Shown here: positions 1 through 64,000 of the stretch, piece by piece
How positions within the stretch are numbered: position 1 is the stretch's first letter
How the letters are laid out: each line of letters begins with the position of its first letter
The notes under the pieces: generated by a model
What the model was told of the DNA's origin: nothing
What the model saw: only the letters and a program-made list of their open reading frames with translations
Databases searched by the model: none
Assembly: GCA_026400645.1 (NCBI GenBank)
Contig: JAPLOP010000027.1
Location: 1-64,000 of the forward strand
Length of the DNA stretch: 64,000 bases
Direction: 5' to 3'
From: Alphaproteobacteria bacterium
Lineage (GTDB): Bacteria; Pseudomonadota; Alphaproteobacteria; Paracaedibacterales; CAIULA01
Program-made: the position numbers and the translations under genes

Positions 1-1
1 A

Positions 2-1013
2 TCCGTCCTAAAAGATATCTCCCTGACTGTTGAAAGCGGGACAATTCTTGGAATCATCGGAAAAAGTGGCGCTGGGAAAAGCACCTTGCTCCGGTGTCTT
101 AATGGATTGGAAACGCCCGATGATGGTCATATCTTTTTTTGTGTCAATGTTCTGACGCAGATGACTGATGATGCGTTGTGTCAGGTTCGTCAAAAGATCG
201 GGTTTATTTTTCAATCGTTTAATTTGCTCAGCCGGCGGACAGTTTTTGAAAATGTGGCTCTTCCCCTAGAGCTCCTTGGTTTGGATCACCAAAACTCTCG
301 ATCGGGTGGGGCTGTACTCCAAGCGCGATTCATACCCAAGTCAGCTTAGTGGGGGGCAACGTCAACGCGTTGCTATTGCGCGCGCATTGGTCACGGAATC
401 GCAGTTGCTTTTGTGTGATGAATTTGCGCGCGCATTGGTCACGGAATCGCAGTTGCTTTTGTGTGATGAATTTACGTCAGCCCTGGATCCCGAAACGACA
501 TTGGATATTCTGGCGTTGTTACGGAAACTTAACCGTGATCTTGGTATCACGATTGTTTTTGTGACGCATGACATTGGCGTGATCAAGGAACTTGCGGACG
601 ATATCTGTGTTCTGGATCATGGGAAGATTGTTGAAAATGGTCCTGTGACGCAGGTGTTAGCATCGCCACACCATCCGGTGACGCAGTCCTTGTTGGCGGA
701 ATTGTTCCATGATAATTTGCCCCAGTTTATCCAGGATCAGCTGCACGAAACCCCGATGCCACAAGACGATATCATCTTGAAATTGATTTTTGGTCCAAAA
801 AGCTCCACTAAGCCGTTGATTTCAATGCTCTCTCAGCAATGGCAAGTGTCGATTAATATCATTGTTGGTAGCCTGAATCACATTCATACTGAAACCTTTG
901 GGCATTTGGTGATATCGATCCCGTTCATGCCGGAGCCCATCGATCAGATGATTTCTTTTTTGAAAAATCACCAGGTCTGCGTTCAAAAAATAGGGTACAT
1001 CCAATGGGCATGA
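2..1013 (+). pseudogene. metN: Methionine ABC transporter ATP-binding protein MetN, frameshifted and internally duplicated; 5' end outside the window
   Basis: MetN powers uptake of methionine through MetI. The frame entering from the window edge holds Walker A (GKSGAGKST, nt 59-85) and the Q-loop region (FIFQSFNLL), and reads to LPLELLGL near nt 285. The homology then continues in the next frame (DRVGLYSKRDSYPSQLSGGQ), so the ABC signature, Walker B, H-loop (FVTHD) and C-terminal NIL domain are out of frame with Walker A. Some 15 or so residues normally found between the halves also seem to be missing, so a deletion with frameshift is likely. In addition, nt 376-473 hold a 48-bp direct tandem duplication that repeats ARALVTESQLLLCDEF, giving two Walker B segments; the expected DEA is DEF in both. 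The 3' ORF (276-1013) overlaps metI. The family assignment is secure. Inactivity is inferred from the two lesions; an assembly error at the short repeat remains possible. Confidence 0.85.
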
Positions 1014-1648
1014 ATCAACTGATTGTGCAAAGCCTTTATGAAACGGTGGCGATGGTCTTTGGGTCAACCGCGATTGGTCTGGCCCTGGGGATATACCTTG
1101 GGACAACCCTGTTTAATATGTCGCAACAGGGGTTGAAACCTAATGCAGGGCTGTATGAATCGCTCAGCTTTTTGGTGAATAGCGCGCGATCGATTCCGTA
1201 TATTATTCTGACGGTTTTATTGATTCCTGTGACGCGTTTTTTGATCGGGACGTCCATTGGAACGGGGGCGGCCATTATCCCCCTTAGCATTGCGGCGGTG
1301 TTGCTGATTGCGCGCTGTACCGAAGACGCCCTTCAATCCGTGCCAAAGGGGTTGATTGAGGTTGGGCATTCATTGGGCGCAAAACCACAGGATATTATCT
1401 GGAAGATTATCTTTCCAGAGGCATTGCCCCCCATTATTTCGGGCGTTACAACCGTCATGATTAATATCGTTGGATATTCGGCAATGGCCGGTACCGTCGG
1501 CGGAGGTGGATTGGGGGATCTTGCTATCCGGTACGGTTATCAGCGCTATGATACGGTTTTGATGGTTCTGATCGTGGTGATTATCTTTGCGTTGGTTCAG
1601 GCGATTCAAATGATTGGGCAATGGCTGACTAATAAATGCCGTCATTGA
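1004..1648 (+). CDS. metI: Methionine ABC transporter permease MetI
   Basis: Inner-membrane permease of the MetNIQ D/L-methionine importer, 214 aa, close to the usual length of about 217. It has five hydrophobic segments. The permease EAA loop is visible at about residues 117-147 (GLIEVGHSLGAKPQD, then PEALPPIISG), and the Gly-rich VGGGGLGDLAIRYGY near residues 165-180 is typical of MetI. The start at 1004 overlaps the metN 3' end; the next in-frame ATG (1010) makes an ATGA overlap with the metN stop and may be the true start, a sign of translational coupling. metN just upstream is disrupted, so this intact permease may have lost its ATPase unless another one substitutes. No metQ is seen downstream; it may lie to the left of the window. 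Confidence 0.9.
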   Translation: MGMNQLIVQSLYETVAMVFGSTAIGLALGIYLGTTLFNMSQQGLKPNAGLYESLSFLVNSARSIPYIILTVLLIPVTRFLIGTSIGTGAAIIPLSIAAVLLIARCTEDALQSVPKGLIEVGHSLGAKPQDIIWKIIFPEALPPIISGVTTVMINIVGYSAMAGTVGGGGLGDLAIRYGYQRYDTVLMVLIVVIIFALVQAIQMIGQWLTNKCRH

Positions 1649-1657
1649 TGGGCGTTC

Positions 1658-2077
1658 ATGTCTCGTAATCTGATTCGGTCCCTTGTTATACTCAGCAAGC
1701 TGGAGCAACAGGCGATTGACGAACTGCGTGTAAAAATCACAATCCTTCAAAACCAGATTGATGCCATTCAGCACGCTTTGGATGCTCAACAAGAAAAACG
1801 ACAAGCTGAATTCAAGATCCTGGCAACGGCTTCGCAGCCATCTCGTACTTTTTCCATTTATATTGAAAACGAAGAAAAAAAACGCCAAGACGCTGTGGAA
1901 TCCCTGCGACGCTTTGAGGGGGAGTATGGTGAATTGCAGGATAAATTACGCGATCATTATGGGACCCTAAAAGGATACGAATCCCTGATTGAAAAGAAGA
2001 ACCAGGCCCTGGTTCAGGAGGAAAAGAAAGCAGAGCAAACAATTTTAGATGAAATTGCCTTAAATAGAATTAAATAA
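1658..2077 (+). CDS. Small coiled-coil protein, FliJ-like
   Basis: A 139-aa, highly charged, almost wholly helical protein that follows metI by 9 nt. Heptad-like patterns run through residues 15-55 (LEQQAIDELRVKITILQNQ) and 70-130, split by a short Ser/Thr/Pro stretch. Length and composition resemble FliJ/YscO-type export chaperones of flagellar and type III systems, and flagellar genes occur elsewhere in the window, but there is no diagnostic motif and the neighbours are transport genes. The coding call is fair because the frame is open throughout and has good spacing; the FliJ likeness is only a suggestion. Confidence 0.55.
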   Translation: MSRNLIRSLVILSKLEQQAIDELRVKITILQNQIDAIQHALDAQQEKRQAEFKILATASQPSRTFSIYIENEEKKRQDAVESLRRFEGEYGELQDKLRDHYGTLKGYESLIEKKNQALVQEEKKAEQTILDEIALNRIK

Positions 2078-2169
2078 TTAATTTTCAATGTTAACACTAT
2101 TTTAAGTACTTAATGATCTAATATGAATTAGAAATGAAAGTTAATACTAATTCTATTGGAGTCTGCCAT

Positions 2170-2589
2170 ATGATCAATTTTATTAAAATGTTGAGCTTGA
2201 TGCTGATGTTGCATGAGGCTGTTTGTGCCAGCGACCCTGCTTTGTGCCCGGATAGCGACGATGATGGGGGTGCGATTATTAGCAAATATTTTTCAACGCT
2301 TTATATCCCGGCCAACATGCCGGTGGCGGAGCAGACCCCCCTGCCATCGGGTATATCGACCCCGTTATTATCAACGCCGGTCGATCACGCCGATAATAAG
2401 ATTCAGATTACGCTTGAAAAAATAACTCCGTTTCATGCGGGAAAAGGATTGGCACTTGTCAGCATAGAGGATTTTCTTGCAGCCCTTAAGGGAAAAATAG
2501 AGGAGGAAGAAATCCACTTAATTCAAGCAGACCTTAATGATGCATTTGCCCAGCAAGTTCGGGACACATCTTTGTTGGATCGTAAATAA
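2170..2589 (+). CDS. Secreted protein of unknown function
   Basis: About 139 aa. I chose the ATG at 2170 over the upstream in-frame ATG at 2134 because a Shine-Dalgarno-like TTGGAGTC lies just before it and the product then begins with a normal signal peptide (MINFIKMLSLMLMLHEAVCA). The mature part opens with an acidic patch (CPDSDDDGG), has a Pro/Thr-rich linker and ends with a helical, acidic segment (GKIEEEEIHLIQADL). I recognise no domain. It sits beside another secreted orphan (2700-4493), so both may be lineage-specific exported proteins. Confidence 0.6.
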   Translation: MINFIKMLSLMLMLHEAVCASDPALCPDSDDDGGAIISKYFSTLYIPANMPVAEQTPLPSGISTPLLSTPVDHADNKIQITLEKITPFHAGKGLALVSIEDFLAALKGKIEEEEIHLIQADLNDAFAQQVRDTSLLDRK

Positions 2590-2699
2590 GTCTCGTTAAG
2601 CATGCGGACGATTCATAAAAGTTTTCTGAATTTAAACTAAAAATTCATCAATTTTGATTTATCCTTAATGTAGCGTGTGATTTTTTATTCGGTGTTTTT

Positions 2700-4493
2700 G
2701 TGATTTTTCGTTTTTTGGTTCTTGTTTGTTTTTCGGTCTTATCGCTTGGATCCGTTTCTGGTATCTATGCATCCTCGTCAGATCATGAGGCAAGCTCTAT
2801 CATAGAAAGCAGTTTTGCTGGCTCAAGGCAGGAGAATATAGATGAAATTTTTTTGGGACATCCGTGTAATGTATGCTTTCCTGATTCATTGCGGCGAATA
2901 CCTGAATTGCGTAATGAGGCAATCGAATGCCTTGTTCGGCTATGCAGCAATCAATTGGACAAGTTATTTCGGGGTGACCTGTCGTCAAAAATAGATATTG
3001 ATATGTTAATGCGGGAAAGGCTAATGGCTGCCCTAGAGGAGGGTGCTTTTTCCCACAATGACCCATTTTCGTTTACGGCTTATTCTGTTCTGCGCGACTA
3101 TATGCAAATTGGTTCGAAAACGACTGTGCTTGGTTTTCTGGAGCGTTCCAATGCGAAACATCGCAATACAGTTTCTATGGCATATTCATGGAAAACAAAT
3201 CCGCTTGGTATAGAGGCCTATAAAAAACCATGGGGTGAATTATGCGCAGAGGATCAGGGGAAAATCCTGCTTTATGCAGATTGTGGATCTATGCTTTTTC
3301 AATCTATTTGTATGCGTTCTTTGATTTTGGGTTGTGATCCAAGTGGATTCGAGAAGGAATTATGGCAATGCATGAATAATCAATGGCAGACAGCATTTGA
3401 TTTTTTTGTCGATTATTATGCACATCGATTGAAAAGTTCACAAACGCAGCAAGGCCAGGACCATCTGCGGGGGCGCATCCTGAACCACATTCATGAAAGC
3501 CCGCGGGCTCAGGAATGGATTGCGAAAGAACTTATCAAAGATGTACCCAATCAGTTTCTTTTGGGAATCTTTAAAGATCAATACAACTTGGATTCGAATC
3601 TTGGTCCGATAGAGTCAATGATGGCGGTCTCCTCCTCTTGTATGTACCCCGCATTCTGGGGGTGCCTTTCTGAGCTTGTCTCCTTAAAGAAAGGTTTGTG
3701 GGCCGAAAAAACAGATGGTAGCAGACTGATTACTTTGGAGGCTTGGCAAAATTATTGTCTTGTCGTGCGAAAAAACAAGGCGTGCGCCGGTGTTATTGGG
3801 GATGCATTGGCGGCAGCTGTCAGTAGCAGTGACCCCATTATGAGTATGGGATTCAGTGCAAAAATGCCAATCGAGAGGGCGGCATACCTTGAAAAACTGA
3901 CGGACACCAGCAAGCTAGCTAATGAAATCATGGTACAGGCCATGATTGGCAATTATTTGGGGTATCCCTATCAGACTATTCGCGATTATTTTGGTATAGG
4001 TTCAGAGACCAGCGTCGAACAGGCGCAAAAAATACAGCTAAAAGGTGATTCTATTTTTGATAAGATTTTATCTTGCACATCTTGCTCAACAACAGAGGCA
4101 GAAAATTCGGATGATCAAGTTCAGTTCGTTGAGCAGTCAAATCGTGACATCAGGAATCGTCTGCTTTCGTCCTGTTTTACGCTGGGGATTCAAACGGCCA
4201 GTCCCTTGGCCAGGAAATTTTGGATGGGTGATCCCAATGCAGAACAAGAGAGTCAGCAAAAAGGAATGTTGGTGACCCTTGTTGATCAGTTGGAGCAAGA
4301 GGAAGCGAAAAACAGAACAGAAAATAGAAGCATGGCAAAAGTTTTTCCCGAAACACAAGATCAACATCAGGAGGCTAAGCGCCAATTAAGAGAGCTTTTT
4401 ACGGTCGCATTTGATATTGCTGAGATTTTTACGATTGAAAATGCCTCCCTGCCACGGGAATGCATGGATCCCGCCACGCTTTTAGCAAGGTAG
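2700..4493 (+). CDS. Large secreted protein of unknown function with an internal repeat
   Basis: A 597-aa protein read from a GTG start at 2700. It begins with a clear signal peptide (MIFRFLVLVCFSVLSLGSVS, likely cut near residue 24). The mature part is rich in Cys, Trp and Met compared with its neighbours, which suits a folded exported protein. The phrase RDYMQIGSKTTV (residues about 132-143) recurs as RDYFGIGSETSV (about 428-439), suggesting two related halves. Other features are an acidic Gln/Glu-rich helical stretch near the C terminus (QLEQEEAKNRTENRS, about residues 530-550) and a Cys cluster CTSCST near residue 460. No known family is recognised. Because it is secreted, unique and large, a host-interaction role is possible but unproven. 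Confidence 0.65.
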   Translation: MIFRFLVLVCFSVLSLGSVSGIYASSSDHEASSIIESSFAGSRQENIDEIFLGHPCNVCFPDSLRRIPELRNEAIECLVRLCSNQLDKLFRGDLSSKIDIDMLMRERLMAALEEGAFSHNDPFSFTAYSVLRDYMQIGSKTTVLGFLERSNAKHRNTVSMAYSWKTNPLGIEAYKKPWGELCAEDQGKILLYADCGSMLFQSICMRSLILGCDPSGFEKELWQCMNNQWQTAFDFFVDYYAHRLKSSQTQQGQDHLRGRILNHIHESPRAQEWIAKELIKDVPNQFLLGIFKDQYNLDSNLGPIESMMAVSSSCMYPAFWGCLSELVSLKKGLWAEKTDGSRLITLEAWQNYCLVVRKNKACAGVIGDALAAAVSSSDPIMSMGFSAKMPIERAAYLEKLTDTSKLANEIMVQAMIGNYLGYPYQTIRDYFGIGSETSVEQAQKIQLKGDSIFDKILSCTSCSTTEAENSDDQVQFVEQSNRDIRNRLLSSCFTLGIQTASPLARKFWMGDPNAEQESQQKGMLVTLVDQLEQEEAKNRTENRSMAKVFPETQDQHQEAKRQLRELFTVAFDIAEIFTIENASLPRECMDPATLLAR

Positions 4494-4636
4494 AATTTTG
4501 CAGCCAAACCGAATAAAAGATAGTGATCAACACAACAGATTCCAATGTCCATCCCATCAAACGCTATGACAAAGTTTGTTTTTGGTTTATGATCGTTGCA
4601 ATATTAGGCAACAGTTATCCAGGGTAAAAGTCGTTG

Positions 4637-7600
4637 ATGTTTTCCACTTCTTCTCGTCACTCAAAAATGATCACTATGAAACGCAATAAATGGGATGAGA
4701 TTTTCGATCATTATCGCTTACCGGAACCGGTGGCTGTCCAAAAACTGCTGGAAAAAACAATTTTCTCCGAGGAGCAGTTTGAAAAAATCGAACAGCACGC
4801 AGTGGATCTTATTCAAAAGGTGCGCCAACAAAAATTAAAAGCATTTAGCATCGAAAGCTTTTTGCAAATGCATCAGCTGAGCAGCCAAGAAGGGCTTGCC
4901 ATGATGTGCCTGGCGGAGGCACTTTTGCGTATTCCCGATTCAACAACGAAAACACAATTTATCCGGGATAAAATAACATCGGGGGATTGGACCAATCAAA
5001 ACAATTCCGATGAAGAAGGGTTCATAGCCCGCTTAACGAACCTTGGGTTGTTGGCAACCAGTAAGGTCCTAAGTTGTGGATTTGAGTCACAAGGTATTTT
5101 CGCGACGATTGCATCCCTGACACGACGTTTTGGCGAGCCTGTCATTCGACAAATCATGGCACAGGCCGTTAAAATCATGGGCCAGCAATTTGTGACGGCG
5201 GAAACCATTGAAAAAGCTATTGCCCGGGCTCCTGCCCTTGAGGATCTTGGGTACCGATATTCCTATGACATGCTGGGCGAGGGGGCCCGCACCAAAAAAG
5301 ATGCGCAACGATACCTCGAATCTTATTTGCATGCGGCAACTATTATTGGTCACTCTGTTACCGACAAGGCAGTCGATGTTTTTTCGGTGCCCAGTTTATC
5401 GGTTAAATTGTCGGCGCTGCATCCCCGTTACGAACTGGCAAAGCACGAAAGAGTCATGGCAGAGCTTTTGCCGAATGTTCTGCAGATTGCCCAAAAATGT
5501 AAAGAATTGGGGATTGGATTAACAATCGACGCCGAGGAAACCGAACGGTTGACGCTGTCCCTAAAAATGTTCGACGCCTTGTTTTCGCATCCTGATTTGG
5601 CAGGGTGGGATGGATTGGGTTTGGCAGTTCAAGCCTATCAAAAACGGGCGCCTGTTGTGATTGATTGGCTGATCGAATTGGCCGAACGGAATCAAAAGCG
5701 CATGGGCATTCGTTTGGTCAAGGGTGCGTATTGGGATTCAGAAATCAAAAAATCCCAAGAACGTGGTTTGTCCGATTATCCTGTTTATACCCAAAAAATC
5801 CATACGGATTTATCTTATTTAACCTGTGCCAATAAAATGTTGGATGGGGCTGCATGGATTTATCCACAATTCGCTACGCATAATGCCTATACGGTGGCTG
5901 CGATTCAGGAGCTTGCCCGCAGCAAAGATGTGCAGGCCTATGAATTTCAAAAGTTGCACGGTATGGGCGAATCCCTTTATCAGCAAATTACTGACAAAAC
6001 CACTGAACCAACAGGCTATCCGTCGACCCCCTGTCGTATTTATGCGCCCGTTGGGGAATATCGTGATTTGTTGGCCTATCTGGTTCGGCGTCTGCTTGAA
6101 AATGGCGCGAACAGTTCGTTTGTGAATCAAATTCATGATCCAAAATTCCCGATCAGCCGGCTGATTACCAATCCAATTTACGAGGCTGAGGCTTTAAAAG
6201 GTGCTTCGCATCCAGCGATTCCGTTGCCAAAGGATATGCTACTTCCCCATCGGGACAATTCAATTGGGTTGGATTTGTGGAACGAAATCAGTATTAAAGA
6301 CATTGAAAAATCCCTGGCGTCCCTTCCGGCAGAATTGGATCCCGTGCTGCCCACGCCGGAAAATGTGGTACATCAGGCGGTTGATATCGGCTGCCTTCAT
6401 TATGAAAAATGGAGCCGCACCTCGGTTGAAAATCGTGCCCTTATTATCGAACGGTTTGGGTTGATGCTCCAACAGAACTGCCAACAGCTGATGAATCTTT
6501 TGGTCAAGGAAGCTGGAAAAACCGTTCCGGATGCTGTTTCTGAAATCAGAGAGGCGATAGATTTTTGTTATTATTATGCGAATCAAGCGCGGTCTTATCA
6601 AACGCGGCCGCATCCTTTGCCCGGGCCAACGGGCGAAGTCAATCAGCTGAGCTATCATAGCCGTGGTGTTTTTGTGTGCATCAGCCCCTGGAATTTCCCC
6701 CTGGCAATTTTTGTGGGACAGGTCGTCGCAGCGCTTGTGACCGGAAATTGCGTGATTGCAAAAACGGCTGAACAAACACCACGGGTTGCGCAACTGGCTA
6801 TCGATTTGGCGTATCAAGCCGGAATCCCTCAGGGTGTGTTGCAGTTTATTAAGGTTCCTGGCGTTCGTCTGTCGGAGGTTATTTTACAAGATCCCCGCAT
6901 TGCTGGCGTTGCTTTTACGGGATCAACAGATGCTGCGCGTCATATTAACATGACAATCGCCCAAAGGAATGGACCTATCATCCCTCTTATTGCAGAAACG
7001 GGTGGCATTAATGTCATGATTGTGGATTCGTCGGCCTTGTCAGAGCAGGTCGTTGTGGATATCATGACATCCGCCTTTCAAAGTGCGGGTCAGCGGTGTT
7101 CATCGTTGCGTCTTTTGTTGGTTCAAAATGACATTGCTGATTATGTTCTTGAGATGTTAAAGGGCGCGATGGCTGAACTTGAGCTGGGTGATCCTGTTTT
7201 GATGTGCACAGACGTTGGCCCCGTGATCGACGCCAGGGCTAAAGACGATTTATTGCAGTATGTGGCAGAGCTTGAGCAAAACCCAGATCACGCACGCTTA
7301 TTGTATCGGTGTGAATTGCCAGAATCGTTGGAAAGCGGTAATTTCGTGGCGCCGCAATTGTGGCAACTATCATCGGTCAGGGACCTCACCAAAGAAATTT
7401 TTGGTCCCATCCTGCATTTGGTTAGCTACAAGGGGGAATACCTGGACCAAGTTTTGCAAGATATTAATTCGACCGGATATGGGTTGACGTTGGGTCTTCA
7501 CAGCCGTTTGGAATCCACCATTCAGCAAGTTTATTCCAAGGCGCGCGTTGGAAACATCTATGTTAACCGCAATATGATTGGTGCCGTTGTTGGGGTTCAA

Positions 7601-7741
7601 CCCTTTGGCGGGGAGGGGTTATCCGGAACGGGGCCAAAGGCCGGTGGGCCGAATTATTTGCTTCGGTTCATGGCGGAAAAAACATTCACCCAGGACACAA
7701 CCGCCGCGGGTGGAAATGCATCATTGTTGGCGGTTTCTTGA
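4637..7741 (+). CDS. putA: Bifunctional proline dehydrogenase / delta-1-pyrroline-5-carboxylate dehydrogenase PutA
   Basis: Oxidises proline to glutamate in two steps, feeding electrons to quinone and NAD. 1034 aa from the ATG at 4637 (a TTG lies directly before it). The N-terminal proline dehydrogenase domain spans about residues 180-490, with SVKLSALHPRYE, IRLVKGAYWDSEIKKSQ and YEFQKLHGMGE typical of the FAD barrel. The aldehyde dehydrogenase domain spans about 560-1010, with SPWNFPLAIF, the catalytic Glu in LIAETGG (about E787), the nucleophile Cys in AGQRCSSLR (about C821) and the end motif QPFGGEGLSGTGPKAGG. There is no N-terminal ribbon-helix-helix domain and no long C-terminal domain, so this is the short, non-DNA-binding PutA type. 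It is monocistronic; radC lies convergently downstream beyond a short repeat element. Confidence 0.97.
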   Translation: MFSTSSRHSKMITMKRNKWDEIFDHYRLPEPVAVQKLLEKTIFSEEQFEKIEQHAVDLIQKVRQQKLKAFSIESFLQMHQLSSQEGLAMMCLAEALLRIPDSTTKTQFIRDKITSGDWTNQNNSDEEGFIARLTNLGLLATSKVLSCGFESQGIFATIASLTRRFGEPVIRQIMAQAVKIMGQQFVTAETIEKAIARAPALEDLGYRYSYDMLGEGARTKKDAQRYLESYLHAATIIGHSVTDKAVDVFSVPSLSVKLSALHPRYELAKHERVMAELLPNVLQIAQKCKELGIGLTIDAEETERLTLSLKMFDALFSHPDLAGWDGLGLAVQAYQKRAPVVIDWLIELAERNQKRMGIRLVKGAYWDSEIKKSQERGLSDYPVYTQKIHTDLSYLTCANKMLDGAAWIYPQFATHNAYTVAAIQELARSKDVQAYEFQKLHGMGESLYQQITDKTTEPTGYPSTPCRIYAPVGEYRDLLAYLVRRLLENGANSSFVNQIHDPKFPISRLITNPIYEAEALKGASHPAIPLPKDMLLPHRDNSIGLDLWNEISIKDIEKSLASLPAELDPVLPTPENVVHQAVDIGCLHYEKWSRTSVENRALIIERFGLMLQQNCQQLMNLLVKEAGKTVPDAVSEIREAIDFCYYYANQARSYQTRPHPLPGPTGEVNQLSYHSRGVFVCISPWNFPLAIFVGQVVAALVTGNCVIAKTAEQTPRVAQLAIDLAYQAGIPQGVLQFIKVPGVRLSEVILQDPRIAGVAFTGSTDAARHINMTIAQRNGPIIPLIAETGGINVMIVDSSALSEQVVVDIMTSAFQSAGQRCSSLRLLLVQNDIADYVLEMLKGAMAELELGDPVLMCTDVGPVIDARAKDDLLQYVAELEQNPDHARLLYRCELPESLESGNFVAPQLWQLSSVRDLTKEIFGPILHLVSYKGEYLDQVLQDINSTGYGLTLGLHSRLESTIQQVYSKARVGNIYVNRNMIGAVVGVQPFGGEGLSGTGPKAGGPNYLLRFMAEKTFTQDTTAAGGNASLLAVS

Positions 7742-7758
7742 GGTATCGCACACAAAAG

Positions 7759-7844
7759 CTATTTTCACAAATGATCAAGTTTCCTGGAGGGTGAAGCAAG
7801 CGTAGCTATCCAGGATTCGTACGATTGGATTATGAAAATGGTAT
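7759..7844. repeat. Composite inverted-repeat element, short internally deleted copy (locus A)
   Basis: An 86-bp degenerate member of the dispersed family described at 50903-51049. The left arm reads ATTTTCACAAATGATCA then TTTCCTGGA; the right arm reads ATCCAGGA then ATTATGAAAATGGTAT, its inverted counterpart. The inner palindrome is mostly lost. It lies between the convergent genes putA and radC. Confidence 0.6.
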
Positions 7845-7874
7845 TTTTGTACCCGTCAAGCACCCAAAACCAAA

Positions 7875-8555
7875 CTACAGAATCCCCAGCGCCTTTAACG
7901 AAACATGACAATCCTTGCCAATAATAATATGGTCATGCAAAATTACACCCAATGCCTGCGCTGCTGCATTGGTTTGCCGCGTTATGTCGATGTCACTTTG
8001 CGATGGTGTCGGATCGCCGCTTGGGTGATTGTGCACCATAATCAGCGCGGATGCCCCAAGGTCCAGCGCACGCTTGATGATTTCCCTGGGGTACGATGGT
8101 GTGTGATCAACGGTACCGGTTTGCTGAACCTCTGCCGCAATCAGCTGATTTCGTTTATTCAGAAACAAAAGCCGAAGCTGTTCACGCATGTTGTACGTCA
8201 TGTGGGCATGGCAATAGTCCAATACCTTTTCCCAGTTAGAGAAAATCGGTTTCTTGATGACTTGTTGTTTTAATTGACGCTGTGCCAATGCTTGATGGAC
8301 TTTAAACGCATGACTGATTGCGGGGCCAACGCCGTCGATCTCCTGAATCAAGTGCGCATCAGCCTCTATCAGGGCGCCGATAGTCCCAAATCTATCCAAC
8401 AAAGCTTTTGCAATCGGCTTTGTATCGCCACGGGGAATGATCAGATACAAAAACATTTCCAAAACTTCGTAATCCGCCAATGATTCAGATCCGGTTTTGC
8501 CAAACCGTTCCTTTAGGCGCTGTCGGTGGCCATGGTAATGGGGGGATGATGGCAT
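7875..8555 (-). CDS. radC: RadC family JAMM-domain protein
   Basis: 226 aa, a normal length for RadC (about 220-230). An N-terminal helix-hairpin-helix-like segment (IQEIDGVGPAIS, residues 70-81) precedes the C-terminal MPN/JAMM metalloprotease-like domain, which carries the metal-binding pattern HNHPSGDPTPSQSD (residues 175-188). RadC proteins are widespread; the early link to DNA repair is doubtful and their biochemical role is unsettled. The gene starts just 3 nt after recN on the same strand, so the two are probably cotranscribed, a tie to DNA metabolism by context only. Confidence 0.92.
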   Translation of the reverse strand: MPSSPHYHGHRQRLKERFGKTGSESLADYEVLEMFLYLIIPRGDTKPIAKALLDRFGTIGALIEADAHLIQEIDGVGPAISHAFKVHQALAQRQLKQQVIKKPIFSNWEKVLDYCHAHMTYNMREQLRLLFLNKRNQLIAAEVQQTGTVDHTPSYPREIIKRALDLGASALIMVHNHPSGDPTPSQSDIDITRQTNAAAQALGVILHDHIIIGKDCHVSLKALGIL

Positions 8556-8558
8556 ATA

Positions 8559-10256
8559 TTACCGTATCCCCGACGCATCAAGCAGCTTTATCGCTGCTGC
8601 CCGTGCTTCGTCAGTCACAACGGCCCCGGCTAACATTCGGGCGATTTCTTCTGTTCGTTCCTGGGCGTTTAAATTTCTGATAATGGTCATGGTATGGGTG
8701 TCTTGTTCCTGTTTTGAAACCTGAAAATGATGGCTGGCATGGGCCGCCACCTGGGGGGAATGGGTAACGGCGATTACCTGAACATGCCCGGATAATTTCG
8801 CCAGACGGCCCCCAATTGCGGCCGCCACAGATCCCCCAACGCCCGTGTCAATTTCATCAAAAATAATTGCCGACAAGTCGCTTTTTTTGGTTAGTGATTC
8901 CGCCAAAACAACCTTTAGGGCCAGCATAATCCGCGCTAACTCTCCACCAGAGGCGGCCTTATTCAGGGGCGCCAGTTTTTGCCCTTTATTGGCTGCAATT
9001 TGAAATTCAATTCCATCTAGACCAAATGAAGTCGGGTCTTCCAGCGCCGTTAGATTAATACTGAAACGAGCCTCTGGCAGCTTAAGGTCAGCCAATTCCG
9101 GCCCCAGGCGATCCTCCAGAATGGACGCGGCCTGATGACGGTGCTGGGTGATTTTTTCAGCCAAACTTTTATAGGCGATTTGGCATTCTTGATGCCGTTC
9201 CTCGCACTGTTTTAATTCTGTGTCACCCTCTAGGCGATTGATGCTGTCCTGGGCTTTCATGTAAAATTCATACAACTCAAACGGCTGCAAAGCATATTTT
9301 CTGGCCACCGCACGCAGGGCATAAAGCCTTTCCTCGATACGATTCAGTTCCTCTGCGGTGCTTTGATTGAGGGTGTATAACTTTCGCAGGCTTTCCAGAG
9401 TATCGGCCACCTCTAGTCGCGCACGATCCAGCGATTGGCAAATTTCCCCCAGGGCCGCCAGCTGAATTGTATTGGCCCGTTCAAGGTTTTTTTGGATGGT
9501 ATATAGCGCCGTGCTCAGATCAACGGGTGTATTCAAGTTTTGCAAGGCGGCCTGAATGGCGTCAGCAATCTTGCCGTACTGCCCGATATCCTGCCGCTTT
9601 TGAAGAAGGTCTTGTTCCTCATTTTCCTTTGGGGCCAGCTTTCCAAAATCAGTCAGAACCTGCTGATAATGGGAACGTTGTCTGACTGCATCCGCTTGAA
9701 GGGTTCGCTGTTCTTCCAGTTCCTTTTTTGTGCGACACAAATCCTGATATGCTTGGAAAATATCCTTTAGGTGCGATTCGAATTCTGCGCAGTGTTTGAC
9801 AGTAAACTCATCCAAAACTTGTCGATGAAGCCCAGGATTGAGTAAATTATCAAATTGGCCATGAATTTCAACTAGGGAATCGCCGACCTCCCTTAAAAGG
9901 GAAATGCTTACGGGTTGATCATTAATGAATGCTCTCCCCCGGCTGCTTTGATGGATGGTGCGCCTCAACACAAGAACGTTATCCTGTGGCAGGATGTCTT
10001 TTTCAACAAGAAGAGCCTTCAGGGATTCAGGAAAATCGGATGATGAAAAAGAAAATTCCGCGGTGACTGTCGCTTGCTCTGTCCCTTGGCGAATCAGGGA
10101 CAAATCCCCCCGCATCCCAAGGGCCAAACTGAGCGAATCAAGAACGATCGATTTGCCAGCCCCCGTTTCCCCCGTTAAGGCGGTAAAACCATCCCCGAAG
10201 GATAAATCCAAACTTTCGATCAGGACGACATCTCGGATAGACAGGGAGGCTAGCAT
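8559..10256 (-). CDS. recN: DNA repair protein RecN
   Basis: SMC-like ATPase acting in double-strand break repair in the cytoplasm/nucleoid. 565 aa, typical length. Walker A is GETGAGKS (residues 29-36). A long coiled-coil middle follows. The C-terminal part has the ABC signature region (ASGGELARIMLALK) and the Walker B/D-loop IIFDEIDTGVGG, which is diagnostic for RecN. It lies between bamD (upstream, 15 nt away) and radC (downstream, 3 nt away) on the minus strand; a bamD-recN pairing is common in Alphaproteobacteria. Confidence 0.97.
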   Translation of the reverse strand: MLASLSIRDVVLIESLDLSFGDGFTALTGETGAGKSIVLDSLSLALGMRGDLSLIRQGTEQATVTAEFSFSSSDFPESLKALLVEKDILPQDNVLVLRRTIHQSSRGRAFINDQPVSISLLREVGDSLVEIHGQFDNLLNPGLHRQVLDEFTVKHCAEFESHLKDIFQAYQDLCRTKKELEEQRTLQADAVRQRSHYQQVLTDFGKLAPKENEEQDLLQKRQDIGQYGKIADAIQAALQNLNTPVDLSTALYTIQKNLERANTIQLAALGEICQSLDRARLEVADTLESLRKLYTLNQSTAEELNRIEERLYALRAVARKYALQPFELYEFYMKAQDSINRLEGDTELKQCEERHQECQIAYKSLAEKITQHRHQAASILEDRLGPELADLKLPEARFSINLTALEDPTSFGLDGIEFQIAANKGQKLAPLNKAASGGELARIMLALKVVLAESLTKKSDLSAIIFDEIDTGVGGSVAAAIGGRLAKLSGHVQVIAVTHSPQVAAHASHHFQVSKQEQDTHTMTIIRNLNAQERTEEIARMLAGAVVTDEARAAAIKLLDASGIR

Positions 10257-10271
10257 CGTTTCCTATTGTGT

Positions 10272-11069
10272 TTATTGAAGCGTTTGGGGAGCATGCTGTT
10301 TGATAAGCTCGTAAGCATCCTTATACCAATCGCTGTTGGGATAATTGTGCCCAAGTATTGCTGCGGTGGATTTTGCCTCACTGGGCAAATTCAACACAAG
10401 GTAACATTCAACCAATCGATAAAGCGCTTCTGGTGCATGAGAGGTCGTTTGATAGGTGTCAATCACACCTTTAAATCGGTTGACAGCCGCTAGATATGAT
10501 GCCCGTTTTTGGTAATAGCGCCCAGTCTCCATTTCCTTGCCAGCCAAATGATCCTTGATAAGTTCGAGCTTGAATTTAGCATCCTTGGCATACGAACTTG
10601 TGGGGAATCGGGCAACGATTTCTTCGAACGCCTTTAGCGCTTGCTCGCTTGCCTTTTGATCACGCTCAACAATGGCGATTTGTTCGTAATGACAAAGGCC
10701 CAGCATGTAATAGGCATAAGGAACCTCGGCATGACCAGGGTGCAGCTGGATAAATGTATTAAACCCTTCAATTGCTTCGTCATATTTTTTTGCTTCGTAA
10801 TAGCAATAGGCCGACATAATCTGGGCCTTTAAAGACCAATTGGAATAGGGGTGTTGGCGCTCAACCTCGGCAAATGCTTTGGCAGCTTTGGTATAGTTTT
10901 CGCCATCCAATTGAGTTTGTGCCGATGTATATAGGTCTTCAACACTACGGTCCGCATAGGTATCATCCTTGTCAGAGCATCCACTAACCATTAACGCAAA
11001 AACTAAAAAGAAAACCAACTTCGGAGAAACCCGTCGTGGGGCCACTTTAAACCAAGCAATCATCATCAA
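10272..11069 (-). CDS. bamD: Outer membrane assembly lipoprotein BamD
   Basis: Lipoprotein subunit of the BAM complex that inserts beta-barrel proteins into the outer membrane. 265 aa. A basic N terminus is followed by a hydrophobic segment and a lipobox (MVSGC, lipidated Cys near residue 31). The rest is a run of tetratricopeptide repeats (for example AAKAFAEVERQHPYSNWSLK and AIEGFNTFIQLHPGHAEVPY) that match BamD/ComL. It is directly upstream of recN, as in many Alphaproteobacteria. Of the first ATG codons, M1-M3 are all possible starts. Confidence 0.95.
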   Translation of the reverse strand: MMMIAWFKVAPRRVSPKLVFFLVFALMVSGCSDKDDTYADRSVEDLYTSAQTQLDGENYTKAAKAFAEVERQHPYSNWSLKAQIMSAYCYYEAKKYDEAIEGFNTFIQLHPGHAEVPYAYYMLGLCHYEQIAIVERDQKASEQALKAFEEIVARFPTSSYAKDAKFKLELIKDHLAGKEMETGRYYQKRASYLAAVNRFKGVIDTYQTTSHAPEALYRLVECYLVLNLPSEAKSTAAILGHNYPNSDWYKDAYELIKQHAPQTLQ

Positions 11070-11146
11070 AATCCGTCCAAAAGACTCATTATTTTATATC
11101 TACTGTAGCATTTCTAACATACATAGGCGTGTAGAGCCAGTATTGT

Positions 11147-12526
11147 TTAAAGTTGATAAACATGCTGATATTTCAAGGCAGCCTCTTCCCAGCTGTAATC
11201 TGCCATCATCCCATTTTTCTGAATGGCATTCCATTTCTTTGGGCTGTCCTGCCACAAGTGAAATGCGCTCCATACAACATCAACAAAATAATGATCGTCC
11301 CAAAGATAAAATCCATTACCAAGTCCGATGTCTTCTTGTGGTGAGTCGGACAAAAAGGAACATGGCACAATCGTATCCTTAAGGCCACCAACGGGTCGAA
11401 CCAAAGGAACCGCCCCATACTTCATGGCATAAAGTTGGGTTAGTCCACAGGGTTCCGAATAAGATGGCATCAAAAATAAAACAGCACTACTGAACAGACG
11501 TCTTGCCAATCTCTCGTTTAGGCCACGATAGATTTTCACAGTATCCGGAAGTTCCGTTGGAATAAAAATACTAGAATCCGCCGATGCATCATTCAGCAAT
11601 AATATGCCTTGCCCAGGAAGGCGCGACAAAGAATTTAAAATAAGCCTGATGCCCTTTTCGTGTGATACACGACTAACAACACACCATAAAAACGCATCCT
11701 CATCACAAGGTAAGCCAAGTTCCTTTTGAAGACTGACCTTGTTTTTCTTACGATTTTTTATTGTTTCTGCCGTATAGGTATGTTCGATCTGTGGATCTGT
11801 TTCGGGGCTCCAAAGACTAGAATCCACCCCATTCAGAATACCAAAAAGAGATTCTTTTTTGGTTTCCAAAAGCCCCTCCATACCAAAACCATTTTTTTGA
11901 ATTTCCTGGGCATAGGTCGGGCTGACGGTTGTAATTGCATCGGCGAAATAAATACCCCCCTTTAAAAAGGAGAGATTTCCATAATATTCCAACCCATTCA
12001 TCGACCAAAAATGATCCGGCAACCCAAGGCTTTTGAAAGAATCTGCTGGATAAAGGCCTTGATAAATAAGATTGTGAATTGTTAGAACAGAACGTGGCTT
12101 ACAGGGATCGTCAATCGCCGCCAGATAGGCGGCAGCAAGGGCAGTTTGCCAATCATGACAGTGGACAACATCAGGTGTCCATGATGGATCAATTTTATAC
12201 AAATGCGCCGCAACCCAACATAAAGTCGCGATCGTTTCCTGGGACATTTCGTATGGATTATCGGGCAAACACCGCCCATCTTTCCAATCAAAAAGATAGG
12301 TCGTATAGTCGCCTAGTTTCGCTTTTTCCAGTGATAACCAGGGCAGATCATGCTGCACTTCTGTGACATCCTGCGCGATTTCCCTTAGTTTCGGATATGC
12401 AGGAATTAAAAGACGCGTCTCTATGCCGATTTTTGGAAGATATTCCAACAGGGATGGAATAACATCCGCCAACCCCCCAACTTTAACAAAGGGGGCAAAT
12501 TCACAAGCAACCTGAATAACTTTCAT
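11147..12526 (-). CDS. glgA: Glycogen synthase GlgA
   Basis: Transfers glucose from ADP-glucose to growing alpha-1,4-glucan. 459 aa, slightly shorter than the usual 475-485. The N-terminal ADP-binding loop KVGGLADV (residues 15-22) is the GT5 version of KxGGL. The C-terminal half holds CVVSRVSHEKGIRLI and the GT5 tail motif MPSYSEPCGLTQLYAMKYG with the conserved Glu. It is the last gene of the glgX-glgB-glgC-glgA block, 24 nt after glgC. No bacterial glycogen phosphorylase (glgP) is seen near it. Confidence 0.96.
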   Translation of the reverse strand: MKVIQVACEFAPFVKVGGLADVIPSLLEYLPKIGIETRLLIPAYPKLREIAQDVTEVQHDLPWLSLEKAKLGDYTTYLFDWKDGRCLPDNPYEMSQETIATLCWVAAHLYKIDPSWTPDVVHCHDWQTALAAAYLAAIDDPCKPRSVLTIHNLIYQGLYPADSFKSLGLPDHFWSMNGLEYYGNLSFLKGGIYFADAITTVSPTYAQEIQKNGFGMEGLLETKKESLFGILNGVDSSLWSPETDPQIEHTYTAETIKNRKKNKVSLQKELGLPCDEDAFLWCVVSRVSHEKGIRLILNSLSRLPGQGILLLNDASADSSIFIPTELPDTVKIYRGLNERLARRLFSSAVLFLMPSYSEPCGLTQLYAMKYGAVPLVRPVGGLKDTIVPCSFLSDSPQEDIGLGNGFYLWDDHYFVDVVWSAFHLWQDSPKKWNAIQKNGMMADYSWEEAALKYQHVYQL

Positions 12527-12550
12527 CTGAATAACCTTTATAAGGGGCTT

Positions 12551-13753
12551 TTATAAAAATTTAAGTATGTTCTTTTTTGTAACGATCGTTATTCCGTTAT
12601 CTGTATAGTGAAAGTTTTTCTTATCATTAATGGGATCAAGGCCGATCGTCATGTTGTTGGGGATTTTAACATTTTTTTCCACAATGACACGATGTAAATT
12701 ACAATTCTCGCCAACATGGGCCCCTGGCAAGATGAGAGATTCCCGAATATTTGTTTTGCTTCCAATCTCGCTGTGGCTAAAAAGAACCGAATGCTCCATC
12801 GAACTTTTATGTCCGACCGTGCACCCATCGCCCAGCACCGTGTTATGCAGCGCCCCAGAAATTCGGGTGATATTGTGCCCCTTGCTAACGGTTGTCATGA
12901 TTGGCCAATGGTGTTTTTCTAGTTGGATTTTTCCAGATGTTAAATCCATGTTGGCCCTCCAGTAATCATCTGGCGTGGCTATGTCATACCAAAAACTTTT
13001 TTCAACAGAATCAAAATCGTACGTATACCCCTTTCCAATTGCCAAAGAGGCCGGAATAATATCATGACCAAAATCATCCCCATAGGACGGATCTGCTTCT
13101 AAAATAGAATATAAAAAAGAGGCCGTATAAATATAGATCCCCATGCTGGCATAACAATGATCTGGATTGTGCGGGATCGTTGGCGGATTAGATGGCTTTT
13201 CAATAAAAGCATTAATCTGATAATCGTCATCGACCCCTATGATGCCAAATCCCCGTGACATTTCTAACGGTACAGATTTCGCAAGGATTGTCAGGTCCGC
13301 CCCTTTTTGTATGTGATAATCTATGCTTTCGCGAAAATCTACGGTGTAGACATGATCGGCCGCCGCAATGACGATATATTCTGGGTTATAGCCCTTGATC
13401 GTATCAAGATTTTGCCTGACCGAATCCGCGGTACCTTTGTACCAATCCTGCTGATCATTTTTTTGTTGAGCGGGCAATAAATCAATCGTTGCCTTTTTCA
13501 TCGGGGATGAAAGCGGGCTGTTGATATGTTTCAATAAGCTGGTTGAATTGTATTGTGTGATCAGCCCAATGTGATCAATATCGGAATGATAAAAATTCGA
13601 CAAAACGAAATCAACAAGTCGATAGCATCCCCCAAAATGCAAGGCTGCCTTTGCTCTTTTCTCTGTCAACGGAAGCAAGCGATTTCCGGCGCCCCCTGCC
13701 ATAATAATTCCCATGACGGACGGTTTCTTTTTTGAAATTATTCTGTTACGCAT
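12551..13753 (-). CDS. glgC: Glucose-1-phosphate adenylyltransferase GlgC
   Basis: Makes ADP-glucose from ATP and glucose-1-phosphate, the committed step of glycogen synthesis. 400 aa. The nucleotidyltransferase signature IIMAGGAGNRLLPLTEKRAK is near the N terminus (residues about 17-36), followed by the substrate-binding WYKGTADSVRQN, and IEKPSNPP in the middle. The C-terminal third is a left-handed beta-helix region (LHNTVLGDGCTVGHKS). It overlaps the glgB 3' end by 8 bp and so is likely translationally coupled. Confidence 0.96.
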   Translation of the reverse strand: MRNRIISKKKPSVMGIIMAGGAGNRLLPLTEKRAKAALHFGGCYRLVDFVLSNFYHSDIDHIGLITQYNSTSLLKHINSPLSSPMKKATIDLLPAQQKNDQQDWYKGTADSVRQNLDTIKGYNPEYIVIAAADHVYTVDFRESIDYHIQKGADLTILAKSVPLEMSRGFGIIGVDDDYQINAFIEKPSNPPTIPHNPDHCYASMGIYIYTASFLYSILEADPSYGDDFGHDIIPASLAIGKGYTYDFDSVEKSFWYDIATPDDYWRANMDLTSGKIQLEKHHWPIMTTVSKGHNITRISGALHNTVLGDGCTVGHKSSMEHSVLFSHSEIGSKTNIRESLILPGAHVGENCNLHRVIVEKNVKIPNNMTIGLDPINDKKNFHYTDNGITIVTKKNILKFL

Positions 13754-15959
13754 ATTCTGGGCTTCCCTCGTAAATCAAAAAAAGTGTAGATAAGGGTGGA
13801 ATATCAATTTTGAGAGATCCATCAACCATTTCGATCTGCTGCATTGAAAACAATCCCGTCCCCCCATATATCGCATCATCTGTGTTGAGAATAATTTTAT
13901 AGCAACCAGGTAAAGAAACCGTTAACAAATAAGAATATCTTGGGACTGGTGTCAAATTACAGATGACCAGCACGCTCTGTTTTTTTGTCAGATCACATGT
14001 GGCGGAATGTCGATAAAAACTGATCACGCTGTTTTGGCGATCGTGATAATCGACCCATTCAAACCCACTGGATTCATGATCCATCTCAAACAAAGCCCTT
14101 TGTGTCTGATAAAGACTATTCAGATCCTGCACCAACTTTTGCGTGCCTCGATGAAAGACATGATGAAACATTTCCTCCTGCAACAAGTGCCAATCTAAAC
14201 TTTCCTGGTGATTCCATTCTTTCCATTGGGCAAGTTCTGACCCCATGAATAATAATTTCTTACCAGGGTGCCCATACATAAATCCGTACAAAGCCCGCAG
14301 ATTAGCAAACTTTTGCCAAGCATCCCCTGGCATTTTGCTTAAAAGGGACTGCTTTCCATGAACAACCTCATCATGGCTTAATGATAGAATGAAATTTTCT
14401 GAATACGCATAAATCATTCCAAATGTCAGATGGTGATGTTCATAGTGCCGATAAATGGGATCTTTTTCGAAATAGCGTAAAACATCATTCATCCACCCCA
14501 TGTTCCATTTGAACCCAAACCCAAGGCCGCCAGCATACGTTGGTCTGGATACATTGTGAAAAGCCGTCGATTCCTCCGCAATCATCAGGATGCCCGGATA
14601 CCGTTCATACATCAGTGTATTCAAACGCTTTAGAAAATCAACGGCTCCAAAATTAATGTTTCCGCCATACATGTTAGGAAGCCATTCGCCATCCTTTCGA
14701 CTGTAATCCAGATAAATCATGGAACTGACTGCATCAACCCGAAGGCCATCAATATGGAATTCACGAAACCAGAAATCGGCATTGCTGATTAAAAAGTCAG
14801 CGACCTCGTGACGCTCCACATTATAAATAAGCGTTTCCCAATCTGAATGCCAACCCATGCGCCAGTCTTCATGTTCATATAAATAACTGCCATCAAACTG
14901 CTTGAGGCCATATTCATCGATTGGAAAATGGGCGATTACCCAATCTAAAATAACACCAATCCCATTTTGGTGGCATTGATCGATGAAATAAGCAAAATCT
15001 GCAGGGGATCCAAAACGTGATGTTGGTGCATAAAGTCCCAAGGGTTGATATCCCCATGATCCATCATAGGGATACTCCGCAATGGGCAACAGTTCGATAT
15101 GGGTAAAGCCCATTTCCTTGACATAGGGAATCAGCGTACTGGTTAGCTCTCGATACGTTAAAAATCGATTGCCTTCTTCTTGAACGCGCCGCCATGATCC
15201 AAGATGGCATTCATAAATGGACATCGGCTTATGATAGGGATTGCTGACTTCTCTTTCCTTGATCCATTTTTGATCGCCCCATTGATACGCGCTCGATTCC
15301 TTGACAAGCGAAGCGGTCCTTGGGGGATGTTCGCTTTGAAAAGCAACCGGGTCAGCCTTGACATGTGTTCCGCCAAAGGAATCGGTTATGTGAAACTTGT
15401 ACCAATCTCCGCTTTTGGCCTGGGGTAAAAATAGCTCCCAAACGCCGGATTGATGCCTTAGTCGCATTGGATGGCAAAGGTGATTTCCCATATTAAAGGA
15501 TCCGATGACGCTGACCCTTTTCGCATTTGGGGCCCACACAGAAAAAAGAACCCCCCTTACAGACCCAACAACAATTTCATGGGCCCCCAGAATTTTGTCC
15601 AAACGCGTGTGATTTCCTTGGGAAAAAAGCGCCAAATCCTCCTCTGGTAACAAACTACCAAATTGATAAGGATCATAGAATCGATTCACGCAATCTGCAT
15701 AGTGAACTTCTAGTTCATAAAGACCCGGGTCCTTTTGTACTTCGGCAACAAATCCACCTTTTTCGCCAACCTTACAAAAAGGAATAGAACCATTTTTTGT
15801 GATAAGATTGACCTGTAAAGCATGGGGCAAAAAAGCCCTTACTTCGGTGGAATTTTTTGCTATGGAATGACTTCCAAGAAAAGAAAATGGATCCAAAAAT
15901 TGACCATCTGAAATAGCGTCGAAAATATCTATAAAAACAGTCATTCTATGTAATCCCAT
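13746..15959 (-). CDS. glgB: 1,4-alpha-glucan branching enzyme GlgB
   Basis: Introduces alpha-1,6 branches into glycogen. 737 aa, the usual size for a two-CBM48 GlgB. An N-terminal carbohydrate-binding part is followed by the GH13 barrel: HFPIDEYGLKQFDGSYLYEH, the nucleophile Asp in GLRVDAVSSMIYLDYSR, the acid/base Glu in MIAEESTAF, and the transition-state Asp in LSLSHDEVVHGKQSL. The start could also be the ATG five codons in (15944). It precedes glgC with an 8-bp overlap and follows glgX after a 164-bp gap, which may hold its own promoter. Confidence 0.97.
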   Translation of the reverse strand: MGLHRMTVFIDIFDAISDGQFLDPFSFLGSHSIAKNSTEVRAFLPHALQVNLITKNGSIPFCKVGEKGGFVAEVQKDPGLYELEVHYADCVNRFYDPYQFGSLLPEEDLALFSQGNHTRLDKILGAHEIVVGSVRGVLFSVWAPNAKRVSVIGSFNMGNHLCHPMRLRHQSGVWELFLPQAKSGDWYKFHITDSFGGTHVKADPVAFQSEHPPRTASLVKESSAYQWGDQKWIKEREVSNPYHKPMSIYECHLGSWRRVQEEGNRFLTYRELTSTLIPYVKEMGFTHIELLPIAEYPYDGSWGYQPLGLYAPTSRFGSPADFAYFIDQCHQNGIGVILDWVIAHFPIDEYGLKQFDGSYLYEHEDWRMGWHSDWETLIYNVERHEVADFLISNADFWFREFHIDGLRVDAVSSMIYLDYSRKDGEWLPNMYGGNINFGAVDFLKRLNTLMYERYPGILMIAEESTAFHNVSRPTYAGGLGFGFKWNMGWMNDVLRYFEKDPIYRHYEHHHLTFGMIYAYSENFILSLSHDEVVHGKQSLLSKMPGDAWQKFANLRALYGFMYGHPGKKLLFMGSELAQWKEWNHQESLDWHLLQEEMFHHVFHRGTQKLVQDLNSLYQTQRALFEMDHESSGFEWVDYHDRQNSVISFYRHSATCDLTKKQSVLVICNLTPVPRYSYLLTVSLPGCYKIILNTDDAIYGGTGLFSMQQIEMVDGSLKIDIPPLSTLFLIYEGSPEYA

Positions 15960-16123
15960 AATAAAAAAATTGAACAGAGAAAAACATTTTATGTTCGATA
16001 ATCAATTTTGTACCCGGACCAACCGACTGGGTTTTTTGCTTAAAAATCGCATTTTTCTTATCCCTTGTAACTAGTATCCATTACAATTTTTGTTAAATCA
16101 ATCCCTGTATTTTCCTAATTTTT

Positions 16124-18202
16124 TTATACTACATTGGAAATGGGAATGTTTTTATGAAAGATGGAAAAAGAACGCGATTCCACAGAAATAGGCTTACCCG
16201 ACAAACAATCAATCGAACAATCGGGATTTATCGAGGTGTCTAAAATTTTTTCCCAGCCAGTAGAATTTTCCAAGGCAACAGACGAACAACGCGGAAAAAT
16301 GACATCTTGGTTCCTAAAAGAACCATTGATTATAAAGAAAAATAGATCGGTCCCCTTGTTGGAATTTTTGACCCCGCAAGCCAACATAAAGCACAACAGT
16401 CCTTCTTGCTCGCCCCAATCATCGTGGGTTTTTTCAATTCCATTTTTTGTGTACCAAGAAATATCTTTTAGCTTGCTTTCTTTGTTGATGATGGCGCCCT
16501 GAAGGAATGAATCTGTGCGATATATTTGTTCTCTGATTTTATGAAGCTGGGTAATCAGGGGGAGGCACCATTCCGTATCCCCGCTATCCCAATTGACCCA
16601 GCCTATTTTATTATCCTGGCAGTAGGTATTATTGTTTCCGCCTTGGCTATTATGAAGCTCATCGCCCGACAAAATCATCGGCACACCACGAGATAGCAAT
16701 AATGTTGCCAAAATATTTTTCTTTGTTTTGATGCGCTCCGCCAAAATGCGGGGATTATCCGTTTTTCCCTCAAAGCCATGATTAAAGCTAAAATTACTAT
16801 CAGATCCATCGCCGTTATTCTCGAGATTTTCCCTATTATATTTGAACGTATAGGAAACAAGATCTTCAAGGGTAAATCCATCATGGGCAGTGACAAAATT
16901 AATACTTGCCGATGGTTTTCTTTTGTCTTTGTCAAAAATGGGCGCAGATCCAAGTATAACTGTCGCTAAGTCGTTCGTTAAACTTTCTTCGCCCCTCCAA
17001 AAACGACGGACTGTATCCCTGAAATAGTCATTCCACTCGGACCAACCTTGCGGAAATTTACCAAGTTTGTAACCATCGTGCCCCGTATCCCATGGTTCCG
17101 CGATCAACTTTGCTTGCTGTAAAGCGGGGTCTTGCATGATGCAATAATAAAGGTGTCCAACCGATTCGTAACCGTTGTGTGATCGAAACAATTCAACGCC
17201 CAAATCAAAACGAAATCCATCCACACCGACATGTAGAAACCAATATCGCAAAGAATCCATGACCAATTGAAGAACACAGGGGTTGGTCAGGTTTAATGAA
17301 TTTCCACATCCCGTATAGTCAACATAATCAGCCTTGGAATCGCTTAAATGATAGTAAGAAAGATTATCGATTCCACGGTAACATAGCATCGGTCCCTGTT
17401 GATTTCCTTCGCCTGTATGATTAAAAACAACATCCAAAATGATCTCGAAACCCTCTTGATGGAGTTTCTGGATAATTTTTTTCATTTCACCCAGGTCATT
17501 GTTGACTAAATAATCCGAATGCGGCGCAAAGAAATTGATGGGATTGTATCCCCAGTAATTACTTAACCCCTTGTCAGTCAAATGTTTATCATGGGAAAAC
17601 GACTGGATGGGCAAAAGTTCCAGCGTTGTAACGCCAAGCGCCTTGAAATGGTTAATCATTTCGTCAGAAACCAAAGCATTGAATTTACCTCTCCACGATA
17701 CGGGGATACCTGGATGAGTCTGTGTTATTCCCTTTACATGAATTTCATAAATCACCGTTTTCGACCAAGGGACATTCACACACGCCGAATCCTCGTCGGA
17801 ATTTTTTTCATCAACGACAATGCATTTTGGTGTAAACGGGGCACTGTCAAGCGACCATGAATCTGTATTGCAAAAATGGGATTCATGGACATAAATTGGA
17901 CCCGATAAAAGACGGGCATAGGGATCAATCAATAATTTATTGGGATTAAACCACAGTCCCTTTTCTGGCAAAAAAGAACCGTGAACCCGGTATCCATATA
18001 ATGTCCCTGGTCCGATGGCATCGATATAAACATGCCAGATATTATCTTCATTATTTTTTAGTGAGATTCTTTTTGTTTCAGACAGACCATCTTCTGAAAA
18101 CAAACAAACTTCTATGTGTTCTGCATTGGCTGAAAAAATAGAAAAATGGGTCCCATAGCCATCAAAGTGGGAACCAAGAGATATGTTTTTATCGGCTAAC
18201 AT
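16124..18202 (-). CDS. glgX: Glycogen debranching enzyme GlgX
   Basis: Isoamylase-type GH13 enzyme that hydrolyses alpha-1,6 branches of limit dextrin. 692 aa. An N-terminal CBM48 (LGSHFDGYGTHFSIFSANAE) is followed by the catalytic domain: VVFNHTGEGNQQGP, the nucleophile Asp in GFRFDLGVELFR, the Glu in LIAEPWDTGHDGYKLG, and the Asp in NFVTAHDGFTLEDL; SGDELHNSQGGNNNTYCQDN is characteristic of GlgX. Its start codon (18200-18202) overlaps the tssE stop region by 7 bp, so glycogen metabolism is joined to the T6SS block at the translation level. It is adjacent to glgB downstream. Confidence 0.96.
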   Translation of the reverse strand: MLADKNISLGSHFDGYGTHFSIFSANAEHIEVCLFSEDGLSETKRISLKNNEDNIWHVYIDAIGPGTLYGYRVHGSFLPEKGLWFNPNKLLIDPYARLLSGPIYVHESHFCNTDSWSLDSAPFTPKCIVVDEKNSDEDSACVNVPWSKTVIYEIHVKGITQTHPGIPVSWRGKFNALVSDEMINHFKALGVTTLELLPIQSFSHDKHLTDKGLSNYWGYNPINFFAPHSDYLVNNDLGEMKKIIQKLHQEGFEIILDVVFNHTGEGNQQGPMLCYRGIDNLSYYHLSDSKADYVDYTGCGNSLNLTNPCVLQLVMDSLRYWFLHVGVDGFRFDLGVELFRSHNGYESVGHLYYCIMQDPALQQAKLIAEPWDTGHDGYKLGKFPQGWSEWNDYFRDTVRRFWRGEESLTNDLATVILGSAPIFDKDKRKPSASINFVTAHDGFTLEDLVSYTFKYNRENLENNGDGSDSNFSFNHGFEGKTDNPRILAERIKTKKNILATLLLSRGVPMILSGDELHNSQGGNNNTYCQDNKIGWVNWDSGDTEWCLPLITQLHKIREQIYRTDSFLQGAIINKESKLKDISWYTKNGIEKTHDDWGEQEGLLCFMLACGVKNSNKGTDLFFFIINGSFRNQDVIFPRCSSVALENSTGWEKILDTSINPDCSIDCLSGKPISVESRSFSIFHKNIPISNVV

Positions 18203-18717
18203 TTATGGCCAACCTTAATGGGAGATTCCTTGCAATCTATAACAACAGGAAAGCTGATTTTGCTTTTGCTGGCCTTTGTTTTGATGGCACCTCTGACAAC
18301 AATGGACAAAGATTGCCTGTTTTGACTGTAGTTTGCCACCTGAACATCGACAGATGTTATTCTGGGCTCAAAGGTTCGTATAGTTTTCTCGCAGATCTTT
18401 GCAATTTTTTTTCTTTTATGACTATTTGCCGCATCAAGGGATGAAAAATCAATCAAACCAAAAAGGGACGGCAATCCGAAACTTAAGATGCCATCCTCCT
18501 TTGTCGTATAAGTTTTGCGTTTTTCCACAAAGCGTGTATTGAGTATTTTTGAGACCTCAGCCATGACGGACTGAACGACAGCCTCTCCTTCTAAAAAGAA
18601 GCTGTTCGTATTTTCCCATTCCTGCCCTGGGTCCTCGTCAACAAGTCGATCAAATAAGGGTGATTTAATCCCATATCTGTTTTTCGGTTGACTTTGGACC
18701 TGTTGAATAACGCTCAT
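18196..18717 (-). CDS. tssE: Type VI secretion baseplate subunit TssE
   Basis: Gp25-like wedge protein of the T6SS baseplate that starts sheath assembly. 173 aa, normal for TssE. Visible family marks are SPLFDRLVDEDP near the N terminus, LNTRF in the middle, a GLPSLFGL segment where TssE usually has GLPDF, and the conserved FEPRI (residues about 116-120), which corresponds to the gp25 EPR motif. It follows hcp by 9 nt and overlaps glgX. The gene order tssB-tssC-hcp-tssE is a standard T6SS core order. Confidence 0.9.
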   Translation of the reverse strand: MSVIQQVQSQPKNRYGIKSPLFDRLVDEDPGQEWENTNSFFLEGEAVVQSVMAEVSKILNTRFVEKRKTYTTKEDGILSFGLPSLFGLIDFSSLDAANSHKRKKIAKICEKTIRTFEPRITSVDVQVANYSQNRQSLSIVVRGAIKTKASKSKISFPVVIDCKESPIKVGHKC

Positions 18718-18726
18718 CTTTATCCC

Positions 18727-19275
18727 TTACTGGGCGGTCATTTCCGCATAATTCATTTCACTGACAATCTGGCCCTTATTATTACCATCAACGTCATAGA
18801 CAAAAATTGTATTGGTTTTGACGGTAATCCTAAGATACAAAACAAGGGCACCAAGTTCTTGTTGATGTAGCTGAACAAAACATTTTTTAAAGTCAATCAC
18901 CTGTAACTTTACTTTCATGCTTTGTATGTTTCCAAGCCTGACAATCTGAACAAGATCCAGGGGGATTCCCTTGTACATATTTGTCTCCAGGGTCGCGCCA
19001 TAGCCCCCATTTGGGACCTTTAGAATCAGGTCTGAATGTTTAATCGTTGCAGAGCCCGGAGAAATATCCCCAAAAGACTGTCGACTCGATGCGCCAAACC
19101 ATCCCAATAATTCACAATGATCGGTATAATCAACAACACTAGAACTCATCAAGCCATCAATTTTAACCATCCATTCTGGCGATTTGATGCTTGTATCATT
19201 TGTCGTGGGCGCAATGGTTGGAAGCTTAAATCCTTTGTTTCCAGCCAGTTCCGTATATGTAGTTTGTGATAGCAT
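18727..19275 (-). CDS. hcp: Type VI secretion tube protein Hcp
   Basis: Forms the hexameric inner tube propelled by the sheath. 182 aa, longer than typical Hcp (about 160-172). The Hcp fold begins at EWMVKIDGLMSSS (residues about 34-46), so there is an N-terminal extension of some 33 residues rich in Thr and Pro. The following parts match Hcp: HSDLILKVPNGGYGATLE, then YKGIPLDLVQIVRLG and the C-terminal EMNYAEMTAQ. The gene has the best ribosome-binding site of the block (AAGGAGG about 6 nt before ATG), in line with the high Hcp amounts needed. It sits between tssC and tssE. Confidence 0.85.
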   Translation of the reverse strand: MLSQTTYTELAGNKGFKLPTIAPTTNDTSIKSPEWMVKIDGLMSSSVVDYTDHCELLGWFGASSRQSFGDISPGSATIKHSDLILKVPNGGYGATLETNMYKGIPLDLVQIVRLGNIQSMKVKLQVIDFKKCFVQLHQQELGALVLYLRITVKTNTIFVYDVDGNNKGQIVSEMNYAEMTAQ

Positions 19276-19296
19276 TTTCTTCCTCCTTTATTAGTT

Positions 19297-20760
19297 CTAC
19301 TTCGCTGGCGGTGGTAATGTGGCCACTAAACGAATCGATGCGGTAAGCTCTTCCATTTGAAAATGTGGACGCAGATAAACAACAGCCCGATAGGTTCCCG
19401 GTTTTCCCGGAACTTCGAACACATCGATGCGGGCTTCCCGTAACGGATAACGCGCTTTAACGCTTTGCGGGGCATCATCATTCAGCAAAATATAATTGGC
19501 AATCCAGCTGTTTAAATGATGTTCGATATTATCTTTTGTCAGAAAGCTTCCGATCTTATCGCGCATAATCACCTTGATGTAATGGGCAAACCGCGAGGCC
19601 GCCAATACATAGGGTAAGCGTGCGGATAATGACGAATTCGCATTGGCATCATCCAGGCTATACACCTTTGGTTTTTGTGCTGTTTGCCCACCAAAGAACG
19701 CCGCATAATCGGTTCCCTTGCAATGACAAAGAGAAATAAACCCAAGGTCACTCAGTTCTTTTTCGCGACGATCCGTGATGGCCGTTTCTGTTGGACACTT
19801 AAGGGCAACATCCCCATCGGTTGTTTTGAAAGTGTAGGCCGGCAATCCTTGAACGATACCGCCGCCCTCAACACCACGAATTGCAGCAGTCCAACCAAAC
19901 TGTGAAAACGCATTTGTAATACGCTGTGCCAGAACATAGGATGCATTCCCCCAACAGAAATGTGTGCTATCGGATCCAACCACATCTTCCTCAAAGCTCA
20001 ATCCTTCTGCTGGCAACGTATTTGCCCCATAAGGAAGGCGCATCAAAACATGTGGCAAGACTAAAGCTACATACCGTGAATCTTCGCTTTCCCTGAACGC
20101 ATTCCATTTTACCAATTCTAGGCTCTCAAAAACTTTTGAAAGATCACGGGGAACGCCAAGATGTTCAAACGTATCTAGATCGAACAATTTGGCATCGGAT
20201 CCAGCAATAAAGGGCGCATGGGCGGCGGCGGCCACATTTGATAATTTCTCTAAAAGCTCTAAATCCTGGGGATGGCGACCAAATTCATAGTCCCCAACCA
20301 AGCAGGAATAAGGATGACCACCAAAGGTTCCGTATTCTTCTTCGTAAATTTTCTTAAAAAGCTGACTTTGATCAAACTCAACAGCTTTTTCTAGGTCTTG
20401 AAGAAGCTCTTGCTTGGTGATGTTCAGCAAGCGTAATTTCAAATGCGTGCTTGTTTCAGTGTTCATGACCAAATAGTGCAGACCACGCCACGCAGCCTCT
20501 AGTTTTTGAAAGGCTGGATCATGCATCAGTTCATTGAGCTGAGCGCCGATAAGTTCATCGATTTGTTGGATTCGTTGATTGAGGAAGGCCACCACATCAT
20601 TGCTGACTGTGTTCCCTTGTTCCAAAAGTTGGTTAACAAATTCCTGCACAAGATCCTGCGCAAAAGATTTTTGACTATCGTCGCGTGCGAGTTTGCCTTG
20701 CACCATAATGGTATCAAGGTTAAATACTGGCTCAGCTTTGGTTGCGGTTGCATCTGCCAT
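19297..20760 (-). CDS. tssC: Type VI secretion contractile sheath large subunit TssC
   Basis: Sheath subunit (VipB) that polymerises with TssB around the Hcp tube and contracts. 487 aa, typical length. Clear family marks are AWRGLHYLVMNTETS near residue 90, LVGDYEFGRHPQDLELL near 155, DLGFISLCHCKGTDYAAFFG in the second half, and the end HFQMEELTASIRLVATLPPP. It follows tssB by about 30 nt and precedes hcp by 21 nt. Confidence 0.97.
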   Translation of the reverse strand: MADATATKAEPVFNLDTIMVQGKLARDDSQKSFAQDLVQEFVNQLLEQGNTVSNDVVAFLNQRIQQIDELIGAQLNELMHDPAFQKLEAAWRGLHYLVMNTETSTHLKLRLLNITKQELLQDLEKAVEFDQSQLFKKIYEEEYGTFGGHPYSCLVGDYEFGRHPQDLELLEKLSNVAAAAHAPFIAGSDAKLFDLDTFEHLGVPRDLSKVFESLELVKWNAFRESEDSRYVALVLPHVLMRLPYGANTLPAEGLSFEEDVVGSDSTHFCWGNASYVLAQRITNAFSQFGWTAAIRGVEGGGIVQGLPAYTFKTTDGDVALKCPTETAITDRREKELSDLGFISLCHCKGTDYAAFFGGQTAQKPKVYSLDDANANSSLSARLPYVLAASRFAHYIKVIMRDKIGSFLTKDNIEHHLNSWIANYILLNDDAPQSVKARYPLREARIDVFEVPGKPGTYRAVVYLRPHFQMEELTASIRLVATLPPPAK

Positions 20761-20790
20761 AATGGGGTCTCCCTTTTAATTTATTTTTTG

Positions 20791-21336
20791 TTAAACAGAT
20801 GGCTGATCGGCGACTTCTGGAGTTGCAGCAGGCTTAGTTGCCAAACCCTCTAGCTCTTTTTGAAGCGCTTCTCTTTTTTCGGTATTGGTAATGACTTCCT
20901 GCAATAAGCCATCCAAAGTATCGTTTCCATCAAGCTTGGTCAGTAAATCCTTGAGTAAAGACCGCGCTTCGTATAGTTTTGCAAGAGCAGGGATTTGTTT
21001 AACGACATTAATCGGGGTAAAGTCATCCATTTCTTGAAAATAAAGTTCGGCACTAAGCTGATTCCCATCGTTGGTGAGCTTGTTCGGAACCCGCAATGCT
21101 AGCCGTGGCTTGATCGCAGACATAATTCCATTAAAATTATCCCGATCAATTTCAACAAATTTGCGGTCCTTCACCTTGGGGAGTGCGTCTTTCGGCATTC
21201 CAGACAGAGAAGACATAATGCCAACAACGAACGGCAATTCCTTCATTTCGACGGCATTGCCCGTTTCTACATCATAGGTGATCTGAACACGAGGAGGACG
21301 AACCCGATCGAGTTTATGTTGTGTGCTTTCAGCCAT
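20791..21336 (-). CDS. tssB: Type VI secretion contractile sheath small subunit TssB
   Basis: Small sheath subunit (VipA). 181 aa from the ATG at 21336; the frame extends six codons further to a TTG, but an AAAGGA Shine-Dalgarno sequence at good spacing supports the ATG. Family marks are RVRPPRVQITYDVETG near the N terminus, ELPFVVGIMSSLSG, and FVEIDRDNFNGIMSAIKPRL. The C-terminal tail (ATKPAATPEVADQPSV) is low-complexity. It is first in the tssB-tssC-hcp-tssE-glgX chain, with a candidate promoter at 21387-21415. Confidence 0.95.
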   Translation of the reverse strand: MAESTQHKLDRVRPPRVQITYDVETGNAVEMKELPFVVGIMSSLSGMPKDALPKVKDRKFVEIDRDNFNGIMSAIKPRLALRVPNKLTNDGNQLSAELYFQEMDDFTPINVVKQIPALAKLYEARSLLKDLLTKLDGNDTLDGLLQEVITNTEKREALQKELEGLATKPAATPEVADQPSV

Positions 21337-21386
21337 AATACGTATTCCTTTCAATATACCCCCAAGGGAGGCCTTGCTTTTTGTTT

Positions 21387-21415
21387 ATAATAAAAGCGAA
21401 GATCTTTGTTGTCTT
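21387..21415 (-). promoter_or_regulatory. Candidate sigma-70 promoter of the tssB operon
   Basis: On the minus strand AAGACA (21415-21410) and TATTAT (21392-21387) are separated by 17 bp, matching 4/6 and 5/6 of the -35 and -10 consensus. It lies about 50 bp upstream of the tssB start in the divergent gap with truA. It was found by eye only. Confidence 0.4.
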
Positions 21416-21510
21416 AGTTAAACAATACGGCCGATATTCTTAAAATTAGGTTAATTTTTTGGAGCTATTTATTTTTTTATGATGAAAAAGAGGGATTCTA
21501 AGCAGAAAAA

Positions 21511-22305
21511 ATGAAAATATTTCGATATAAAATCTTGATAGAATATGATGGGTGCCGGTTTCATGGTTGGCAACGACAGGATGGTGTTAAAACCGTCCAG
21601 GCCAGTATTGAGGATGCGCTTTGTAAAATGGTGAAGCACGAAACCTTGGTGGAGGGGGCCGGCCGAACGGACGCAGGGGTCCATGCAACGGGCCAGGTTG
21701 GGCATTTTGATCTTTTGAAATTTTATGACTGCTGTCGGTTGCTTCAGGGGATGAATCATTACCTAAGGAATAGCGGCGTTGTTATTGTGGATGTTAAGGA
21801 GGTGCCCCTCTTTTTTCATGCCCGTTTTTCAGCAATCAACAGAACATACAATTATTGCATAGCAAACAGGCAGGCCCCATTAGCATTAGATCACGATCGG
21901 GCATGGCATGTGATGCTTCCTTTGGATGTTGCCCTCATGAGAGAGGCCGCGCAGATTTTTGTTGGGCATCATGATTTTAGCGCGTTTCGAGCCTCCGCCT
22001 GTCAAAGCAAAACCCCACACAAAACAGTGACGCGTTTTGATATTGAGACAGCGGAAGATGGCCAAAAAATTAAGGCCATTATTGAGGCACGCTCCTTTCT
22101 TCATAATCAGGTCAGGATTATGATGGGAACGCTAAAACTTGTTGGCCGGGGGAAGCTGACACCAAGCGATCTAAAAACAATTCTTGAAACGGGAGATCGG
22201 ACTCTGGCTGGTCCAACGGCACCTCCTCATGGTTTATATTTGGTTGACGTCGGATACAAGACAGGATCCAATATAGACATAACCCAAGAAGGAATTCATG
22301 TATGA
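21511..22305 (+). CDS. truA: tRNA pseudouridine(38-40) synthase TruA
   Basis: Isomerises uridines 38-40 in the tRNA anticodon arm. 264 aa, typical. N-terminal EYDGCRFHGWQRQ is followed by the catalytic Asp in EGAGRTDAGVHATGQ (D54); the second half has SFLHNQVRIMMGTL and APPHGLYLVDVGY, both TruA hallmarks. The gene is divergent from tssB, and its end overlaps the next gene by 4 bp (ATGA). Confidence 0.97.
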   Translation: MKIFRYKILIEYDGCRFHGWQRQDGVKTVQASIEDALCKMVKHETLVEGAGRTDAGVHATGQVGHFDLLKFYDCCRLLQGMNHYLRNSGVVIVDVKEVPLFFHARFSAINRTYNYCIANRQAPLALDHDRAWHVMLPLDVALMREAAQIFVGHHDFSAFRASACQSKTPHKTVTRFDIETAEDGQKIKAIIEARSFLHNQVRIMMGTLKLVGRGKLTPSDLKTILETGDRTLAGPTAPPHGLYLVDVGYKTGSNIDITQEGIHV

Positions 22306-22892
22306 AGATAAAAAGTTTTTGGCTGGGGGTCATTATCGCCATCGTAATGACCATTTTGTATCAGACCCTGTCCGTTATCATCCATTCTTTTCAAGACAAT
22401 GAAATGGAAGAAATGATCACATTGTTGGATATTAATTATATTCCGGCATTGCCGACCGAGGGGGTCCCGACTTTTGAATTTAACCTATATCCCCCAAATG
22501 CACGCGGGGAATCTGATCGTCAATCCAAAAAACTGTCAGATTTCAAGGGGAAACCCGTCATTCTGCATTTTTGGGCGCCATGGTGCCCCCCATGTGTTTC
22601 AGAACTTCCTGAGTATGATAATTTTGCAAAGGGCAAAAAAGTCATCGATCTTTCAGTCGTATTCGATGGATCATTGTACCAAAAGGTAAGCGCATTTTAT
22701 GAAAAACATTCCATTAAGAATCTGACGACTGTGATTGACGAGAAAGGAAAGCTTGCGCGCGCAATGAAGATTGAGTCCACTCCGACAACGATATTTATCG
22801 ACAAAAATGGAAAAGAGGTTGGCCGAATAGCGGATGCAATTAATTGGAAAAGCAAGGCTGTTGTTAATCTTTTGTTAGCACAAATGCTGTAG
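22302..22892 (+). CDS. TlpA/ResA-like membrane-anchored thioredoxin
   Basis: 196 aa. A single N-terminal membrane anchor (FWLGVIIAIVMTILYQTLSV) is followed by a periplasmic thioredoxin-like domain with the redox motif WCPPC (Cys about 95 and 98) and the cis-Pro segment ESTPTTIFIDKNG. Such proteins reduce periplasmic thiols, often for cytochrome c assembly. The next gene encodes a cytochrome b561, so a shared redox role is plausible. Overlaps truA by 4 bp. The exact subfamily (TlpA, ResA, DsbE) cannot be settled by eye. Confidence 0.88.
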   Translation: MKIKSFWLGVIIAIVMTILYQTLSVIIHSFQDNEMEEMITLLDINYIPALPTEGVPTFEFNLYPPNARGESDRQSKKLSDFKGKPVILHFWAPWCPPCVSELPEYDNFAKGKKVIDLSVVFDGSLYQKVSAFYEKHSIKNLTTVIDEKGKLARAMKIESTPTTIFIDKNGKEVGRIADAINWKSKAVVNLLLAQML

Positions 22893-22929
22893 GCTTTTAT
22901 ACATGGGTTATTAATAAAGGATTATTACA

Positions 22930-23475
22930 ATGGCAAATTATAAAAACACATCCCAGCGGTTTGGTTACGTCGCTCAGTTTTTTCATTGGTTTGTTTCTGT
23001 TTCAATCATTGGAATGCTGGTCGTTGGTTTTTCGATGGCTGATATGCCTGTCTCTCCGGCTAAATGGCAAATTTATACGCTCCATAAATCTTTTGGACTC
23101 GTATTGGCATTTGTTATCACAGCCCGGTTGGTTTGGCGATGGATAAACATTGTCCCAGAGGTACAAGGAAAAGGTTTGCTCAAAATACTAGCTAAGGCCA
23201 GCGTCTATGTTCTGTATGGATTGATGTTTACCATGATTATTAGCGGATTTGTTATGTCCGAAGCTGGTGGGTATCCTATTCAATTCTTTGGCATAGCGAA
23301 CGTTCCCATGATTCTTGCCAAGAATGATGTTCTTTCTCATCTTGCCAAGGAAATCCATGAAATTACGGCTTCTTGTTTTGTTGTGATATTGGTAACACAT
23401 GTCGCTGCTGCTTTTTATCATCATTTTATTCTAAAAGATTCGGTTCTTTTGCGAATGTTACCGGAAAAAAAATAA
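22930..23475 (+). CDS. Cytochrome b561 family protein
   Basis: 181 aa with four predicted membrane helices. Conserved His residues that would ligate heme b lie in QFFHWFVSVS (helix 1), TLHKSFGLVLAF (helix 2), KEIHEITASCFVV and THVAAAFYHH (helix 4), matching the bacterial CybB/b561 pattern. It probably moves electrons between quinol and a partner in the inner membrane; superoxide oxidase activity is known for E. coli CybB. It follows the thioredoxin gene by 37 nt on the same strand. Confidence 0.9.
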   Translation: MANYKNTSQRFGYVAQFFHWFVSVSIIGMLVVGFSMADMPVSPAKWQIYTLHKSFGLVLAFVITARLVWRWINIVPEVQGKGLLKILAKASVYVLYGLMFTMIISGFVMSEAGGYPIQFFGIANVPMILAKNDVLSHLAKEIHEITASCFVVILVTHVAAAFYHHFILKDSVLLRMLPEKK

Positions 23476-23489
23476 CGCACGAACATGTG

Positions 23490-23625
23490 AATTTCTTTGC
23501 TGGATTGCTTCGCCCTTTCGCTTCGCTTTTAGGGGCTCGCAAAGACGTCTTTGTGATGAGGGTGAAACCCAATGAGCAATCCAAAGAATATGCTAAAACC
23601 CATGAAGATTTGTTGAAAGTAGTAT
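23490..23625. repeat. Composite inverted-repeat element, degenerate copy (locus B)
   Basis: CTGGATTGCTTCG near 23500 pairs with CAATGAGCAATCCA near 23583. The right end, CATGAAGATTTGTTGAAA then GTAGTAT, is a decayed form of the type 1 arm seen at 27262. It fills most of the 227-bp gap between the b561 gene and yceD; nothing else is visible there. Confidence 0.55.
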
Positions 23626-23702
23626 AAGTTGGAATTTGAACGCTGTGACTGCAAAAAGCGACAACAATGGATGCAATGGCAACCGCAAAAGGAACCCAAT
23701 AA

Positions 23703-24233
23703 ATGACCGAAGAGATAACCGTTGAACTAAGAAGGCTGATCAATCTAGATCGAATTAGTCGGTCCGATAAACCTTATTCCATCAAAACAACAGAAGGGGA
23801 GCGTGAGGCCCTGGCCCAACGATTTGGCCTTGTTGCAATTCACACCCTCAGCGCAAGTTACACAATCAGCCCATCTTCCAACAGTCGCAAAGGATACATG
23901 GTGTTGGGCAGCCTGTCTGCGAAGGTTGTCCAAAGCTGTATTCGAACCTTGGTCGATGTTCCTGAAAAAATTGATATCAAATTTTCTATTTTGGTTGTGG
24001 ATCAAAAGCATGAAACGCTTAACCCCTTTGATCCGGAACATGACGAAGATTACGAATACAGTGCCGAGGGGGAAATTGACCTGGGCGAAGTCACCGCCCA
24101 ATACCTGTCCCTTAATCTGAACCCATTTCCACAGAAAACCTCATCAGAACTTAGTAAGTCAAGTGTCGAAAATGCTCCAACGCAAACCAAGAAAAATCCA
24201 TTTGCTGTCTTGGAGACATTAAAATCGTCATGA
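23703..24233 (+). CDS. DUF177 / YceD family protein
   Basis: 176 aa. Alphaproteobacterial YceD proteins are linked to 23S rRNA / ribosome biogenesis and usually precede rpmF and plsX. Here the match rests on the IPxxI-like N-terminal part, LSAKVVQSCIRTLVDVPEKI, and the acidic, conserved LNPFDPEHDEDYEY followed by GEIDLGEVTAQYLSLNLNPFP, which is the DUF177 core. The gene overlaps dapF by 4 bp (ATGA at 24230-24233); rpmF is not adjacent. Confidence 0.85.
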   Translation: MTEEITVELRRLINLDRISRSDKPYSIKTTEGEREALAQRFGLVAIHTLSASYTISPSSNSRKGYMVLGSLSAKVVQSCIRTLVDVPEKIDIKFSILVVDQKHETLNPFDPEHDEDYEYSAEGEIDLGEVTAQYLSLNLNPFPQKTSSELSKSSVENAPTQTKKNPFAVLETLKSS

Positions 24234-25042
24234 CGCTTCGCTTTACAAAGGCCTGTGCCTTGGGTAATGACTTTGTCATTCTGCCCCTGGATCAATTAGA
24301 AAAAGAGTGTGATTTACAAAGTCTTAGCATTTTTCTGGCAGGCCGGCGTTACGGCGTTGGATGTGATCAAGTCATTTATGCAGCACCAACAAAAATTCCG
24401 AACACGTTCCAAATTCGTTTTTTTAACGCGGACGGATCAGAGGCTGAATCCTGCGGCAATGGAACGCGGTGCGTTGCAAAACTTTTGATGGAACAAGAAG
24501 GTTCCAAAGTGATTTCTTTGCAAACTCTGGGGGGGACCATTTTCTGCAAGGCAGAAGCCGGCGGCCTAATTTCGGTTGAATTTCCAGCCCCCCAAATTGT
24601 TCTGCCCGTTTCTTTGGACAGCTATCCCGAATTATCGGCATTGCCATCTGTTTTTGTGCAGATTGGCAATCCCCACCTTGTTTGTTTTGTCACAGGGCAG
24701 CCGGATATAAAGACACTCGGGCCATTGCTAGAAACCCATCTGCACAAATTAGATAAAAAATTCCCAAAAAATGTTAACGTCGGTTTTGCCACTATTATCG
24801 ATACGCTTACTATCCAATTAACCGTCTGGGAACGGGGATCCGGTCTTACTCCCGCCTGTGGTACGGGCGCATGCGCAGCCGTCATTGCCGCGTCATTTTG
24901 CAATTTGGTAACAAGGCAACAACCTGTGACCGTCATGCAGGCGGGCGGCAATCTTAGTGTAGAATGGGGCGGTGGAGCCGTCCAGCTTTGTGGGGAGGCT
25001 AACAGTATTTTCAAGGGCACAATCGGGATCCAGATCGCTTAG
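24230..25042 (+). CDS. dapF: Diaminopimelate epimerase DapF
   Basis: Converts LL- to meso-diaminopimelate for peptidoglycan and lysine. 270 aa. The two catalytic cysteines are in ESCGNGTRC (C75) and TPACGTGAC (C210), and FNADGSEAE is present as usual. Translationally coupled to the DUF177 gene; murB, another peptidoglycan gene, is convergent downstream with a repeat element between. Confidence 0.97.
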   Translation: MTLRFTKACALGNDFVILPLDQLEKECDLQSLSIFLAGRRYGVGCDQVIYAAPTKIPNTFQIRFFNADGSEAESCGNGTRCVAKLLMEQEGSKVISLQTLGGTIFCKAEAGGLISVEFPAPQIVLPVSLDSYPELSALPSVFVQIGNPHLVCFVTGQPDIKTLGPLLETHLHKLDKKFPKNVNVGFATIIDTLTIQLTVWERGSGLTPACGTGACAAVIAASFCNLVTRQQPVTVMQAGGNLSVEWGGGAVQLCGEANSIFKGTIGIQIA

Positions 25043-25050
25043 CCGTTGTT

Positions 25051-25200
25051 ATGCCATTTTCAATAAACCTTCATGAGTTCGGGACGCTTTCTGGATTGCT
25101 TTGTTGAGCTGCGCCCTCCGCGCAATGACGTCGTCATGGCGAGCCGACGAAGACGGCGTGGCCATCCAGGAAACTCACTAATCTTTTTTGAAAATGGCAT
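25051..25200. repeat. Composite inverted-repeat element, full copy (locus C)
   Basis: 150 bp bounded by a perfect 13-bp terminal inverted repeat (ATGCCATTTTCAA at 25051-25063, TTGAAAATGGCAT at 25188-25200). The left arm (TTCATGAGTTCGGG, CTGGATTGC) is type 1 and the right arm (GGCCATCCAGGAAACTCACT) is type 2. It lies between convergent dapF and murB; the murB stop codon (25178-25180) is inside it. Confidence 0.85.
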
Positions 25201-26080
25201 TGCTTCCCAATCTGATGACTTCCCATTCCAAGGAAACCCCCGTCACATCCAAAACGCGACTTCGGACGGTTTCCCCCAGGGTTTCGATATCTGCAGCGGT
25301 TGCATTCCCCAGGTTCAGCAAAAAGTTACAGTGTTTTTCGGATATCTGGGCACCCCCTAGGGTCAAACCACGACATCCTGCCTGATCAATCAATTCCCAT
25401 GCTTTTTTCTGGCCGCCGTTGTGATCCCCAGGATTCTTGAATGTGCTTCCGCCTGTTCGACCGCGCGTGGGTTGGGTTTCCTCGCGTTTTTGCAGAAAAT
25501 CATTAACAAGTCGCAGGATTTCATCCTTCGGTTTTCTTGCACCACGAAAGGCCGCCCGAATCACAATGGAACGATCGGGCAGATTTCCATGACGATATCC
25601 CATCGGGATTTCTGCAGCAGACACTCTGTGGATCGCCCCCTGTTCATCCATAATTTCTGCCCATTCTAAAATATCCTTAATTTCTGTACCGTAAGCCCCC
25701 GCATTCATGGCGACTGCCCCACCGATGGTTCCGGGGATGCTTACCAAGAATTCCAATCCCCCCAAGGATTTTTCCATACACTGCATCGCCAGCGTGCGGT
25801 CAAGGCATCCAGCCCCCGCGATAACGACGTCTCCATCAAACTCAATGGCAGAAAATGCACCGCCCAAACGAATGACAAAACCGCGTATGCCACCATCCCG
25901 AACCAGGATATTGGAACCTGCCCCTATACAAAAAACCGGTAAATCAGCGGGTTTGTTTTTTAAAAAACACGACAAATCATCCACGGATTGCGGTTTATAA
26001 AAAAAGTCCGCAGGGCCACCAACCTGAAACCATGTCACTTTAGCAAGTGGATAATTCAATAAATATTGATCACGTATCAT
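25178..26080 (-). CDS. murB: UDP-N-acetylenolpyruvoylglucosamine reductase MurB
   Basis: FAD enzyme that makes UDP-MurNAc. 300 aa, type I MurB. Seen are the FAD-binding GAGSNILVRDGG and SIPGTIGGAVAMNAGAYG, the YRHGN substrate loop, the catalytic Ser in GGSTFKNPGDH and the conserved ISEKHCNFLLN. The start overlaps the uracil-DNA glycosylase gene by 4 bp. The last six codons (AIFKKD) and the TAG stop are encoded by a dispersed repeat element, so the natural C terminus was replaced or slightly extended. Confidence 0.97.
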   Translation of the reverse strand: MIRDQYLLNYPLAKVTWFQVGGPADFFYKPQSVDDLSCFLKNKPADLPVFCIGAGSNILVRDGGIRGFVIRLGGAFSAIEFDGDVVIAGAGCLDRTLAMQCMEKSLGGLEFLVSIPGTIGGAVAMNAGAYGTEIKDILEWAEIMDEQGAIHRVSAAEIPMGYRHGNLPDRSIVIRAAFRGARKPKDEILRLVNDFLQKREETQPTRGRTGGSTFKNPGDHNGGQKKAWELIDQAGCRGLTLGGAQISEKHCNFLLNLGNATAADIETLGETVRSRVLDVTGVSLEWEVIRLGSNAIFKKD

Positions 26081-26838
26081 AAGGGCCCCAATTCTTTCAG
26101 CGCATCCTCTATCATCAAAAAATCACGCCATACCAACGCCTTTTGCCCAGGAGAGCGCATAAGATAAGCCGGATGAAATGTGGCGATCGTTTTAATGCCG
26201 GGGCTGTCCGGTGTCGGGTGATAGGTATGCCATTCCCCACGCAGTTGGGCAATACCCTTTGTGGCAGATAACAACGTCTTTGCCGCGACCCCGCCCAGCA
26301 GGACCAAAATCTTTGGGTTGATCAGCTCGATATGTTTTTCAATAAAGGGTTGGCACAATGCGATTTCGCCCGTTGTTGGGGGGCGATTGCCCGGGGGGCG
26401 CCACGGAACAATATTGCTGATGTAAATTTTGGTGCGGTCAAGATTAATGGACGCAAAAATTTTATCTAACAATTGCCCGCATTGCCCAACAAATGGCTTG
26501 CCTTGCTTGTCCTCATCTGCGCCTGGAGCCTCGCCCACGAACATAATCTTTGCCTGTGGATTGCCATCGGAAAACACTAAATTCATCGCTGTTTCTTTTA
26601 GGCCGCAACCAGAAAAATCAGCCATGGCGCTTTTTAGCTCCTCTAAAGACTGACAAGATCGTGCCGGATGATCGGTTAAGGACGATATCCTTGGTATAAT
26701 TTTCGGAACCACCGCTTGAGATGATTCGGGTTTTTTTTCTGCTTTGGCAAAACGATTCTGTGGCGTGGGAAATGTTGCGACATCCACCCCATTTTCATGG
26801 TACCACTGCAATACATTGATGAAATCCTCTTTTTCCAT
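26077..26838 (-). CDS. Family 4 uracil-DNA glycosylase
   Basis: Removes uracil from DNA; an iron-sulfur enzyme in this family. About 253 aa from the ATG at 26838; the frame runs 25 codons further upstream, but that would overlap the divergent ribbon-helix-helix gene. Motif 1 is GEAPGADEDKQGKPFVG and motif 2 is TFHPAYLMRSPGQK; between them are IVPWRPPGNRPP and ILVLLGGVAAKTLL, as in alphaproteobacterial members. Only one Cys (DFSGCGLK) is visible in the N-terminal cluster region, as in the DGCALK type. murB overlaps its 3' end. Confidence 0.9.
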   Translation of the reverse strand: MEKEDFINVLQWYHENGVDVATFPTPQNRFAKAEKKPESSQAVVPKIIPRISSLTDHPARSCQSLEELKSAMADFSGCGLKETAMNLVFSDGNPQAKIMFVGEAPGADEDKQGKPFVGQCGQLLDKIFASINLDRTKIYISNIVPWRPPGNRPPTTGEIALCQPFIEKHIELINPKILVLLGGVAAKTLLSATKGIAQLRGEWHTYHPTPDSPGIKTIATFHPAYLMRSPGQKALVWRDFLMIEDALKELGPL

Positions 26839-26883
26839 GGAGGACAGTATACATGAATCACCCAAAGTCATAAAAGGAGTTTT

Positions 26884-27102
26884 ATGAAAAGATCGCTTGT
26901 TATTTCGGGGCACGCCACCAGCATTTCATTGGAGGCTGAATTTTGGGCAGCCCTAAAGGATATCGCCGAACAGAAAAACATGTCTATCGCGGCCCTGATT
27001 AAAGAAATTGACCTTGTTCATACGGCAGAAAAATCCAACGAAAAAACATCAAATTTGTCCAGCCGCATCCGCGTTTATATTTTGCAGCACTATATAACCT
27101 GA
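26884..27102 (+). CDS. Ribbon-helix-helix domain protein (RHH_4 type)
   Basis: 72 aa, preceded by a strong AAAGGAG ribosome-binding site. The pattern KRSLVISGHATSISLEAEFW followed by ALKDIAEQKNMSIAALIKEID and NLSSRIRVYIL matches the small alphaproteobacterial RHH_4 proteins, thought to bind DNA as dimers. Its target is unknown. Two candidates are in view: its own divergent gap, and the palindrome at 27307-27330 upstream of the ATPase gene. Neither is shown. Confidence 0.85.
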   Translation: MKRSLVISGHATSISLEAEFWAALKDIAEQKNMSIAALIKEIDLVHTAEKSNEKTSNLSSRIRVYILQHYIT

Positions 27103-27119
27103 GTGCGATATAAGAATCC

Positions 27120-27262
27120 CTAAAAACCTTACCTTTTCCTGGGTAATCCTGGATTGCTTCGTCGCTCCGCTCCTCGCAACGACGTTTTTGCGCGGAGGGC
27201 GAAGCCCGACAAAGCAATCCAGAAATTGCCCCGAACTCATGAAGAGTTATTGAAAATGGTAT
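27120..27262. repeat. Composite inverted-repeat element (locus D)
   Basis: The inner palindrome has perfect 11-bp arms (CTGGATTGCTT at 27149-27159, AAGCAATCCAG at 27212-27222). The right end GAACTCATGAAG, TTATTGAAAATGGTAT is a clean type 1 arm; the left end is too diverged to place exactly. It separates the RHH gene from the ATPase promoter. Confidence 0.7.
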
Positions 27263-27301
27263 AATACGAGTTTTTTGGTCCCTCAGATTTCCTGTTTTTG
27301 A

Positions 27302-27333
27302 TTGACATATTGAACAAATTTGTTCAATATAAA
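27302..27333 (+). promoter_or_regulatory. Promoter with embedded perfect palindrome upstream of the DUF4143 ATPase
   Basis: A consensus TTGACA (-35, 27302-27307) is followed by CAATAT at 17-bp spacing (or TATAAA at 20 bp) as -10. Between and over them lies a perfect 24-bp palindrome (27307-27330, half-site ATATTGAACAAA). Such placement is typical of a repressor operator that blocks RNA polymerase. An AGAGGAAAC ribosome-binding site precedes the ATG at 27350. Confidence 0.6.
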
Positions 27334-27349
27334 ATCTGAAAGAGGAAAC

Positions 27350-28555
27350 ATGTACACGCGCCCCATTTACACCAAGATCAAAAAACGTCTGCTGGAACCC
27401 AGGGGATTTATTCAGGTTTTGGCTGGTCCACGCCAAGTTGGGAAAACAACCTTGGCTCATCAATTAAAGGACGCCCTTCCTTTTGTCGCACAGTATGCGT
27501 CTGCCGATGAACCCACATTGCGGGATACAACATGGATAGAACAGCAATGGGAAATAGGAAGGTTACGTGCTCAGCACGCATCGGCGGTGGGAGCCCTCTT
27601 GATCTTGGATGAGGTTCAAAAAATTCCCCATTGGTCAGACATCGTCAAAAGTTTATGGGACCAAGATGCTGCTTTGGGCATTCCTCTAAGAGTCATGATT
27701 CTTGGCTCTTCTAATTTGCTTATTCAAAAAGGCTTAACTGAAAGTCTTGCTGGGCGTTTTGAGCTGATACCCATTTCCCATTGGAGTTTTGGGGAATGCC
27801 AGGATGCTTTTGGATGGACGCTTGATCAATATGTTTACTTTGGGGGATATCCTGGCGCAGCGTCATTGATTGATGATGAGGAAAGATGGTCGCAATACAT
27901 CGTGAACTCTTTGATAGAAACAAGCATTTCACGCGACATTATGCTGATGACGCGGGTTCATAAGCCCGCATTGTTAAGACGCCTTTTCGAGCTTGGATGT
28001 CGGTATTCTGGTCAAATTCTATCGTATCAAAAAATGCTTGGTCAACTTCAGGATACAGGGAATGCAACAACACTGGCTCATTATCTAGACCTTTTGGAGG
28101 GTGCTGGTTTAATTGTTGGCCTGCAAAAGTTTGCTATGGAGCCTGTTCGTCAGAAGGCTTCCAGCCCAAAACTTCAAGCTCTGAATACCGCCCTGATCAC
28201 AGCACAAGGAGCTATTTCCTTTAAAGAGGCGGTTGCCGACAGAGAAACCTGGGGGAGACTTGTAGAATGTGCTGTTGGTGCCCATCTTATCAATACAACA
28301 AAAGGAACAAAGATAGAAATTTCTTACTGGCGCGAAGGAAATAAAGAAGTCGATTTTGTTATGAGAAAGGGAGAGATTGTCGTTCCTGTTGAGGTGAAAA
28401 GCAGCCAAAAAAGAACGAGTCTTCCGGGTATAGAAGCTTTTTCTAAAAACTTCTCTCCAAACAAGAAAATCCTTGTGGGCGGGCAAGGAATCCCCATCGA
28501 AGAATTTCTCCAACGATCGCCAGACTATTGGATACAATCAGAGTTTGGTTTGTGA
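27350..28555 (+). CDS. ATPase of the AAA_14 / DUF4143 family
   Basis: About 401 aa from the ATG at 27350 (an in-frame upstream ATG at 27320 lies inside the promoter palindrome). Walker A is GPRQVGKTTL, Walker B LLILDEVQKIPHWSD, and a sensor-like ILGSSNLL follows. The C-terminal DUF4143 part has LSYQKMLGQLQD, LAHYLDLLEGAGLI and an endonuclease-like end (YWREGNKEVDFVMRKGEIVVPVEVKSS) with the D...E.K pattern of PD-(D/E)XK folds. Family function is unsettled; many are accessory, often linked to toxin-antitoxin-like or mobile loci. It stands alone behind its own palindrome-bearing promoter. Confidence 0.9.
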   Translation: MYTRPIYTKIKKRLLEPRGFIQVLAGPRQVGKTTLAHQLKDALPFVAQYASADEPTLRDTTWIEQQWEIGRLRAQHASAVGALLILDEVQKIPHWSDIVKSLWDQDAALGIPLRVMILGSSNLLIQKGLTESLAGRFELIPISHWSFGECQDAFGWTLDQYVYFGGYPGAASLIDDEERWSQYIVNSLIETSISRDIMLMTRVHKPALLRRLFELGCRYSGQILSYQKMLGQLQDTGNATTLAHYLDLLEGAGLIVGLQKFAMEPVRQKASSPKLQALNTALITAQGAISFKEAVADRETWGRLVECAVGAHLINTTKGTKIEISYWREGNKEVDFVMRKGEIVVPVEVKSSQKRTSLPGIEAFSKNFSPNKKILVGGQGIPIEEFLQRSPDYWIQSEFGL

Positions 28556-28567
28556 AATCAGTTTGCC

Positions 28568-29377
28568 CTACATCGATCCGGCCTGGCGGGTTTGTTCAAA
28601 AATCAGCCCCAGAACCTCGTGCATTTCGGCCGCAAGCTTGTACCACACAACATAGGTAACAAATACATACGCCGTTAAAAGCCCCAATATGCAAACCGTC
28701 CATACACGGGCATCTGGCAATCCCCGTCCGGGCGGGCTTAGAATTGTGTTGTTATAACATTGGTCAATCAGGTGGGGCTTGCCGGGATGGGACAATGTGG
28801 CTGGTCGGTGGTTGAGGGTTGTATAAATCTGGGCACGATATCCCTTTATTCGATCGCCTGCAGTGGTATCCCCCGTATTGGTGTCGCGATATTTCCCCCT
28901 AAACCCAAGGCTAAGGGCCATCATGTATAACGTCGCCAAATCATTTTGCCTTGGATCGTTCGCATCCAACAGGGTGTCCAATTTCTTGAAAAACAATTCA
29001 CCGGCAATTTGTGTTTGAAAAATTTGAGCCTCCAGCAGAGAATTTTCCCATTGTTGTACTCCGGGCCATTTTAAATTCAAAAAAATTTCATCCGCCAACG
29101 CAGCCATAATGTATTGGGCATCTTTTGTCAGATTGGCTTTTTCCGATCCTTGGGGGGCATGGTGATTTGTATCCGATCCTTCTATTAGCTGCCGGAGCTT
29201 GATTTGAATCTCAGTCACCAAGGACACCTCTGGTATGGTGGATCGCTCTGTTTCCATGAAAACGGCATGATCGCTCATGCGCAGAGCCTTTTCCTTTTGG
29301 CGCAGAACTTCGTAATAAAAAGATTGAAAGTTTCGCAAAGTCGGGCTTGTATGTGCTGTATGTGTATTTTGGGTCAT
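28568..29377 (-). CDS. tssL: Type VI secretion membrane subunit TssL (DotU/IcmH family)
   Basis: Inner-membrane subunit of the T6SS membrane complex. 269 aa. The cytoplasmic DotU domain shows ALADEIFLNLKW, LLEAQIFQTQIAGELFFKKL and LGFRGKYRD, all family marks. A single membrane anchor lies near the C terminus (VCILGLLTAYVFVTYVVW) with a short tail, so there is no fused peptidoglycan-binding OmpA domain. It follows tssK by 5 nt. tssM, its usual partner, is not downstream. Confidence 0.93.
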   Translation of the reverse strand: MTQNTHTAHTSPTLRNFQSFYYEVLRQKEKALRMSDHAVFMETERSTIPEVSLVTEIQIKLRQLIEGSDTNHHAPQGSEKANLTKDAQYIMAALADEIFLNLKWPGVQQWENSLLEAQIFQTQIAGELFFKKLDTLLDANDPRQNDLATLYMMALSLGFRGKYRDTNTGDTTAGDRIKGYRAQIYTTLNHRPATLSHPGKPHLIDQCYNNTILSPPGRGLPDARVWTVCILGLLTAYVFVTYVVWYKLAAEMHEVLGLIFEQTRQAGSM

Positions 29378-29382
29378 GATAT

Positions 29383-30726
29383 TTATTCCCCACCCTTTCG
29401 AACATAAAGGGCAATTTCCGACGGGCGACGATCTGGATTGTCGGCTGGGTTGAATATGTTTACATTTTGATCGGGTTGAATAAAATCGGGATCATTCTTG
29501 ATTTCAAAGATGATAATCCCGCGACTGGGCATAAGCTCATACAGGGTTTCACCCTCTAGCATCGTGCGGGCTGCCCCCGTGATGCGCTGCGTTCGTGCTT
29601 TTTCAACGGCAAAATCGGATGCGATAACAGCATCACGCATCCAGTCGGCTAACTCACTTTCGGTCATGCCTTTTGGTGCCCGAATCCCAACATACAGTTT
29701 GTCTGTCATGTAATTTTTATGAAGCCGCACATAAAACAGGCGTTCTTTTTGGGAAAAGGGAAAGATTGCAAACGAAAGCTCTATGCTGTTTAGGTACTGC
29801 ATGATGATGTTAATCACAGGATAAAAACAGGCATTTAAATCATTGTGCTGGTAAACGGGCAAAACGGGCGGGATTTGTGACAACCGAAGGGGCGCCAAAT
29901 ACCCAACAACATCACATAGTTCTTGGTAAATGACATAGGGATGAACAGCGGTTCCGTGCACTATCATTTCAAATCCCGGCAATGCCATGACCAACGGGCG
30001 AAGCAACGCTGATGTTTCTTGTAACATGGGGGTGCCAATTTGATTCTGCCATTTTTCACACAGCGAGCTGGCTTTTTCCCGAATCTTTTGCGCAATATCC
30101 CCGCAAGCCTGCCACAGGGGATCTTTTTTTTCCAAGAAAAAACAGGGGGGCGTGTACGATGATTTTGCAAAGGATTCATCAACAAAAGAAACTTTTAGCA
30201 ACGGAAACGCCCAACAACGCGATGGGGGGGTATTACCCACGTGCAACGATAATTTCGGCAACAAACGGGGGATTTTGATACGATTATCAATCGTATTTTC
30301 ATCATCAACGTCATATCCTTCTGTGGAATGAAAACGGGGGAATTCCCCAATAATCGGCGAGGAATCGGACAATCGTTCCGGCATGGCCAAATAGATGGTC
30401 AGTTCTTCGTTTGGGGTGCTGGGCTTATAGGGCCTAAGGTCAATTTCCAGTGGCGGGATTTCCGTCATGTTTGCTGAGTAATGAATGATCAACGCATCGG
30501 GCATAACAGCCTCAAGATCTAAAATGCGGACCAATCCATCGGGCAAGACGATAGGGTCAAACTTGACCGACTTAATGCCCCAATGACAATTGGATGTCAG
30601 TTTGAATTGATGTGTTAATATTTGGTAATTCCTAAGGTCAGATTGCTGAAAATGCTGCGGGGACAGCATCATCCCTTCGTGCCATTGGATTTGTGGGGTA
30701 ATGGGAAGAAGTTCTTTTATGCTCAT
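29383..30726 (-). CDS. tssK: Type VI secretion baseplate subunit TssK
   Basis: Trimeric baseplate protein that links the wedge to the membrane complex. 447 aa from the ATG at 30726, chosen because AAGGA lies about 10 nt upstream; the open frame begins 10 codons earlier. The N-terminal IQWHEGMMLSPQHFQQSDLR is the TssK signature. The C-terminal part has FYVRLHKNYMTDKLYVGIRA and ends with YVRKGGE. Together with tssL it forms a second T6SS cluster, about 7 kb from tssB-E on the same strand with housekeeping genes between. Confidence 0.95.
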   Translation of the reverse strand: MSIKELLPITPQIQWHEGMMLSPQHFQQSDLRNYQILTHQFKLTSNCHWGIKSVKFDPIVLPDGLVRILDLEAVMPDALIIHYSANMTEIPPLEIDLRPYKPSTPNEELTIYLAMPERLSDSSPIIGEFPRFHSTEGYDVDDENTIDNRIKIPRLLPKLSLHVGNTPPSRCWAFPLLKVSFVDESFAKSSYTPPCFFLEKKDPLWQACGDIAQKIREKASSLCEKWQNQIGTPMLQETSALLRPLVMALPGFEMIVHGTAVHPYVIYQELCDVVGYLAPLRLSQIPPVLPVYQHNDLNACFYPVINIIMQYLNSIELSFAIFPFSQKERLFYVRLHKNYMTDKLYVGIRAPKGMTESELADWMRDAVIASDFAVEKARTQRITGAARTMLEGETLYELMPSRGIIIFEIKNDPDFIQPDQNVNIFNPADNPDRRPSEIALYVRKGGE

Positions 30727-31049
30727 ACAATCTTTATCCTTGGACGAAAACATCATTTATCTTGGATATATACCCCTTCCCGATCATTTTCCTCACACGT
30801 CATCCCGCGACTTGATCGCGGGATCCACATGGGCCCCTTGGTCAAGCCACGGGGTGACGGGAGGGTTGTTCGGCGGGAAATTATCTGAATTAAATATACC
30901 AGAATTTTTAGGTTAATTTTAGATTAAAAATTTTGCGTAGGAGCAAAAGGCCCAAGGGGTCCATCAAAAACCCTTGCGCAAAAAATGGCTCTGGAATTAC
31001 ACTTAACGTAAGGAAAGCCCAGAAACCCCTATACAGCAAGGCGCATCAT
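30727..31049. other. Divergent intergenic region between tssK and the enoyl-CoA hydratase gene
   Basis: 323 bp without a convincing gene. It contains a hairpin-pair repeat (30799-30858) and an AT-rich stretch (30885-30930) that could carry promoters. An open frame continuous with the hydratase runs back to 30933, but its sequence (KRPKGSIKNPCAKNGSG) does not look like part of that enzyme. Confidence 0.5.
30799..30858. repeat. CTTGA-loop hairpin repeat, intergenic pair (family 2)
   Basis: ATCCCGCGA (30802-30810) and TCGCGGGAT (30816-30824) form a perfect 9-bp stem around the loop CTTGA. A second, weaker half with GGTCAAGCC follows, and outer GTCATCCC / GGGGTGAC nearly pair, making a two-hairpin unit like that at 55624-55708. 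Confidence 0.7.
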
Positions 31050-31811
31050 ATGACATTAGCACCGATTGAAATTATCGAACACGCGATTGGCCTGGTTCGG
31101 TTGAGCCAGCCAGATCGTTTAAATGTTCTATCAAGGCAGTTGATTGTTGATTTGAATGTGTCCCTGGATTCGTTAGAAAAAAATCCCGATATTAAATGCA
31201 TCATTTTAACCGGGGATGGAAAAGCATTTTGTGCGGGTGCCGACCTGCAAGAACTGCAATCCGAAACCGCAGATTCGCTGTTGGCGGACGATTTTATCGA
31301 ACCCTGGCAACGCTTGGCGGCCTGTGAAAAACCCGTGATTGCTGCCATCAATGGGGCGGCCGTCGGGGGAGGGTGCGAATTGGCGTTAATGGCCGACATG
31401 ATTGTGGCATCAGACAAGGCTTGCTTTGGGCAACCGGAAATTATGCTGGGCCTTATTCCCGGGGGCGGTGGAACACAAAGGCTGCCCCGCGTTATTGGAA
31501 AAGCCAAAAGCATGGAACTTTGCTTAACGGGCAAAATAATCAGCGCCCAAGATGCGCTATCTTATGGTTTGGTTAACTATGTTGTGGCGGGGGACGCGCT
31601 GTTACCAACGGCCATCGGAATCGCACAAAAAATTGTCTGTCACCCCTTGCCCACCATTAAATACATCAAGCAAGCCATTAAAAACAGCGAAGACATGCCC
31701 TTGCAACAGGGATTGGATTTCGAGCGAAAGCTTTTCCAGATTGATTTTTCCCTGGATGCCGCCAAGGATGGCATTGATGCTTTTTTGCACAAACGCCATC
31801 CGTCTAAATAG
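31050..31811 (+). CDS. Enoyl-CoA hydratase/isomerase family protein
   Basis: Crotonase-fold enzyme, 253 aa from the ATG at 31050. Oxyanion-hole segments are GKAFCAGADLQEL and AINGAAVGGGCELALMADM; the second catalytic Glu lies in GQPEIMLGLIPGGGGTQRLP. Both Glu residues of true enoyl-CoA hydratases (in CELAL and PEIML) are present, which supports hydration of 2-enoyl-CoA in fatty acid oxidation. No other beta-oxidation gene is nearby, so the substrate is not clear. It is convergent with the aquaporin gene. Confidence 0.9.
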   Translation: MTLAPIEIIEHAIGLVRLSQPDRLNVLSRQLIVDLNVSLDSLEKNPDIKCIILTGDGKAFCAGADLQELQSETADSLLADDFIEPWQRLAACEKPVIAAINGAAVGGGCELALMADMIVASDKACFGQPEIMLGLIPGGGGTQRLPRVIGKAKSMELCLTGKIISAQDALSYGLVNYVVAGDALLPTAIGIAQKIVCHPLPTIKYIKQAIKNSEDMPLQQGLDFERKLFQIDFSLDAAKDGIDAFLHKRHPSK

Positions 31812-31834
31812 GGCTGAGTATTTTAATCCATCCG

Positions 31835-32524
31835 TTATTTCTCTGTCGTTGTCAGCTTATTGAGGGCAATCGCCAAAAACACAGCAATCAGGTGGGCGGC
31901 GGCAAATAGCCACAATTGTTGCAAAGCCCACCCCTTATGGATAATGGCAACACCAAAGCTTCTGGCAAGATTGACCGATGTGTTGGTGATGGGGATGCTG
32001 ACAATATGTATAACAATTAATGTGTTACTGATAATGAGGCCGGAAAGCCGGGGGTCAAATTTGGCTTTTGCGGTTGATAAAACGGCAAACAGCAACACTG
32101 TTGTCATTAAAACTTCCGTTAGAAAGCCAGCACGAATGCTGTAACCATGCGGTGAATGTTCCCCAAGGCCCGTTAAAGCAAACCCCTTTGTTATGTCAAA
32201 TCCAGTCATTCCGGATGCAATGAAATACAATATGGCCCCCGCAAGTGCAGCCCCCAGCAATTGGGAAACCATGTATCCAACAACCTGTGAACCGGGAAAT
32301 TTGCGCGCCAAAAACAAACACAACGTTACGGCTGGGTTGACGTGGGCGCCAGATATTGGCCCCAACGTATAGATGACAATCATCAGGGCCAATCCAAATG
32401 AAAATGCAACACCAATGATTCCGATATAGGGTCCGGCAAGTATAGCACTCCCGCAACCAAAAAACACCAACATGCAGGTTCCAATGAATTCTGCCATGTA
32501 TTTAGTAGAAACTTTATCTGACAT
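31835..32524 (-). CDS. Aquaporin family channel, AqpZ-like
   Basis: MIP-family channel of about 229 aa from the ATG at 32524, six membrane helices. The first pore loop has the normal SGAHVNPAVTL. The second reads TNTSVNLARSFG, that is NLA in place of NPA; the surrounding SIPITNTSVN and GWALQQLWLF strongly match AqpZ (water-selective). The Pro-to-Leu change at a helix cap of the pore is unusual. A Pro-to-Leu codon change is a single base step, so it may be recent or an error. Confidence 0.9.
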   Translation of the reverse strand: MSDKVSTKYMAEFIGTCMLVFFGCGSAILAGPYIGIIGVAFSFGLALMIVIYTLGPISGAHVNPAVTLCLFLARKFPGSQVVGYMVSQLLGAALAGAILYFIASGMTGFDITKGFALTGLGEHSPHGYSIRAGFLTEVLMTTVLLFAVLSTAKAKFDPRLSGLIISNTLIVIHIVSIPITNTSVNLARSFGVAIIHKGWALQQLWLFAAAHLIAVFLAIALNKLTTTEK

Positions 32525-32678
32525 ACTGTTTTCCTTTAATGTTAAAATGATCTCATATCTCAAGAGTACGCCCCGTTTGTTAATAAAGCGTTTATTTTAA
32601 AAATTAGTTTTCTTTACGATTAATTAACGATTTTTTGCCAACAATATCAAATAAGTACAAGGTGGTGATTTTTAGATT

Positions 32679-33116
32679 ATGCAAATGAGTGTTCTGTTTT
32701 TATTTTTTGTTTCTGTGTTGACTGGGGTCGCTATGGCTTCCGAAGAAGGCGATCATAGATATAGTCATTTTCCAAGGCAGTCAAGGGGTATCCCTGTGCC
32801 TTTGGTTCTTGATAATCATCATGCTAAAAGCGCGGAAACTATCCCCGGCGGCAATCCAATCCATCACCGAACAAAAAGCTTTCGTCAGTTGGTGCCGTTG
32901 GGAAAACCATTGCCCACAATTAAAGAAGACCAAGAGGCAGAGCGACGCAGGTCATTGAGTCTATCCAGTCAGCCGGCAACAGCCTTTGTGACGATCGATT
33001 TGAATCCTCCTGTTGCGCAAACGCAGCCACCCTTGTCCCCCGCCAGAAAACCATTTCATTTTTGGGATTTCATTACGTGCGCTCATTGTGATGATTTTGA
33101 GGATGATGATTTTTAG
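32679..33116 (+). CDS. Secreted protein of unknown function
   Basis: 145 aa with an N-terminal signal peptide (MSVLFLFFVSVLTGVAMAS, likely cut after MAS). The mature part is His-, Pro- and Ser-rich without predicted structure and ends in FWDFITCAHCDDFEDDDF, a short Cys pair plus a very acidic tail. No family is recognised. It precedes hisS by 84 nt to the chosen hisS start. Confidence 0.55.
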   Translation: MQMSVLFLFFVSVLTGVAMASEEGDHRYSHFPRQSRGIPVPLVLDNHHAKSAETIPGGNPIHHRTKSFRQLVPLGKPLPTIKEDQEAERRRSLSLSSQPATAFVTIDLNPPVAQTQPPLSPARKPFHFWDFITCAHCDDFEDDDF

Positions 33117-33200
33117 CGCAAACCACCAAAAGCTTCGATTCCGTTTGAACTCGTGCGGGATGTGCTGTACGATCCGATAAAAACAGGAACAGGGAATTAT

Positions 33201-34466
33201 ATGGTGTTACAGCCCGTCCGTGGCACGCGTGATCTTTTGGATCAGGAATTAGCAAACCATAAGCACATCATTAAAACAGCGGAATCCATTGCGGCGACTT
33301 ATGGATACAAACCCATTGAAACGCCGATTTTTGAATACACGTCTGTTTTCCAGAGAACCCTGGGGGATACATCCGATATCGTTGGCAAGGAAATGTATAC
33401 ATTTAGTGATCGCGGGGGGGATTCTGTCACCCTAAGGCCCGAGGGGACTGCGCCTGTTGTGCGTGCCATGATGACCCAGGGTTTGACCCAAATATTACCG
33501 CAAAAGCGGATTTATTCCGGCCCTATGTTTCGATACGAACGCCCACAAAAGGGGCGCTATCGTCAATTTCATCAGCTGGGCGTTGAGTATTTGGGGGCAT
33601 CGAACCCCTTTGCCGATGTTGAATGCATTGCTTTGGCGGACCATATTTTGAAATTCCTTGGCATCCACAGCTGCACCCTGTATGTAAATACGTTGGGCGA
33701 TTTGGAAAGTCGATCTGTTTATCGTCAGGCTTTGGTTGATTATTTCGCGCCGTACCGGGATGACCTGTCGGAGGATAGCAAGATTCGCCTGGATCGTAAC
33801 CCTTTGCGTATTTTGGATTCTAAAAACCCAGATGACCAAAAGATTTGCCAGGGCGCGCCACAATTCGATGACTATATGAATGCAACGTCGCGGGATTTCT
33901 TTGTCACTGTTTGCGATGGGCTGGCCGCCGTGGGTATTGAATTTACGCGTGATCCCCATCTGGTTAGGGGGTTGGATTATTATTGTCACACAGCGTTTGA
34001 ATTTAAAACGACGGCTCTTGGGGCCCAAGATGCGATTCTGGCTGGTGGACGATATGATGGATTGATGGAGCAAATGGGTGGCCCCGCGATGCCCGGTATT
34101 GGTTGGGCATTGGGGATTGATCGGTTGGCCCTGTTATTGCCACAACAGGAGGACAAGCCCCCATTTAAGGTTGCCGTGATTCCGGTTGGTGATGATGATT
34201 ACACTCATTCTCTTGTTCTGGCTCAAAATCTGCGTCATAATTCCGTCACAGTCGAAATCATTTTTTCTGGCGCCAATATTGGCAAACGGTTGAAACAAGC
34301 CGACAAAAATGGCTGTACGGTCGCGATCCTTTTGGGGGCGGACGAAGTAGCATCCAACACGGTTAAAGTCCGCGACCTAAGGGGGGCTACGGCACCCGAG
34401 ATGAAGGAACGGACAGTCGATCGGCGTGATTTAACGCAATTTTTAAAAGCTGAACAATTATCCTGA
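33201..34466 (+). CDS. hisS: Histidine--tRNA ligase HisS
   Basis: Class II aminoacyl-tRNA synthetase, about 421 aa from the ATG at 33201 (VLQPVRGTRDLL is the usual N terminus). Seen are TLRPEGTAPVVRAMM, motif 2 RYERPQKGRYRQFHQLGVE, the histidine-specific LVRGLDYYCHTAFE and motif 3 PGIGWALGIDRLALL, then the anticodon-binding domain. prfA follows 9 nt later. Confidence 0.97.
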   Translation: MVLQPVRGTRDLLDQELANHKHIIKTAESIAATYGYKPIETPIFEYTSVFQRTLGDTSDIVGKEMYTFSDRGGDSVTLRPEGTAPVVRAMMTQGLTQILPQKRIYSGPMFRYERPQKGRYRQFHQLGVEYLGASNPFADVECIALADHILKFLGIHSCTLYVNTLGDLESRSVYRQALVDYFAPYRDDLSEDSKIRLDRNPLRILDSKNPDDQKICQGAPQFDDYMNATSRDFFVTVCDGLAAVGIEFTRDPHLVRGLDYYCHTAFEFKTTALGAQDAILAGGRYDGLMEQMGGPAMPGIGWALGIDRLALLLPQQEDKPPFKVAVIPVGDDDYTHSLVLAQNLRHNSVTVEIIFSGANIGKRLKQADKNGCTVAILLGADEVASNTVKVRDLRGATAPEMKERTVDRRDLTQFLKAEQLS

Positions 34467-34475
34467 GTATTTCAT

Positions 34476-35555
34476 ATGTCATTAGACCGAAAACTAGACC
34501 GACTTCTTGAGCATCACAACGAACTCAGTGCCGCATTGGCCGTCCACACGATGGCGGATCCGTCAGATTTTGCGCGCCTGTCAAAGGAATATTCGGATCT
34601 AACGGATATAGCGGATGCGATTCGGACGTTACGCAAACAACAGCAAGATTTACGAGAAGCCGTGGCATTAATGAATGATGCGACGCTTGATCCCGAAATG
34701 AAAGAATTGGCGCATTTGGAATGGGAATCGCTAAAGGATGGGATCCCTCAGATGGAACAAAATATCCGCATTCGATTGCTGCCAAAAGACGTAGACGATG
34801 AACGAAGCGCCATTTTGGAAGTTAGGGCCGGAACGGGTGGCGAAGAAGCGGGCTTGTTTGCTGCCAGTTTGTTACGGATGTATCAACGGTATGCAGCAAT
34901 CAAGGGCTGGAAGTTCGAGCTTTTGAATTGTGCGGACACGGGGCTCGGGGCCATTCGTGAGGCCAGCGCATCAATAACCGGCAAGGGGGTCTTTGCGCGA
35001 TTAAAATATGAATCCGGCGTGCATCGCGTCCAGCGTGTTCCCGAAACGGAATCCAGCGGTCGTATTCACACATCGGCTGCAACCGTAGCTGTCCTGCCAG
35101 AGGCCGAAGAAGTTGACGTTGTAATCGAAGAAAAAGATCTGCAGATCGATGTGTATCGTGCATCGGGTGCCGGCGGGCAGCACGTTAACACAACGGATAG
35201 CGCAGTCCGCATTACCCATATCCCAACAGGCACGGTTGTTTGTCAGCAGGACGAGCGGTCTCAACATAAAAACCGCGCCAAAGCGATGAAGATTTTGCGG
35301 TCCCGTATTTACGAGGCAGAGCGCATGCGCCAGGATGCCGAACGCGCCGCCAATCGTAAAAATCAGGTTGGAAGCGGTGATCGGTCAGAACGTATTCGAA
35401 CCTATAACTTTCCCCAGGGGCGTGTCAGCGATCATCGGATCAATCTGACGCTGTACAAGATTGCCCAGAGCATGGAGGGGGAAGCCCTGGACGAGATGAT
35501 CAATGCCCTGATTTCCGAAGATCAAGCGGCAAAATTGGCCGAGGAAGACGTATAA
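34476..35555 (+). CDS. prfA: Peptide chain release factor 1
   Basis: Recognises UAA and UAG and triggers peptide release. 359 aa. GGQ is at residues 233-235 ([20 protein letters not shown]). The stop-codon-reading tripeptide PxT appears as PET in [18 protein letters not shown], and the class is fixed as RF1 rather than RF2 by this region. Co-directional with hisS and lpxI. The usual partner prmC is not adjacent. Confidence 0.97.
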
Positions 35556-35557
35556 AA

Positions 35558-36364
35558 ATGGGGCTGGCGCTAATTGCTGGTGGGGGTGACCTGCCCAAAG
35601 AAATTATGCGGGCGTGTTGTCAGCAAGGTATCCCCCTGTTTGTGATTGGGTTCGAGGGACAGACGGATCTTGGTATCGATAACGGTGCCACCTTTCCGCT
35701 TGGGGCAATCGGCAAAGTTGTCGAGGCCCTAAAAAATAACGCGATCGAAAAAATCGTATTCGCTGGTCATTTTAGGCGCCCATCCTGGTCAGAAATGCAG
35801 TTGGATTGGCTGGGGGCAAAATGGTTAAAAACCCTTGGGTGGCGTGCATTTAAAGGGGATGATGATCTGTTGACGGGGATTTTGGATCTTTTGCAAAAGG
35901 AGGGGTTCGCCATCGTCAAACCATCTGACATTTTGCAAAACCTGATGGCGCCAACGGGGGTTCTGACGCATATGTCGCCAACCGAATCGGATAGGCTGGA
36001 TATTCAACGCGGGGTTGACGTCTTGGCAGCCCTGTCACCGGTGGATGTGGGGCAGGCGGTCATTGTGCAGCAGGGACTGGTCCTGGGTATCGAGGGGGTC
36101 GAGGGGACGGCCGAGCTGATCAAGCGGTGTGGTATCCTGAAACGTGCTGGGGGTGGCGGTGTGTTGGTGAAGCTGGCAAAAGTTCAACAAAACCAGTCCA
36201 TAGATTTGCCAACCATTGGGATGCAAACTGTTCAATCAATCCAAGCCGCTGGGCTTCGGGGAATCGCGATCAGTGCCACAAGCACCCAAATTATCGATCA
36301 AGGGGCGGTGGTGGAGTGTGCAAATGCTTTAGGGGTTTTTATTGTGGGAATTTCTGAATATTAA
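35558..36364 (+). CDS. lpxI: UDP-2,3-diacylglucosamine pyrophosphatase LpxI
   Basis: Lipid A pathway enzyme (DUF1009) that replaces LpxH in Alphaproteobacteria. 268 aa. Marks are LALIAGGGDLPKEIMRAC at the N terminus, VFAGHFRRPSW, GDDDLLTGI, and the C-terminal MQTVQSIQAAGLRGIAI. It starts 2 nt after prfA and is probably cotranscribed. It usually lies in the lpxD-fabZ-lpxA-lpxI-lpxB cluster, which is not seen here. Confidence 0.95.
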   Translation: MGLALIAGGGDLPKEIMRACCQQGIPLFVIGFEGQTDLGIDNGATFPLGAIGKVVEALKNNAIEKIVFAGHFRRPSWSEMQLDWLGAKWLKTLGWRAFKGDDDLLTGILDLLQKEGFAIVKPSDILQNLMAPTGVLTHMSPTESDRLDIQRGVDVLAALSPVDVGQAVIVQQGLVLGIEGVEGTAELIKRCGILKRAGGGGVLVKLAKVQQNQSIDLPTIGMQTVQSIQAAGLRGIAISATSTQIIDQGAVVECANALGVFIVGISEY

Positions 36365-36370
36365 TTTCAT

Positions 36371-36523
36371 TATATAGTGTTTTTCTACGTGATCAATAGA
36401 GAGATAGATTTCTGGATGGCCACACTCTCTTCGTTCGTTCGCCATGACGTCATGGCGAGGCCCGGCGTGGCCATCCAGAAATCTATCCTGTTGTCTATTG
36501 ACTTTGCAGGAAAATACTATATA
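36371..36523. repeat. Composite inverted-repeat element, full copy (locus E)
   Basis: 153 bp with terminal arms TATATAGTGTTTTTC and GAAAATACTATATA, then inner arms GATTTCTGGATGGCCAC / GTGGCCATCCAGAAATC, a near-perfect inverted repeat throughout. The outermost bases differ from the usual ATACCATTTTCA ends. It separates convergent lpxI and terC; the terC stop lies at its right end. Confidence 0.85.
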
Positions 36524-37422
36524 GTCTTCGTGCCTTTTATGGGCGCGAACATACTCAATAGAATTATACTAACTATTATAATAAAAGAATATAGCATTCC
36601 AATCTCTATAACGTTGGCCATTTTGCATCCAACAAAACACAATACAAGGCCCAGTCCTTTGTTTAGGTTGGGAATCTTTTCCATAGAGTTCCCTAAGAAA
36701 AAATACATCGATCGCAAGCCCAAAATAGCAAATACATTAGATGTATAAACAATGAATGGGTCTTGCGTGATCGCCAAAATAGCCCCTATAGAATCAACCG
36801 CAAAGATGAGATCGGAAAATTCCACAAGGAGCAATGATGCAAAAAGCGGTGTCATCCTTCTTTTATTGGTTTTTTTATCGTAAGCCCAAAAACGCTTACC
36901 ATGAAGATGGTCCGTCATAAATGTATATTTGTGAATTAATTTCCACATTTTTGTTTTTTCAATACAATTCCCCTCTTTTGGTGATAAAAACGCTTTAATC
37001 CCAAAGAGAATAAGAACCACTCCAAAGACAAACATAAGAAAGTGAAATTTCTGCAAAAGCACAATGCCGCCCCATATCATGGCCCCGCGCATTATGAGTG
37101 CCCCTATGATGCCCCAACACAGAACATGATGTTGATAATGAGGAGGCACATTAAATGCCGAAAATATAAAACAAAAAACCATTAAATTATCGAGGCTGAG
37201 AGTTTTTTCAATGACGTAACTTGTAAAAAAAGCCAGGCCTTGTTCGTATCCTTGAAACCAAAAAATGCAAAAGCCAAATAATACCGCAAGGCATACCCAA
37301 ATACCAGTCCACAATAAAGCTTGTTTTTGAGAGGGGGCAGGATTTTTCCTGCGAAAGATGCCAAGATCTAGAGCCAGAAGTAATAAAATAATGACATTGA
37401 ACCCAATCCAAAAAGAAGTCAT
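36517..37422 (-). CDS. TerC family integral membrane protein
   Basis: About 301 aa from the ATG at 37422 (preceded by GGAGAAA). Eight or so membrane segments; the TerC marks are LALDLGIFRRK, FFTSYVIEKTLSLDNLMVF and LLVEFSDLIFAVDSIGAI with acidic residues in the membrane. Such proteins are linked to tellurite resistance and metal (manganese) export, as with Alx/MntX relatives. The stop codon (TAG) falls within the terminal repeat of element E. Confidence 0.93.
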   Translation of the reverse strand: MTSFWIGFNVIILLLLALDLGIFRRKNPAPSQKQALLWTGIWVCLAVLFGFCIFWFQGYEQGLAFFTSYVIEKTLSLDNLMVFCFIFSAFNVPPHYQHHVLCWGIIGALIMRGAMIWGGIVLLQKFHFLMFVFGVVLILFGIKAFLSPKEGNCIEKTKMWKLIHKYTFMTDHLHGKRFWAYDKKTNKRRMTPLFASLLLVEFSDLIFAVDSIGAILAITQDPFIVYTSNVFAILGLRSMYFFLGNSMEKIPNLNKGLGLVLCFVGCKMANVIEIGMLYSFIIIVSIILLSMFAPIKGTKTI

Positions 37423-37526
37423 ATATTTTTCTCCAATCAATCAAATTTAAGATAAGCCTTGCTATTATAAAGCATTCTTGCTCAGACTTTTTATTTTTCT
37501 ATTTTTAAAAAGGATAAAGCAATTCC

Positions 37527-38543
37527 TTATTTAAATGATAGCTGATGATCAGGATTAATGATACTCAGGACCTTAAATAAATTCCCCATCTGACTTTGGC
37601 TGGTTAGCCGGGCTGCCGCCGTTCGCAACTGATAAGCCGTTTTTGGATCGGAGCGTTGGCATAAAAATTCTGTGCGTTGTTTCAAACCCAAGCCCCGTAA
37701 AAATTCCCCTTGTGTTGAAAATTGGTGAACCAGGGGCGGATCAATCAATTTGATAAGCGCGGCAAAATTAACATGATGGGACAGATCATTGTTTCCGATA
37801 GAGGTCAACACCTCTGCGCGACGATTCTGGTGCACTGCTTGCAGTGTATCCCCAAAGCGATCCCCTTTTGTGTAATCTCCGTAATCTATAATGAGGGCGC
37901 CCCCTTGATTTTGGGCAAGGCGTTGGGTGATTTCAGTCATTATGGGTTGATAGGCTGGGCAATTCTCCCGGATCGGATCTGACCCCATAAAGACAAGATT
38001 CCTAGTTGCCAATCCAATTCGCCGTTCCACCCAGTGTTGATCTGATAAACAAAACTGCTGAATCGGCAACGCATCGAAAAATTCGTTCGCAACAATAAAA
38101 TGGGTCCCCACATTCGGAACATTGCTAAGCATCGTAAACCAATTAACCAGGGGATGGTCCGCCAAAGCTTGCTGTTGTTGTGCCTTTAAGTGGGGACTTG
38201 CCTCCACCAACGAAACCGTCAGCGCCCCATAAAACTGCGGGAATTGCTTGAACACACGCAGCATGTCCATCATCATTGTCCCGCGTCCGGGCCCAAGTTC
38301 GATCACTTGAACGGGAATAGGTTCGCCTAGCTGTTTCCACAAATCGATGCACCAAAGGGCGATCAATTCACCAAAGACCTGGGTCATTTCGGGGCTTGTG
38401 ATAAAGTCGCCATCATGTCCCAATACGGGCCGTGTGCTGTAATAACCATGTTCCGGGTGATAAAGGGCCAATTCCATAAATCTGCTGACGGGCATTGGGC
38501 CCTGTTCGTGGATTTCCCGACGGATAAGGCTTTCAAGAATCAT
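37527..38543 (-). CDS. MidA/NDUFAF7-like SAM-dependent methyltransferase
   Basis: 338 aa, COG1565. Marks are ALYHPEHGYYSTRPVLGHDGDFITSPEMTQVFGELIA (a characteristic N-terminal block, split here by description: YHPEHGYY, then GDFITSPEMTQ), the SAM-binding ELGPGRGTMMMDMLR, and NEFFDALPIQQF. The mitochondrial relative methylates an arginine of complex I subunit NDUFS2; a similar role in respiratory complex I is likely but not shown for bacteria. Confidence 0.92.
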   Translation of the reverse strand: MILESLIRREIHEQGPMPVSRFMELALYHPEHGYYSTRPVLGHDGDFITSPEMTQVFGELIALWCIDLWKQLGEPIPVQVIELGPGRGTMMMDMLRVFKQFPQFYGALTVSLVEASPHLKAQQQQALADHPLVNWFTMLSNVPNVGTHFIVANEFFDALPIQQFCLSDQHWVERRIGLATRNLVFMGSDPIRENCPAYQPIMTEITQRLAQNQGGALIIDYGDYTKGDRFGDTLQAVHQNRRAEVLTSIGNNDLSHHVNFAALIKLIDPPLVHQFSTQGEFLRGLGLKQRTEFLCQRSDPKTAYQLRTAAARLTSQSQMGNLFKVLSIINPDHQLSFK

Positions 38544-38689
38544 CGCGTGTGCGCGCCAATTCGATTAAACTTGAATTTGGGCATAAAATATGCTAAAAAC
38601 ATCAAAATGGCGTGGCTTATGTAATATTGTTTGTATTATATCAACATTAAGACGAACAGTGTTCTTTTTATCGATTTTTGCGAAATAAA

Positions 38690-39028
38690 ATGTCTTATGT
38701 GGTAGCAGAGGCTTGTATTCGATGCAAGTATATGGATTGCGTCGCGGTATGCCCGGTCGATTGTTTTTACGCGGGCGAAAATATGCTGGTGATCAGTCCA
38801 GACGAATGTATTGATTGCGGCGTGTGCGAGGCTGAATGTCCAGCGAATGCAATTATGGCCGATACAAAGCCAGGTGCCGAAAAATGGCTGGAAATCAACA
38901 GGAAATATTCCGCAATTTGGCCCAACATGACACGCAAAGGTGATGCCCCAAAGGATGCCGACGACTGGCTGTCTGTTGACAATAAATACGAAACCGAATT
39001 TAGTCCCAATCCAGACAAATTAAAATAA
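38690..39028 (+). CDS. fdxA: Ferredoxin FdxA (7Fe-8S type)
   Basis: 112 aa from the ATG at 38690 ([16 protein letters not shown]). Cysteines at 9, 12, 17, 21, 25 and 40, 43, 46, 50 form the two cluster-binding sets of a 3Fe-4S/4Fe-4S ferredoxin, with the alphaproteobacterial C-terminal tail ([27 protein letters not shown]). It precedes carD, a common alphaproteobacterial pairing. Confidence 0.96.
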
Positions 39029-39111
39029 AAAAATGTTGGGGCGGTATTGTATTTGTTCGATTGGTTCTTATGTATAAAGAGTAAGGAAAACCGGACCCTT
39101 TCTTTTCATGG

Positions 39112-39132
39112 TTGACGTGGGTCAATTTTTTT
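39112..39132 (+). terminator. Possible weak intrinsic terminator between fdxA and carD
   Basis: TTGAC and GTCAA form a 5-bp stem with a 4-nt loop, followed directly by a run of T. It is short, and TTGAC may instead be part of a promoter for carD. Confidence 0.35.
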
Positions 39133-39167
39133 CTGGTGTTTATAACTCAAATTAGGGTGTTTAAATT

Positions 39168-39662
39168 ATGACAGGTTATATGTTTGATGTTGGCGATTTT
39201 GTTGTTTATCCAGCGCATGGCGTTGGCAAACTAATGGGCAGCGAAAAGCACGAGGTAAGCGGTTTCGAAATCGAGCTGCTGGTCATCAGTTTTGAAAAAG
39301 AACGTATGACATTAAGGTTGCCCGTGGCCAAAGCATCGGCAGCAGGTCTTCGGCCGCTCAGCACAAAAGAAAGCATGTTGAAAGCTTTGGAATCCTTGGC
39401 CCTTAGGACAAAGCAAAAAAGAACGATGTGGAGCCGACGGGCCCAGGAATACGAAAACAAGATTAATTCTGGCGATCCCTGTTCCATCGCAGAAGTCATC
39501 CGTGATTTATATCGCAGCCAAAAGGAGGCTGATCAATCCTATAGTGAACGTCAAATCTATCAGGCGGCCATTGATCGGTTGGCTAGGGAATTTGCGGCTG
39601 TAGAACAAATCGATGAAATGGTTGCTGTGCAGAAAATGGAAGAAATTCTAAGGGCAGCGTAA
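39168..39662 (+). CDS. carD: CarD family transcriptional regulator
   Basis: RNA polymerase-binding protein that stabilises open complexes, often at rRNA promoters. 164 aa. The N-terminal Tudor-like part has FDVGDFVVYPAHGVGKL; the C-terminal helical domain contains RTMWSRRAQEYENKINSGD and AEVIRDLYRSQKEADQSYSE, both CarD/CdnL marks. It could also start at the ATG at 39180. Followed by truB after 8 nt. Confidence 0.94.
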   Translation: MTGYMFDVGDFVVYPAHGVGKLMGSEKHEVSGFEIELLVISFEKERMTLRLPVAKASAAGLRPLSTKESMLKALESLALRTKQKRTMWSRRAQEYENKINSGDPCSIAEVIRDLYRSQKEADQSYSERQIYQAAIDRLAREFAAVEQIDEMVAVQKMEEILRAA

Positions 39663-39670
39663 CAATCATC

Positions 39671-40561
39671 ATGATTAGTGGCTGGGTCATACTGGACAAG
39701 CCCATCGGGTTATCGTCCACACAAGTAGGGACGATTGTGCGTCGGCTGATCGATCCAATCAAACCCAGCCGTGTGAAATTGGGGCATGTGGGGACGCTCG
39801 ATCCGTTGGCATCGGGCGTTTTACCGTTGGCAATCGGCGAAGCGACAAAGCTGATTCCCTATTTCAAAACGGACACAAAGACGTACGAGTTCGAAATTGC
39901 ATGGGGCGAAAAGAAAGACACTGGCGACCTCGAGGGGCAGACCGTCGCACTTTCTGATAAACGTCCGACTCATCCTGAAATCCTCTCGATCCTCCCCGGG
40001 TTCTTGGGGTCGATAGAACAAACTCCACCCGTTTATTCAGCCATAAAAATCCAGGGTAAGCGTGCCTATGACTATGCCCGTTCGGGGGTGGATGTTGAAA
40101 TGCCCAAGCGAATCGTTTCGATATTTTCACTGGATCTGCTGGAAACGCCAGACGCTGACCATGCCCGTTTTCAGGTTGTTTGTGGCAAGGGTACCTATGT
40201 GCGTTCGCTTGCCCAGGATATCGCTGAAAAATTGGGCACGTTTGGGTATGTCAGTCAGCTGAAACGAACCCAAGATGGGAAATTTAAGCTGCCTGATGCG
40301 ATTCCGCTGGAAAAAATTCAAGAAATGGCTCATAACAAAACCATAGAGCAGTGCATTTGGCCCATTGGGGCGGTTCTGGACGACATCCCGGCCGTTTCTG
40401 TATCCAACACTGATAGGGAAAAAATCCGTCAGGGAATGAAAATACCACTCGACGACCACGACGATGACCAAGTTATCAGTATCCTTTACGAAGGGCGCGT
40501 GCTTGCAATCGGATCGGTTCAGTCCGGGTACTTTCACCCAAAGCGGGTTTTACATATTTAA
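39671..40561 (+). CDS. truB: tRNA pseudouridine(55) synthase TruB
   Basis: Makes pseudouridine 55 in the T-loop of tRNA. 296 aa. WVILDKPIGLSSTQVG and the catalytic-Asp motif GHVGTLDPLASGVLPLAIGE near residues 38-57 are diagnostic; GKRAYDYARSG and KGTYVRSLAQDIAE follow. The gene leads the common truB-rpsO-pnp run. Confidence 0.97.
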   Translation: MISGWVILDKPIGLSSTQVGTIVRRLIDPIKPSRVKLGHVGTLDPLASGVLPLAIGEATKLIPYFKTDTKTYEFEIAWGEKKDTGDLEGQTVALSDKRPTHPEILSILPGFLGSIEQTPPVYSAIKIQGKRAYDYARSGVDVEMPKRIVSIFSLDLLETPDADHARFQVVCGKGTYVRSLAQDIAEKLGTFGYVSQLKRTQDGKFKLPDAIPLEKIQEMAHNKTIEQCIWPIGAVLDDIPAVSVSNTDREKIRQGMKIPLDDHDDDQVISILYEGRVLAIGSVQSGYFHPKRVLHI

Positions 40562-40583
40562 ATTTTAAAGAAAGGGAACACCG

Positions 40584-40853
40584 ATGTCGATTACACCCGA
40601 GAGAAAACAAGAACTCATTCATGAATACGCAATCAAAGAAGGGGACACAGGGTCACCCGAGGTTCAAGTTGCGATTCTCAGCGAAAGAATCCGTAATTTA
40701 TCGGATCATATGTCTACCCACGCAAAAGATTTTCATTCCAGGCGTGGTCTTTTGATGATGGTCGGCGCGCGTCGTCGTTTGCTGGATTATGTCAAGGGCA
40801 AAGAAGAAACGCGTTATCAGACTCTGATTAAGCGTTTGAATATCAGACGATAA
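40584..40853 (+). CDS. rpsO: 30S ribosomal protein S15
   Basis: 89 aa, normal size. [16 protein letters not shown] and [20 protein letters not shown] match S15; it binds 16S rRNA early in 30S assembly. AAAGAAAGGGA is its ribosome-binding site. A terminator hairpin separates it from pnp, as in E. coli where the region is an RNase III and regulatory site. Confidence 0.98.
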
Positions 40854-40885
40854 ATTGGATTTTTCATCTACAGCATTTTTTATGG

Positions 40886-40921
40886 AAGGGAGGAGGACAT
40901 TGTGCCGATCTCCCTTTTTTT
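40886..40921 (+). terminator. Intrinsic terminator after rpsO
   Basis: AAGGGAG (40886-40892) pairs with CTCCCTT (40910-40916) and is followed by a T run to 40921. Read-through would also transcribe pnp. Confidence 0.75.
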
Positions 40922-40951
40922 GTTTAGAACAGATATTTTTTAAGGCTAACC

Positions 40952-43054
40952 ATGACAGATTTTTTTAATACAGTAAGACAAGAAATTGACTGGGCAGGAC
41001 GCCCACTAATTTTGGAAACCGGGAAAGTCGCCCGTCAGGCCGATGGTGCCGTGATGGCAACATACGGTGGCACGACCGTGCTTTGTACGGTTGTTGGCGC
41101 AAAAGAACCAAAGCCCGACATTGATTTTTTCCCCCTCAGCGTTCATTACCAAGAAAAAGCATTTGCCGTTGGCCGTATTCCCGGTGGTTTTTTCAAACGC
41201 GAAGGCAAGCCATCCGAAAAGGAAGTATTAACATCACGCTTGATTGATCGCCCGATTCGCCCGTTGTTCCCAGAGGGGTTCCGCAATGAAGTTCAGGTTA
41301 TCTGTACGGTCCTAAGCTATGACCAAGAAAACAATGCCGACGTTGTGGCCATGATTGGTGCATCAGCCGCGCTCAGCATTTCGGGGATTCCATTCCTGGG
41401 GCCAGTTGGTATCGCGCGCATTGGATTTGTTGATGGGGAGTTGGTGCTGAATCCAAGGGCCATTGATATGTCAAAAAGCAGCCTTGATTTGGTTGTGGCC
41501 GGTACAGAACATGGCGTTTTGATGGTTGAATCAGAAGCACAAGAATTGTCCGAAGCAGCAATGCTAGAGGCTGTCGTTTTTGGACATCAATCGTTCCAAC
41601 CCGTTATTGCCATGATTCAAGATTTCAAGAAAAAAGCCGGTAAAGCGGAATGGCATGTGGCAGAGGTGCAAGGCCTTCATGATGCTATGAAAAAACGTGT
41701 TTCCGAAATTGCCGAGGCTGATCTTAGGGATGCGTACGCCATGTCGTCGAAACAGCAACGGAATGCTGGTATTGATGCTGCTAAAGCCAGAGCCAAAGAA
41801 GCTTTGGTTGCTGAAATCCCCAGTGAAAAAATCCTGGAAGGGTTATTGGAGGATCTGCAATCAGATATCCTGCGCAACAATATTCTGGAGAAATCTCAAC
41901 GAATCGATGGTCGGGCGCTGGATCAGATTCGCCCCATTGTTTGCGAGGTTGGCATTTTGCCCCGTGCACATGGTAGTGCGTTGTTTACGCGCGGCGAAAC
42001 ACAGGCGTTGGTCGTGACAACCCTTGGGACCGGGCACGATGAACAAACCATTGACTGCCTAGAGGGTGACTATAAAGAACGGTTTATGTTGCATTATAAT
42101 TTCCCATCTTATTCCGTTGGTGAAATTGGGCGTATGTCCCCTCCTGGACGTCGTGAAATCGGCCATGGAAAATTGGCATGGCGCGCCATCCATCCGTTGA
42201 TCCCTGGACGTGACAAGTTCCCCTATACCATGCGAACCGTTTCTGAAATTACGGAATCAAACGGATCATCATCCATGGCAACTGTGTGCGGAGCATCGTT
42301 GGCGTTGATGGATGCGGGCATCCCCTTGCAACGGCCAGTCGCTGGAATCGCGATGGGCCTGATCAAGGAAGACGATCGTTTTGCCGTTTTGTCCGATATT
42401 TTGGGTGATGAAGATCACTTGGGTGATATGGATTTCAAGGTTGCCGGAACCGACGTTGGTATTACGGCTTTGCAAATGGACATCAAAATCACCAGCATAA
42501 CACCAGAAATCATGCGTGTTGCATTGGATCAGGCGCGCGCCGGGCGGTTCCATATTTTGCAACAGATGGCTATGGCGTTACAGGCGTCCAGACATCAAGT
42601 CAGTGATTATGCCCCACGGATTTCGCATATCAAGATCAATAAGGATAAAATCCGCGAAGTCATTGGTGCTGGCGGCAAAGTGATTCGCGAAATTTGCGAA
42701 ACAACCGGGGCCAAGATTGATATTGATGATGATGGCAATGTGACTGTATCGGGCATGGATTCGAAATCCATCGATGCCGCCATTGCAACCATTACATCCA
42801 TTGCCTGTGATCCAGAAATGGGCGGAATCTATACCGGCAAGGTTGTCAAAATCACCGATTTTGGTGCCTTTGTTAACTTTATGGGAAGCCGTGATGGTTT
42901 GGTTCACATAAGCGAACTGGCCGCAACCCGCGTTGCCAAGGTTAGCGATATCGTCAATGTCGGCGACCAAGTCCGTGTCAAAGTTGTCGGATTTGATGAC
43001 CGCGGCAAGATCAAGCTGAGCATGAAGGCATTATTGGTGGGGGCAGAGGGCTAG
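40952..43054 (+). CDS. pnp: Polyribonucleotide nucleotidyltransferase PNPase
   Basis: 3'-5' phosphorolytic exoribonuclease. 700 aa, typical. Two RNase PH-like halves are seen ([36 protein letters not shown] and [18 protein letters not shown], which carries the catalytic Asp residues), followed by a KH domain ([17 protein letters not shown]) and an S1 domain ([19 protein letters not shown]). It sits downstream of rpsO and ends before a strong hairpin. Confidence 0.98.
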
Positions 43055-43089
43055 GCTGAGGCTGCTCTGTTTTTACAATGGATTGATTT

Positions 43090-43126
43090 CCCATCCCCGG
43101 AGGTTAAAGCCCGGGGATGGGATTTT
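43090..43126 (+). terminator. Strong hairpin after pnp, probable intrinsic terminator
   Basis: A perfect 11-bp stem (CCCATCCCCGG at 43090-43100, CCGGGGATGGG at 43111-43121) with a 10-nt loop, followed by ATTTTATT. The T tract is imperfect but the stem is strong. Confidence 0.75.
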
Positions 43127-43176
43127 ATTGGTTGGATAAATGATTTGAGTTTATGACTGCATTATTTTTTTGTTGC

Positions 43177-43334
43177 ACCATTTTCAATAAATCTTCATGA
43201 GTATTTCCCTACTAAGGCCGATAATATCATTTTCAAAAAGGATTAGTGGGTTTCCTGGATGGCCACGCTCCCCTCGTTCGCTCGCCATGCCGTACGTCAT
43301 TGTGCGAAGAGCGCAGCCCGATGCGGCCATCCAG
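43177..43334. repeat. Composite inverted-repeat element, rearranged double copy (locus F)
   Basis: Two left ends in a row: a type 1 end (ACCATTTTCAATAAATC, TTCATGAGT) at 43177, then a type 2 end (ATCATTTTCAAAAAGGATTA, TTTCCTGGATGGCCACG) at 43227. The inner palindrome closes with GGCCATCCAG at 43325-43334 but no right terminal repeat follows. It lies between convergent pnp and hflX. Confidence 0.7.
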
Positions 43335-43337
43335 ACT

Positions 43338-44672
43338 TTAAAATACCAGAGCCGATGCAATCTCGCACAGTTGTCGATGCTCGTCAGGGCTCAGTTTTAA
43401 TGTCAGATGAATCATTCCATCCTGGTCGTGGCGGCTTAAAATAACCCCATGGCGATAGCACCATGCCAGGACATCCCCTTGGTCGCTGGTGATCTCCACC
43501 TGGATAACATCCTTGTCCCGATTCAAGGTTTGCGAAATCATTCCCAGTAGATTCAAAATCCCATCGCCTGTTTTGGCAGAAATGGCGACGCTATTTTTTT
43601 GACGGGCTATGCGGTTAATTAGGGTGTCTTTATCCTCCTCCGTTAGCAGGTCAATTTTATTGTAAACATGGATGATCGGTATGGCATCGGGCGCGCCTTC
43701 TTGATGAATATCCAAAATGTCATATAACACAGATTCAACATCATGGGACTGAACATCCCGGTCCACATGGGCACTGTCATGGATATGCAGAATCAGATCG
43801 GCGGTTCGAACTTCTTCAAGTGTGGCTCTAAACGCTGCAACCAGTTGTGTTGGTAGGTTCGATATAAACCCCACCGTGTCAGAAAAAACAACCTCGCGGC
43901 CGCTGGGCAGTTTTGTTGTCCGCATGGTTGGATCCAGTGTTGCGAACAAAAGGTCCTCCGCAAAGACGCTGGATTCCGTTATCAAATTAAACAGCGTCGA
44001 TTTGCCGGCATTGGTATACCCAACCAACGCAATCACCGGTGTTGAATAGCGTTGGCGTGCCGCGCGATGAAGGCCCCTGGTGCGTTTGATTGTTTCCAGA
44101 TCTTTTTCCAATTTGAGGATCCGCGTGTCAATCATACGGCGGTCAAGCTCTAGCTGAGATTCCCCCGGTCCCCCGATAAAGCCAAAGCCGCCCCTCTGCC
44201 GTTCGAGGTGGGTCCAGGACCGAACCAGCCGGCTGCGCTGATGATTCAGGGCGGCCAGCTCAACCTGCAATCGCCCCTCTGCCGTGCGGGCGCGTTCCCC
44301 AAAAATTTCCAGGATCAACCCCGTACGGTCGATGACCTTGCATTGCCAGGCACGTTCCAGGTTGCGTTGTTGGATGGATGATAGATTTGCATCAACAATC
44401 ACCAATTCTAGGCCCAGATTGTTGATGCTTTGTTTAATGGTGTCGACGTTCCCACGACCCATCAGGGTTGCCGCTGAAACCGCATTGAGATTGATGATTT
44501 GCTGGTATAGCACATTCAGGTTGATGGCCTGGGCCAGGCCGACGGCTTCCTCCAGGGATGCTTCCTGGGTCCGCTTGGGGATGGTTTTGTCCTCTGGCTT
44601 TCGGATATGGACATGAATCACGCCCGTTGATAAACCATTGGTTGTAGACGGCCTTGATGGTGAGTGTGTCAT
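43338..44672 (-). CDS. hflX: GTPase HflX
   Basis: Ribosome-associated GTPase that can split stalled or inactive 70S. About 444 aa from the ATG at 44672 (the frame is open a further 37 codons, unlike HflX). The N-terminal domain has LMGRGNVDTIKQ, then GGPGESQLELDRRMI; the G domain has G1 GYTNAGKSTLFN, G2 ATLDPTMR, G3 SDTVGFISNLP and G4 YNKIDLL. It lies downstream of mfd. Its stop codon is 4 nt from the truncated edge of element F. Confidence 0.96.
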   Translation of the reverse strand: MTHSPSRPSTTNGLSTGVIHVHIRKPEDKTIPKRTQEASLEEAVGLAQAINLNVLYQQIINLNAVSAATLMGRGNVDTIKQSINNLGLELVIVDANLSSIQQRNLERAWQCKVIDRTGLILEIFGERARTAEGRLQVELAALNHQRSRLVRSWTHLERQRGGFGFIGGPGESQLELDRRMIDTRILKLEKDLETIKRTRGLHRAARQRYSTPVIALVGYTNAGKSTLFNLITESSVFAEDLLFATLDPTMRTTKLPSGREVVFSDTVGFISNLPTQLVAAFRATLEEVRTADLILHIHDSAHVDRDVQSHDVESVLYDILDIHQEGAPDAIPIIHVYNKIDLLTEEDKDTLINRIARQKNSVAISAKTGDGILNLLGMISQTLNRDKDVIQVEITSDQGDVLAWCYRHGVILSRHDQDGMIHLTLKLSPDEHRQLCEIASALVF

Positions 44673-44779
44673 TGTGTTTGTGTCCAAAAACGGCAACCGA
44701 GTTAAAGAAATGCTAGTCCGTTCCAAAGGAGAAGTCAACGCAACCGTACCGTGCAGGTTCACGCAGGGCATCAGAAAAA

Positions 44780-44802
44780 TCAAGCAGAAAAAACTGCTTA
44801 AG
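44780..44802 (-). terminator. Possible terminator at the end of mfd
   Basis: On the minus strand AAGCAG and CTGCTT form a 6-bp stem around a loop of six T, followed by GATTTTTCT. It overlaps the mfd stop region; short but well placed. Confidence 0.35.
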
Positions 44803-47800
44803 TTCCACCCTTCTCCGCCAACACAACCAAATTCTTGACAATTTGTTTTGTCCCCCGCAATCGCTGGTCCATACTGGTCCAGTCGCGCATAAAGACTAAC
44901 TTTTGGTCGGGGCGGATTTTAGAATGCCCGGCCTTGTTGGTTTCTGGACTTTGCAAAAACAAAAGCAAACCCCGGTGATTACGGAATTGATTATTCCGAA
45001 AGGTAACCACAACCCCCTTGGGGCCAACATCTAATTTTTCGATCCCAGCACGACGGCAGAAATTTTTAAGCTCGACCACATCGAACAAATTATTAACCTC
45101 CGATGGAAGGGGGCCAAATCGATCGATCATCTCGGCGGCAAATTCATCGATTTCACGGCGTGTTTCAAGGTGGGCAATCCGCCGGTACAACGCAAGCCTC
45201 AACCCAAGATCGCTGACGTAAACTTCTGGAATTAATACTGACGTGCCAAGATTCAGCTGTGGCGTCCATTCATAATCGATTGACTTGCCGTCAGCCTGAT
45301 CCGCCTGTTCCGCGCGGGCCATGATGATCGCTTCTTGTAACAAATGTTGATACAGCTCGACACCGACTTCGCGAATATGGCCGGATTGTTCTTCGCCCAC
45401 GATGTTGCCTGCACCGCGGATATCCATGTCGTGACTGGCCAATTTGAATCCAGCACCCAATGTGTCCAGGCTTTGCATGACCTGCAATCGTTTTTGGGCT
45501 GTTGCCGAAATAGCTTGGTCCGCGGGCAATGTTAGGTATGCGTATCCTTGAGTTTTCGATCGCCCAACTCTGCCTCGCAATTGATATAGCTGCGCCAGAC
45601 CGAATAAATCTGATCTGTGGATAATCAACGTATTCGCCGTTGGAATATCGATACCCGATTCAATGATATTGGTGCTAAGCAGCAAATCATATTCGCGATC
45701 ATAAAAGGCTGTCATCACGGCCTCTAGCTCCGCCGGGGGCATTTGACCATGTGCCATGATAAAGCGAATTTCCGGAACAATGGTCACCAGTTGTTCCGAC
45801 AGGGTTTTCAGATCCTCTATCCTTGGGGAAACATAAAATATCTGGCCGCCACGGTGGTATTCACGCAAAATCGCTTCTCGTTGGACAACTGCATCGAATG
45901 GCATCACAAACGTACGAACGGCCAACCGGTCAATTGGCGGGGTCGTAATCAGGCTTAGTTCTCGAACGCCGCTTAGCGCTAGCTGCAACGTGCGTGGAAT
46001 TGGCGTTGCCGTCATTGTTAAAACATGCACATCCGTTTTCAAGGTTTTCAGACGTTCCTTTTGTTTGACGCCAAAGTGCTGTTCCTCGTCAACGATCAAT
46101 AATCCAAGATCGGTAAATTTAGTTTTGTCCGACAAAATCGCCGATGTTGCAACGATAATATCAACTTTGCCATCGGCCATGTCCTTTCGAATCAGGGTTG
46201 CATCCTTGGGTTTGACCAATCTGGAAAGCTGTTCCACTTTGTACGGCAATCCATGGAATCGCTGGCGAAAGGTATGAAAATGCTGGCGACATAACAGCGT
46301 CGTTGGAACAATAACCGCCACCTGCTTTCCATTGGCCACACATAAATACGCCGCCCGCAACGCGACCTCTGTTTTGCCAAAACCAACATCCCCGCAAATC
46401 AAACGATCCATCGGCTTGCCGGATGCCAAATCATCCAGCGTTTCTTCGATAGCCCGCAGCTGATCCTCAGTTTCCGCATAGGGAAAGCGTGCACAAAAAT
46501 CATCATATTCCTGCGTCGTTTTTTCCAATATATCAGCATGATGCAACGTTCGTTCTGCCGCCAATCGAATCAGATAATCCGCAACCTCGCGAATGCGTTT
46601 TTTGACCTTTGCTTTTCGATGCTGCCATGCGTTTGATCCCAACCGATCCAATTGCACTGACGATGAATCGTTCCCATATCGGGAAATCGCATCGATATTT
46701 TCAACGGGCAGAAAAAGTTTGTCCCCACCATCAAACGCGATGCACAGACAATCATGGGCCACACGTTCCACCTGAACTGTTTCCAGCCCCTTGTATTGCC
46801 CCACACCATGTTCACGATGGACAATATAATCATTCACGGCGATTTGGCTGGCTTCATCAAAAAACGCGTCTGACTTTCGTTTCTTTTTAAGGGTACGTGC
46901 GACCCGATCGCCCAGAATATCCTGTTCGGTTAAGACCAACCAGGCGGGCGTCAAAAAACCATGCTCAAGCGGCATGGTCAGGGAATAAATTGATTTGGTA
47001 TTGGCGTTAGTCCGTGGAAACGCATTGACCGGCAGGATTCGTTGGATACCCTGATCACGCAGAATCTGTTCCAATCGCCCCCGGGATCCATCCGTATAAC
47101 TCGTTAAAATAACTGTGCGGTTGGATTGTTGGTGATCCGCGATTGTATCCTTGACCGTATCAAAAAGTTTGTCCCGCTGTGATTGACGAATCGCTGTAAA
47201 ATCAGGCGCCAGCCGTCCACCATAATCCGTTGCATCGGGCGAAACATAAGGTGATAAAAAAAATCCCCGGGCAGTTAGCGCGCCCCATTCGTCAGTTGTC
47301 CAATACAAAAGCTCTGGCAAGATGGGGCGATAGGATCCACCGGCGTTTTTTCCGATCGGCTGAAGACGTGCTCGGTAATAGTCGCGAATGAGGGCTTGTC
47401 GGCTTTGAAAAGCTTGCTCGATGGTGTCATCATAAACGGGGACAAAGTCTTCTAGGTAATCCAACAAGGATTCTGTTTCGGGATAAAAAAGCGGCAGCCA
47501 ATGTTCCATCCCCGCATAGGATCGGCCGGCAGAAATCGCCTCGTAAAGGGGATCGGATTGTGCCTCGAATAATTCCCGATACTGATGGCGAAATTGATTC
47601 TGAGACGCTTCGGTCAAAAGAATTTCATGAACGGGTTTTAGATCGATTTTATTAATCGTTCCAATCGTTCGTTGGTCCAGGGGATCAAATTGCCGCAACG
47701 TTTCAACCGTATCGCCAAAAAAATCGATTCGCACAGGAAATTCAACCCCTGTCGGAAATAGATCCATCAGGCTGCCGCGAATCGCATAATCCCCCGGTTC

Positions 47801-48328
47801 ATAAACGGATTCTCGGCGGTTATATCCTTTATCGGCAAGATAGGTTAACAATTGGTCACGGCTGACCTTTTGCCCAACCTGAATATCCAATGATTCACCA
47901 AGGAATGATAATCGAGGGGGCAAACGCTGAGCCAGGGCAGAAACGCTGGTGATGACGATAGCGGGTTGGTTTTGGTCCAGCAAAGCCGTCAGCGTCGCCA
48001 ATCGCGCCGTCACAATATCCAGACTTGGCGAAATGCGATCATACGGCAAACAATCCCATGCAGGGAATATCAAAACAGGAATGGTTGGGTCAATGACCGA
48101 CACTTGTTGTTTGAGGGTTTCCAGGCGATCGTCTGTTGCCGAAACGAAAAGAAGATTTTTTTTATTTTGCTTAAATAGGTTGGCAATAACAAAGGACTGG
48201 TATCCTTGGGGAATGCCGCCTAGTATCTGGTTTAAGCTTTCTGGCTTGCCAGCATTTGTCTTTATTTGGGATGATGATTTTAGGCCAAACACCGCTAACG
48301 GACCCCTTTCCTTATTCTGTACAAACAC
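44798..48328 (-). CDS. mfd: Transcription-repair coupling factor Mfd
   Basis: Translocase that removes stalled RNA polymerase and recruits UvrA. About 1176 aa from a GTG at 48328; the open frame goes on to 48577, but that extra part does not look like Mfd and overlaps the divergent GDPD gene. In order: UvrB-like N-terminal part (FPAWDCLPYDRISPS), RNA polymerase-interacting domain (VNDYIVHREHGVGQYKG), translocase motor with Walker A ICGDVGFGKTEVALRAA, DEEQ box LLIVDEEQHFGVKQKE, TMTATPIPRTLQ, then LRGRVGRSKTQGYAYL, and the C-terminal TRCF domain. The start codon is uncertain. Confidence 0.95.
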   Translation of the reverse strand: MFVQNKERGPLAVFGLKSSSQIKTNAGKPESLNQILGGIPQGYQSFVIANLFKQNKKNLLFVSATDDRLETLKQQVSVIDPTIPVLIFPAWDCLPYDRISPSLDIVTARLATLTALLDQNQPAIVITSVSALAQRLPPRLSFLGESLDIQVGQKVSRDQLLTYLADKGYNRRESVYEPGDYAIRGSLMDLFPTGVEFPVRIDFFGDTVETLRQFDPLDQRTIGTINKIDLKPVHEILLTEASQNQFRHQYRELFEAQSDPLYEAISAGRSYAGMEHWLPLFYPETESLLDYLEDFVPVYDDTIEQAFQSRQALIRDYYRARLQPIGKNAGGSYRPILPELLYWTTDEWGALTARGFFLSPYVSPDATDYGGRLAPDFTAIRQSQRDKLFDTVKDTIADHQQSNRTVILTSYTDGSRGRLEQILRDQGIQRILPVNAFPRTNANTKSIYSLTMPLEHGFLTPAWLVLTEQDILGDRVARTLKKKRKSDAFFDEASQIAVNDYIVHREHGVGQYKGLETVQVERVAHDCLCIAFDGGDKLFLPVENIDAISRYGNDSSSVQLDRLGSNAWQHRKAKVKKRIREVADYLIRLAAERTLHHADILEKTTQEYDDFCARFPYAETEDQLRAIEETLDDLASGKPMDRLICGDVGFGKTEVALRAAYLCVANGKQVAVIVPTTLLCRQHFHTFRQRFHGLPYKVEQLSRLVKPKDATLIRKDMADGKVDIIVATSAILSDKTKFTDLGLLIVDEEQHFGVKQKERLKTLKTDVHVLTMTATPIPRTLQLALSGVRELSLITTPPIDRLAVRTFVMPFDAVVQREAILREYHRGGQIFYVSPRIEDLKTLSEQLVTIVPEIRFIMAHGQMPPAELEAVMTAFYDREYDLLLSTNIIESGIDIPTANTLIIHRSDLFGLAQLYQLRGRVGRSKTQGYAYLTLPADQAISATAQKRLQVMQSLDTLGAGFKLASHDMDIRGAGNIVGEEQSGHIREVGVELYQHLLQEAIIMARAEQADQADGKSIDYEWTPQLNLGTSVLIPEVYVSDLGLRLALYRRIAHLETRREIDEFAAEMIDRFGPLPSEVNNLFDVVELKNFCRRAGIEKLDVGPKGVVVTFRNNQFRNHRGLLLFLQSPETNKAGHSKIRPDQKLVFMRDWTSMDQRLRGTKQIVKNLVVLAEKGGT

Positions 48329-48412
48329 CTTAATGGAACGGTAAGATATCAACAAGGGAAATAGGCTGAGGCAGTTCCCTATACCCAATCTAAACAGAAA
48401 TGTTGAAATTTT

Positions 48413-49210
48413 ATGACAGATAGTCTTTTTCCACGGGTTATTGCCCATCGGGGGATTGTTTCCGGAAATTATGCCGGCAATAGCCATAGAGCAATCGAGG
48501 AGGCTTTGAATTCCCCAGTTGAGGGGATAGAGGTCGATGTTCGACTTTCCAAAGACGGCATTCCGTTTATCTTTCATGATGGGTTGCTTGAAAATTCAAC
48601 CAATGGCACAGGAAGGCCAGAGGATAAAACGTGGCACCAGCTAAAGGAAATCGAATACACGCAGAATCCCGATCATCATTCGACACTTATCTTGTTGGAG
48701 GATGTTTTGAAAATGGTAGGTTCCCATAAATTCCTTTTTCTTCATGCAAAGGATAGGGGAGGGTTTGGGCGCCCCCTTGCGCACGGGATTGTTCGTTTGA
48801 TTGAAAAATATCACTTACAAAAAAGCATCATTATTGAATCGTTTAATCCGTTTTTCTTGAGGGTTGTGCGGCTTAAATCCAAGGATATCACGATTCTGTA
48901 TGACTTTAAAATAGACACAAAATCAGCACAGGAAGAGGCGCATCCCGATCGAATCCCCTGGGCATTTAAGCAGCCCTTTATTCAAAAACAAATCGTGCGG
49001 CTTTTGCGTCCCGATCTTTTGGGTCCCCATTGGGGTATTGGGCATGATCTTTTGGCCCATTTTGTGCGCCATAATTATCCCATGATGTGTTGGACAGTGG
49101 ATGATAGTGTGGTTGCAGAACGGCTTTTTTCTGCAGGGATCATGGGTGTTAAAAGTGATTGTCCCTTGAAAATAATGGAAATCTTTATCACAAGACACGC
49201 CCCATATTAA
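48413..49210 (+). CDS. Glycerophosphodiester phosphodiesterase family protein
   Basis: 265 aa, GDPD fold. Catalytic marks are VIAHRGIVSGNYAGNS (His-Arg), EGIEVDVRLSKDGIPFIFHD with metal-binding Glu/Asp and the second catalytic His, and the C-terminal CWTVDDSVVAERLFSAGIMG. No signal peptide is seen, so it is likely cytoplasmic, with glycerophosphodiesters as expected substrates. Divergent from mfd. Confidence 0.9.
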   Translation: MTDSLFPRVIAHRGIVSGNYAGNSHRAIEEALNSPVEGIEVDVRLSKDGIPFIFHDGLLENSTNGTGRPEDKTWHQLKEIEYTQNPDHHSTLILLEDVLKMVGSHKFLFLHAKDRGGFGRPLAHGIVRLIEKYHLQKSIIIESFNPFFLRVVRLKSKDITILYDFKIDTKSAQEEAHPDRIPWAFKQPFIQKQIVRLLRPDLLGPHWGIGHDLLAHFVRHNYPMMCWTVDDSVVAERLFSAGIMGVKSDCPLKIMEIFITRHAPY

Positions 49211-49341
49211 TCATCCGCACAATAAGGATTAAAAAATAGCTATCAATCAAAAGTTCTGCTAAAGATAGAATCACGGACTTTTAAAAAGATACGCTCTGGT
49301 TGTCTCGACAGAGACCGTTTGGAACAAATATTAAGGATACT

Positions 49342-50895
49342 ATGGAATTTCAGAAATTAGGGCTGTCACCGTTATTGTGTGAATCAGTCAGGGGCTTTGG
49401 ATATACGCAACCAACACCGATTCAAGAACAAGCCATTCCATATGTATTGCGTGGACAAGATGTTCTGGGGTGTGCACAAACCGGCACCGGAAAGACAGCC
49501 TCTTTTTTATTGCCCCTGATCCAATTATTGTTGGAATCACCAGGCCGGGCACGGTTGTCAAGGGCCGTGATTTTAGAACCGACCCGGGAATTAGCAACCC
49601 AAGTATTGGATAATTTTAAAAATTATTGCAAAAATATCCCCCTGTCAGCTGTGCTTTTGGTTGGCGGAGAATCTTTTTCGGATCAAGAAAAAGCCCTGCA
49701 ACAAGGGGCGGATGTTTTAATTGCAACCCCTGGGCGTTTGTTGGATTTGATTAACCGGGGCAAAATCATGATGATTGGCACAAAATATGCCGTCATTGAC
49801 GAAGCCGATCGCATGCTGGATATGGGATTTATTCCTGATGTGGATCGTATTTTGGCAGGGCTTTCACCACAACGGCAGACCCTTTTGTTTAGTGCCACGC
49901 TTTCCCCGGAAATCAGGAAACTTGCAAACACGTATTTGGTGAATCCACAGGAAATAACCGTGGCGCCGACCGTCCGGACAGCCATAACCATTCAACAGTT
50001 TAGCGTTTCTTTGCCCACGAAGCAAAAACCCCAAGCCGTGCAGGCATTGTTAAAAAAGTATGGAAAAGGGATTTCCAGTCTGATTTTTTGCAATCGCAAA
50101 CGCGATATTTCGATTCTTGTGACCACATTAAAACGGTATGGCTTTAAGGTGGAGGCGCTTCATGGCGACCTGTCACAAAGCACACGTAACCAGGCCTTGG
50201 CTAGCCTCAAGCAAAAGGATTTGGATGTCCTGGTTGCCAGTGACGTTGCAGCCAGAGGATTAGATATCGAGGATCTGGATATCGTCATCAATTACGATGT
50301 GCCCATTAACGTCGAAGATTATGTGCATCGCATTGGTCGAACAGGGCGCGCCGGCCAACAGGGGCAGGCCTTTACATTGGTTAGCGATCCCGAGAAAAAA
50401 CAATGGGCCGCGATTGAAACATTTACCCATCAAAAGATTGATGAATATGTGCTGGTTCTGGAGGACGAGGAGCCTAAAAAAGAAAAACGGGGGCCGCAGC
50501 CCAAAAAGGAAACCGCTAGAGCAAAAAGCGAAGAACCCGCACTTGTTACGGATGATTCTGCACATTTGCCATCCTCTGATTCTGTGCCTTTTCTACCCTC
50601 TAATTCTGCACATTTGTCATCCTCGGGCTCGACCCGAGGATCTCCGAAAAATCGCAAAGACCTTCGGCCGCGGGGGGATGTTGATGTGGCAGAGAAGGCC
50701 ACCCAAACCGCTGCACCCACCCCCAGAGCTAGAACGCCCTATGTTCGGCACAATACACCATTCGAGGACAGATCAGTTATTGGATTTGGCGAGCATCTTC
50801 CTGATTTTATGGCACGGCCTGTCCCGCTGTTAAACTTATCACAAGGGCTGGATTTGCCCCAAGAAGATGAAGATTTATGTGCTCCTCTCGCATGA
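49342..50895 (+). CDS. DEAD-box RNA helicase, RhlE-like, with repeat-derived C-terminal tail
   Basis: About 517 aa from the ATG at 49342 (AAGGATACT just upstream). Q motif GYTQPTPIQ, motif I AQTGTGKT (45-52), Ia PTRELA, II DEAD (153-156), III SAT (184-186), VI HRIGRTGRAGQ. The unstructured tail after residue 370 is basic and then holds three 8-residue units (DSAHLPSS, DSVPFLPS, NSAHLSSS; residues about 405-428) encoded by 24-bp tandem repeats, directly joined to a CTCGA-loop hairpin of repeat family 2 (50614-50641) read in frame as SSGSTRGS. The catalytic core is intact. Confidence 0.95.
   Translation: MEFQKLGLSPLLCESVRGFGYTQPTPIQEQAIPYVLRGQDVLGCAQTGTGKTASFLLPLIQLLLESPGRARLSRAVILEPTRELATQVLDNFKNYCKNIPLSAVLLVGGESFSDQEKALQQGADVLIATPGRLLDLINRGKIMMIGTKYAVIDEADRMLDMGFIPDVDRILAGLSPQRQTLLFSATLSPEIRKLANTYLVNPQEITVAPTVRTAITIQQFSVSLPTKQKPQAVQALLKKYGKGISSLIFCNRKRDISILVTTLKRYGFKVEALHGDLSQSTRNQALASLKQKDLDVLVASDVAARGLDIEDLDIVINYDVPINVEDYVHRIGRTGRAGQQGQAFTLVSDPEKKQWAAIETFTHQKIDEYVLVLEDEEPKKEKRGPQPKKETARAKSEEPALVTDDSAHLPSSDSVPFLPSNSAHLSSSGSTRGSPKNRKDLRPRGDVDVAEKATQTAAPTPRARTPYVRHNTPFEDRSVIGFGEHLPDFMARPVPLLNLSQGLDLPQEDEDLCAPLA
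50554..50625 (+). repeat. Three 24-bp in-frame tandem repeats in the helicase gene
   Basis: Units at 50554-50577, 50578-50601 and 50602-50625 each follow the pattern (G/A)ATTCTG..., ending in a CCATCCTCT-like or CTACCCTCT-like segment. The third runs into the family 2 hairpin, whose first bases (TGTCATCCTCG) resemble the ends of the units. Confidence 0.75.
50614..50641 (+). repeat. Family 2 hairpin repeat inside a coding sequence
   Basis: ATCCTCGGG (50619-50627) and CCCGAGGAT (50633-50641) form a perfect 9-bp stem around CTCGA. With the preceding TGTC it matches, inverted and with one base changed, the intergenic unit at 51065-51092. It is read in frame by the helicase gene. Confidence 0.8.
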
Positions 50896-50902
50896 TTTCC
50901 TA

Positions 50903-51049
50903 ATACCATTTTCATGAATTATGGATTAGTGTTTCCTGGATGGCCACACTCTCTTCGTTCGTTCGCCATGACGTCATGGCGAGGAGGGCGAAGCCCGACG
51001 TGGCCATCCAGGGCCTGAACGATTGATTGATTATTCATGAAAATGGTAT
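50903..51049. repeat. Composite inverted-repeat element, best full copy (locus G)
   Basis: 147 bp with a perfect 16-bp terminal inverted repeat (ATACCATTTTCATGAA at 50903-50918; TTCATGAAAATGGTAT at 51034-51049). Inside, CCTGGATGGCCAC and GTGGCCATCCAGG are a second inverted pair around a centre with CGCCATGACGTCATGGCG, itself palindromic. There is no coding sequence and no transposase nearby. Lies between the helicase gene and plsC. Confidence 0.9.
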
Positions 51050-51064
51050 AAGTAAAACACACAG

Positions 51065-51092
51065 ATCCTCGGGTCAAGCCCGAGGATGACAA
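51065..51092. repeat. Family 2 hairpin repeat, intergenic
   Basis: ATCCTCGGG, loop TCAAG, CCCGAGGAT, then GACA: the inverted, near-identical mate of the unit inside the helicase gene about 450 bp away. Just downstream of element G. Confidence 0.8.
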
Positions 51093-51156
51093 ACAGGGTG
51101 TTTCCCCGGAAAATCATCTAGAATATACTATATAAACACAAAGGAATTATAAAAAA

Positions 51157-51873
51157 ATGATTTTGCTGATGCGTTCGCTTTTGTTTTATTTTTTAGTTTT
51201 TTTATTTGTGACTATTCCTTATTTTTTAATAATTCCGCTTACTTGCATTTTCCCACGTGCATTTACGTTGCGTATTAATAGTTTATGGTGCAAATCGGCC
51301 CTGTTTCTTTTGCGATTCTGTATTGGCCTTGGCTATGAAATTCGCGGGCGCGAAAACCTGGACAAGTTATTGGAAAGTGGTCGTTTTATTATTGCCAGCC
51401 AGCATCAGTCAGCGTGGGATGCCATGTTCTTCCCATCGGTTTTAAAAACTTATCGGGCCATTATCAAAAAAGCTCTTCTATTCATCCCTGTATTTGGTTG
51501 GTATTTTTACAAAGCTGATTTTATCGCAATCGACAGAAGTGCGGGCATCAAGTCCATCAAAAAACTGCTAACTGATGGGAAAAAGTCAATGAAGGAAGGG
51601 GTTCCGATTTTCATGTTCCCAGAGGGGACCCGAACTGAATTTGGCGCCGATGTTCCCTATCAGCCGGGTATTGCGGCGCTTTACAAGGGGCTTGATGTGC
51701 CGATACTGCCTGTTGCCTTGAATTCGGGGCTATTTTGGAAACGTCGGGGGATTATTAAATATCCCGGGACCGTCATCGTTCATTTCCTGGAACCCATTCA
51801 GCCAGGCCTTTCCAAGGAAGTGTTCATGACGACGTTAAAGAATCGCATTAACGAAGGGGCGGCGACGCTTTAA
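51157..51873 (+). CDS. plsC: 1-acyl-sn-glycerol-3-phosphate acyltransferase
   Basis: Makes phosphatidic acid from lysophosphatidic acid at the inner membrane. 238 aa with an N-terminal membrane helix (LLFYFLVFLFVTIPYFLIIP). Acyltransferase motifs are the HX4D block SQHQSAWDAMFFPS, FIAIDRSAG, and FPEGTRTEFG. Its stop codon overlaps the flgH stop on the other strand within TTTAAA. Confidence 0.93.
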   Translation: MILLMRSLLFYFLVFLFVTIPYFLIIPLTCIFPRAFTLRINSLWCKSALFLLRFCIGLGYEIRGRENLDKLLESGRFIIASQHQSAWDAMFFPSVLKTYRAIIKKALLFIPVFGWYFYKADFIAIDRSAGIKSIKKLLTDGKKSMKEGVPIFMFPEGTRTEFGADVPYQPGIAALYKGLDVPILPVALNSGLFWKRRGIIKYPGTVIVHFLEPIQPGLSKEVFMTTLKNRINEGAATL

Positions 51874-52652
51874 AACGGCATCACCTTGTTCAGGACCTGC
51901 TGCCCCCAGGGGAAAGCCTGCATGTCTGTTAGCTCTCCGCGGCCGCCATAGGATATGCGCAGTTCGGAAATTTTTTCCCCTTGGATTGTATTGGATGATG
52001 CGATGTCTTCGCGTCTGATGATACCCAGAACCTGAACCTCGCGCACTTCGTTCACCAGGCGGATTTCTTGTCGACCCTGGATCACCATGTTTCCATTGGG
52101 CAATATTTGGATAATGCTTGCGGCAACCTTAAAATTCATTTTGTCCGCAACATTGTATTTTGCTGATCCTGTAAGGGATGGGTTGCTGTTAAAATTAAGC
52201 CAGTTGGGATTTGCTACGCCTGGCGCGCCTTGTTGTTTTTTGGGAAGCATTTTTAGCGCTTGTGTTTCAAGGCCCAAAGCATTCGTCACGGTCGTGTTGC
52301 CAGATGTTGTCCGTTGAATATTCGGGGTCATTTCAATAGATTCTTTTTGATCAATATTAACCAACACAGTCACAATATCGCCGACTTTATTGGCGCGCTG
52401 ATCTTTAAAAAACGCCCTGGATCCGGTTTCCCATAATGAATTTTGCCCGCGCCCTGGCAACAGTGTTGGCTGCGGCATTGGCATAGAAATCGGCTGGTAT
52501 CCCGAAACTCGTGTTGGATCCTGTATTTGGCTAAGCGGCGGTGGATCGCCCACTGTGGATAATTGTTCCGCCAGGTTGCACCCGGACAGGAGGATCGTCA
52601 TGAGGCATAGCGATGACAAATGCGAAAAATTATGTAAAAAAAATACACTCAT
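51870..52652 (-). CDS. flgH: Flagellar L-ring protein FlgH
   Basis: Outer-membrane lipoprotein that forms the L-ring bushing of the flagellum. 260 aa, normal for FlgH. The lipobox is LLSGC (Cys about 25). Further marks are SLWETGSRAFFKDQRANKVGDIVTV and the C-terminal NTIQGEKISELRISYGGRG and ELTDMQAFPWGQQVLNKVMPF. The gene overlaps flgA by 4 bp (ATGA). Confidence 0.96.
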   Translation of the reverse strand: MSVFFLHNFSHLSSLCLMTILLSGCNLAEQLSTVGDPPPLSQIQDPTRVSGYQPISMPMPQPTLLPGRGQNSLWETGSRAFFKDQRANKVGDIVTVLVNIDQKESIEMTPNIQRTTSGNTTVTNALGLETQALKMLPKKQQGAPGVANPNWLNFNSNPSLTGSAKYNVADKMNFKVAASIIQILPNGNMVIQGRQEIRLVNEVREVQVLGIIRREDIASSNTIQGEKISELRISYGGRGELTDMQAFPWGQQVLNKVMPF

Positions 52653-53377
52653 CCGATCCTCCCGATTTCTGCTTGATTGGGGCCTGTAATTTTTGCTTGA
52701 ATCGTTTTCTTTATGACTGGGCCTGATCCGTCCTTGGATGACGATGTTTCAAGCATTATGCTCTCGCCAAAGCTGCCGTTGGACAACGCGGTCGCTTGGG
52801 TTGTGATCACCATGGATGGGCTTTTGTAGCTAATCTGAACCCCATCACCCTTTTTTACGATCAGGGGAGATTGCAAATCCGAACGATTAACAGGCGATCC
52901 GATTTTAATGGGGGTATGTTTTGATGTTTTGCCCAATAGCTCCTCCTTTTTTGTGACGGTGCTTGGGGATAATTTGTCGGCCGGAAATTTTTGCCATCCA
53001 ATGTCAGATTCAGAAATAATATCACTTTTCGCAATGGGATTTTTTAAAACAGGAATTTCAATAAGCCATTCAATCTTACCAAGAATTTTTCGTGGTGGAT
53101 TGCTGCCAATTATCACGTTGGCGCTAAATTGTCGCTGGTCTGTTTGTATCGACAATTGCTGAATGACGATTGAATCGGCACCTTCCCCCTCCTTTAGGTT
53201 TCCCCATTGATCGATCCAATGATCGATATGAATTTGAAATTCCTGGGCAATGACTTCTTGGGAAATGGCGGATTTTAGATGACCAATAATCGTATCCTTG
53301 GTGATGCGTGGCATGGGCTGCGCCTCGCAATCCACAAACAAACAAAGAAAAAAGAAAAACACCCTAAAGAAAGTCAT
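52649..53377 (-). CDS. flgA: Flagellar P-ring assembly chaperone FlgA
   Basis: Periplasmic chaperone for P-ring (FlgI) assembly. 242 aa with a signal peptide (FFRVFFFFLCLFVDCEAQP). The SAF-domain marks are IAKSDIISESDIGWQKFPADKL and the C-terminal NRSDLQSPLIVKKGDGVQISYK. It starts 2 nt after flgG and overlaps flgH, so the four genes form a tight operon. Confidence 0.93.
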   Translation of the reverse strand: MTFFRVFFFFLCLFVDCEAQPMPRITKDTIIGHLKSAISQEVIAQEFQIHIDHWIDQWGNLKEGEGADSIVIQQLSIQTDQRQFSANVIIGSNPPRKILGKIEWLIEIPVLKNPIAKSDIISESDIGWQKFPADKLSPSTVTKKEELLGKTSKHTPIKIGSPVNRSDLQSPLIVKKGDGVQISYKSPSMVITTQATALSNGSFGESIMLETSSSKDGSGPVIKKTIQAKITGPNQAEIGRIG

Positions 53378-53379
53378 GA

Positions 53380-54183
53380 TTAGCGTCCTATTTGATTGGC
53401 TTTTTCGAGCATGGCATCGCCGGTTTTTAAAACCTTTGTCAGCATTTCATAAATTTTTTCAATCTTGATCAGGTCGGTGATTTCCTCGACAGCGTTGACG
53501 TTGGATCCTTCGCGCCATCCTTGTTTGATCATGCCGCGGCGATTGGATCCGGGTGGCCCTTTGTCCGGTGTCCCTGATGCGGATGTTTGTTGGAACATGC
53601 TGTCGCCTATGGCCTTTAATCCTGCTGGGTTAAAGAATGTGGATAGCTCAATCTGCCCAACAAGCTGATCCGTTGTTTGCCCTTGGGTTTGAACGTAAAC
53701 CTGGCCAAACTGATTGATAGAAACAGACAATGTATTGGCCGGCAATGTGATCCCCGGTGCCACAACATATCCCGTTTTTGGCATTACAAGCGTGTTCGAG
53801 GCGTTCAATTGCAGCGCCCCAACGCGCGTATAGGATGTGGTGCCATCGGGCATGTTAACCTCAAAAAAACCATCCCCTTCGATCATAAGGTCCAATGGAT
53901 TGTTAGTCTGAACGGGGGTTCCCTGGTCAAAAATACGATAAATGCCGCCAGCCTGAACGCCCAAACCAACCTGGAGCCCCGTTGGGGAAATGCTGCCGTT
54001 ATCTGATGTTGGTGAACCAACGCCCCCCAAATCCTGGTAAGGCAAATCATAGGCAACCAGATATTGTCGTTTATATCCGTCGGCGCCTTGTGCTGCAATG
54101 TTTTGTGCCTTGATCGACAAATTCATTTCCTGAAGTTGTAGGCCTGTGCGTGTGATATTGAACGCGTTGATAACTGAAGCCAT
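53380..54183 (-). CDS. flgG: Flagellar distal rod protein FlgG
   Basis: Forms the distal rod. 267 aa, typical. GLGVQAGGIYRIFDQGTP, PLDLMIEGDGFFEVNMPDG and the C-terminal EGSNVNAVEEITDLIKIEKIYE match FlgG. The usual N-terminal rod motif (ANNIANVNTTGYK-like) is replaced by KAQNIAAQGADGYKRQ, a divergent form. Transcribed after flgF. Confidence 0.94.
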   Translation of the reverse strand: MASVINAFNITRTGLQLQEMNLSIKAQNIAAQGADGYKRQYLVAYDLPYQDLGGVGSPTSDNGSISPTGLQVGLGVQAGGIYRIFDQGTPVQTNNPLDLMIEGDGFFEVNMPDGTTSYTRVGALQLNASNTLVMPKTGYVVAPGITLPANTLSVSINQFGQVYVQTQGQTTDQLVGQIELSTFFNPAGLKAIGDSMFQQTSASGTPDKGPPGSNRRGMIKQGWREGSNVNAVEEITDLIKIEKIYEMLTKVLKTGDAMLEKANQIGR

Positions 54184-54211
54184 GATTTTGTTTCCTGGTT
54201 ATTTTTTATTT

Positions 54212-54964
54212 TTAGGCATTTTGTGGGGATGCATTGATCATCTTTTTTTGAAGCTGTTCGAACTCATCAATGACTTTTTGGGCGTTTTCAAAAAGACGTA
54301 ATAATTCCAGCATCCGCATACTTTCGACCATGGGAGAAACGTTGGAGCTTTCCAATGATCCCTGCACAATATGGGGCGCATGGGATGGCTGTGCATCGGC
54401 TGAGGTTTTAAAAAGCGAAAGCCCTTCGCTGACCAACGCTTGTTCATCATCGAATTCAACAACCCCTATTTTCCCCAAAATCGTATTGTTGCTGGAAAGC
54501 GTTCCATCCTGGGCAATACTGATATTTTTAAGCGACCCTGGAAGTAATATCTCGCTTCCGCCGGCACTTAACACGGGATGGCCCGCGGTTGTGATCAATT
54601 TACCATCGGTATCAGTCAGGAATTCGCCATTACGGGTGTATCGTGTCCCTTGGGGCGTGTTTACGATGAAATATCCGTTCCCAACAAGGGCAGCATGCAG
54701 GGGTGCCCCTGTATTCATCAGGGATCCATTGGTTGTGTCCCTGACCAGGGCCGCCGTCTTGACGTAAGAAATATCTTTATTGTCTTTTGTTTTGTAGACG
54801 ACTTCTTCTGTGCTGAGGCTGAATGATTGAAAGCCATTTGTCGTCGCGTTAGCCAAATTATTGGCGACGGTATTAAGCTTTAATATCTGCGCTTCCTGCA
54901 TTGACAGCATTATGGCAGTCGGCTTGAACACCGCGACATTGCTTTTGTATTGAACTTCGGCCAT
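54212..54964 (-). CDS. flgF: Flagellar proximal rod protein FlgF
   Basis: Proximal rod subunit, 250 aa. It keeps the classic motif LNTVANNLANATTNGFQS near the N terminus, then ALVGNGYFIVNTPQGTRYTRNGEF (described in parts: GYFIVNTPQG, YTRNGEF) and the C-terminal NVSPMVESMRMLELLRLFEN. It is first in flgF-flgG-flgA-flgH, an order common in Alphaproteobacteria. Confidence 0.94.
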   Translation of the reverse strand: MAEVQYKSNVAVFKPTAIMLSMQEAQILKLNTVANNLANATTNGFQSFSLSTEEVVYKTKDNKDISYVKTAALVRDTTNGSLMNTGAPLHAALVGNGYFIVNTPQGTRYTRNGEFLTDTDGKLITTAGHPVLSAGGSEILLPGSLKNISIAQDGTLSSNNTILGKIGVVEFDDEQALVSEGLSLFKTSADAQPSHAPHIVQGSLESSNVSPMVESMRMLELLRLFENAQKVIDEFEQLQKKMINASPQNA

Positions 54965-55029
54965 TTTTCACAAGGATGTTTAGAATCTTTGTTCTTATGG
55001 ATGCATGAATCGTGCCAAAGTATTTTTGT

Positions 55030-55764
55030 TTATCGGGGATGCATGATCCTGGCTTCCCTCAAATGATGATCCGCATCCAATTGAAGCACGCCCAGGTCTG
55101 GATTAAGCGATGCAAGCCGCAGGTAATGGCAAGCCTTTTTGGTATCGATTTTTGTCCCCTGGCCAGTTTTAAACATAATTCCCGCATTAAACTGGGCAGA
55201 ACCGCATCCCAGCTGGGCGGATTTTATGTAAAATTCAAGGGCCAGTTGCTCATCTTTTTTCACGCCGTGTCCAACCAAATAACTGTCGGCCAGGTCTTTC
55301 CATGCCAATGCGGATCCAAATTCACCGGCTCGTTTGAAATAATAATTGGCCAGATAATAACTTTTTCCAAGGCCGCAATATCCATTAAGGTACATAATGC
55401 CCAGCATGTGGAGCCCATCAGCATTATCAAAACGTTCCAGATGGCGCAGAAAAATCACGACATCCTTGTTATCATTTTGCACGTGATGAATCACATACTG
55501 TTCGACGTTCGCAAAACAGCTCGATGTTTTAAATAGCAGAAACAGAACGACGGGAATATAGCAGTTAAGGATTATTTTAATCTGAGTTCGGCGTAAGAGT
55601 GATATCAAAACAAGACCCACCGTAGTCTTCCTCCGGCTTGACCGGAGGATCCAGCTTATAATGATCGCTTTTTTTCTCTGGATCCTATGGTCAAGCCATA
55701 GGAAGACTCGCTTTTGTCTGGGTTTTATTAGCTTTTTACGTCGAATTGGGATTATTTTAGTCAC
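55030..55764 (-). CDS. Sel1-like repeat protein with a palindromic element in its 5' end
   Basis: 244 aa if read from the GTG at 55764, which has AAGGA upstream. The C-terminal two thirds are Sel1-like helical repeats (GLHMLGIMYLNGYCGLGKSY, AWKDLADSYLVGHGVKKDE, AQFNAGIMFKTGQGTKID), a fold that often mediates protein-protein contacts, including at host interfaces. A hydrophobic signal-like segment (NCYIPVVLFLLFKTSSCFA) is preceded by about 28 residues encoded by the family 2 element at 55624-55708. Alternatively the gene starts at the in-frame GTG at 55620, for which the element itself supplies GGAGG 9 nt upstream. Which is used cannot be told. Confidence 0.75.
   Translation of the reverse strand: MTKIIPIRRKKLIKPRQKRVFLWLDHRIQRKKAIIISWILRSSRRKTTVGLVLISLLRRTQIKIILNCYIPVVLFLLFKTSSCFANVEQYVIHHVQNDNKDVVIFLRHLERFDNADGLHMLGIMYLNGYCGLGKSYYLANYYFKRAGEFGSALAWKDLADSYLVGHGVKKDEQLALEFYIKSAQLGCGSAQFNAGIMFKTGQGTKIDTKKACHYLRLASLNPDLGVLQLDADHHLREARIMHPR
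55624..55708. repeat. Family 2 double-hairpin element inside the Sel1 gene
   Basis: 85 bp with outer arms AGTCTTCC / GGAAGACT. Each half is a hairpin: TCCTCCGG-CTTGA-CCGGAGGA and TCCTATGG-TCAAG-CCATAGGA; inner GGATCCAG / CTGGATCC also pair. No stop codons arise in the Sel1 frame. Confidence 0.85.
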
Positions 55765-55792
55765 CTGATGTCCTTATGCATGGGGAATGCTT

Positions 55793-56218
55793 CTATTCAT
55801 AAAGATCGATCACAAATTTACGCTTGACAAGGACGCTTGCATTTGGAACCCGGTTAGCTGCAACAGAAGCGCCACTATTTTCAGTCACCACTGGTACGGC
55901 ATGTTGAAAATCTGCCTCTTGGCTTGATAATAAGCTGGATACAGATTCTTGGGGGATCTCTGGGACAATCTCGTTTACAGATACATTCAATGAAGAGCTG
56001 TTTGCAATGGCATCATTATTGCTGGTGGCATTTTCCGCATCATAGTCCAAAATGGGCGTACTTGCAGACTCCCTCTCGTGTGTTTGATTTGGACTTGTGC
56101 TCGGATTATTGTTGATAGAATCTAATTCATAGTCTGCAACAGGTGTGTTGGCTGCAAATCCGATTCCATATAGAATAAGCTGAAAGCCTAGCGCGCGCAC
56201 TAAAGAAGAAAACAACAT
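55793..56218 (-). CDS. Secreted Asn/Ser-rich protein of unknown function
   Basis: 141 aa. The N terminus looks like a signal peptide (SSLVRALGFQLILYGIGFAA). The mature part is acidic, rich in Asn and Ser, and probably disordered, with a repeated phrase: TPVADYELDSINNNP and TPILDYDAENATSNN. No family is recognised. It is next to the Sel1-like gene on the same strand, 28 nt upstream, so the two may be expressed together; a shared export or host-related role is speculation. Confidence 0.6.
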   Translation of the reverse strand: MLFSSLVRALGFQLILYGIGFAANTPVADYELDSINNNPSTSPNQTHERESASTPILDYDAENATSNNDAIANSSSLNVSVNEIVPEIPQESVSSLLSSQEADFQHAVPVVTENSGASVAANRVPNASVLVKRKFVIDLYE

Positions 56219-56256
56219 ATCGATACTCTTTTACTGTCTAAAAAACTGATATCTAT

Positions 56257-56285
56257 ATGATAGAATCGTTTTTTTAATAAAACAA
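56257..56285 (-). promoter_or_regulatory. Candidate promoter of the Asn/Ser-rich protein gene
   Basis: On the minus strand TTGTTT (56285-56280) and TATCAT (56262-56257) are spaced by 17 bp, about 40 bp before the start codon. The -10 is good and the -35 weak. Confidence 0.3.
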
Positions 56286-56288
56286 TCG

Positions 56289-57821
56289 TTAAGAATGTCC
56301 GACAACCATTTTTGATTGAACCTGCGCATAGGCATCCAATGCTTTTTTATCTTTTGTCAGTAATGATACGATAATCCCAATAATAAATGATGCAGGTATT
56401 GTCAAGATTGCTGGGCTTTTGAGTGGGAAAATCGCAGTAGAGCAATGAAACACATCAACCATAACAGTTGGTGACAGAACAATCAGCAGTACGCTGCCAA
56501 GTGTTCCGAATACCATGCTGGCAACGGCCCCCTGGGTTGTGTGACGGCGCCAATACAGGCACAAAATCAATGCGGGGAATGTGGCGCTGCCTGCAATCGC
56601 AAAGGCAAGCCCAACCAACACAGTGACGTTTTGTCCCTGAAAAGCGATGCCCAATATGACGGACAGGATTCCAAGGCCAACCGTTGTTATGCGGGCAACC
56701 AGCAATTGTTCCTTTGATGAAACGGGGCCCTTTCTGATAACGCCAACCCACAGATCATGTGATATTGCAGCTGCACCCGACAACGTTAATCCCGCAACAA
56801 CGGCCAGGATTGTCGAAAACGTCACGGCGGCGATAAAGCCCAATAGGGGGGTTCCGCCAGTGACCTCTGCCAACAAAAGCGCCGAAACATTGCCGCCCTT
56901 ATCCAGGGATCGGATTGTTTCTTGCCCCACAAGGACAAGTGCCCCAAATCCCATAATAATAACGAACAGGTAAAAAATGCCAATCACTGTGGTGGCGTAA
57001 AAAACGGACATTCTGGCAGCCTTTGGATTGGCAACCGTATAAAAGCGCATCAATAAATGGGGCAGGCCAACAGTCCCGAACATAAAGGCGATTCCAACGG
57101 AAACAGCCTCCCACGGATTTAAATAAAGATTACCGGGTCTTAACAGGGAATCCCCATAAATGACGCCGACCTCTTTAAACAATAAAAGCGGATTAAAATC
57201 AAATTCGGACAACACCAGGACAACAAGTATCGCGGACCCTATGAGCAACAAAACGGCTTTTATGATTTGGACCCAGGTTGTGGCCAGCATGCCGCCAAAC
57301 AAAACGTATCCAATCATGACTGTCCCAACCAAGATTTCAGCCAGCAGATAATCAATGCCAAAAATAAGCTTGATCAAGGTTCCGGCCCCAACCATTTGTG
57401 TAATCATGTAAAAAATAATAATGACAAGGCTACTGATCGAGGAGGCCGTCCGAATCGGTTTTTCCGAAAAGCGTGTAATCAGGGCATCTGTAAATGTATA
57501 TTTCCCAAGGTTCCGAAGGGGTTCAGCAACCAAGAAAAGCAACAATGGCCAGCCCATCAACCCGCCAACGATGTAAATAAAGGAATCAAATCCACAAAGG
57601 ACGATCAGTCCCGTGAATCCCAAAAAGCTGGACGCGCTGATAAAATCACCCGCCAAAGCCAGTCCATTTTGAAATCCGGTAATATTGCCACCGGCTGAGA
57701 AAAATTCGTCAGTCGTTTTTGTTTTTTTGGCCGCCCAATATGTGATAAAGCCACTTAATATAATAAAGAGCAGAAAAAGAGCAATGGAAAAGCTATCGGG
57801 GTTGCCAACTTGTGAACGCAT
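56289..57821 (-). CDS. actP: Sodium:solute symporter, acetate permease ActP-like
   Basis: 510 aa, about 13 membrane helices. The SSS-family signature is seen in FFSAGGNITGFQNGLALAGD and SASSFLGFTGLI, then GTVGLPHLLMRFYTV and the VAGLTLSGAAAISHDLW block typical of ActP. It follows a DUF485 gene by 3 nt, the known yjcH-actP arrangement. It would import acetate or a similar short carboxylate with Na+; the substrate is inferred from the family. Confidence 0.9.
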   Translation of the reverse strand: MRSQVGNPDSFSIALFLLFIILSGFITYWAAKKTKTTDEFFSAGGNITGFQNGLALAGDFISASSFLGFTGLIVLCGFDSFIYIVGGLMGWPLLLFLVAEPLRNLGKYTFTDALITRFSEKPIRTASSISSLVIIIFYMITQMVGAGTLIKLIFGIDYLLAEILVGTVMIGYVLFGGMLATTWVQIIKAVLLLIGSAILVVLVLSEFDFNPLLLFKEVGVIYGDSLLRPGNLYLNPWEAVSVGIAFMFGTVGLPHLLMRFYTVANPKAARMSVFYATTVIGIFYLFVIIMGFGALVLVGQETIRSLDKGGNVSALLLAEVTGGTPLLGFIAAVTFSTILAVVAGLTLSGAAAISHDLWVGVIRKGPVSSKEQLLVARITTVGLGILSVILGIAFQGQNVTVLVGLAFAIAGSATFPALILCLYWRRHTTQGAVASMVFGTLGSVLLIVLSPTVMVDVFHCSTAIFPLKSPAILTIPASFIIGIIVSLLTKDKKALDAYAQVQSKMVVGHS

Positions 57822-57824
57822 GTT

Positions 57825-58136
57825 TTAACCTCTGACCGGTCTTTTTTTTCCTGCTTTTGGCATTTTTTTTGCCTCTAGCAAGAATTTTGATAACTTATCT
57901 TGAAATGCATTGGCCCACAAAGCATAGGCCAGCGTTAATATCATGGCGAAAACAATAACGCCAACTCCCCAAATAATGCCAACGCTTAGGCCGGGAGTGA
58001 TCTGCGTGACGATGATGTCCTTGGAAAAAGCTGCAAAAATCAGAAACGTTACAAATGTACTAATTAATAAGGCTGAAAAAAACAAGGAAACACGTTTCTT
58101 TGTTTTGTAAAACTTAAATGTTTGAAACGTGTTCAT
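57825..58136 (-). CDS. DUF485 membrane protein, YjcH-like
   Basis: 103 aa with two membrane helices (LFFSALLISTFVTFLIFAAF and SVGIIWGVGVIVFAMILTLA), the usual DUF485 topology, and a basic C-terminal tail. DUF485 proteins are encoded just upstream of ActP-type symporters and may be accessory to them; their role is unproven. Confidence 0.88.
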   Translation of the reverse strand: MNTFQTFKFYKTKKRVSLFFSALLISTFVTFLIFAAFSKDIIVTQITPGLSVGIIWGVGVIVFAMILTLAYALWANAFQDKLSKFLLEAKKMPKAGKKRPVRG

Positions 58137-58218
58137 GTGAAATTCTCTTAATTAATTATTATTTTAGCGAAAATTTATTTTATTTTAAACATACCTTTGC
58201 ATCTATGGCAATAGTCTT

Positions 58219-58962
58219 TCAAAAAAATGGAAAATCATCGGGCATGGGTACGGTCGATTGAACCAGGCGCCGACGAATCAAAGGCAAGTCTTTTCCATCA
58301 AACAGATGCTGCCTTAGAAAATATTCTGTCAGGATGTATGCTTTTTGTAATTCTTCTGGCCCGCATGATGCATTGGGATTAACCAAAAAATTGGGCAAAA
58401 GGAAAAGACGATCCTTGTATGGATCCCCAACCGATTTACAGACAGCACGACCGGTTTTTGGCGAAACGTATGCTAAATCATCTGTTGATTGGGTCACAGC
58501 ACAGGCACGTAAATCCAATCCAAATCCCAAAACTGATAGCAATTTAAGCTCGAAAAAAATGTAGTCCTTTTGCCAATGGTCGCCGCACCTTATAAGGGTG
58601 TGCAAAAAATCCTCAAAATACTCATAAAGCTCAGAATAAGGATGGCGTTCAGGCAGGCTTTTATCAAGCAACGCACAGGCCGAGCTGAGCGCCGCCAGGG
58701 AAAGGGGTTTTTTGAAAATTTTTATCCACAAGGATTCAAGGGGGTCAAGTTTCCAGTTTCCCAAATGTTCTGAAAGTCGTGCATTCCAGGTGACTTCTGC
58801 GATTGTGCCAGGCTGTTGGCTTGATTGTGGATTCTGCGATTTGGAACCAAGACGAATCAAGCCATTATGCTTTCCATGTTCCCTGGTGAAAACGGTAACA
58901 ATAGAGCTATGTTCACTGGAAACACGCTGACTTAGAATGATCCCCCGGTCTGTCCATTTCAT
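58219..58962 (-). CDS. recO: DNA repair protein RecO
   Basis: Mediator that loads RecA on SSB-coated DNA. 247 aa. N-terminal OB-fold part WTDRGIILSQRVSSEHSSIVTVFTREHGKHNGLI (seen as DRGIILSQR and TREHGKHNGLIRLG), mid-part YFEDFLHTL and FFELKLLSVLGFGLDLRAC, C-terminal RRRLVQST. The Cys set is partly kept. Divergent from the D,D-carboxypeptidase gene. Confidence 0.93.
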   Translation of the reverse strand: MKWTDRGIILSQRVSSEHSSIVTVFTREHGKHNGLIRLGSKSQNPQSSQQPGTIAEVTWNARLSEHLGNWKLDPLESLWIKIFKKPLSLAALSSACALLDKSLPERHPYSELYEYFEDFLHTLIRCGDHWQKDYIFFELKLLSVLGFGLDLRACAVTQSTDDLAYVSPKTGRAVCKSVGDPYKDRLFLLPNFLVNPNASCGPEELQKAYILTEYFLRQHLFDGKDLPLIRRRLVQSTVPMPDDFPFF

Positions 58963-59093
58963 AGGATTGTCACAAATCTAGATAAGTTTTGTAAAGAATG
59001 ATGGTTTTAGCCCAGAACATCAAGCGGACATTGAAGTCGCGTGGGGATTATTGTATCCTTACCCGAAGTCATTTCCCTAGGTGTTCAATCTGT

Positions 59094-60329
59094 ATGTTCA
59101 AAAAACTCCTCCTCAGTCTTTTAATCAGCTGTCTTTTTGGTGTTTCATCCCAAGCGGCCAAACCAAAAAAACAACCCCCTGTGGTGGCGGCTCACCAAAA
59201 GCAAGTAGTGCCAGAGGCAACAAAACCAGAGCTTCCAGCAAGCGCAATCCCCGTCGATATCGAGGTCACTGCCAAGCAGGCCATATTGGCGGATTATCAA
59301 ACCGGGGCAGTATTGTTGCAAAAAAATGCTGACGAATCCATGCACCCATCATCCATGACAAAAATCATGACAGCCTATTTGGTTATGGATAAAATAAAAT
59401 CCGGCATCGTAAAGCCCGACACCGTTTTGACGGTGGGCAAAAATGGGTGGAAGGTGGAGGGATCGTCCATGATGCTGAATATCAATGACCAGGTAAAAAT
59501 TGACGAACTTCTTAAGGGATTAATTATTTCATCCGGAAACGATGCTGCTGTTGTGTTGGCCGAAGGGTTGTCCGGAACAGAAAATACGTTCGCCGCAGAA
59601 ATGACGCGGAAAGCCCAGGAAATGGGGGCAAACCAAACACGCTTTTTGAATGCAAGTGGCCTTCCCCATTCGGATCATTTAACAACAGCCAGGGATTTGC
59701 TAACGATATCAATGCGCGTGGTGGATGATTTTCCTGAATTTTATCACCTTTATAGCGAAAAAGAATATACCTATGGTGGCATCAAGCAGGGCAATCGTAA
59801 CCCACTGCTCTATAAAAACATTGGTTGTGATGGGATTAAGACGGGCCATTCCAATGCGGGTGGATACGGCATGGTTGCGTCCTGCATTCAGGATGGGCAG
59901 CGCTTGATCCTTATTATTAATGGCCTGCCTTCTATGCAGGCGCGGGCTGACGAAGCGATGAAGCTGGTCACCTGGGGACGGCGGACATTTGCAAACTATA
60001 CTCTGTTTAAAGCCCAACAACTCATCGAACAGATTCCTGTTTGGTATGGACGGGAAAATTTCTTGCCTGTCACGGTTGAAAAGGATGCTGTGATTGCGTT
60101 GGCGCGTGTGGGCAGAAAAGACATGGTCGTCAAGCTGAAATATGAATCGCCAATCGCCGCGCCCATTCAAAAAGGAACGGTCGTTGGGCATATCATTGTC
60201 ACATCGCCTGCCTTGCCAAAGCCAATAGAGATCCCCTTGGTTGCGGCAATTACAATTGAAAAAGCGGGATTCTTCAAACGGATGAAAGATTCGGTATGTT
60301 ATTTAATTTGGGGAAATCCGCGGATTTAA
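59094..60329 (+). CDS. dacC: D-alanyl-D-alanine carboxypeptidase (PBP5/6 type)
   Basis: Trims the fifth D-Ala from peptidoglycan stems in the periplasm. About 411 aa from the ATG at 59094, giving a normal signal peptide (FKKLLLSLLISCLFGVSSQA). The active Ser/Lys motif is SMTK (S87-K90), then SGN in SSGNDAAVVLAE, and KTG in DGIKTGHSNAGGYG. The C-terminal part ends in an amphipathic anchor-like helix (KAGFFKRMKDSVCYLIWG). dacA/C/D cannot be told apart by eye. Confidence 0.94.
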   Translation: MFKKLLLSLLISCLFGVSSQAAKPKKQPPVVAAHQKQVVPEATKPELPASAIPVDIEVTAKQAILADYQTGAVLLQKNADESMHPSSMTKIMTAYLVMDKIKSGIVKPDTVLTVGKNGWKVEGSSMMLNINDQVKIDELLKGLIISSGNDAAVVLAEGLSGTENTFAAEMTRKAQEMGANQTRFLNASGLPHSDHLTTARDLLTISMRVVDDFPEFYHLYSEKEYTYGGIKQGNRNPLLYKNIGCDGIKTGHSNAGGYGMVASCIQDGQRLILIINGLPSMQARADEAMKLVTWGRRTFANYTLFKAQQLIEQIPVWYGRENFLPVTVEKDAVIALARVGRKDMVVKLKYESPIAAPIQKGTVVGHIIVTSPALPKPIEIPLVAAITIEKAGFFKRMKDSVCYLIWGNPRI

Positions 60330-60335
60330 GAATAA

Positions 60336-60486
60336 GCCGCTTTCAATAGACCTTCTTGAGTTTGAGCAATTTCTGGATTGCTTCTTCGGGCTTCGCCCTC
60401 ATCGCAATGACGACGTTGTCATGGCGAGCGAACGAAGTGAAGTGTGGCCATCCAGGAAACTCACTGATCATTTATGAAAATGGTAT
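60336..60486. repeat. Composite inverted-repeat element (locus H)
   Basis: Left arm type 1 (TTTCAATAGACCTTCTTGAGTT, in parts TTTCAATAGACC and TTGAGTT, then TTTCTGGATTGC), right arm type 2 (GTGGCCATCCAGG, CACTGATCATTTATGAAAA, TGGTAT). It lies between convergent dacC and hemW; the hemW stop (60472-60474) is inside the right end. Confidence 0.8.
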
Positions 60487-61620
60487 CAGATCCGGGTATA
60501 GGCATTCCAAAACAGCATTAAGGCGTTGCCGTCCATCCGTGGTGGATGATAAAAAACGGCCATCAAATGTCAGATATCCGGCTGTTGTTAATTTTTCTAA
60601 CGGGGGTCGCTGCACGAAATCCGTTAACGGAATTGGCAGTGCCTGGCAATCGATTGGCTCATCAGTACGCAGGCCCATCATGAGTATTTCACGCATTTGT
60701 TCCGTCGCCGTTAGTTCAACAACTTCATCATCGCCCGTTCCATGATCCTTGATTGATTGCAACCATGCTTCGGGGGATTTTTTTTGCCTTGTTGCATATT
60801 TTTTGCCATCGATGGTAAGGCGACCATGTGCGCCCGGGCCAACGCCAGCGTAATCCTGATACCGCCAATAAACCAAATTATGACGACATTCTGATCCTGG
60901 TTTTGCGTGATTCGAAATTTCATAGGCTGGCATTCCATGATCGATCATCATCGATTGGGTCAGCTCAAACAAATCAGCTGATAAATCATCGTGGGGCAGG
61001 GGGAGCTCTCCGCGGGCGAAAAGGGTCGCGAACGCGGTGCCAGGCTCAATTGTTAATTGGTACAACGACAAATGGTCCGTCCCAAATTTCAGGGCTTGGG
61101 TAAGTTCGGTTTTCCATGCGGAAATTGTCTGGGAAGTTCGTGCATAAATCAAATCAAACGAAACGCGATCAAATGTGGAGCGGGCAATTTCGATTGCCTT
61201 GATCGCCTCATTGGCGCTGTGTTGGCGCCCAAGGGCCTTTAGGTCTGTATCATTGAGTGCCTGAACCCCTAAGGACAGACGATTGACCCCGGCTTTTTTT
61301 AAGGCCAGAAATTTTTCAACTTCCACGGAATTGGGGTTTGCTTCTAGTGAAATCTCGAGGTGTGCCTCTGGCTGCCACAACGTCGTTGCTTCGTCAATGA
61401 GGGCTGCAACGGTTTGAGGGCTCATGAGGGATGGGGTCCCCCCGCCGAAAAAAATACTTTTTAAGGTGCGTTTCCCCAGGATTGTGGACAGTCTTTTTAA
61501 TTCACCCAGAAGCGCATTTTTCCACGCATCCTCGTCAATTGATCGGCGAACATGGCTGTTGAAATCACAATAGGGGCACTTAGAAAGACAGAATGGCCAG
61601 TGGATGTAAAGGGATATCAC
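60472..61620 (-). CDS. hemW: Radical SAM heme chaperone HemW
   Basis: Binds heme and a 4Fe-4S cluster; transfers heme to respiratory proteins. 382 aa. The radical SAM Cys motif is CPYCDFNSH (HemW form, unlike HemN). FFGGGTPSLM and ISLEANPNSVE follow, and the HemW-type HNLVYWRYQDYAGVGPGAHG. The end IPFS and the TAA stop are encoded by the terminal repeat of element H. It overlaps the upstream mlaA gene by 4 bp. Confidence 0.94.
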   Translation of the reverse strand: MISLYIHWPFCLSKCPYCDFNSHVRRSIDEDAWKNALLGELKRLSTILGKRTLKSIFFGGGTPSLMSPQTVAALIDEATTLWQPEAHLEISLEANPNSVEVEKFLALKKAGVNRLSLGVQALNDTDLKALGRQHSANEAIKAIEIARSTFDRVSFDLIYARTSQTISAWKTELTQALKFGTDHLSLYQLTIEPGTAFATLFARGELPLPHDDLSADLFELTQSMMIDHGMPAYEISNHAKPGSECRHNLVYWRYQDYAGVGPGAHGRLTIDGKKYATRQKKSPEAWLQSIKDHGTGDDEVVELTATEQMREILMMGLRTDEPIDCQALPIPLTDFVQRPPLEKLTTAGYLTFDGRFLSSTTDGRQRLNAVLECLYPDLIPFS

Positions 61621-62435
61621 CGGGTCTTTATTTCTTTTTCCAATGCGGTTTGCGTTTGGAAATAATAGCTTCGGACGGTGGCATAGGGATCAAGAGAGCT
61701 TGCTTCTATGTCATTAAGGGCATCGATTAATTTGGATCGCTTATCGATGGCATCCAACCCATATAATGCCCAAAGAATGTATCCCTGTTGGCCATATCTG
61801 TTGTGTCTTTGATGTTTGTTTCTGGCCACATAGCCAACCGGATTCAGGATCATGTCCCCCGCCATGCCATAGGCCGCCCGAAAGGACGATGGTCCAACAA
61901 CGGGGATCACAAGGTACGGCCCTGTGCCCATTCCCCATGTTGCAAATGTATGATTGAGTGTTGTTGGGTGGCTGGGCACGCCCATTTCCTTTGCTACATC
62001 CATCACGCCGAGCAAGCCAATGGTGGAATTAATCACGAACCTGAAAATCGTATTCATGGCCCGCTCGCCTTCCCCCTGGAAGGTATGATTAATAAAAGTC
62101 AACGGTGCAAAAACATTACCAATAAAATTCTGTGTGGCATCCTTTACCGCGTCTGGAATTGTGTCACGATACAGAATGGCCACAGGTTTGAGGATCAGGC
62201 CATCTACAACATGGTTGATGCTGTATAAAACCCGATTGAGGGGTTCTAACGGGTCAGGCTCGGATTCAGATTCATACTCATTTTCCAGGGACGTTGTCCG
62301 GGGCAGATCGGGCGATGATATCAGGTTATCAACACCCATCGGTGCTGTTTCTGCCAGGTTTTCACAGATAGCGGTGCCATCGCTTGTGCAGACAAGCAAA
62401 CTAGCCATAATAAGAATTCGAATAATTTTTGTCAC
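61617..62435 (-). CDS. mlaA: Outer membrane lipid asymmetry protein MlaA (VacJ)
   Basis: Removes misplaced phospholipids from the outer leaflet and passes them to the Mla pathway. 272 aa. Marks are DPLEPLNRVLYSINHVVDGL, VFAPLTFINHTFQGE, RFVINSTIGLLGVMDVA and GTGPYLVIPVVGPSSFR. It has a signal sequence (IIRILIMASLLVCTSDGTA) with Cys 16, but the lipobox (LLVC) is poor. No other mla genes are in view. Confidence 0.93.
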   Translation of the reverse strand: MTKIIRILIMASLLVCTSDGTAICENLAETAPMGVDNLISSPDLPRTTSLENEYESESEPDPLEPLNRVLYSINHVVDGLILKPVAILYRDTIPDAVKDATQNFIGNVFAPLTFINHTFQGEGERAMNTIFRFVINSTIGLLGVMDVAKEMGVPSHPTTLNHTFATWGMGTGPYLVIPVVGPSSFRAAYGMAGDMILNPVGYVARNKHQRHNRYGQQGYILWALYGLDAIDKRSKLIDALNDIEASSLDPYATVRSYYFQTQTALEKEIKTR

Positions 62436-62476
62436 GCTGGGCCAGACTTTATTTGTAATGGTGGAGGTATAAACAG

Positions 62477-62953
62477 CTAAACGTATTCAACTGTCTTAAT
62501 CGAATACACCTTGCTGCCATTTGGTGTGGTGACTTCAACGCTATCGCCGGCTTTTTTTGCAATCAAAGCACGCGCCAACGGAGAGGTAATGGATAGAAAG
62601 CCAGTACGTACATCGGCTTCGTCGCTACCAACAATTTGGTAGTGAACAACGTCATTCGTGTCTTCGTCTTTCAAAACGACTGTGGCCCCGAACTTAATGT
62701 CCTCGCCAGATATCTTGCTGACATCGATAACCTCGGCCCGACTTACTTTGTCTTCTAGTTCGCCCAAACGCCCCTCGAGGAAGCTTTGGCGTTCTCTGGC
62801 TGCATGATATTCAGCATTTTCTGACAAATCACCATGTTCACGCGCATCAGAGATAGCCTTAATGACAGAGGGACGCTCCACGCTTTTTAAATGACGCATT
62901 TCTTCTTGGAGTCTCTCGAAGCCTCTTACTGTCATTGGTAACTTTTTTTCCAT
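62477..62953 (-). CDS. greA: Transcription elongation factor GreA
   Basis: Stimulates transcript cleavage in backtracked RNA polymerase. 158 aa from the ATG at 62953 ([19 protein letters not shown]), the usual length; an open frame goes 8 codons further. The coiled-coil tip carries the acidic pair within [20 protein letters not shown], and the C-terminal FKBP-like part ends [16 protein letters not shown]. Confidence 0.97.
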
Positions 62954-63210
62954 AATTCCCTTGTCCGTTTTAACCAAGGCACCGACGGCCTTAGTGTGTC
63001 TGATGAATATCTGCTATCACCCATTGGAAATGAAGAAACTGGTTTGCCGCGCTCTCTTCGTTCGCTCGCAATGACGTCTTTGCGAGGATGGCGAAGCCAA
63101 CGAAGCAATCTAGTCAGCACCTTCAGGTTGAATGAGTATATAAATAGCCTATAGAAAATAATTCTACAAAAAATACGACCGAAAAAGCAACAAAAAACAA
63201 AAATTGACCT
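62954..63210. other. Intergenic region between the DAHP synthase and greA genes, with a repeat
   Basis: About 257 bp without a convincing gene. It holds a degenerate composite repeat (63031-63122) and AT-rich sequence (63130-63200) that may include the end of the aro transcript. No clear promoter was picked out. Confidence 0.45.
63031..63122. repeat. Composite inverted-repeat element, core only (locus I)
   Basis: Core sequence with TCTTCGTTCGCTCGCAATGA and GCGAAGCCAACGAAGCAATC, matching the inner part of loci C, D and H. Terminal ATACCATTTTCA ends are not visible. Confidence 0.55.
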
Positions 63211-64000
63211 TTATTTGGCTAATTCTTCCCCGCATAGGCGGGCCAATTCTATCGCCTGATTTTTATTAAGACGGGGGTCGCATGCGGACGTATAATTCCT
63301 GGGTACCATTTCCTCGTCAATGCCATTGGCTGGATCGTAGCATTCCGTAACGGATTCTGGTGTTATTTCGCAATGCAATCCACTGGGATGGAGTCCGGCT
63401 TCTTTAACGATTCGCATAAATTGAGCAAGTTCGTAACAGACAGCATCAAAATTGCGTGTTTTAATACCGTTGGAAAGTTTTCTGGTGTTGCCATGCATGG
63501 GATCGCACATCCACAATACGGGGGCATCCAAAAAGTGCCGCAGTAGTTTTGGCAAAATGCCGTTAATGGCGTCTGCACCGAAACGACAAATAATGATAAG
63601 TTTTCCAAGGTTTTGTGAGGGATTCAGAATTTTAATAAGTGAATCGACCTCGTGTTGATGAATGGAGGGGCCAATTTTGACGCCGATTGGGTTGGCAATC
63701 CCTCTGGCAAAGGCGATATGGGCACCTTGGATCTGGCGCGTTCGCTCGCCAATCCACAAACAATGCGCAGATGTTGCGTACCAATCTCCTGTTTTGGGAT
63801 CTGGCCGGACAAGCCCTTGTTCATAGGGTAGTAAATAGGCTTCGTGAGCAATGAAAAGATTGTTTGCAAATTGCAGGGAAGACTGGGGATGTGGTTGATT
63901 GTTTAACGATCGCAAATCCTCCAGAACCGCGTTGGAAACGGAATAGGCTTTAAGCATTCGTTCTGGATCTGGTTTTCTGTCTTCAAAGTTTTGACCATTG
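63211..64000 (-). CDS. 3-deoxy-7-phosphoheptulonate synthase, class II (5' end outside the window)
   Basis: First enzyme of the shikimate pathway, plant-type (class II). The frame is open to the window edge and begins there with NGQNFEDRKPDPERMLKAY; about 263 residues of an expected 440-460 are present, so the gene continues to the right. Marks are HCLWIGERTRQIQGAHIAF, NPIGVKIGP, IICRFGADAINGILPKL, WMCDPMHGNTRK and GLHCEITPESVTEC. Confidence 0.93.
   Translation of the reverse strand, partial: NGQNFEDRKPDPERMLKAYSVSNAVLEDLRSLNNQPHPQSSLQFANNLFIAHEAYLLPYEQGLVRPDPKTGDWYATSAHCLWIGERTRQIQGAHIAFARGIANPIGVKIGPSIHQHEVDSLIKILNPSQNLGKLIIICRFGADAINGILPKLLRHFLDAPVLWMCDPMHGNTRKLSNGIKTRNFDAVCYELAQFMRIVKEAGLHPSGLHCEITPESVTECYDPANGIDEEMVPRNYTSACDPRLNKNQAIELARLCGEELAK

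Follow-up and report, generated by a model that had tools for sequence, protein, structure and literature searches.

One REP-like hairpin pair inside several unrelated sets of transposon-like ends in an alphaproteobacterial genome

In the genome studied here (1.32 Mb), the same REP-like inverted hairpin pair lies within at least three unrelated pairs of terminal inverted repeats (TIRs), with cores identical to the last base in different shells, with hybrid elements that join arms of two families, and with one shell whose ends are of the IS982 type and some of whose insertions are flanked by target duplications. We consider it probable (about 0.68) that these elements are non-autonomous MITEs of 140-190 bp that carry the REP pair as a shared cargo and whose ends, belonging to at least three unrelated families, are exchangeable.

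The initial annotation of the window (the whole 64-kb stretch of DNA that was analysed) had described a dispersed family at nine loci, and repeats were indeed present at 9/9 of them. Searching the genome with the 147-bp copy at 50903-51049 returned dozens of relatives, the best at 97% over the full length. The family I end ATACCATTTTCA had 36 exact matches, and 90 with at most one mismatch, while its reversed pattern, used as control, gave 0 forward and 3 reverse matches; a half-core pattern matched 107 times, versus 0 in the control. From 106 stretches surrounding hits, to which 20 at TIR III and II hits were added, 76 REP-like hairpin pairs were parsed genome-wide (77 rows, L108 being counted twice), so that element counts rest on these targeted stretches. 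The density proposed earlier, about one copy per 7 kb, applies to a window that is denser than the genome, in which there is approximately one core pair per 16 kb. A single outer TIR common to the nine loci was not found: families I, II and III, a hybrid and decayed copies all occur in the window, and what the nine loci have in common is the inner core rather than the outer repeat. Rfam had no match in the window. The elements in the window are as follows.

7759-7844: 86-bp type I copy that has lost most of its core, right end exact.
23490-23625: core pair with an I_T-like right arm and an unrecognised left arm, decayed or internally deleted.
25051-25200: type I with I_T and I_G arms, ATGCCATTTTCA ends and a heterotypic core (25091-25169); overlaps the 3' end of the ORF at 25178-26080 (minus strand).
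27096-27262: hybrid of a III_a left arm (IS982-type end 27096-27113) and an I_T right arm, core 27149-27222.
36373-36521: type II, TATAGT(G/A)TTTT(T/C)C ends, core 36412-36478 with an internally deleted right half.
43177-43334: type I, decayed; an I_T arm remnant that lacks a core precedes a type I arm (ATATCATTTTCA at 43224) and core 43255-43334, right arm unrecognised.
50903-51049: type I, arms I_R and I_L, perfect ATACCATTTTCA ends, REP-pair core 50936-51011.
55579-55753: MITE of the IS982 type (TIR III), with another kind of hairpin core and the 5-bp target duplication ATTTT, absent from the earlier list.
60336-60486: type I, arms I_T (left end degenerate) and I_G (exact end), core 60373-60455; overlaps the 3' end of the ORF at 60472-61620 (minus strand).
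63031-63122: core pair 63039-63113 without recognised arms.

The hybrid had previously been placed at 27120-27262, which captures the element and misses its left end. The ORF at 55030-55764 (minus strand) overlaps the element at 55579-55753, and the start predicted for this ORF may fall within that element or past it.

The core consists of two facing hairpin units, CTGGATNGC...GCN'ATGACG followed by CGTCAT...ATCCAG, whose half-cores either meet at GACGTC or have a few additional bases at the junction. The inner inverted pair (CTGGATTGC/CTGGATGGC) and the central palindrome (CAATGACG/CCATGACG) of the initial annotation are both present, but they are parts of one hairpin unit rather than separate layers. 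The variable stem base covaries (T-A 58, G-C 53 and A-T 3, versus T-C 5), in counts that include related copies and represent few independent changes. In heterotypic cores one half is of the T kind and the other of the G kind, so that pairing is kept within the halves and weakened between them. When folding was compared with shuffled sequences, three of four single half-cores did no better than the shuffles (z -0.5 to +0.4) and the fourth was modestly better (z -1.4); the homotypic core at 50936-51011 folded far better (z -5.4) and the heterotypic core at 25091 modestly so (z -1.7). Like the CGTC-tagged REPs surveyed by Di Nocera et al. (2013, PMC3733652), the core has the CGTC tag at one end, AT as the first bases of the stem and a CCA tail at the other end, and it forms inverted dimers found at gene 3' ends. 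Unlike them, its tags point inward with almost no spacer, an arrangement that is rare there; it has a 5-bp stem followed by an internal loop and an inner stem, where CGTC REPs have a stem of 8-9 bp and a loop of 4-5; and its dimers are enclosed in several TIR shells (PMC3733652). Since the stem differs in this way, we call the core REP-like, and at best a divergent member of the CGTC REPs.

Outside the core, three sets of ends were distinguished by aligning the outward arms to eight reference arms, all classified arms scoring above the random-sequence null, whose maximum was 29. Family I, with ATACCATTTTCA ends, comprises 22 I/I elements, family II (TATAGTRTTTTYC) 11 II/II elements (12 rows in the parse) and family III (AACCTGAGTTCGACGTAA) 16 III/III elements; eight are hybrids (seven I/III and one I/II), and 19 of the 76 core pairs, about a quarter, have no recognisable arm on one or both sides. 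Another six half-core stretches, which a pattern search had turned up, were read after this arm count. Pure elements of families II and III always pair an a-type with a b-type end (III_a with III_b in 16/16), and most family I elements pair I_T with I_G or I_L with I_R. With lengths below 300 bp, no coding capacity and TIRs, the elements have the properties of MITEs. No core-less shell of family I or II was found among the loci examined. The ends of families I and II contain TA, and no target duplication could be separated from that TA; no empty site came to light for either family. In six stretches (L045, L050, L051, L059, L133 and L135), TIR III abuts TIR I at one or both ends, and some of these elements have two nested ends.

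Comparison across families indicated that cores and shells are not tied to each other. The core of the type II element L078 is identical to the type I core at 50936 over 76/76 bp, and so is the core of the III/I element L069 to that of L076 (type II); the arms around these two identical-core pairs are unrelated (identity 0.37-0.51), whereas two type II elements with identical cores had arm identities of 0.95-1.00. Moreover, five hybrids (L050, L053, L069, L112 and L129) have one arm attached to a half-core whose best match is with a different family; the remaining three hybrids are ambiguous, since half-cores of the III_b and I_T kinds are similar. Judged by eye, the hybrid joins lie within the first 6-14 bases of the core, so that exchange at the REP edge is a small-sample observation. 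A second hairpin pair (the CCGGTCAAGCCGG type) is also enclosed by TIR III, including at 55579-55753, and canonical CGTC hairpins such as CGTCATCCCGCGACTTGATCGCGGGATCC form dimers with several different flanking sequences. Exchange between shells and cores may thus be general in this genome. Although the families each possess two distinct ends of their own, as would be expected if three ordinary MITE families had arisen independently and shared their centre through convergence or as a common target, the 76-bp cores identical across families and the hybrids contradict that explanation, which we regard as highly improbable.

A further element type, with AGTAGTTCAACAAATTT ends, was seen in L048, L101, L125 and L134; in L048 and L101 it encloses canonical CGTC hairpins, and the L101 copy lies within a type I arm.

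For family III, the ends could be assigned to a transposon type. TIR III had 15 exact matches in the genome and 62 with at most three mismatches (1 and 1 in the control), and in other genomes the exact motif was present in at least 120 stretches, the matches listed being mostly from Bacteroidota and Cyanobacteria. In both of these groups TIR III bounds or abuts IS982 transposases: L204 has a perfect TIR III pair 1777 bp apart and an IS982 transposase frame (154.9 bits), and in L227 (Leeuwenhoekiella) TIR III lies 95 bp from an IS982 frame (188 bits). Because TIR III is shared with these IS982 elements, we classify family III as IS982-type. TIR III mini-elements in other phyla contained no recognisable CGTC pair. 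Exact 5-bp target duplications flank 5 of 24 TIR III elements (shuffled mean 0.33; 0 of 20,000 shuffles reached 5); among these five, L036 carries the REP pair and the rest the second core type. Insertions were also found nested in one another, a TIR III element lying within a type I element in L071, with GATCT on both sides, and an element with other ends lying within a type I arm in L101. The idea of a MITE-like shell around a REP-like core is therefore supported by the TIRs, the IS982-type ends of family III, the 5-bp duplications, the nested insertions and the absence of a transposase at the elements. Its extension, a mobile element with a single outer TIR that had captured a REP-like core, is too simple in view of at least three unrelated TIR shells and of single-arm hybrids.

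From these data, we infer mobilisation in trans together with an exchange of arms. The outer repeats would be what a trans-acting transposase recognises, of IS982 type for family III, and the REP pair would ride along and so spread without an enzyme of its own. Arms would be exchanged where the REP pair ends on its outer side, at or very near the CTGGAT/ATCCAG boundary, through recombination or template switching between copies; such an exchange would yield both one core in different shells and single-arm hybrids. As a tentative extension, which we hold to be possible though less than even, CGTC REP pairs might be cassettes with defined edges that are passed between unrelated transposon ends and spread by whichever transposases are present.

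Alternatively, the REP pair itself might be the mobile unit, a REPIN-like unit mobilised by a RAYT or some other single-strand transposase, and might have inserted repeatedly into pre-existing palindromic MITEs. Consistently with this, the core edges lie at the same CTGGAT/ATCCAG position in every arm family, some core pairs have no recognised arms (for instance L070, L106, L117 and 63039-63113), and single half-cores occur in three relatives (G004, G016 and G028). We nevertheless consider it unlikely: the Y1_Tnp domain (PF01797), present in 19/42 genomes of the order, is absent from this genome and also from G016 and G028, which hold half-cores, so that a RAYT/Y1 enzyme was rejected as the mover; the loci examined contained no empty type I or II shell; and insertion does not explain hybrids with two arm types.

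Exchange of shells around a shared cargo remains our preferred reading, and sources for the shells were sought in the same genome. A search of this genome for Y1, IS630 and IS982 transposases turned up none with matching ends, and neither did a search of contig ends for insertion sequences with such ends, in an assembly of 42 contigs from which transposon copies may be missing. No parental insertion sequence was found for families I and II, and none with the family III ends in this genome. Two candidates were rejected: IS630 (PF13358, DDE_3), considered as partner of the TA-like ends, was not found in the genome, and the genome's IS982, considered as source of TIR III, is a single copy with ACGCAGTGTGCAAGTTT ends, which are not TIR III. 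By eye, three contig ends have an IS630-type-like start and a different terminus. Also by eye, six contig ends (L335, L341, L350, L351, L354 and L358) carry group II intron-like sequence, and such termini indicate that repeats limit the assembly. Plasmids, phages and viral contigs gave no match. When 42 genomes of the order were searched, the composite pattern of type I matched 24 times in this genome and once in G023, where the match is unlike the element beyond the pattern itself.

REPs and MITEs generally favour gene 3' ends. In the window, five of eight convergent junctions carry an element versus 5/47 other junctions (Fisher p = 0.003, on a hand-picked gene list); genome-wide, gene orientation around elements is mostly unclear with 350-bp flanks. 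Both tolerance at gene ends and a function are compatible with the excess. This location, together with the strong folding of the 50936-51011 core, is what would be expected if the elements were old, immobile transcription-end or RNA-stability elements under selection whose copies are kept similar by gene conversion. That explanation appears distinctly improbable to us, given that a scan of 44000-63999 found no intrinsic terminator (hairpin plus T run) inside elements, that family III has moved, as shown by its target duplications and the nested insertions, and that such places are favoured by REPs and MITEs at large.

Several known systems resemble parts of this arrangement. CGTC-tagged REPs are reported mainly from alphaproteobacteria, with no dedicated transposase; a broad spectrum of transposases was suggested as their movers, and how they spread in the absence of such an enzyme was a question that the 2013 survey did not settle (PMC3733652). 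In A. variabilis GTAG-15 and H. neapolitanus CGTC-1, as here, a REP dimer is enclosed in a longer palindrome, and REP-free palindromes were not found (PMC3733652); each of those species has one outer palindrome, whereas we observed at least three shells, hybrids, identical cores across shells and one IS982-type shell with target duplications. MITECca01 of Cardinium is likewise a short non-autonomous element with IS982-type ends; its parental IS982 is present, unlike here, and the accessible part of that report notes neither a REP core nor shell exchange (PMC9769881). TIMEs are also miniature elements that generate mosaic structures, but they derive from Tn3, and their mosaics arise through cargo gain or from two TIMEs, not from different ends around one core (PMC4133298). 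As far as the accessible parts of the sources describe them, REPINs and RAYTs share with our elements an inverted REP pair as the repeated unit, and differ in that this genome has no Y1_Tnp (RAYT) and has TIRs outside the repeat (PMC3116915, PMC2817692). A limited search of the open-access literature found no description of several unrelated shells, with hybrids, around a single REP pair. The presence of the same REP pair in at least three transposon shells, one of them IS982-type with duplications, turns the question of CGTC REP spread into a direct mobility test, and suggests a route by which bacterial hairpin repeats of an orphan class can spread with no enzyme of their own. It also shows that families of MITEs that are told apart by their ends can hold an interior in common and exchange it, a point of importance for the annotation and classification of miniature elements.

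Other repeats were noted in passing. A canonical CGTC REP dimer (CGTCATCCCGCGACTTGATCGCGGGATCC and a partner) lies at 30798-30870, upstream of the ORF at 30933-31811, and a single canonical hairpin of the TGTC/CGTC type lies at 51063-51091, just downstream of the 50903 element, where it was a minus-strand hit in the terminator scan. The type I elements of L088 and L089 lie 2 kb from each other and share their flanks on either side, which corresponds to a local duplication, and a perfect 48-bp tandem duplication occupies 376-471 within the ORF at 276-1013.

Follow-up and report, generated by a model that had tools for sequence, protein, structure and literature searches.

The window analysed here, a stretch of 64,000 nucleotides from an alphaproteobacterial contig, contains a minus-strand gene for a Sel1-repeat protein and, within the 5' end of this gene, a short palindromic element (Table 1). 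The 184 codons that make up the body of the gene contain no stops or frameshifts and align with relatives across the Sel1 repeats. The initial annotation had placed a double hairpin at 55624-55708, and both hairpins are present there and coincide exactly with the inner double hairpin of the element. This 85-bp hairpin pair is, however, only the middle of a 173-bp element which is bounded by terminal inverted repeats (TIRs) and flanked by a duplication of TATTTTA. The initial annotation was accurate in reading an open minus-strand frame from the GTG at 55764, with AAGGA ahead of it, as well as a second in-frame GTG at 55620 that follows GGAGG at a spacing of 9 nt.

Table 1. Features at the 5' end of the Sel1-repeat gene, with positions as numbered in the window.
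Feature	Position	Strand	Remarks
Sel1-repeat gene, present reading	55030..55764	-	244 codons from GTG 55764; Pfam Sel1, 3 stretches
Native ribosome-binding site AAGGA, ahead of GTG 55764	55771..55775	-	
Putative MITE with IS982-type ends	55580..55752	-	173 bp; gene-strand frame open end to end
Terminal inverted repeat, ATCTGAGTTCGGCGTAA	55580..55596	+	motif matches
Terminal inverted repeat, opposite end, ATCCCAATTCGACGTAA on minus strand	55736..55752	-	alignment to other copies
Target duplication TATTTTA, copy 1	55573..55579	.	sequence inspection
Target duplication TATTTTA, copy 2	55753..55759	.	sequence inspection
Head-to-head REP dimer, two hairpins (AGTCTTCCTCCGG-CTTGA-CCGGAGGATCCA and counterpart)	55624..55708	.	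alignment, folding
GGAGG, 3' arm of hairpin, 9 nt ahead of GTG 55620	55630..55634	-	
In-frame GTG within element (alternative start, judged weak)	55618..55620	-	

The element has the features of a miniature inverted-repeat transposable element (MITE), being short, transposase-free and multicopy, with TIRs and a target-site duplication. The inverted repeats, for which the consensus is ACCTGAGTTCGACGTAA, are imperfect, and those of the window copy differ from each other at 4 of 17 positions; the repeat at 55736-55752 is absent from the list of motif places compiled with two mismatches allowed, and its position was set by aligning other copies. The 7-bp direct repeat is perfect on either side of the element, and a duplication of this length is typical of IS982. 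No transposase gene lies within the 173 bp. The whole element is predicted to fold as one long hairpin, both as RNA (-64.6 kcal/mol, z of -6.96) and as DNA (z of -6.82), and in each case none of 200 shuffled sequences equals it.

Together with the duplication the insert amounts to 180 bp, or 60 codons, which are in frame and free of stops, rather than the approximately 28 residues that had been proposed. The gene stayed open because 180 bp is a multiple of three and because the gene-strand frame of this copy has no stop. The proposal that the insertion keeps the frame open ahead of the export signal holds. In 10 of 10 relatives examined the 60-residue segment is absent and the protein starts directly with a signal peptide, as read from the sequence, that aligns with IILNCYIPVVLFLLFKTSSCFA behind the insert; these relatives share 33-46% identity and represent 10 of the 19 loci returned from outside the genome itself, the nearest genomes belonging to other genera. 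Relatives of the protein without its insert turned up in the whole-genome search, while none was found in the contig collection. Since the relatives begin at the signal peptide, the native GTG at 55764 with its AAGGA lies just before the insertion. The consensus of the family has a single stop in the gene-strand frame, a TGA in the terminal repeat, where the window copy has CCA. At 23 of its 173 positions the window copy departs from the consensus of the others, and since several other copies also lack the TGA, loss of the stop is by itself no mark of selection.

The assembly searched for further copies comprises 1.32 Mb in 42 contigs. BLAST with 55610-55770 as query returns 19 matches in it, the query locus counted and some of them partial. 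The end motif CTGAGTTCGACGTAA occurs at 59 places with up to two mismatches compared with 4 for a reversed control, and at 38 compared with 0 when one mismatch is allowed. Stretches fetched around these places contain 27 TIR pairs of 146-194 bp, all core types included, and 14 near full-length copies are of the core type found in the window; 22 lone TIR sites, judged by eye, resemble further short elements or isolated matches. The family lies mostly outside genes. At the limits used, 5 of the 27 pairs lie between exact direct repeats of 7 bp or, in one case, 9 bp, namely TATTTTA in the window, TATGATT in C24, TGATCTA in C13, TAACGTA in C1 and TATTTTCAA in C9 (36541). A few other pairs are one base off an exact duplication and the remainder have none, so that most pairs do not carry an exact duplication now; a copy in C2, outside the 27 pairs, has the direct repeat TTTGTCA. 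The alignment of 14 copies gives a consensus fold of 48 base pairs, of which 6 have changed on both sides at least once (covariation). The left hairpin is missing in two aligned copies (L013 in C36 and L015 in C23) and is altered in four by a nested small palindrome, GGGGAAACCTATAGGTT...CCCC (L005 in C13, L010 in C37, L011 in C9 and L012 in C1). Elsewhere in the window, 27097-27242 is a second element with degenerate versions of the same ends around the other palindrome type, and 50963-51012, 51064-51098 and 63039-63113 hold more copies or pieces of both palindrome types.

The inner part of the element consists of two head-to-head REP-like hairpins with CCA tails, and it forms a layer separate from the ends. 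REP dimers inside larger palindromes have been described, as have intragenic REPs, and the available account of CGTC-tagged dimers agrees with the dimer of the window in its 8-9 bp stem, 4-5 nt loop, CCA tail and head-to-head arrangement (PMC3733652). The GC-rich stem and short loop fit this type as well. Unlike the CGTC-tagged dimers of that account, which carry the tag CGTC, TGTC or CCTC, all 14 aligned copies have AGTC or AGTT as the left-hand tag, and the palindrome enclosing the dimer in the window is a transposon end with a target duplication (PMC3733652). The hairpin or the dimer is present in 17 of 58 genomes of the order or class, the genome itself counted. At each of 17 loci examined with REP hairpins in other genomes, there was no TIR within 150 bp at up to 4 mismatches; L035 was left out of this set since it matched the right arm of the query alone. 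The ends, for their part, also enclose other sequences. A second palindrome (CCTGGATTGCTTCGTCGC...) in the same genome has both ends at 11 loci, one end at 8 and no end at 8 (27 loci, from 28 examined among 69 matches, with L280, close to the start of a contig, dropped since its offset was wrong), and a genome of another family (G035) has a further core between the ends. Window positions 30791-30865 hold a CGTC-type REP dimer (CGTCATCCCGCGACTTGATCGCGGGATCCA ...) with no IS982-type ends adjoining. At L020, L021, L036 and L037 (genomes G036 and G020), REP dimers that lack these ends recur at a spacing of about 104-128 bp, resembling a tandem array.

The IS982-type transposase domain PF13612 has a match in 27 of the 58 genomes. 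Among 30 such loci examined, L118 (G023) and L120 (G009) are bounded on either side by the ends of the element, which lie about 1 kb from each other with longest frames of 242 and 243 codons between them; the remaining 28 lack such a pair. At these two loci the element shares its ends with PF13612 transposase genes, and a candidate autonomous relative with the same ends is present in two related genomes. The PF13612 search of the own genome, whose 42 contigs may miss it, found no intact IS982 with these ends. The sole PF13612 gene there sits between different ends (ACGCAGTGTGCAAG...) and was rejected as the parent, which is therefore not seen in this assembly. The element with the ACGCAGTGTGCAAG ends (about 1095-2095 of L123, near the contig end of C37) is itself an intact-looking member of the IS982 family. 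An origin of the hairpins through a RAYT was also rejected, as PF01797 (Y1 tyrosine transposase) has no match in the genome and is present in 5 of 14 control genomes. The window has no Rfam match at the gathering threshold and no tRNA remnant was found in it; the plasmids searched hold no similar DNA, and the TIR-pair pattern has no match in viral contigs.

The explanation that we regard as probable when taken as a whole, with some doubt remaining about the combination, is that the element is a non-autonomous MITE which carries a head-to-head REP dimer as cargo between IS982-type ends. An IS982 transposase acting in trans would have inserted it, with a 7-bp duplication, after the first 3-4 codons of a gene whose Sel1-repeat product is exported. 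Ribosomes would most likely start at the native GTG at 55764 and read through the element, and in the product the signal peptide would be preceded by 60 additional residues of strongly basic character. The consequence would probably be a weakened or altered export that is not necessarily lost, and GGAGG with the GTG at 55620 may yield a minor shorter product. Read this way, the window copy is a clear example, found in nature, of an exported protein whose N-terminus has been rewritten by such an element.

MITEs and REPs have been described before, and so have palindromic insertions that keep the frame. Sel1 repeats are present in EnhC as well. The QMITE2 element of Coxiella burnetii holds a REP, has direct repeats of 7-11 nt and forms an in-frame 3' extension of enhC; it resembles the element of the window in its length (150-190 bp), its internal REP and the in-frame extension of a gene, and its small copies resemble plain REPs (PMC5896051). 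The likeness is one of description, and QMITE2 differs in that its REP is of the GTAG type, no parental IS is named in the available text and its effects on genes are at 3' ends, whereas the element of the window is at a 5' end (PMC5896051). MITECca01 of Cardinium cOegib is an IS982-derived MITE, from ISCca4, and it too is short, transposase-free, mostly intergenic and present in high copy number in an endosymbiont, with IS982-family ends (PMC9769881). MITECca01 is unlike the present element in its length of about 240 bp, in retaining a little parental sequence and in sharing its genome with the parental IS, and the available part of its description makes no mention of a REP dimer (PMC9769881). 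Rickettsia palindromic elements (RPEs), also palindromic repeats, sit in frame in coding genes; the family of the window differs from them, on the accounts available, in being mostly extragenic (PMC10969869, PMC3733652).

The initial annotation suggested that the element may have created a new start site, and a rival explanation follows from this, in which GGAGG and the GTG at 55620 replace the native start and direct synthesis of a 196-residue protein with a slightly longer basic n-region (VGLVLISLLRRTQIKIILNCY...). The sequence needed for such a start is present, its 9-nt spacing is suitable for the proposal, and the signal peptide would be kept near the N-terminus. Predicted pairing with the anti-Shine-Dalgarno sequence is stronger for GGAGG (-9.3 kcal/mol) than for AAGGA (-4.8 kcal/mol); were the hairpin to open, this would speak for 55620. 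GGAGG, however, is the 3' arm of a very stable stem of -13 to -16 kcal/mol, with a predicted unpaired probability of 0 to 0.18 in the long fold, one bulged base excepted, and of 0.0 in the short fold. The 61-nt start-site fold reaches -20.7 kcal/mol at GTG 55620 compared with -2.9 kcal/mol at GTG 55764, and nine neighbouring gene starts fold at -1.4 to -6.7 kcal/mol. The idea that the hairpins could mask a ribosome-binding site is thus supported as far as the position of GGAGG is concerned, while regulation by such masking is not borne out here, and the masking argues against the new start that had been proposed alongside it. With GGAGG in a stable stem and GTG 55764 weakly folded, the native start is favoured. 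The contrast between the two starts is weakened by the 281-nt fold, in which the native AAGGA is predicted to be mostly paired too (0.03-0.21 unpaired).

Other copies of the GGAGG-N8-GTG module bear on the same question. In the fetched stretches the module is kept at 14 places with up to two substitutions, and 12 of these still end in GTG. Only the modules of the window and of C8 run in frame into a conserved gene; among the remaining 12, 11 frames reach a stop 4 to 49 codons on, and one of 105 codons overlaps an opposite-strand gene. At L003 1048-1512 (G000:C8:28603-29067, minus strand) the C8 copy lies immediately ahead of a DUF4280 gene with which its GTG is in frame, but that gene has an ATG of its own, 26 codons downstream. 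Given that 2 of 14 module sites enter a conserved gene in frame, the element was rejected as a general portable start. Among the 27 TIR pairs, a long downstream-side frame (182 codons) is present at the window copy only, and the C8 and C37 (2967) copies have long upstream-side frames that stop 1-2 codons past the element, the one in C8 being antisense to the DUF4280 gene. For the family as such, the survey of modules and frames thus does not establish a role as a portable start or in coding. Translation most likely begins at GTG 55764, with the 60-residue basic extension as its predicted consequence; 55620 would serve as a minor or conditional start, probably a weak one, and its replacement of the native start is rather unlikely.

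Less likely still is that the insertion shut the gene down or impaired it badly, that the gene has since been drifting, and that the open frame is due to chance. Function could suffer both from the stable hairpin close behind the start and from the shift of the signal peptide to about residue 62, most copies lie outside genes, and one in three insert lengths would keep the frame by chance. The intact 184-codon body, which aligns with relatives over the Sel1 repeats, speaks against such drift. That the element is a palindrome which codes for protein in the manner of those of Rickettsia, adapted to life inside genes, is very improbable: it is in frame and palindromic and encodes a basic peptide, and across the family few stops interrupt the gene-strand frame (12 of 14 copies have none or one, in 8 of the 14 at the TGA of the TIR), but frequent in-frame insertion in genes is not seen, as 1 of 27 TIR pairs has a long downstream frame and two more make up the 3' end of a frame, and the lengths of the copies (154 to 190 bp) vary modulo three.

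The preferred reading, that of a MITE carrying a REP dimer between IS982-type ends, describes an insertion event that is itself ordinary; the more interesting part is the pattern of ends and palindromes across phyla. A search of a species-genome collection with the paired-end pattern returned at least 119 stretches, 80 of which are listed. Among the matches listed are Calditrichota, Bacteroidota, Acidobacteria, Candidatus Odyssella, Methylococcaceae, Leptospiraceae, Desulfobacterales and others, with one Calditrichota bin supplying 23 of the 80. The interiors of the 80 listed stretches are predicted to fold much more stably than expected by chance, the median of the per-genome median z being -3.7 over 41 genomes (delimited by accession prefix), of which 30 are below -2 and 11 do not pass this value; control windows at the same loci have a median z of 0.01, and 13 of 160 are below -2. 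A 7-of-7 duplication is present in 16 of the 80 listed stretches and at least 6 matching positions in 29, taking the best of four offsets.

Less described than MITEs, REPs and the insertions themselves is a single kind of transposon end that surrounds palindromes differing from lineage to lineage, in Alphaproteobacteria, Bacteroidota, Calditrichota, Acidobacteria and others. The open-licence literature searched yielded no report of IS982-type ends of one kind that enclose a variety of REP-like palindromes in several phyla, and none on palindromic elements in Holosporales, on MITEs in Holosporales or on MITE, REP and IS982 together. As a tentative proposal, one IS982-like end type may act as a frame that has repeatedly taken up, across phyla, the REP-like palindromes common in the host lineage, and the REP-dimer type, with its outward GGAGG-GTG, might become a portable start when it lands before a gene. 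The folded interior perhaps aids the mobility or persistence of the element, and the well-folding interiors make selection of foldback interiors for mobility a testable idea. In five Bacteroidales genomes, where 30 loci were examined out of 171 matches, the palindrome enclosed by the ends there has both ends at 18 loci, one end at 7 and none at 5; by these counts the palindromes live inside these ends often, yet not exclusively.
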